In this document: in pieces, positions 1 to 21,725 of the stretch
Numbering within the stretch: position 1 is the first letter of the stretch
How the letters are laid out: each line of letters begins with the position of its first letter
IMG/VR virus record: IMGVR_UViG_3300032516_002236
Location: 1-21,725 of that record
Origin: a virus
Direction: 5' to 3' (one strand)
DNA length: 21,725 nt
Position numbers and translations under genes: made by a program
The notes under the pieces: generated by a model
The model's input: only the letters and a program-made list of their open reading frames with translations
What the model was told of the DNA's origin: nothing
Databases searched by the model: none

Positions 1-1095
1 ACCGGAGCGGACACCAAACAGACCGCTGGCGCCGTAGTACAGGCGCCGCCCATAGACGAACATGTTGCCGATGGAAGTGGACTTGCCGGTCCTTCCCCAT
101 CGCTTCAGTTCAGTGACCGCCGCTCCGGTGAACTGGTAGAGGACGCCGAAGCCGATGCCGGTCGTGTCAGTCCATTCGTAGGTCCCAACAAACAGCTTCC
201 CATCATATGAACGAAGACTGACACCAGACGTTTGTCCGTCCCACGACCAGATGTCGAAGGTGTTATTTCCATCAGTACGGTGCAGGTGACCATTCTGGGA
301 GAGGAAGTAGAGGAACCCAAGGTGGGTCTCCATGGCAACAATGTAGTTAGAACCCGAGTTCTGATTCACCTTGTAGAAGACAGTCGAGCCATCCCAAGTC
401 TGGTTGTCCTTCTGGCGCCAGACCTGAGTGTTGTAGGCAACATACAACTTGGAGTTGTACACCTTCATGTATGTTACGCCAACAGTATCGATGCCAGCGG
501 GATTGGTCACCGTATTCCAAGTGCCGGGGGTGGTCGCCCAGTACAGACGGGCGACATCGGTGCCCTGAGTCTGCACGCCGCCAACATACAGCTTGCCATC
601 GAAGGTAGTAATGGCGCGGGCAAGGAAGGAAGTTCCCGGCATGGTAACGCTCGTCCATGCCTCCGTACCAGCGTTATAGGAGTAGAGCCGAGAGTCGCCG
701 GTATCGCCGGGTGAGTCACGGCAGACAAGGACATAGAGAACATTCTTGTAGACGCAGAACTTGTGATAGACAACCTCGGTCGAGCCACCAAGATTCCAGT
801 TCGCGCCAGCGCCACGCTTCAGGTAGCGGGAGAGCGTGAACTTCTCATGGACAGTAGTGTCAACACCAACAGCGTCCTTGAACATCGCGTCGTCCACCCA
901 ATCGTCAGCACCCATGCCGCCGACCCAACACTTCTGGACCCAATGCTGCCAGATGGACAGGTTGTTGTAGTCAGGGTCACCAGTCGTAATGCGGGCGCCG
1001 AAGGTAGGCGCAGCAGACTTCTGATACGAGTTCGGACGAATGATGAGGAACTCGTTCCCCAGTTTGAGGTGGTGGGTGGTGCCAACCGCAGGCAC
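1..1095 (-). CDS. Tail protein with beta-propeller-like repeats (5' part, runs off left edge)
   Basis: The minus strand is open from GTG at 1095 to the window edge, giving 365 codons with no stop, so the C-terminus is missing. The start is well supported: AGGAG lies 6 bases upstream, overlapping the end of the connector gene, which stops 2 bases before. The protein shows at least five blade-like repeats of roughly 40-50 residues, each built around a hydrophobic strand of the type (D)GKLYVG: FDGKLYVGG, YNSKLYVAYN, HLGFLYFLS, YDGKLFVGT, YGRRLYYGAS, with an earlier YKNVLYVLV. Aromatic and Trp-rich strands lie between them. This pattern is typical of Kelch-like or other beta-propeller folds. Its place directly after the head-tail connector suggests a tail hub, nozzle or receptor-binding protein. 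The propeller call rests on repeats seen by eye and the tail role on gene order. Confidence 0.8.
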   Translation of the reverse strand, partial: MPAVGTTHHLKLGNEFLIIRPNSYQKSAAPTFGARITTGDPDYNNLSIWQHWVQKCWVGGMGADDWVDDAMFKDAVGVDTTVHEKFTLSRYLKRGAGANWNLGGSTEVVYHKFCVYKNVLYVLVCRDSPGDTGDSRLYSYNAGTEAWTSVTMPGTSFLARAITTFDGKLYVGGVQTQGTDVARLYWATTPGTWNTVTNPAGIDTVGVTYMKVYNSKLYVAYNTQVWRQKDNQTWDGSTVFYKVNQNSGSNYIVAMETHLGFLYFLSQNGHLHRTDGNNTFDIWSWDGQTSGVSLRSYDGKLFVGTYEWTDTTGIGFGVLYQFTGAAVTELKRWGRTGKSTSIGNMFVYGRRLYYGASGLFGVRSG

Positions 1096-1097
1096 GA

Positions 1098-1745
1098 CTA
1101 GCTCCTAGAGACGGGGAACGGCATCTGCAGGCGGTCGAGAAGCAACTCGAATTGGGCGAACCAGAACTGCGAGACCTGCATGATGTCATTCGGGTCTACG
1201 CTGCCATTGACCTGCGTAGCGGAATACCGCGTGTAGTCCATCCTGTCATCGAGGACACGGGCCGTAGCGAGCCCCATAGCATAGAGAATCGGGAGTTCCT
1301 CAGTACCAGCGGGGCCGGAGAAAGTAACGGACTGAGAAGCCGTATAGTTCGCGGCAACGAAGGGGTCCAACCTGTTCGCAACAGTAATGCGAACGCGGGA
1401 ACCAGAAGCCGAGGGGAGAGCAGTGTCAAGCAGCACAAGGATAGGGGCTGTCAGGGAGGGGATAATGTCGTAGCGGGTCAATGGCAGGAACCGGCCAGAC
1501 GCGACGCCAGACTCCACTTCCACAGTCAGAACCTTACCGGCACCAACATTCGCGGGGAGGGTGTATTCAAAGTCATTGGTAGCAAGAGTGATAGTCAAAT
1601 CCTGCGAGAGCTTGAACACGCGCGGGAACATAGCGGCTTGCCCACGATTAAGGAAGCGAAGCTTGGTAGCAAAGGGAACCTGCGTATCGGCGGCGTCATT
1701 GAGCCGGTCCCGAAGGTCGTCAATCATATCGCCAGCACTAGACAT
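1098..1745 (-). CDS. Head-tail connector / adaptor protein
   Basis: This 215-aa protein starts at ATG 1745, with AGGAG 6 bases upstream; the TAG stop of the upstream gene overlaps that ribosome site. The N-terminus (MIDDLRDRLNDAADTQV, then KLRFLNRGQAAMFPRVF) is a helical pair like that of phage adaptor or head-completion proteins that bind under the portal ring. The middle is strand-rich (LTITLATNDFEYTLPANV, VRITVANRLDPFVAANY) and the C-terminus is helical again (FWFAQFELLLDRLQMPF). Size, helix-strand-helix order and position after the capsid genes and before a tail gene all fit a connector. Presumed role: it docks on the portal after packaging and forms the tail attachment site. No catalytic motif is expected or seen. 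It could instead be a tail tubular protein A-like component, which has a similar size and position in podoviruses. Confidence 0.7.
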   Translation of the reverse strand: MSSAGDMIDDLRDRLNDAADTQVPFATKLRFLNRGQAAMFPRVFKLSQDLTITLATNDFEYTLPANVGAGKVLTVEVESGVASGRFLPLTRYDIIPSLTAPILVLLDTALPSASGSRVRITVANRLDPFVAANYTASQSVTFSGPAGTEELPILYAMGLATARVLDDRMDYTRYSATQVNGSVDPNDIMQVSQFWFAQFELLLDRLQMPFPVSRS

Positions 1746-1754
1746 CCGGTTCTC

Positions 1755-2141
1755 CTATTTGAAAAGGTGCGAGATAAGGTCCAGAGCAGCAACAACAGCG
1801 CCAAAAGCAGCAGCGCTAACAACAATGGCGGTTCTACCGGCCCCTAGTGTACCAACGACGCCCTGCTCACGGGCGCTTATGGACAGAATGGAGTTTTCCA
1901 GTGCCTTCAGTCTAGCATCTCCCGCAGCAACCGCCATAGCAAGGGTAGCGCTGCTCGCGCCGCCAATCTCGATGGCGCGAAGACGAGACTCATGGTCAGC
2001 CATAATCACCCTACGCTCGATGGACGCAGCGTCCATCCTTTTCGTAAGGCGCTCCTCAACATCCTGAACAAGCGAGTAGACATCTCGCCATGATGTGGGG
2101 TGACCAGTCATAGGACCCGGAGCCTCGTCCTCAGCCTCCAT
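1755..2141 (-). CDS. Coiled-coil protein with one C-terminal membrane segment (XhlA-like)
   Basis: From ATG 2141 the product is 128 aa. The first two thirds are charged and helical with heptad-like spacing (SLVQDVEERLTKRMD, then HESRLRAIEI and ARLKALENSILSI). A short Gly-containing turn leads to one hydrophobic segment, TAIVVSAAAFGAVVAALDLI, and a short basic end, SHLFK. An N-terminal coiled coil plus C-terminal membrane anchor is the layout of the XhlA family of phage-encoded haemolysin/holin-associated proteins; that resemblance is architectural only. The start lies 2 bases after the TAA of the upstream gene, so translational coupling is likely. There is no strong ribosome site; ATG 2111 is an alternative. 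Sitting between capsid and connector genes is unusual for a lysis protein, so a virion membrane-contact role is equally possible. Confidence 0.6.
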   Translation of the reverse strand: MEAEDEAPGPMTGHPTSWRDVYSLVQDVEERLTKRMDAASIERRVIMADHESRLRAIEIGGASSATLAMAVAAGDARLKALENSILSISAREQGVVGTLGAGRTAIVVSAAAFGAVVAALDLISHLFK

Positions 2142-2143
2142 CC

Positions 2144-2398
2144 TTAAATGCGGCCTGACTCTTCGAGAATAGCGGCGATGTCCTTCGGGACCTCGACGCG
2201 CTCTCCGGCCTTGATGATGAACGTGTAACCATTCACTTGGACCCACTCGTCTTCACGGGTCTTGATGGAAACCTTGGGCTGCGCGGCATAGTAGTCACGC
2301 ATCGTGTGTTCAGTAACTTGGTCCGCCCTCTCTTCGGCGCTAGACGGCTTGTCAGCCGAGATGCCCTTGGCGATGACGGGTGCAGAAGCAGTAGACAT
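2144..2398 (-). CDS. Small conserved-looking structural accessory protein
   Basis: This is an 84-aa protein starting at ATG 2398, with AAAGGA 5 bases upstream. The N-terminal 35 residues are low-complexity and probably flexible (Ser, Ala, Glu, Asp). The C-terminal half reads as a compact small fold: WVQVNGYTFIIKAGERVEVP followed by a helix, KDIAAILEESGRI. The pattern of a strand, an NG turn, an IKAG(E)xVxVP strand and a helix occurs in small proteins that follow capsid genes in several phages, usually annotated only as hypothetical or head-associated; this is from general knowledge and is not decisive. A GC hairpin separates it from the upstream decoration gene, and it is nearly joined to the downstream membrane protein gene. 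No function is proposed beyond a probable virion or assembly role. Confidence 0.7.
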   Translation of the reverse strand: MSTASAPVIAKGISADKPSSAEERADQVTEHTMRDYYAAQPKVSIKTREDEWVQVNGYTFIIKAGERVEVPKDIAAILEESGRI

Positions 2399-2421
2399 GA
2401 GAGTCCTTTCTCAGATGCGAT

Positions 2422-2450
2422 GGGGGAGAGCAGAAGTTCTACTCTCCCCC
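2422..2450 (-). terminator. GC hairpin between decoration and 84-aa genes
   Basis: GGGGGAGAG pairs perfectly with CTCTCCCCC (9 bp). After one mismatch, AGA pairs with TCT around a 3-base loop. On the minus-strand transcript it lies just after the decoration gene stop and before the ribosome site of the 84-aa gene. No U-run follows, so it is a weak candidate for a classical terminator. It may be a leaky terminator, or an RNA stabiliser or processing stem. Confidence 0.55.
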
Positions 2451-2456
2451 CACCGA

Positions 2457-2954
2457 CTAAGCGAACGAGGGCTTGATGTACGAGGGGTAGGCGTAGATGA
2501 ACGTGACAGTCGTGTCACCGGGCCGCGTGGTAACCGGAGTGCCAACAGTCGTCACCTTGGCGGACATGGTGCGAGCAGCATTGCCCACCTGCCGACGCTT
2601 GATTTGCGAGGCGCCAATCGTTGCAACGGACGTGTAGTCCACCGCAAGGTCAGCACCATGCTTGCCACCGGCAAGACCATTGATAGAGATAGACTCGCCC
2701 GCGAGCAAGTCCGTCGCCTTCAGGTCCACGGAAGCAAAAATACCAGAAGGAGTTGTAACATCACCCACGATGAGCGTGGCTGAAGTGGTAGCCGTCCAAA
2801 CCGCAGTCGCATGAGCAATCACATCGACGAGAACCGCACCAGCGGGAATCTCAAACGACGCACTCCACACACCGGCAGCGCCACCGGCAATATTTCCATC
2901 AGATTCAAGGAAGCGGACACTTTCCGCCCTAACAGTTCCGAGTCCAGCAGCCAT
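2457..2954 (-). CDS. Probable capsid decoration / cement protein
   Basis: This 165-aa protein starts at ATG 2954, with AAAGG 9 bases upstream. It is rich in Ala, Thr, Val and Gly and predicted to be almost wholly beta, with alternating hydrophobic strands (FEIPAGAVLVDVIAHATAVW, SATLIVGDVTT) and a C-terminal strand (GDTTVTFIYAYPSYIKPSFA). There is no signal peptide, membrane segment or catalytic motif. It directly follows the major capsid gene, and hairpins lie on both sides of it, an arrangement expected for a highly expressed second head protein. A decoration, cement or head-fibre protein is the best reading. The function is inferred from position and composition; it could also be a minor head protein. 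Confidence 0.6.
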   Translation of the reverse strand: MAAGLGTVRAESVRFLESDGNIAGGAAGVWSASFEIPAGAVLVDVIAHATAVWTATTSATLIVGDVTTPSGIFASVDLKATDLLAGESISINGLAGGKHGADLAVDYTSVATIGASQIKRRQVGNAARTMSAKVTTVGTPVTTRPGDTTVTFIYAYPSYIKPSFA

Positions 2955-2975
2955 AATAGTTTACCTTTCTGTTAT

Positions 2976-3001
2976 GGGGGAGGCTTTGTCAGGCCTCCCC
3001 C
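2976..3001 (-). terminator. GC hairpin after the major capsid gene
   Basis: GGGGGAGGC and GCCTCCCCC form a perfect 9-bp stem with an 8-base loop. It sits 19 bases after the capsid gene stop and before the ribosome site of the decoration gene. No T-run follows on the coding strand, so full termination is doubtful. Its outer arms share the G5AG / CTC5 core with the hairpin at 2422-2450. Confidence 0.6.
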
Positions 3002-3020
3002 GCTAATATCAGTCGCCGGT

Positions 3021-3947
3021 CTAGGCGCTGACAGCACTCTCATAACGAACCATGAAGGCATCGTTGAGAATCTTGGCCGTGAAGGCAACCTTCCAGCCCA
3101 TGGACTGCTGCTGGTCAACCGGGTCAGCGGTACCAGCGGAGCCGAGCGGCTTGAAGTAGGTCTTCAGCGAGTGTCCGTCGAGGTTGACGATGCCGTAGGC
3201 ATTCGCCCCGAAGAACAAGGACGCATACACGTCGATGCCTGCGGCGCCAGCGCCCGTGAACACCTTCGCCTTGTCGGTCACCCAGAACTTGACGCCATAC
3301 AGTTCGCCGAGGGACCCGTCGAACTGCCGCCCGCTCTGGGCGTACTGGTTGGCCGTCACCCACTCAGCGGTGCCCTGAAGGTCGAAGGAAACACGCGGAG
3401 AGACGATGGCCTGATAGAACCCACCGATGCGCTTCGCGCGGTTCACGACGAGCGTCCGGACAACCTTGCGGAGGTCGGCGACCGTAAAGAGGTCCGTGTT
3501 AGCAACGGTGACGCGCGACGTGCGCGCTGCGGCATAGACGATGGTCGTACCGGCGACGATGATGTCGCGGACGATTTCGTCAATGGTCTCACCGGCCTCA
3601 ATCGCGAGGAGTTGAGTCGTCTCGGTGAGGATGGGGTCGATGGTCGTGGTCGAAACGAGGTCGGTGAACCCAACCGCGTCGCCGTACTGCGAGATAGTCG
3701 CAGTGATGGCGCTGATGGCGATGTCCTTCAGCGTCGGGGGGACACCCTCAGTCAGAGGAGTCGTGGCCGTGGCGAGTAGCGACAGGCGTCGGAACTCAAC
3801 GGTCTTACCCGAACCCATGGGGATATTGCGCGTCTGCGCGAAGTTGGCGTGGAGGAGCGTGGGTACAGTGTATTCGAGAAGAACACGGTCATAGAACGTC
3901 TTCATCTCGACGCTGAGGCCGGTACTCGCAGTCGTCTGGAGAGCCAT
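3021..3947 (-). CDS. Major capsid protein, N4 gp56 family
   Basis: This 308-aa protein starts at ATG 3947, with AAGGG about 8 bases upstream. The N-terminus follows the N4 gp56-type capsid pattern: LSVEMKTFYDRVLLEYTVPT, a GKTVEFRR strand, then ATTPLTEGVPP at about residues 60-71 and ISQYGDAVGF at about 85-94. Further on, LTETTQLLAIEAGETIDEIV and the long helix-loop region IDEIVRDIIVAGTTIVYAAA match the spine helix region expected of an HK97-like shell protein, and the length is within the family range. It is the shell subunit that polymerises with the scaffold encoded just upstream. No prohead protease gene or N-terminal delta domain is visible, consistent with a family that assembles on a separate scaffold. 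This is one of the most secure calls in the window. Confidence 0.93.
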   Translation of the reverse strand: MALQTTASTGLSVEMKTFYDRVLLEYTVPTLLHANFAQTRNIPMGSGKTVEFRRLSLLATATTPLTEGVPPTLKDIAISAITATISQYGDAVGFTDLVSTTTIDPILTETTQLLAIEAGETIDEIVRDIIVAGTTIVYAAARTSRVTVANTDLFTVADLRKVVRTLVVNRAKRIGGFYQAIVSPRVSFDLQGTAEWVTANQYAQSGRQFDGSLGELYGVKFWVTDKAKVFTGAGAAGIDVYASLFFGANAYGIVNLDGHSLKTYFKPLGSAGTADPVDQQQSMGWKVAFTAKILNDAFMVRYESAVSA

Positions 3948-3966
3948 GGTTATTTCCCTTTAGGTG

Positions 3967-4530
3967 TTACCGCTTGCCAAGGGCACCGGCAACGACCTTA
4001 TCAAAGTCTTCTTTGCTCATCTTCGTGAAGTCGCGAGCGGGAGCGGGCGGGGAGCCAGCATCGATTTCGGGAGCCATCCCGTTCTCAGCCAGAACCTTGT
4101 TTCGGACCTGCGTCTCAATCTTCTCGAACCGAGCAACCAGTTCGGTAGCCGACCTAGCAATCTCGCTAGGGTTAGCACCGTTGAGGTCATCCATGGTCAG
4201 TCCGTATGTCGCAAGTTTCGGATTTTGCTGGAAGGCAAACATCCGAGCCATGTCGATAATCGCACTGTCACCAGTAAATCCGGCCTGAGCCGAAGGCTGG
4301 ATGTCCTCCACACCATTGTCCTTCGTAGCGGCTGCGATAGCGTCCAACTGCTTTTGCAGTTTGTTCGCCCGTGCAGTCTCCTTGTCCTTAGCGGACTGAA
4401 GGTCGCTGATGCGCTTGCTTTCAGACTTCGGGTCCTTGGCCTCTCCGGACTCGGCACCAGTGGCGCCGGAATCGGTGGAGGATTCGTCTCCTTCGTCATC
4501 ATCGAATAGGTTGTTGCTAATTTCAGACAC
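3967..4530 (-). CDS. Capsid scaffolding protein
   Basis: The product is 187 aa from GTG 4530. This start is preferred over ATG 4575 because GAAGGAGA lies 5 bases before it, and the GTG overlaps the upstream stop by 8 bases (GTGTCTGA). The layout is that of a scaffold: an acidic, Ser-rich N-terminus (LFDDDEGDESSTDSG), a Lys/Glu/Gln coiled coil (SKRISDLQSAKDKETARANK, continuing LQKQLDAIAAA), an amphipathic middle and a short basic C-terminal helix (FTKMSKEDFDKVVAGALGKR) of the sort that docks on the inner capsid surface. Its position immediately before the major capsid gene is the usual one. Scaffold sequences diverge fast, so the call rests on architecture and order. The protein should leave the head before or during DNA packaging. 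Confidence 0.82.
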   Translation of the reverse strand: MSEISNNLFDDDEGDESSTDSGATGAESGEAKDPKSESKRISDLQSAKDKETARANKLQKQLDAIAAATKDNGVEDIQPSAQAGFTGDSAIIDMARMFAFQQNPKLATYGLTMDDLNGANPSEIARSATELVARFEKIETQVRNKVLAENGMAPEIDAGSPPAPARDFTKMSKEDFDKVVAGALGKR

Positions 4531-4768
4531 TAAAGTCTCCTTCGTACCCGAGACACTCGGCGAAGAGGACAACAAGGTCAGACCTTAGAAACGCCCTCGC
4601 GCTCGCCGAGAACACCGGATTTCCTACGTCAGTACGTGCGAGTCGCACCGCCCTCGCCATGAGATGCAGATACGGACCCGAGCCATAGTCAGGCTCGCTA
4701 CCTACGGCAAAATGAGCGTCCAACTCACCGTCACCATCAGCAGCAATCACAGCCTCCTCGAAGAACAC
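4523..4768 (-). CDS. Small protein of unknown function before the scaffold gene
   Basis: The reading frame gives 81 aa from GTG 4768, where AGGA lies 5 bases upstream and a TGATATATT promoter-like element just beyond. A longer version from ATG 4855 (110 aa) would overlap the end of the giant gene by 28 bases and has no ribosome site, so the shorter one is preferred. The sequence is acidic at first (FFEEAVIAADGDGELDAHF) and then has Gly/Tyr and Arg-rich stretches (GSGPYLHLMARAVRLARTD, ARAFLRSDLVVLFAECLGYE). Its stop overlaps the scaffold start by 8 bases, which argues for translational coupling and so for a real gene. No family is recognised. It is probably an assembly factor or minor head component, judging only by position. 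Confidence 0.55.
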   Translation of the reverse strand: MFFEEAVIAADGDGELDAHFAVGSEPDYGSGPYLHLMARAVRLARTDVGNPVFSASARAFLRSDLVVLFAECLGYEGDFSV

Positions 4769-4785
4769 GAAGTTCCTACACAGGG

Positions 4786-4815
4786 AATATATCACACCCT
4801 GCAAACATGACACAA
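4786..4815 (-). promoter_or_regulatory. Candidate extended -10 promoter for the capsid genes
   Basis: In the 59-base gap after the giant gene, the minus strand reads TGATATATT, an extended -10 with TATATT (5/6 to TATAAT). A weak -35, TTGTGT, lies 18 bases upstream. Transcription would begin about 10 bases before the GTG at 4768. This could give the scaffold and capsid genes a supply independent of the 11-kb gene upstream. Confidence 0.4.
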
Positions 4816-4827
4816 GCAAGGAGCACG

Positions 4828-7800
4828 TTATCCGATAGAGTGCAACCGAACCCATGCAGCCGAGTGGCCAGTGTGGCTACCGGTCCAGCGAGTTACGCCA
4901 TGTCCACGCTGCCGGGTATGGTCGCTCAAAATAGGCTTTGGGGGAGCCTTCTCGTGCTTTAGTTCCTCGGCATAGGAGGCAAGGACAGCCTTCATCCACT
5001 TCTCAAACGCAGGAGTCATGTCGGGATGCTCGACAAGGAAGCTAGCCACCTTCCTGATAGAAGCATCACCAGCAGCCTGCTTCGAGAAGACCTCGGGATA
5101 CTTCTCACGGAAGACGCGCCGGAGCCACTGGTCTTCCTGCGGAAGGCCCTGATAGGCGGCGAGAATCATCATGCGACGGGTGCTGGACTTCGAGCCCTGA
5201 GCCTTCAGCCACTTCGCGAACAACGGATTGTCGATGAGATACTGCGCACGATTGGCGTCATCGGCGGCAAAGTACTGCCCAAGCTGCCCAACGCGCTTGA
5301 TGTCGCTACGTAGCTTTGCGTCAGGATGCTTCGCATAGTAGCGGTCTTTGAAGGCTTGTGGCAGAGAATCGAAGTAAGTCTTCGCTCCATCCTTGTCGCC
5401 ATCCTGAAGCAACTTAACCCACTTGCCCATGGCCTTCGCATAAGGGGAGGTACCGCCGCCGCCCTTGCCAAAGCCATTCGGGTTCTTGGCGAAGTATCGG
5501 TCCTTGACCCACTGGGGCATCTTCTCGAAGAAGTTAGCGCCGCCCATGTAGTCACGATGCTTGTAGAAACTCGTCCACTTCTCCATGAAGTTCATGTACT
5601 GGAGATTCTCCTGCAACTTCTGGCGCTTCTCGGGGTGCTTCGAGTAGTAGCGAGCCTTCACCCAGTCGGGGAGGTTGTCGAAGTAGCGCCCAGCCTCAGT
5701 GAACTTACCAGCCTTGGCAAGGAGGCCATACTTGCTGATGGCCTTGATATAGGCATCATTGGTAGCCCACTTCTCACGCTTGCCGGGGTTGCGCCGGAAG
5801 TACTCGCCGAGAAGGTCGGGATGCTTCTTCAATTCATTGACGAACGTCGCACCAAAATTGTCGCTAGCCTTGGCCTTGGCGATGATGTCCTTCATGCCCA
5901 GACCGTACTTCTGGTCTCGGGCAAACTTCTGCTTCTCGCCAACCGACATACGGTCAAAGCGCCACTGATTGAAGTCGGGGAGCACCTTCAGACGGGTGAG
6001 GAATGGCTGCCCGCTGGGGTCGGTCTTCACCTGAGGCGAACGGCCACGCTCCTTATCGAAAGCAGTCAGCGCCTTATAGTCGGAATCATCGAAATAGAAG
6101 ACCATCTCATCTGCTCCAAGCTTGGAATAGTCAAGCTCGTTTGCAAGGTACAACTGGTCAAGAAGGTCGTAGTCCTTGGCCTGCTTCGCGGCCTCGATGG
6201 CGATGGAGCGAGTGCCAACGCGGTCGAGGGTGTCGAACCAATCCTGCTCCGTGGCCTTCCAAACCGCCTCAACTGAGTCACGGGACTGGCCGAGCCGCTC
6301 AGCGACCTGCGGGAACGACTTCAGGTAATTCGCGCGCTTCTGCTTCCATAGAAGAACCGCAGCCTGCCAATCAACAGCCGACTTGAAGTCGATGCGCTTG
6401 GGGGCCACACCAATATCGAAGAAGGACTGCACGAGGTCATCGACCGTCCAATCATCCAACTGCTTCGCCCACTCAGCGGGAGTCATAGAACCAAATTGAT
6501 AGTCAATCATCCACGGATGCTCGACGTAATACTGGTACCGCTGGGTCGAGCGCTCCAGCTTGGCATTGGCGTATTCCGCCGTGCCGGGGGTGAATGAGTC
6601 AATCCTCACGTCCCACGCGGCGCGCATGTTCTTCAAGTCCTCGAAGCCCTGCTTGATTTTGGTCTGAATCTCAGGAGTCTGGGAATGCAACCACGCCTGC
6701 GAATCCACGGAGGGCGGATTAAGGATGTCCTTGATTTCCTTGGGCGTGAACCAGTCCTTAGTGGCGCCAGCCCTGTCGGCCCACCACGCCTGAAGGTTCT
6801 TACCATCGGCAGTCAGCAGCCACGCCTCGGCGGCGGCGGGGTCACTCTTCTTCAGGGCAAAGAAGAAGTTGGAAAGGCCAGCACCTTGGTCGTACTGCTT
6901 CAACCCACCGAAGAAAAACGTCTTGTAGAAGAACTGAGTGGTATCAGTGACATTCCACTTATTCTCCATCGCCTTCAGCAACGCAGCGCCATCCTCGACA
7001 AACCAAAGCGAATTCCAGAGGTTAGCCGCCCCGCCCCAAGGAGCCTCCCAAGGAGCAGAGACTTGCTCCCACCTGCCAGTAGGGAAGCCATCGGCATCGA
7101 TAATCTGCTTCCATTCCTTGCGTTGAGCGAGGTTGAAGGAATTGAGGATACCGCTCACGATGTTCTGGTCGTTGGGGCCAACAAGACGGACAAAGTTCGC
7201 GGCCATCTGCTCCAACTGGACCTTACCATCGAGTGCCTGATAGAGCGGCTTCAGTCCACGCTGAGCATCAGAGAACTGGCCAAGGTCAATGAACATACCC
7301 GGTGCCCACGGAAGCTCGATAAGACGCATCAACTTGGGGTCGGGGGGCTCAGACTCATCGTGGGTGTCGTACCAATGGTCGTAGTTATACCTCTCAATGA
7401 CATCGCCGATATGGCGGAAGCTGTTATAGAGCGAAGGGTGTCCGATGAACTCCCCGATGAAGATGACGTGGTTCTTGAACTGGTAGGAGAGGAAGGGTGA
7501 CAGCGAGTTGAATAGACGCTCGATAGGGCCGTCACCAACGGTCGGCCAGAGACGCGAGACCTCCTTACCGACAAACTCACGGGCGATGACATCGGCGAGG
7601 TCGGGGTCACCGACCTTCTTCAGAGCCCGCTCGTAGGCACCGTCAAACATGCCCTGCGCAAGGCGAAGCTTGGTGAAGTCCTCAGCCATGCCAGCGCCCT
7701 GAGCGGGGAGTTCCGTCACACCCTGCAACTGGCGAAGGAGAGATTCGGAACCACGGATACGAGAAGTGCCATGCAGGGGCACATCACGGAGAAACTGACC

Positions 7801-10800
7801 CCCGAACTCCAGACCGAAGTGCTCCAGCGTCAACTCCATGGCCCTCTCGCTCGCGGGGCCATTGTGGAAGGAACGGGTGATGAACTTGGTCCAAGGACCC
7901 TTGATGGCTGTGTCGATAACGTTCGTGGTCATAAATCCAAGTTGAGTGAAGACCAAAGAGCGCCGAAGAGCAGCCTGAATCCTGATACCCTTACCAAGAT
8001 AGTCAATGTTTCGCTTCAACCACACAGGGTCAGACAGAAGGTCGTGAGTAATATTGCTCGCGACGGTGAGCAAATCAGCGTAAGTCATCGTCTTGCCAGC
8101 CATCGCGGCATTGACATACTTCCCCATGTGCTTATCGATGAGGGCGTGGAGCACGTCCAGTTCTGCGGAAGACTGAACCAAATCCTCGGCAATCGGAAGG
8201 CCAGCCTTAGTGCGAGCAATCATGTAGGCAGCGTATTCATCTTTGTGCATAAGCCACGGGAAGGCTTTAAGGTCACCAGAGATAACGCGTCCGTCCGGGC
8301 CGTAGACAATATTGTCCGCAGCGATGTCGCCGTATCTCTCCATGACATACCTACGCTCCATGGGAAGGTCGCGCTTCGGGTTCAACCCAAGCCCGGGGTC
8401 TCCCTCGGCAAGGGCCCTAGCCATCCGCTCACGGGTCCAGCCCTTGGTCTTGATACGGGCCTCGAAATTCCGGTTGAAGAGCCCCCACTGGCGGTTCATC
8501 TCGCCGAAGAACTTCTCGTCATGAATCATCCGGTTAAGAGCACCAACCGGCTTAATGAGTTCGGGGTTTGCCCAATCCGGAGCGAAGCCCCAGTTATCAA
8601 CGTAGTATTTGTACTCATCTTCGAGTCTCCACGACTTCTTGCCAGCCTCGATAGCCTGCGCCGTACGAGGGCTCCAGAAACCATACTCCGTCAGCCACTC
8701 GCGCATAGCAGCACGGTTATCGAACGGAGGGCGCGTGCCGTGGCGTCCAAGTCCCTCGATAATCTGGGCCGGGTCATTGATATCGGTAATACCCATGTGG
8801 GTCTTAATGGCGTTTTCCAACGTGAGCTTCTGGTAGGGGGTAATCGGCCCCGGCTCAAAGTCCTTGACGTTCTGGTCAAGACCCCAACGCTTCTCAAACT
8901 CAGTGATGATGTCCTCAGCCTTGGAGCCCAACATCTCGCCGCCAGCGAGGAATTCGAGTTGCCTCAGGGCCTCTTTATCAGACATCTCCTGTCGGACCTC
9001 GATGAACGCCTTGTCACGTTCCTTCTTGTACAACTTGTCCCAATCCTTCGAGTCAACGGTCTTGCCCGCCTTGTAAAGGACATCAGTAGCACGCTTGGCG
9101 GCTTCGGCGGCGATAGCCTGCCCGCGACGCATCCGGTTCATCGGAGTGCGTAGGACCTTGCGGGCCTCGTTATAAGCGTGGACATCAACCCCCAGCGACC
9201 TGAGGGCCTTGGTCTTACCAACGACAGCACGAATATCGGTCTCGACCAGTTCCATGAGCGGGTCTTCGCCATGAGTACCGGGCCGTTGACGAGCGTCAAC
9301 AGACAGTTGCCGTACAGCGCCCTCGCGGGCATCGATGATAGCGGCCTCCACGATACGGTCATGCTTCTCGTAATCGAGGGCATCGTAGAAGTCGCTACGG
9401 TGAACGAGTCGGTCATCCAACCACCGCTCGATACCATAATCAGACCCCGCGCCGGCTATAGACCTCAGTTCAAGTTCAGCCTTGACGGCGATGGCGCTCA
9501 TCATGTCACTGAACTTGCGGATTCTCAGGGCACTCTTCATCTCGTCCACGCCGAGAAGCAAATCGCCAAGGGTGATGTCATCAAGGAGGTGCTCGGGGAA
9601 GCCAAACTGACGGAGCCATGAGCCCTTGATAGGCGTATCCATGTACGCCTCCATCGCAGGACCATGGGCCTTGTAGACGGCAGAGACCTCGCCGGGAACG
9701 CGCGCATTACTCAGACTAGAATCAACGGGAGCGTTCCTCCAGAGTCGGTAGAGCGACCGGGCCTGTTCGGTACGAGCAGCGGCGGCATTCGGGAGGAAGG
9801 GGGAGATGGACTTCGGGCTGAAGATAGCGATGGCGCGGGCGCCAACAACACTGCGGATAGTGGACTGGAAGGTAGCCTTCGCCTTCGGCGGGATGAAACT
9901 CTTCTTGCCACCAGACTTCATAACCTCGATGACCTTCAGGGCCTTCTCGGCATTCTGGGCGCGCTTGATGGCAGCATTACGAACATTCCGGTCGATAGCC
10001 ATATCGCGAGCACGACGGGCGCGAATGAGTTCACGGTGCAGCCACTCCTCCTCGCTCATGGCATTGAGAAGCTCCAGAGCACGCTGGGAGACAGAGACAC
10101 GAGGGCTGTGTAGTTCCTCCATGGTCGGAGCGATGGGGGGTTCGGCCCTAACGGCGCCACCACTCTCGGGAGTCCCGCCAGAAGCGGCGGCAACATTGTC
10201 GGCCTGAGAGCCGGCGACATCGCCCTCGGCCATCTTCCGCTCGATGGAACCGTCAACGCCAGTCAGGCCATCGCGCTTGGCAACCGCAGCATCACGCTCA
10301 GCGGTAATACGGTCCAACTCAGCCGAAGCCACATCCATACGAGCGGTCAAACTGGCGCGTTCTTCGGCATCAATAGCGTGTTCCTCGGCACCCTTCCCGC
10401 GAACGCCGTCGCGAAGGGACTGAGCGAAACCAACAACCTTATTGCGAGCTTGAGTGATTTGACGCTCCAGAACAACGATGTCGGAGGTCGCGGCTTGCTC
10501 CACAGCCCTTACGTCAAACCACTCCTTATGCTCAAAGAAATGGATAAGGTGAGAAGCAAAAAGGTCATTCCGGAAGGTCTTCGCCCATTCATTGACCCAA
10601 GCCTGCCCCTCGGGGAAATCCTTGAAGTGGGCAACCACTTCCTCAATCTGCTTGCCGACATCAGTCGGGATAGCATCCATGTGGAGCAAGTCGCGGACGA
10701 TGCGATTCATCGCAGTCGTGAGTTCGAGCATGGCAATCTCACGCCGAACCTTTACGAGGGCATGAGCTTGCTGGGCCTCGGGCAACTTCTTCAAGAAGGC

Positions 10801-13800
10801 AGAGGCAGCAGCGTATCCACTCTTGCGAAGAATCCGACGGTACTCTTTGGCGGCAGCATCAACGGCAACCTTCGGGGCGGTCACGCCGCCATCAGCAAGG
10901 TCTTGGGTCTCCTTCGTAACGTTCCTCAGAACCTCAACGAAGTGACCGACGCGCTCAGTAACCGAAGAAAGGTCAGCATTGTCATACAGGTGGAGGGTCT
11001 CGCGGGCACGAAGCGCGGGGTCCGCAGAGTCGGCAAGGAGGAACTCGTCGCGCATCGCAGCGTCCTGCACCTCGGTCTCGGCGAAGGACTTCTCGACGCG
11101 CACGCGGGCACGGCCCTCGGCAATAGCGCGCTCAACGTCCGCCTTGGAAATCAACTTGGCACGGGTAAGGAAGTCAACCACGGCACCGCGACGGACACCG
11201 CCGAAGGAGGCATCAACAGACTTGCCGAGGTCAGTAAGGCCCTCGTACATCATGCTGGTCGAGCGGGCAATCTCATGCTCGAACACGGTCTTCAGGACGA
11301 CGCGGGCCTCTTCCTCCGCACCAGCGCCAACCATGTGGTCAAAGTAGGATTGGGCGAAGCGAACCCAGTCATCGCCCCGCTGGTACTTGGGATGCTGCAT
11401 CATCTCGAAGAACTTCATCGTGTGTAGACCGGGGTTATCGTGTGTGATTTGAGGGCCGACCCAATGGCTCCGCCCACCCCCGCCTTCGTAGTGTCCCCAG
11501 TACAACTCCTCGAAGGCATCATGAAGTTCGGGGAAAGTGCGACGCCGAAGGGGGTTGATGTTTACGTTCTGGAGGGGACGCTCTCGGAGCTTTCCATCGC
11601 GGAACATGTTTTCGAATGACTGCGACCACTCAGCAAGCGCATGCTCGTCGGGCTCCAATCTAGCCGTCGCCCTACGGTACGCAAAGTAACGCAAACGAAG
11701 TTCCTGAATCGGGTAAGAGGCTAGACCATGCTTGCGCCAAGCAGCCTCGATGGAGAAATCCTGCGAGATACCAAGGAAATGGGCGCGCCGGGTGACATCA
11801 CCGTAGTTAGTGGCGATGTAATGGATAACCTGCGAAGCAAGAGTGATACCGTCATTAATCTTATCGGGAGCATTCACAATCTTCGTGAGAGCGACAGTAA
11901 CGGAGTCATCCACCCACTTAGCGGGGGACATCTTAAAGAGGGGATTCAGGGTTGTCGCCAGCGCCGAAAGGTGGTTCAGGAAACCATGGGATGTGGGCAG
12001 AATACGAGCAATCGGACCATAGGGAATCATCGCCAAAGCAAGATTGGGGTGGAGTGTCTTGCCAAGCATGGCGTAGTGGACAAAGGCATCCTCAGATTGG
12101 ATGAACCCATCAGCCCAGTCGAGGTCGGCACGCGTCTCCATGACCTTCCACATGCGCCCGAAGATATTGTCAGGCTGCTCAGCGAGAAGGGCCTCGATTG
12201 ACTTCGAGTAAGCCTCCAGCCTTGCAAAATCACCATCGAGCAGAGTCAGGTGGAAGAGCGCGAACAGGTGGGCACCAGTCTCCCGAAACTTCATCGGGGT
12301 AACAGGGTCAAGGTTATAGAACATGGCGCGCTTCAGCATCTTGTTGAACTGACCACGGGTAAGGGCAGCACGCCACTCAGGATTCAGGATTTTGTCCATC
12401 AACGCGGTCCTGTAACCGACGCCATCCATCATCCCCGGAATCAGGGAGAAGGTCTCGTAGTAGTGGTCGAGGTGGCCAGCGGACATGAGGTCTTGGTACA
12501 GGATTTCGCCGGTCGGGATAAGCGGAGACACGGAATCGAGAATATCGTCAAGAACGCCGTGGATGGTCCCGCCAGCATTGGAAGAGATATCCTGCGAGAG
12601 ATTCGTACTGATACGGTTGACACCCATCTCGCGAACGGCAGTAATGATGTCCGCATCAAACTGCTCCTGCGTAATCTTCCCCTTGGTCAATGCCTTCTTC
12701 AAGGAGAAGGCACGCTTCTTCATGCCCTCAAAGACAGAACGCTCAGCAGTAATGAGCATCTCTTCACTGGGATTTCGAGCACCACCACGGTAGGCAAGGT
12801 CGCGAGCCTTGGCAATGTACTGCTGGAAGGACTTAGGTCCACCGCGAACGTGGAAGGACTTGGCCCTCTCGGTATCCCACGGAATCTGTCCAGCCTTCAG
12901 GGGGATGGCCTCGCCAGCGCCGGTAAAGAGACCCTCGCGAACCTGCAAGCGCTTGGCCATAGACCGACGACCGGCTTCATAGAGACCATCCTGAGCGATA
13001 CGGCGAACCTCCAAATTGGGAATCGCACCCCCGTCGCGACCGGGCTTCATAGCTTCAAGGTCAGCAATCCACCGTTTCGCCTTATCTGACGCGAGGAACG
13101 CATCGGTGTAGGAACCCGGAGCGAAGTCAACACCATGGTGCTGGACGACTTCGTGACCATCATTGACGATGGCGTTGAGGATGGACTGAGTACGGGTAAT
13201 CTCAGTCCGGTTAGTGATACGGGCGCCATCGGCGACGGCGCGGCGAATCGGGTCATCCACCTGCATTGCGAGGATAACTGGAGCAGTATGTCCAACCGTG
13301 GTGGAAGTATGGGTCACATCGGTCGCAATGGAAGCACGGGTCGGAACCACAGCAGCCGCCACATCATCGACCACGCGCGCCAACGGGGGGCGAGCGATAC
13401 GGGTCTCGATGGCGAGCCTCTCAGCGGCACGCTCGGCGGCTGCCGCATCAGTCCCCTTGCGGGCGGCAGCCTCGGCGGTCTTCGCGGCACGCATGGCAGC
13501 GGCATCGGCAGCCTTCATGGCGGCGTCGCGCACGGCATGAGCAGCCGCTTCATCAGCAACCTTCTTCGCCTCCAAATCAATGGCCTGACGAGCCATATCA
13601 TGGTAGTCAACGCCAATGGCCTTGAATTTGGACGCGACAGCCTCTTCGGCAAACGACATAATCTCGTGTCCGCTGGCGGAACGAGGGTTGATACCAAGGT
13701 CTCGGAAGAGCTTCTCAGTATCCTTGGCGCGGGACGGACCGTCAGGAATACCAGCGAGCTTACTGAGAACCATTTCGCGAATCGTCTCGGGGCGCACACC

Positions 13801-16011
13801 AGCTTCCATCAAGTGCAGGTAAGGCTTAATGGCCTTCTCAAAACGAAGTTCAGGCTCAGTAACGGTCATCCACTCACCAGCAGCGAGGGTAAGGCGCTTC
13901 AACCCGGCAACACCGGTGACCGTCTTGGTCGCGTCAATGGCGTGCTCGACGCGGGCAAGCCACGTCGTAGCCTTCAATGGAATGGCATTCGTGGGGTCAA
14001 GAGCGAAGGAAGCAATAAGATTCGCCATATCATTATTGGTAATACCGAAACCATAGGTGGAGATGGCGTCGAGCTTCGTCCAGATATCGTTATTGGAAAG
14101 GCCCTCCATAAAGGCCCTGTCCTCTTCGTAGGACTTCTTGTGGCCCGCCATACGCTGCTCGGTGAACCACTTCAGTCCGTCGGGAGTCTTCAGCCACGCT
14201 TCATACGCCTTCCGGCGAGCCACACCGCCAAAGCGCATGCCACCATTCTTCTCGGCGTCATCCAGCATGACCTTCACGGCGGGCGGGACATCCGCAGGAT
14301 TGGGTTCGGCGCCCCCGATTTTGCTGGTGTTGTCACCAACATTGTTGTAACCGGTAAAGGCCCCAGTGAAGAGATTCCCGCCAGCAAGGTTATTCCAGCG
14401 AATGAGGGTGCCGGGAAGACCACCAAGCCCACTCAGGGTCTGAGTAATAGGCTTGACGACAGGCAGACCGATAACATTCTCCAGAATGCCGGGAGCCTCC
14501 GTCCTGAAAATCCCGTAGTAGCGGTCACGAGTCGCGAGAACGGCCTTCTCATACGCCTTATAGTCCTTCTGCCCCTGCGCCCAGACAGCGCCACGACCTC
14601 CACCAGCCAGCATCTGCTTAGTGCGAGGAGTGAGAATCTCATCCCTGTGGGCGTCGGCCCACTGCTTGGTCGCAGCATCAACGACCGACTTCTGCTCCTC
14701 GCGACTAACAGGGCCCTTGTCACCCAACCCAAGGGACTTGGAAGCCGCAGCGAGTTGGTTGGCGTCAATCGCCATCTGGCGGTTATCCGGGTTGTTGGCA
14801 TCCATCCTCTGCGCACGCTGGATGGAAGCCTGCTTCGCAGCCCACTCCTGCGCGCGACGCTTCATCTCGGCGACGTATTGAGTGCGGCGGAACTGGAACT
14901 CTTCCTCTACCGTGCGATAGACGGGAACAAAGCCAGAACCGGGGCCACCGGGACCGGGCACGTAGGACTTGACGCTGGTCTTAGTGGGGTCAATCTCCGT
15001 GATGGCAAAGTCGTAGGCCAACTTGCCACCATTCTCCCACTCCTTGCGAAGCTCACGAGCAGCGGCCTCCTCGCCATGACTGAGAAGCTTATGAATCCTG
15101 CGCTGTACGTCCGCCTCAGCATTCATGTACTCGGTCTTGGCCGTCGCAAGTGTGTAATCACGCTGGGAGTTCGACAGCCCCTCAAAGTTCGGACTGAAGA
15201 CCGTCGTGATAGTGCCCTTGTTCTTCTGACCATCACCGTCGAGCCGGACATACTCGTTCTGGAGTTGGCGGAAACTCAAATCCTTCAGCATCTCCTTCGC
15301 CGCCCGCTTCGCGGATTCGCTCGTGTACCCCACGAGCTTCCCATTCTTGTCGGTCTTGTAATACGTGAGCAGCAAATCAACCTTGCGCTTATAGGCAAGC
15401 TGGACCTTCACGGCATGGTCACGGTACGCCTTGCCGAGTTCATCCACAAAGGCTTGGTCAAAGTCGGTATTGCCACTGGCCTTCTGGCGAGCGCGGGCCT
15501 GAGTGACAAGGCGTTCGAGGGTCGTGCCAGCAGCCTTCGTGCCGATATTCTTCTTGGCAACATCGAGTGCGGCACGGTCGGCAGCCTTGCGCTGCTGAAT
15601 CTTCTGGAAGTCAGCGTACGCCTTGTATTGCGCTTGGCCAGCGGCGTAACGCTGCTTTACAAGCTCAGCAGCTTTGGCCTTGTCAATAATGGCCGCACGC
15701 TCAACGGGGTCATTGGTGAGCTTGGCAATCCGGGCAGGGGAAATCGACGTGCCCTGCGTGGGTGGAGCGATAGAATTACGGACATCGTTGCTGCGCTTGT
15801 GAAGGGACTCCCACAAGCGGCGGCGAGCTAACGACTTGGCGGCGACGGCAGCCTTGGCCTTATCGGCAGCCGCCTTCGCCGCCCGCTGCTCGTCGCGGTC
15901 GTTGTTGATTACTGGAGCCTTAGCGCCACTGGGTTCTACCCAGACCCGCCGAGTGGCGGGAATTCGCCTAGCCCCAACAATCCGAACGTAGGACTGTAAG
16001 ACCCACGGCAT
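4828..16011 (-). CDS. Giant virion-associated protein (3727 aa), probable internal/ejection protein
   Basis: This single uninterrupted frame of 3727 codons starts at ATG 16011, 3 bases after the portal stop, with no good ribosome site. Seen by eye: a Lys/Ala-rich coiled N-terminus (about residues 37-140), a hydrophobic stretch near 504-540 (IGLPVVKPITQTLSGLGGLP), an Ala-rich helix near 790-877, another hydrophobic stretch near 1324-1369 (ALAMIPYGPIARILP), a coiled coil near 1884-1916, and a Gly/Ser/Pro linker near 1930-1965. A segment near 2681-2710 (RRSLVFTQLGFMTTNVIDTA) and another near 2827-2857 (LFNSLSPFLSYQFKNHVIFI) resemble parts of the large polyvalent phage proteins. The C-terminus has repeats. 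Order between portal and capsid genes, size and hydrophobic segments suggest a protein carried in the head and ejected with DNA. No protease, lysozyme or polymerase motif was found. From memory, some Microbacterium podoviruses carry a similarly outsized gene; this was not checked. Confidence 0.85.
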   Translation of the reverse strand: MPWVLQSYVRIVGARRIPATRRVWVEPSGAKAPVINNDRDEQRAAKAAADKAKAAVAAKSLARRRLWESLHKRSNDVRNSIAPPTQGTSISPARIAKLTNDPVERAAIIDKAKAAELVKQRYAAGQAQYKAYADFQKIQQRKAADRAALDVAKKNIGTKAAGTTLERLVTQARARQKASGNTDFDQAFVDELGKAYRDHAVKVQLAYKRKVDLLLTYYKTDKNGKLVGYTSESAKRAAKEMLKDLSFRQLQNEYVRLDGDGQKNKGTITTVFSPNFEGLSNSQRDYTLATAKTEYMNAEADVQRRIHKLLSHGEEAAARELRKEWENGGKLAYDFAITEIDPTKTSVKSYVPGPGGPGSGFVPVYRTVEEEFQFRRTQYVAEMKRRAQEWAAKQASIQRAQRMDANNPDNRQMAIDANQLAAASKSLGLGDKGPVSREEQKSVVDAATKQWADAHRDEILTPRTKQMLAGGGRGAVWAQGQKDYKAYEKAVLATRDRYYGIFRTEAPGILENVIGLPVVKPITQTLSGLGGLPGTLIRWNNLAGGNLFTGAFTGYNNVGDNTSKIGGAEPNPADVPPAVKVMLDDAEKNGGMRFGGVARRKAYEAWLKTPDGLKWFTEQRMAGHKKSYEEDRAFMEGLSNNDIWTKLDAISTYGFGITNNDMANLIASFALDPTNAIPLKATTWLARVEHAIDATKTVTGVAGLKRLTLAAGEWMTVTEPELRFEKAIKPYLHLMEAGVRPETIREMVLSKLAGIPDGPSRAKDTEKLFRDLGINPRSASGHEIMSFAEEAVASKFKAIGVDYHDMARQAIDLEAKKVADEAAAHAVRDAAMKAADAAAMRAAKTAEAAARKGTDAAAAERAAERLAIETRIARPPLARVVDDVAAAVVPTRASIATDVTHTSTTVGHTAPVILAMQVDDPIRRAVADGARITNRTEITRTQSILNAIVNDGHEVVQHHGVDFAPGSYTDAFLASDKAKRWIADLEAMKPGRDGGAIPNLEVRRIAQDGLYEAGRRSMAKRLQVREGLFTGAGEAIPLKAGQIPWDTERAKSFHVRGGPKSFQQYIAKARDLAYRGGARNPSEEMLITAERSVFEGMKKRAFSLKKALTKGKITQEQFDADIITAVREMGVNRISTNLSQDISSNAGGTIHGVLDDILDSVSPLIPTGEILYQDLMSAGHLDHYYETFSLIPGMMDGVGYRTALMDKILNPEWRAALTRGQFNKMLKRAMFYNLDPVTPMKFRETGAHLFALFHLTLLDGDFARLEAYSKSIEALLAEQPDNIFGRMWKVMETRADLDWADGFIQSEDAFVHYAMLGKTLHPNLALAMIPYGPIARILPTSHGFLNHLSALATTLNPLFKMSPAKWVDDSVTVALTKIVNAPDKINDGITLASQVIHYIATNYGDVTRRAHFLGISQDFSIEAAWRKHGLASYPIQELRLRYFAYRRATARLEPDEHALAEWSQSFENMFRDGKLRERPLQNVNINPLRRRTFPELHDAFEELYWGHYEGGGGRSHWVGPQITHDNPGLHTMKFFEMMQHPKYQRGDDWVRFAQSYFDHMVGAGAEEEARVVLKTVFEHEIARSTSMMYEGLTDLGKSVDASFGGVRRGAVVDFLTRAKLISKADVERAIAEGRARVRVEKSFAETEVQDAAMRDEFLLADSADPALRARETLHLYDNADLSSVTERVGHFVEVLRNVTKETQDLADGGVTAPKVAVDAAAKEYRRILRKSGYAAASAFLKKLPEAQQAHALVKVRREIAMLELTTAMNRIVRDLLHMDAIPTDVGKQIEEVVAHFKDFPEGQAWVNEWAKTFRNDLFASHLIHFFEHKEWFDVRAVEQAATSDIVVLERQITQARNKVVGFAQSLRDGVRGKGAEEHAIDAEERASLTARMDVASAELDRITAERDAAVAKRDGLTGVDGSIERKMAEGDVAGSQADNVAAASGGTPESGGAVRAEPPIAPTMEELHSPRVSVSQRALELLNAMSEEEWLHRELIRARRARDMAIDRNVRNAAIKRAQNAEKALKVIEVMKSGGKKSFIPPKAKATFQSTIRSVVGARAIAIFSPKSISPFLPNAAAARTEQARSLYRLWRNAPVDSSLSNARVPGEVSAVYKAHGPAMEAYMDTPIKGSWLRQFGFPEHLLDDITLGDLLLGVDEMKSALRIRKFSDMMSAIAVKAELELRSIAGAGSDYGIERWLDDRLVHRSDFYDALDYEKHDRIVEAAIIDAREGAVRQLSVDARQRPGTHGEDPLMELVETDIRAVVGKTKALRSLGVDVHAYNEARKVLRTPMNRMRRGQAIAAEAAKRATDVLYKAGKTVDSKDWDKLYKKERDKAFIEVRQEMSDKEALRQLEFLAGGEMLGSKAEDIITEFEKRWGLDQNVKDFEPGPITPYQKLTLENAIKTHMGITDINDPAQIIEGLGRHGTRPPFDNRAAMREWLTEYGFWSPRTAQAIEAGKKSWRLEDEYKYYVDNWGFAPDWANPELIKPVGALNRMIHDEKFFGEMNRQWGLFNRNFEARIKTKGWTRERMARALAEGDPGLGLNPKRDLPMERRYVMERYGDIAADNIVYGPDGRVISGDLKAFPWLMHKDEYAAYMIARTKAGLPIAEDLVQSSAELDVLHALIDKHMGKYVNAAMAGKTMTYADLLTVASNITHDLLSDPVWLKRNIDYLGKGIRIQAALRRSLVFTQLGFMTTNVIDTAIKGPWTKFITRSFHNGPASERAMELTLEHFGLEFGGQFLRDVPLHGTSRIRGSESLLRQLQGVTELPAQGAGMAEDFTKLRLAQGMFDGAYERALKKVGDPDLADVIAREFVGKEVSRLWPTVGDGPIERLFNSLSPFLSYQFKNHVIFIGEFIGHPSLYNSFRHIGDVIERYNYDHWYDTHDESEPPDPKLMRLIELPWAPGMFIDLGQFSDAQRGLKPLYQALDGKVQLEQMAANFVRLVGPNDQNIVSGILNSFNLAQRKEWKQIIDADGFPTGRWEQVSAPWEAPWGGAANLWNSLWFVEDGAALLKAMENKWNVTDTTQFFYKTFFFGGLKQYDQGAGLSNFFFALKKSDPAAAEAWLLTADGKNLQAWWADRAGATKDWFTPKEIKDILNPPSVDSQAWLHSQTPEIQTKIKQGFEDLKNMRAAWDVRIDSFTPGTAEYANAKLERSTQRYQYYVEHPWMIDYQFGSMTPAEWAKQLDDWTVDDLVQSFFDIGVAPKRIDFKSAVDWQAAVLLWKQKRANYLKSFPQVAERLGQSRDSVEAVWKATEQDWFDTLDRVGTRSIAIEAAKQAKDYDLLDQLYLANELDYSKLGADEMVFYFDDSDYKALTAFDKERGRSPQVKTDPSGQPFLTRLKVLPDFNQWRFDRMSVGEKQKFARDQKYGLGMKDIIAKAKASDNFGATFVNELKKHPDLLGEYFRRNPGKREKWATNDAYIKAISKYGLLAKAGKFTEAGRYFDNLPDWVKARYYSKHPEKRQKLQENLQYMNFMEKWTSFYKHRDYMGGANFFEKMPQWVKDRYFAKNPNGFGKGGGGTSPYAKAMGKWVKLLQDGDKDGAKTYFDSLPQAFKDRYYAKHPDAKLRSDIKRVGQLGQYFAADDANRAQYLIDNPLFAKWLKAQGSKSSTRRMMILAAYQGLPQEDQWLRRVFREKYPEVFSKQAAGDASIRKVASFLVEHPDMTPAFEKWMKAVLASYAEELKHEKAPPKPILSDHTRQRGHGVTRWTGSHTGHSAAWVRLHSIG
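5317..5904 (-). repeat. Tandem protein repeats at the C-terminus of the giant protein
   Basis: Three clear 42-aa units lie at 5626-5751, 5473-5598 and 5317-5442, in protein order. They are separated by a 9-residue linker (RQKLQENLQ) and a 10-residue Gly-rich linker (FGKGGGGTSP). Each ends with a shared block: YFDNLPDWVKARYYSKHP, FFEKMPQWVKDRYFAKNP, YFDSLPQAFKDRYYAKHP. A weaker earlier unit covers about 5779-5904 (KHPDLLGEYFRRNPGK), and degenerate ones follow nearer the C-terminus. Each unit looks like two helices joined by the conserved block. Likely a binding or oligomerisation region. Confidence 0.8.
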
Positions 16012-16014
16012 CAG

Positions 16015-17706
16015 TTACGCCGGGGGCTGAGTGGGAATCTGTGCCGCACTTCCCGCAGCAGCCAGCGAGTCAGTCATCGCTTGGTCCTGACCCGGAGGTG
16101 CGCCCATGCCGGGAGGAGCATATGCGTCAGCAGCGTTGAGTCCGGTACCGGGAACCTGAGCCCCCTGAAGCGCGGTCACCGCATTCGTAGCAGCAGTCAT
16201 CCGGTCAGGATGGAAGCGGGGGTCCTCCAACTGAAGGCCGATGCGGTCAATCTCAGCCTCGACATCCTCGACGCCCATCTCTTCGAGATAGGTGTAGAGG
16301 CTGATGGCCGGGAACGGCTGCGCCTGCAACTGCTGGAGATGATTCTGTACGTACACCGGGTCGTCAGTCCTGACGGCGCTTGGCCACTTGATGCGGTTCT
16401 TGTACCAACCACCGATGTCCTTGCCAGTAATGGCAACGTCATAGATTCGGTTCGAACCGGAGTCGGTCTGGTAGTTCCCGTTAAACTCGATTTGGTCGCC
16501 AGACATGAACTCTTCCCAGAGCATGAGCGTGTACTTGTTGAGACAGGCAAGCGCCTCGCCCCAGATGGACTCGTGGGCCTCATTGCTCTGGAGCGTCGGA
16601 TTCAGCGAGAGGTTCGTCTGGATGCCCGACTGGTTGGTCATCGTCTGGCCGAAAGAGGCGCGAGGCTTCCCGGCGAGGTCGAAGATGATGTCCTGCACGA
16701 GGGTAATCTGCTCGTCAATGGCCGGAACGGTGCCCTGCCAGTTCAACAGGGCAATATTCCCGTCCCGCCTAACAGGGATAACTGCTCCCTGCGCAGCCAC
16801 AGCGCGGCGGATATCCTCCGGGCTCTGACCTGAGTTGAAGTCGAGGATAGTCGGATTCGCGTAGCGGCTGATGATGTCAGCCTTCTGGCTGATGAGTTGG
16901 TCGAGATACTGGTTCAGTTCGACCACTTGGTCAATGAGGTTGAGCGGCTCGGCCAACCCGCCCACGGGATAGCAGGGGAACTCAACGAACGGCAGAGCCT
17001 TGAACGGGTACTTCAGGTTCTGACTCTTGACGGCATTGCCCATAACCCGCGTGTGGTTGCCGTCGATATCGAAGACATCGATGATAGTCGTCTCGTCGGG
17101 CGAGGAGAAACGCGCAGGGTCATCGGAAGTCGTAGGACCAAAATCAGCCTGAGAGTCGGGGATGATGTCCTCCGCAAAATCCGGGTACTCCTTCTTCAGG
17201 CGGTCGGTCGAGCGGCGGGACACATAAACGCAGCGCCAGATATCGTCGCCGTCGTACTCGGGGAAGAAGTGGTCGGGTGTGACATTCTTGTAGCGGACCA
17301 ACTTCTTCCTCGGGTCCCACCAGAGGTAGATAATGCCGCGACGAAGGACAAACGAGTCCCACGCGGTCTTGAAGAGAATCTTCGACATCTCATTGGCTTC
17401 CCACGTCCCGTAAAGGACGCCTTCCAGCGACTCCGCGTGTCGGCGGGCCACTTCGTCTGTGGCAGAAGGCATCACTTGCAGGGCAGGAACACGTCCGACG
17501 AGGCTCTGAACACTCTTGTCCACGATAGGCTTCAGATAATTGGCAGTCAGCGAATAGCGGTTCGCGGGCTCAGGGTTGGTAACAGAGTCCCAGTGCTTAC
17601 CGTTATAACGCTCGCGAGCCGTGTCATACTGACCATTACGTGCGGCCCACAACGCGCGGAGCTTGCGGAAGATGTCCACGGCATCCTTGCGGTCCATCTC
17701 AGCCAT
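16015..17706 (-). CDS. Portal protein
   Basis: This 563-aa protein starts at ATG 17706, which overlaps the large terminase stop (TAATG); GGAGG lies inside the terminase end as its ribosome site. The N-terminus has the helical, basic portal start (RKLRALWAARNGQYDTARER, followed by YNGKHWD), then YLKPIVDKSVQSLVGRVPAL and a strand-rich wing containing YLWWDPRKKLVRYKNVTPDH and FFPEYDGDD, typical of SPP1/P22-type portals. The central stem helix is LIDQVVELNQYLDQLISQKA. The last 50 residues are Gly/Pro/Ala/Gln-rich and probably disordered. It forms the dodecameric ring at one head vertex, binds the terminase during packaging, and later holds the connector. Its place directly after the terminase is the standard order. 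Confidence 0.92.
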   Translation of the reverse strand: MAEMDRKDAVDIFRKLRALWAARNGQYDTARERYNGKHWDSVTNPEPANRYSLTANYLKPIVDKSVQSLVGRVPALQVMPSATDEVARRHAESLEGVLYGTWEANEMSKILFKTAWDSFVLRRGIIYLWWDPRKKLVRYKNVTPDHFFPEYDGDDIWRCVYVSRRSTDRLKKEYPDFAEDIIPDSQADFGPTTSDDPARFSSPDETTIIDVFDIDGNHTRVMGNAVKSQNLKYPFKALPFVEFPCYPVGGLAEPLNLIDQVVELNQYLDQLISQKADIISRYANPTILDFNSGQSPEDIRRAVAAQGAVIPVRRDGNIALLNWQGTVPAIDEQITLVQDIIFDLAGKPRASFGQTMTNQSGIQTNLSLNPTLQSNEAHESIWGEALACLNKYTLMLWEEFMSGDQIEFNGNYQTDSGSNRIYDVAITGKDIGGWYKNRIKWPSAVRTDDPVYVQNHLQQLQAQPFPAISLYTYLEEMGVEDVEAEIDRIGLQLEDPRFHPDRMTAATNAVTALQGAQVPGTGLNAADAYAPPGMGAPPGQDQAMTDSLAAAGSAAQIPTQPPA

Positions 17707-19247
17707 TAGCGCCCTCCAAGGATTTCACCAGTCGCCCCGATGGGGAGCCGGTACGTTTCGATTTGCTCTGTCTTAGCGGCCTGTGCGGACGCGGCTTCCT
17801 GCTTTTCGGTCCAGAACATGCCACCGAGCACTGGGGCTGCGATGCCTTCCATCTCACGAGCGAGGTCGGTCACGAGCGCGAGGGACATTACGGAGTCCGT
17901 AAACGGGATGTTCTTGTCATCAAGCGAGTAAATCCCCATCTCGTCCATTAACTGGCTAATACAGGGTAGCCGGAGCAAACCCCAGTTACCCTCGTTGGGT
18001 TCCTCTAATACAGGATGACGGATAACAACGCCGTTGTCATCTATCGTCTCGGATTCGCCCACAACCTGCCGGTTTTCGTCAAGTGCAGATTGCAGGCCGT
18101 TGATGATGTCGAGCTTCGCGGCACGGGTACTCGTCTTGAACGGGTCCACCTTAATACCCCGTTTTGTCATCTCTTCTTCGATGACATCACCCTGTGGACC
18201 TGTCGCATCGATGCGGGCCGTCTTACAGTGATACAGCTTCGTCACGCGGTCGATAGTCGCATAGATTTCCTCCCACGCGACCTTGTTGAGCCGTGTGTAG
18301 TGAACCATCGTCCACGGACGCTTGGTTACATCAAGGACGATGCCGACCGTGAAGTCCGTCTGCCGCCCGAGGTCGAAGGCAACGATGTACTTGTGGCCCT
18401 CGATGTAGTCAGAGTACTGCGGGAGGTCGGGGTCGAAGGCATTGTCGCGCTGGTCGCGAGTAAAAGCGAGCCCAGAGAAGTCAACGAACTCACCTTCCAA
18501 GACCTGCCGTCGAATCTTGGGGTCCGCAGACTGGAGCAGTCGGTCTCGCATTTCAATGTCTTCACGCGGAAGGTACGGATTGTCGTAGATGGACCCACGC
18601 TGCGAGTAGTATCCCGATGTGCCACGCTGCCCCCTCTCGTAATAGAAGTACAGGTCGTTATATCCTTTTGGCGTTCCGATAAGGTCAATCTCACCGCCGC
18701 CAGCCAAACGCATGACGATGACGTTGGTCATCAATTGTTTCAGTTTAGGAATCCAGCCAGCCTCGTCAATGCTGAGATACCGATAGGCGTGGCCGTCGAT
18801 GTATTTCCCGTCATCATGTGCAGACCTGCAATGGAAGACGGCGCCATTGGCGAAGATGATGTGCGGGAAGGGAGTCGAGCGCATCGCCTTGACGAGCACC
18901 TTCAGGGGGCTGTCAGCGAGAAGCTTCTTCGCTTCCTTGAAGACGATGGCCGCTTGGTCCGCAGACATGGCGACCGAGATAGTCTCGTATTCGGCTGCCT
19001 TCCACTCTGCCTGCGTCTTCACATTCAGGCCGTGCTTGAAGACGCACTTCCAGATGTGCTTCTCGGCGATGATGGTGGACTTCCCCCAGCGGTTGCCGGG
19101 AACGAGCGTGTTGATGGGGTGGACGCTGCTCTCCAGCCAAAGGCGCTGCCCCGGATGCGGCTTCTTGGGGAGAAACGTATCCGCGAAGAGGTTCGGGTCT
19201 GTCGCGCATCGCCTCCACAGTTCCCTAGCCTTCGGGGTCATCGTCAT
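17706..19247 (-). CDS. terL: Terminase large subunit (packaging ATPase-nuclease)
   Basis: This 513-aa protein starts at ATG 19247; TTG 19250 and ATG 19241 are alternatives, and no strong ribosome site decides. The ATPase half has a Walker A loop, PGNRWGKST, near residues 50-58, a Walker B strand YLSIDEAGW with its Asp-Glu pair near 161-162, and the coupling motif LIGTPKG near 189-195. The nuclease half has the RNase H-like acidic residues: Asp in VAFDLGRQTD near 292, Asp in ARIDATGPQGD near 347, and Asp in FTDSVMSLAL near 451. All key residues are present, so it should be active. It cuts concatemeric DNA and drives it through the portal. The gene overlaps the small terminase by 23 bases and the portal start by one base. 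Confidence 0.96.
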   Translation of the reverse strand: MTMTPKARELWRRCATDPNLFADTFLPKKPHPGQRLWLESSVHPINTLVPGNRWGKSTIIAEKHIWKCVFKHGLNVKTQAEWKAAEYETISVAMSADQAAIVFKEAKKLLADSPLKVLVKAMRSTPFPHIIFANGAVFHCRSAHDDGKYIDGHAYRYLSIDEAGWIPKLKQLMTNVIVMRLAGGGEIDLIGTPKGYNDLYFYYERGQRGTSGYYSQRGSIYDNPYLPREDIEMRDRLLQSADPKIRRQVLEGEFVDFSGLAFTRDQRDNAFDPDLPQYSDYIEGHKYIVAFDLGRQTDFTVGIVLDVTKRPWTMVHYTRLNKVAWEEIYATIDRVTKLYHCKTARIDATGPQGDVIEEEMTKRGIKVDPFKTSTRAAKLDIINGLQSALDENRQVVGESETIDDNGVVIRHPVLEEPNEGNWGLLRLPCISQLMDEMGIYSLDDKNIPFTDSVMSLALVTDLAREMEGIAAPVLGGMFWTEKQEAASAQAAKTEQIETYRLPIGATGEILGGR

Positions 19248-19746
19248 CAACCAATTGCGCGGATGTTTCGTCTACCGTTCCATTCGCGGGGTCGCCAGCA
19301 TACTCTTTGGTGTCCTGCTCGCCCGAAGTAGATGAATCCGTATCGTTGGAGCCAAGGGAAGCCGAAGCAAGCGTATCGAGCAGTTCATCGAACGGATTGC
19401 CCTGCGTCAGGCGGAAATGCATGTCGAGGGCCTTCATCGTGTCAGAGATAGTCGGCTTCCAGTTCTTCCTGTTCGCGAAGCCCTTCTGGATGATTTCTTC
19501 GAGAATCTCGATGTTGGACGCCTTGGCAACGGCATCCTCCGCCACAGCAGACCCGTGGACCGAAATATGCCTCCGATGGAGGCTTAGGGTCTGGAGGGCG
19601 ATTTTGACACCCTCGGCAGCCGCAGCCGCCTGAATCTTCCGAAACGGAACATTCTCCAGCAACATCACGGTCGCCTTGGCTCCCCATGGCGTGCCCTCCC
19701 GCATCGAGCACTGCGGCCCGCACTCCAAATGATACTCAGGGACCAC
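19225..19746 (-). CDS. terS: Probable terminase small subunit
   Basis: The product is 173 aa from GTG 19746, which shares one base with the upstream stop (TAGTG). A TTG at 19779 would add 11 residues and overlap the upstream gene; neither start has a good ribosome site. Residues about 30-65 (LLENVPFRKIQAAAAAEGVK, then IALQTLSLHRRHI) look like a helix-turn-helix. A helical middle follows (SNIEILEEIIQKGFANRKNW), and the C-terminus is acidic and Ser/Thr/Gly-rich, ending in DDDDPEG. A DNA-binding N-terminus, oligomerising helices and an acidic tail next to the large subunit is the usual small-terminase layout. It would recognise the packaging site and load the large subunit. The family was not recognised directly; the call rests on architecture and neighbour. 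Confidence 0.72.
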   Translation of the reverse strand: MVPEYHLECGPQCSMREGTPWGAKATVMLLENVPFRKIQAAAAAEGVKIALQTLSLHRRHISVHGSAVAEDAVAKASNIEILEEIIQKGFANRKNWKPTISDTMKALDMHFRLTQGNPFDELLDTLASASLGSNDTDSSTSGEQDTKEYAGDPANGTVDETSAQLVDDDDPEG

Positions 19747-19934
19747 TATAGTATCGCCGGGAACCCTGCAGTTTGCCAATCAGCGTAGCTCGTCGCAAGC
19801 CAATCCGGCTTCAGGGCATTCAACTCAGTCTCCTGCCGAGTCTGGGCCGGGGCATCGACCGCATCCACGGCAGCCTTCCGCTTACGCATGGCGACGCGCA
19901 CAACAGCAAGAACACTCGATTCTACCCAAGCCAT
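19746..19934 (-). CDS. Small protein of unknown function before terminase
   Basis: This 62-aa protein starts at ATG 19934 with a good ribosome site (AGGAGA, 4 bases before the start). The N-terminus is hydrophobic then basic (MAWVESSVLAVVRVAMRKRK), the middle is Ala/Asp/Gln-rich, and the C-terminus is aromatic (KPDWLATSYADWQTAGFPAI). The hydrophobic stretch is too short and mixed to call a membrane segment. The stop shares one base with the GTG of the small terminase, so translation of the two is probably coupled. No family is recognised. It might assist DNA recognition or packaging, but that is position only. Confidence 0.65.
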   Translation of the reverse strand: MAWVESSVLAVVRVAMRKRKAAVDAVDAPAQTRQETELNALKPDWLATSYADWQTAGFPAIL

Positions 19935-19942
19935 GGCGTCTC

Positions 19943-20110
19943 CTAGTCAATCGGCCTTCCGTGCTCACGGGCACAGGCAGCGCACATCGGATTCCCGTAC
20001 GGGTCCACAGTAAAGAGACCCGGCTTCCTATCCTTGCAAGTGTGGCACAGGCGGGGCTTTTGGTCCACGTTGCTCGTGGTGGTTCCACTGCGCTCAATCT
20101 TCAATGCCAC
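19943..20110 (-). CDS. Tiny zinc-ribbon-like protein (55 aa)
   Basis: The start is GTG 20110, with GGAGG 9 bases upstream; the GTG shares one base with the preceding stop (TAGTG). A longer frame from 20209 is an out-of-frame shadow of the neighbouring gene. The protein has two Cys pairs, LCHTCKDR and MCAACAREHG, separated by 17 residues that include FTVDPYGNP. CxxC-n-CxxC with a short hairpin between is the usual form of a zinc ribbon. Proteins of this size and pattern are common in high-GC phages, where they are often unannotated. It may bind nucleic acid or a protein partner. Function is unknown. Confidence 0.7.
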   Translation of the reverse strand: MALKIERSGTTTSNVDQKPRLCHTCKDRKPGLFTVDPYGNPMCAACAREHGRPID

Positions 20111-20436
20111 TAGATGCACCCTCCGCAGAAGTAACCACGATGACCACGGCCATCGGGGATGTCCTCGTAAACCTCGTCCTCGGGAAACCAGAGATTGCAG
20201 GAGTCGCAACGACGCTTCACGGTATGGCGCTCCAGCGGGTTGGTCTCAAATTCCCGACGGGGGTTCTTACGCTTCGTCTTACTCATGCAACCCCCAAGTA
20301 AAGGGCTCGCGGCGAGGAAGAGGTTCCAGCAAACCTCTCCCTCCAGCCTAGCGAGTGGGAAAAACCAATTTCCATCACCGACATCGTACCAGAACCCGAA
20401 GTTCTGACCAAGGCCGCGAATATCATGCAGATTCAC
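20110..20436 (-). CDS. Small CxxC...CxxC protein, start uncertain
   Basis: The secure part is residues from ATG 20286 to the stop (58 aa): a basic start (MSKTKRKNPRREFETN), CDSCNLWFPEDEVYEDIPDG and a terminal CGGC, a likely zinc-binding fold. The frame stays open upstream to GTG 20436, adding 50 residues rich in Trp, Phe and Gly (NFGFWYDVGDGNWFFPLARL). Codons in that extension show the purine-N-pyrimidine bias of coding DNA in this frame, so the 108-aa form is given here, but no ribosome site precedes GTG 20436. If ATG 20286 is the true start, the extension may be a separate or vestigial segment. The stop overlaps the next gene by one base. No family is recognised. Confidence 0.6.
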   Translation of the reverse strand: MNLHDIRGLGQNFGFWYDVGDGNWFFPLARLEGEVCWNLFLAASPLLGGCMSKTKRKNPRREFETNPLERHTVKRRCDSCNLWFPEDEVYEDIPDGRGHRGYFCGGCI

Positions 20437-20473
20437 TTGTTAGAGAACGGAGGATTGACGATTGAAGTCAATA

Positions 20474-20566
20474 TCACGTAGTCTGCCCGCACATCGTCAT
20501 CAGAAGGCTAAAGCCGATTAGGAGTCCCAGAAAGAAGGCGGATTCCCTCCAATCGTTGTTAAACAT
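20474..20566 (-). CDS. 30-aa single-span membrane microprotein
   Basis: ATG 20566 overlaps the stop of the preceding gene (ATGTTTAA, 8 bases) and opens a 30-codon frame ending in TGA. The product begins with a polar stretch (MFNNDWRES) and continues with one hydrophobic span (AFFLGLLIGFSLLMTMC), ending GQTT. The acidic/polar N-terminus, single helix and short tail fit a small inner-membrane protein. There is no independent ribosome site, so it is probably translated by re-initiation after the 182-aa gene. Candidates include an antiholin-like or membrane-signalling peptide. No family can be named, and a reading frame this short could arise by chance. Confidence 0.55.
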   Translation of the reverse strand: MFNNDWRESAFFLGLLIGFSLLMTMCGQTT

Positions 20567-21107
20567 CGACCCACGCCGGCCGGAGGGCCGGAATCTCGCT
20601 CAGGGGCGAAATCGTCCTCTCGACGGGCCTACGATTGGCCCGCGTGGCGATTTCGGTGTTCGCGGCGACGAGAAGGGCCTCGTGAACGGTCACAAACAGC
20701 TTCGCGGCCCCGACGGAGCGATGAATCAGGTAAAAATGGCCCCGATAGTCCTTCCCACGCTCCAGAATCCCGTTTTTGGCCCCCAACACGTCCTCGAACT
20801 GGTCGTGGATGTCGCTGAGCACCTTTCCGACCGTCACACTATCCCAAAGGAACTGCGGACGGGCCTGATTCAGGAATTCGGTCAGCGCCCTGGCCCGCAA
20901 CTCGATATCGGGGTCGATATTGGCGAGCACATCGAGCACCAACATGATAGACAGCGGGTCGTAGCACCCATTCGCCACCCGATGGGTCATATGCTGGCTC
21001 TGGTCGAACCGTGTGCGCTGGCGAACGCCCAACGAGGCCCCCATCCACGCGGGCTCGATGGGGGTGATGTGCTCTTGGCCGTTAAATGGCCGCTTCGGTC
21101 GAGGCAT
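20559..21107 (-). CDS. Protein of unknown function, first gene of the leftward operon
   Basis: This 182-aa protein starts at ATG 21107, with AGGGAG 6 bases upstream; upstream in-frame starts would run through the promoter region and are rejected. The N-terminus is basic (MPRPKRPFNGQEH), followed by segments that look helical (SIMLVLDVLANIDPDIELRA, then RALTEFLNQARPQFLWDSV) and VTVGKVLSDIHDQFEDVLGA. A strand-rich section, YRGHFYLIHRSVGAAKLFVT, comes next. There is no membrane segment, signal peptide or known catalytic motif. It is about 84 bases downstream of the leftward promoter-like repeat and its stop overlaps the microprotein start. Being first in the late operon, it may be a regulator or packaging accessory, but that is a guess from position. 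Confidence 0.75.
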   Translation of the reverse strand: MPRPKRPFNGQEHITPIEPAWMGASLGVRQRTRFDQSQHMTHRVANGCYDPLSIMLVLDVLANIDPDIELRARALTEFLNQARPQFLWDSVTVGKVLSDIHDQFEDVLGAKNGILERGKDYRGHFYLIHRSVGAAKLFVTVHEALLVAANTEIATRANRRPVERTISPLSEIPALRPAWVDV

Positions 21108-21190
21108 CGTATCTCCCTGCCGGGGTTCCGTGACCCCTGTGGGTCCTACTCTACCACTACGGGCGGGCCCAAGTCCAGCGGTTTCCGCCG

Positions 21191-21235
21191 AGTATGAAGA
21201 TACTATGCGACTTATCAACCGACTTGCGGTCCCAG
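21191..21235 (-). promoter_or_regulatory. Leftward promoter/operator (inverted repeat copy 1)
   Basis: On the minus strand TTGATA is followed after 16 bases by CATACT, then an untranslated leader of about 80 bases to ATG 21107. Overlapping the -10 is AGTAT-CTTC-ATACT, a palindrome with 5-bp arms. The whole 45 bases match the element at 21349-21393 in inverted orientation with 4 differences. A short GACCC/GGGTC hairpin lies in the leader at 21132-21145. Apart from these, I see nothing else between 21108 and 21190. Confidence 0.55.
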
Positions 21236-21348
21236 CGGCCATCACGCACAAAAGACGGGCATTATGCGGCAGCCGAGCGTGGTCATTGATGAGACAAGGG
21301 TAGTGATGACCAGAATGGCCGTCCCATGAGCGGTATGGGCCCGATTGA

Positions 21349-21393
21349 CTGGGACCAGAAGTCGGTTGTTAAGTCGTATAGTATCTTCATACT
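21349..21393 (+). promoter_or_regulatory. Rightward promoter/operator (inverted repeat copy 2)
   Basis: On the plus strand TTGTTA is followed after 16 bases by CATACT. The -10 overlaps a perfect palindrome, ATAGTAT-CTTC-ATACTAT, at 21378-21395, with 7-bp arms. It is the mirror copy of the element at 21191-21235 and points out of the window to the right. The 113 bases between the two copies hold no gene that I can support. Confidence 0.55.
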
Positions 21394-21439
21394 ATTCAGT
21401 TTTAACCCTGTTTTGAGGCTAGAAAGAGGGTAGAGAGAC

Positions 21440-21694
21440 GTGGATTCGTGCTCAAAGAGAAAAACGCTTCCATATGCTCCGGGCAAACTGGTCATCACTA
21501 GCCTAGTATCATCTTTGGATGGTCGGCGAATCGGGTGTCCGGCGAATGCGGCGTCCTCAAATGAGACTACACAAGGTATGAACCCGGCCGTCGGCCCGGA
21601 AACCAATCAATCGAAGGCTCACGGGGGTCGGGATTGGACTAACCCGCTAATCCAAATCCTGCCACCGCCTCCGTCTAACCCTCTGTCTTGGTAA
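21440..21694 (+). CDS. Possible small rightward protein (weak)
   Basis: An 84-codon frame starts at GTG 21440, about 45 bases downstream of the rightward promoter-like element, with a purine-rich stretch (AGAGGGTAGAGAGAC) before it. The product is polar and Ser/Asn/Pro-rich (LPYAPGKLVITSLVSSLDGR at the start, QILPPPPSNPLSW at the end), with no recognisable domain. Against it: a 16-bp head-to-tail DNA repeat, not a multiple of three, lies inside it, and its codons look less biased than those of the surrounding genes. It is the only plus-strand frame here with a promoter in the right place. I rate it below even odds; the stretch may be non-coding regulatory DNA. Confidence 0.3.
   Translation: MDSCSKRKTLPYAPGKLVITSLVSSLDGRRIGCPANAASSNETTQGMNPAVGPETNQSKAHGGRDWTNPLIQILPPPPSNPLSW
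21525..21556. repeat. Two-copy 16-bp tandem repeat
   Basis: GGCGAATCGGGTGTCC at 21525-21540 is followed directly by GGCGAATGCGGCGTCC at 21541-21556, with 13 of 16 bases identical and no gap. The unit length is not a multiple of three. It may be a pair of protein-binding sites in the rightward leader. Confidence 0.5.
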
Positions 21695-21720
21695 GAATTT
21701 GGCATAGCGGACTAATCCAA
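21634..21720. repeat. Cluster of TTGGAYTA-type short motifs
   Basis: TTGGACTAA lies at 21634-21642, and its near-complement CTAATCCAA lies at 21647-21655 and again at 21712-21720. The first two form an imperfect inverted repeat with a 4-base spacer. The spacing suggests binding sites or part of a larger repeat cut off by the window edge. Confidence 0.35.
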
Positions 21721-21725
21721 GTAAC

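Follow-up and report, generated by a model that had tools for sequence, protein, structure and literature searches.

An uninterrupted frame of 3,727 codons between the portal and capsid genes was noted in a first-pass annotation of a stretch of viral DNA (an IMG/VR record of 21,725 bp without end repeats, here referred to as the window), and its product was regarded as possibly a polyprotein-like virion component that enters the cell together with the DNA. Whether this frame represents a genuine gene, and which role such a giant protein may have, is the question addressed here.

The giant gene is conserved between portal and scaffold

The frame was confirmed at exactly the coordinates given before (Table 1). 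It starts with an ATG a few bases downstream of the portal stop codon and contains no internal stop, compared to 101 and 226 stops in the other two sense frames beneath it. On the minus strand, it is preceded by genes for a probable small terminase subunit, the large terminase subunit (TerL) and the portal, and followed by those for a probable scaffold, the major capsid protein (MCP), three small proteins, an SU10-type adaptor and a nozzle-like protein whose gene is cut by the window edge. The presence of the SU10-type adaptor indicates a short tail.

Relatives were sought from the capsid (25 loci found) and from the portal (5 loci found). The order TerL-portal-giant-scaffold-MCP-adaptor-nozzle is conserved, and the giant lies between portal and scaffold in every relative with both flanks present. 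The proteins encoded in this slot comprise 4,345 aa in G008, about 4,294 aa in G002 (which has a near-duplicate record) and about 3,935 aa in G001, and are shorter in G004 (about 3,412 aa), G005 (about 2,730 aa, in a frame that continues over the joined ends of a record with a terminal repeat of 123 bp) and G003 (2,748 aa or more). Partial copies occur downstream of the portal in L027, L028, L082, L083, L090, L094 and L097, of which those in L028, L083 and L097 are assigned by position only and have no BLAST match to the window giant, and C-terminal pieces are found upstream of the scaffold in L009 and L012. In G004, the gene order is changed, as giant and scaffold are separated by a gene (L041:15406-15876) homologous to that of the 165-aa protein in the window.

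As uninterrupted homologous frames occupy the same slot in independent contigs (at least six other IMG/VR contigs), an assembly artefact, which had been named earlier as a possible source of the frame, is excluded. In addition, divergence at first, second and third codon positions amounted to 0.45, 0.40 and 0.60 between the giants of the window and G008, and to 0.33, 0.26 and 0.58 between those of G003 and G005. The third positions thus diverge more than the first and second, indicating that the frame is translated and under selection. The giant gene is real and conserved. No match for the giants of the window or G004 was obtained by tblastn against INPHARED phages, and no hosts or prophages were found in GTDB genomes with the C-terminal alignment of the giant and TerL as queries. 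The group represents a short-tailed phage known solely from metagenomes.

Table 1. Position of genes and protein regions in the window and, in the last row, in locus L045
Feature	Position	Strand	Basis or remarks
Probable terminase small subunit	19225..19779	-	Position, conserved in relatives; no Pfam match
Terminase large subunit	17706..19250	-	Pfam/PHROG scans
Portal protein	16015..17706	-	SPP1_portal / P22_portal; directly upstream of giant
Giant ORF	4828..16011	-	3,727 aa, ~418 kDa, pI ~9.0, 0 Cys; proposed giant ejection protein
Giant, N-terminal part, residues 1-900	13312..16011	-	Moderately conserved in all relatives
Giant, variable central part, residues ~901-1950	10162..13311	-	Largely absent in G003 and G005, enlarged in G008
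Giant, conserved all-helical core, residues 1940-2620	8152..10194	-	AlphaFold2 mean pLDDT 72, pTM 0.65
Giant, most widely conserved block, residues 2560-3130	6622..8334	-	Many invariant W, P, G, N, D
Giant, three ~50-aa helical repeats, residues ~3405-3580	5272..5799	-	LPxWVKxRYxxKHP
Probable scaffold, 202 aa	3967..4575	-	Position; directly downstream of giant
Major capsid protein	3021..3947	-	phrog_1357
SU10-type adaptor	1098..1745	-	Short-tailed-phage marker
Probable nozzle	1..1095	-	Kelch-like in one relative; cut by window edge
~206-aa and ~469-aa low-Cys genes after nozzle	L045:8185-8802 and 9342-10748		Candidate partner ejection proteins

Organization of the giant protein

The first 900 residues of the giant contain a short conserved N-terminal motif (WV.D/EP) and an alanine/charged-rich stretch, and the region from residue ~1950 to 3727 is conserved in all family members. 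The model of residues 2540-3727 is mainly helical, but poor (pLDDT 55) and unfit for a fold call. The C-terminal repeats described before proved to be real, with three copies in the window giant and two to three pattern matches in relatives, where their number varies. The hydrophobic segments reported alongside them turned out to be weak: no segment of the window giant reached transmembrane strength, the best 19-residue Kyte-Doolittle mean being 1.17 at a threshold of 1.6. By the same measure, T7 gp16, N4 gp51 and T7 gp15 likewise remain below the transmembrane threshold.

The giant of G003 (L008) carries an insert of ~130 aa (residues ~707-836) with 34% identity to a hypothetical protein that stands alone in Vibrio phage Kuja, as identified by tblastn against INPHARED phages. 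The insert belongs to no Pfam or PHROG family. The resemblance to a standalone protein suggests that the central part of the giant is able to take up additional domains. In Kuja, the counterpart of the insert adjoins the ribonucleotide reductase genes.

Pfam and PHROG scans of the window giant and 10 family members yielded no meaningful family, with isolated weak and unrelated matches in single relatives. PDB profile searches with the whole alignment and four sub-alignments gave nothing credible; the sole match under 0.01 covered 34 residues of a designed helical bundle. The profile searches proposed in the first-pass annotation have, thus, returned no convincing Pfam, PHROG or PDB match for the giant or its relatives, and the two segments that had been likened to polyvalent phage proteins lack support, as no Pfam polyvalent match occurred in the 10 family members. 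The model of the helical core gave no significant match with Foldseek and none above Z 6.4 with VIA-align, where matches span ~50 residues. Comparison of the giant family by hhalign with StenR_269, PA11 gp35, N4 gp50 and T7 gp15/16 gave no signal, and neither hhalign nor hmmsearch detected sequence similarity to the ejection proteins tested.

Cysteine is excluded from the giant protein

None of the 3,727 residues of the window giant is a cysteine, a feature that had gone unremarked before. TGY codons are absent in frame, while the two remaining sense frames contain 77 and 219. Eight members of the giant family together contain 2 cysteines in 26,821 residues, where 90 would be expected from the MCP, portal, scaffold, adaptor, nozzle and p165 proteins of the same phages (42 in 12,459 residues). 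As a control, known ejected proteins (N4 gp50, gp51 and gp52; T7 gp14, gp15 and gp16; P22 gp7, gp20 and gp16) have 1 cysteine in 7,864 residues, and 55 in 8,552 were counted in 16 structural proteins of these phages that are not ejected. The P values of these comparisons, which are only indicative because neither the residues of one protein nor related proteins are independent draws, were 5e-19 (Fisher) for the giant family versus expectation, 9e-15 for ejected versus non-ejected controls, 0.54 for the giant family versus the ejected class, i.e., indistinguishable, and 1e-31 versus the non-ejected class. Low cysteine content is a correlate, for which three model phages (N4, T7 and P22) served as calibration, and short non-ejected virion proteins of the giant-bearing phages are also free of cysteine.

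N4-like virion RNA polymerases (vRNAPs) are without cysteine, which has been explained by avoidance of disulfides during injection (PMC3915230), and the same absence has been remarked for the large proteins of StenR_269 and Zobellviridae (PMC10747016). Within the part of the literature covered, no published quantitative comparison of cysteine in ejected and non-ejected proteins was found.

A probable role as ejection protein

From its sequence and gene context, we consider it most likely that the giant is an ejection (internal virion) protein, and the largest one, of a short-tailed phage. The conserved slot, the exclusion of cysteine, the SU10 adaptor and two almost wholly helical models are in favour of this role. 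Of the earlier proposal, the part that predicted a virion component entering the cell with the DNA has gained support from the absence of cysteine, the gene neighbourhood, the short-tail context and the fast divergence. The polyprotein-like character was not borne out, and this idea was set aside, as none of the window genes near those of the capsid was recognised as encoding a protease. The giants share ~24-50% identity among relatives, compared to 55-84% for portal, TerL and MCP, and hence diverge faster than the neighbouring virion genes, as has been reported for gp16.

Ejection genes are usually, but not universally, located after the nozzle, a position that the giant gene does not occupy. 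As a rule, three proteins are ejected by short-tailed phages that infect Gram-negative hosts, which in T7/P22-like phages comprise ~180-240, 430-980 and 600-1,340 residues (PMC8954989, where fast divergence of gp16 is also reported), and N4 ejects two proteins plus the giant vRNAP (PMC12633501). In the relatives, the nozzle gene is followed by genes for a ~206-aa protein (in G008, G002, G001, G004, G003 and G005; 0-1 cysteines in the frames counted) and a ~469-aa protein (in G005, G001 and G008; no cysteine in G005), the latter with a weak PHROG match to 'virion structural protein'. Their sizes resemble those of gp14 (181-240 aa) and P22 gp20, respectively, and both may be partners of the giant. 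Immediately downstream of this pair, a further large gene low in cysteine was not seen (the next gene in G005 encodes 862 aa with 6 cysteines), and we therefore infer that the giant is the third and largest ejection protein, relocated to the portal-scaffold slot.

With regard to virion presence, ejection, topology and function as a hub, we propose that a few copies of the giant would be packed in the head near the portal and would exit through the tail, partly unfolded, before or together with the DNA. The protein would then refold across the envelope, with a large helical hub that reaches into the cytoplasm and may help genome entry, and the absence of cysteine would prevent disulfides that would block threading or periplasmic refolding. 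A comparable role in genome entry has been proposed for T7 gp16 and for those parts of N4 vRNAP that are not catalytic.

A more tentative and rather doubtful extension is that these proteins form a class of giant ejection proteins that are not polymerases and have so far escaped recognition, in which a single cysteine-free chain of up to ~4,345 residues spans the envelope alone, provides a DNA-reeling cytoplasmic hub and carries lineage-specific domains into the host by a replaceable central module. If the giant is indeed an ejection protein, the giants ejected by phages, known mainly from N4-like ones, would gain a further, separate family encoded in a new genomic slot, and giant size together with cysteine exclusion need not mean an RNA polymerase, contrary to the past annotation of such proteins. 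Cysteine exclusion in long proteins of the virion module may then serve as a simple quantitative marker for ejected proteins of uncultured phages, and the question of how chains of ~400 kDa pass a tail channel of 3-4 nm is sharpened.

Alternative functions

The size, absence of cysteine and virion-gene neighbourhood of the giant match those of N4 gp50, and would agree with an N4-kind virion RNA polymerase that transcribes early genes after injection and whose catalytic domain is too diverged to be recognised. A similar cysteine-free protein of StenR_269, a phage whose MCP is a distant relative, has been annotated as a vRNAP on such grounds, and the Pfam matches of the scanned G005 genes include no RNA polymerase family. 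However, the motif B pattern RxxxKx6-8YG/A, which hits N4 gp50 (RGIAKNPLTITIYG at 1663), was found in none of the giant-family members, neither PDB profile searches nor direct hhalign comparison linked the giant to N4 vRNAP, and its conserved polar residues form no recognisable polymerase pattern. To our knowledge, motif B is kept in all known single-subunit RNA polymerases, and a diverged polymerase would here have to lack it; we regard this function as very unlikely. The giant is also unlikely, if somewhat less so, to be a polyvalent effector carrier, that is, an injected chain whose variable central part delivers host-modifying domains. The variation in length by modules, with ~1,000 central residues missing from G003 and G005 and this part enlarged in G008, the ~130-aa stretch that the G003 giant shares with the standalone Kuja protein, and a genuine polyvalent protein with ART-PolyVal and KTSC in sister phages would be consistent with such a carrier. 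Polyvalent proteins, a class described by Iyer et al., 2017 (PMC5512222), are encoded with virion components, as is the giant, but have several effector or LPD domains per chain, whereas the window giant has no Pfam, PHROG or PDB domain, neither an HExxH nor a GxSxG motif, and a single Walker-A-like string that is not conserved.

MuF-type minor head proteins are often encoded between portal and scaffold, and the slot of the giant would therefore fit a head or neck protein that is not ejected, e.g., an internal core or assembly factor in MuF position. A MuF domain was, however, not found by Pfam, and the giants contain far less cysteine than structural proteins that are not ejected, in both their own phages and the control phages, so that we judge such a role to be quite unlikely. 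A long helical chain with repeats might also be the tape measure of a long tail, with its gene at an unusual position, and some weak BFVD matches are to tape measures. These structure matches are non-significant and originate from a low-confidence model, an SU10-type adaptor and nozzle are present instead of a long-tail context, and, owing to the central module, members of one lineage differ in length between 2,730 and 4,345 aa; a tape measure appears extremely improbable.

A second giant protein in a sister capsid lineage

A sister lineage (G006, G007, G009, G012, G013 and G014; L075-L080) has a related capsid protein (35-49% identity) and no giant of the window type between portal and capsid, but carries another giant of 2,713-4,101 aa elsewhere in the same record. 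The sister giant groups with phrog_22978, contains cysteines and an invariant HExxH-type motif and, in some members, ART-PolyVal or KTSC domains. No relationship to the window giant was detected by BLAST or hhalign; thus, the related capsid lineages use two unrelated giants.

Apart from the giants, positions 20001-40000 of G005 (L046) encode ThiF, a Prok-E2 family D protein, a weak Prok-JAB match and Prim-Pol. In ThiF, Prok-E2 and Prok-JAB, this phage possesses a set of genes of the ubiquitin-like conjugation or PRTRC-like kind.

Comparison with known systems

The polyvalent protein of the sister lineage resembles the window giant in being a giant protein of phages with a related MCP, encoded in the same record, but differs in its cysteines, its effector domains and its position outside the portal-capsid slot. 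The putative vRNAP of the Stenotrophomonas phage StenR_269 and gp35 of PA11 (Zobellviridae) are, like the giant, large and without cysteine, and are reported to be helical, and StenR_269 also carries a capsid protein related to that of the window; however, these large proteins have no sequence similarity to the giant, and their genes follow the tail genes. N4 vRNAP (gp50, Schitoviridae) is likewise a single chain of ~3,500 aa without cysteine, encoded among virion genes, and is packaged and ejected (PMC12633501). The giant differs from gp50 in lacking motif B and any detectable sequence similarity, and its gene occupies the portal-scaffold slot, whereas that of gp50 lies at the end of the ejection operon. 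Compared to gp16 of T7 and P22, the giant is about three to six times as long, has no detectable sequence similarity, lies in a different gene order, and was not found to contain a transglycosylase domain. It shares with these proteins the absence of cysteine, the fast divergence and, as proposed here, the place as largest member of the ejection set, and T7 gp16 is largely helical, as are mainly the models of the giant.
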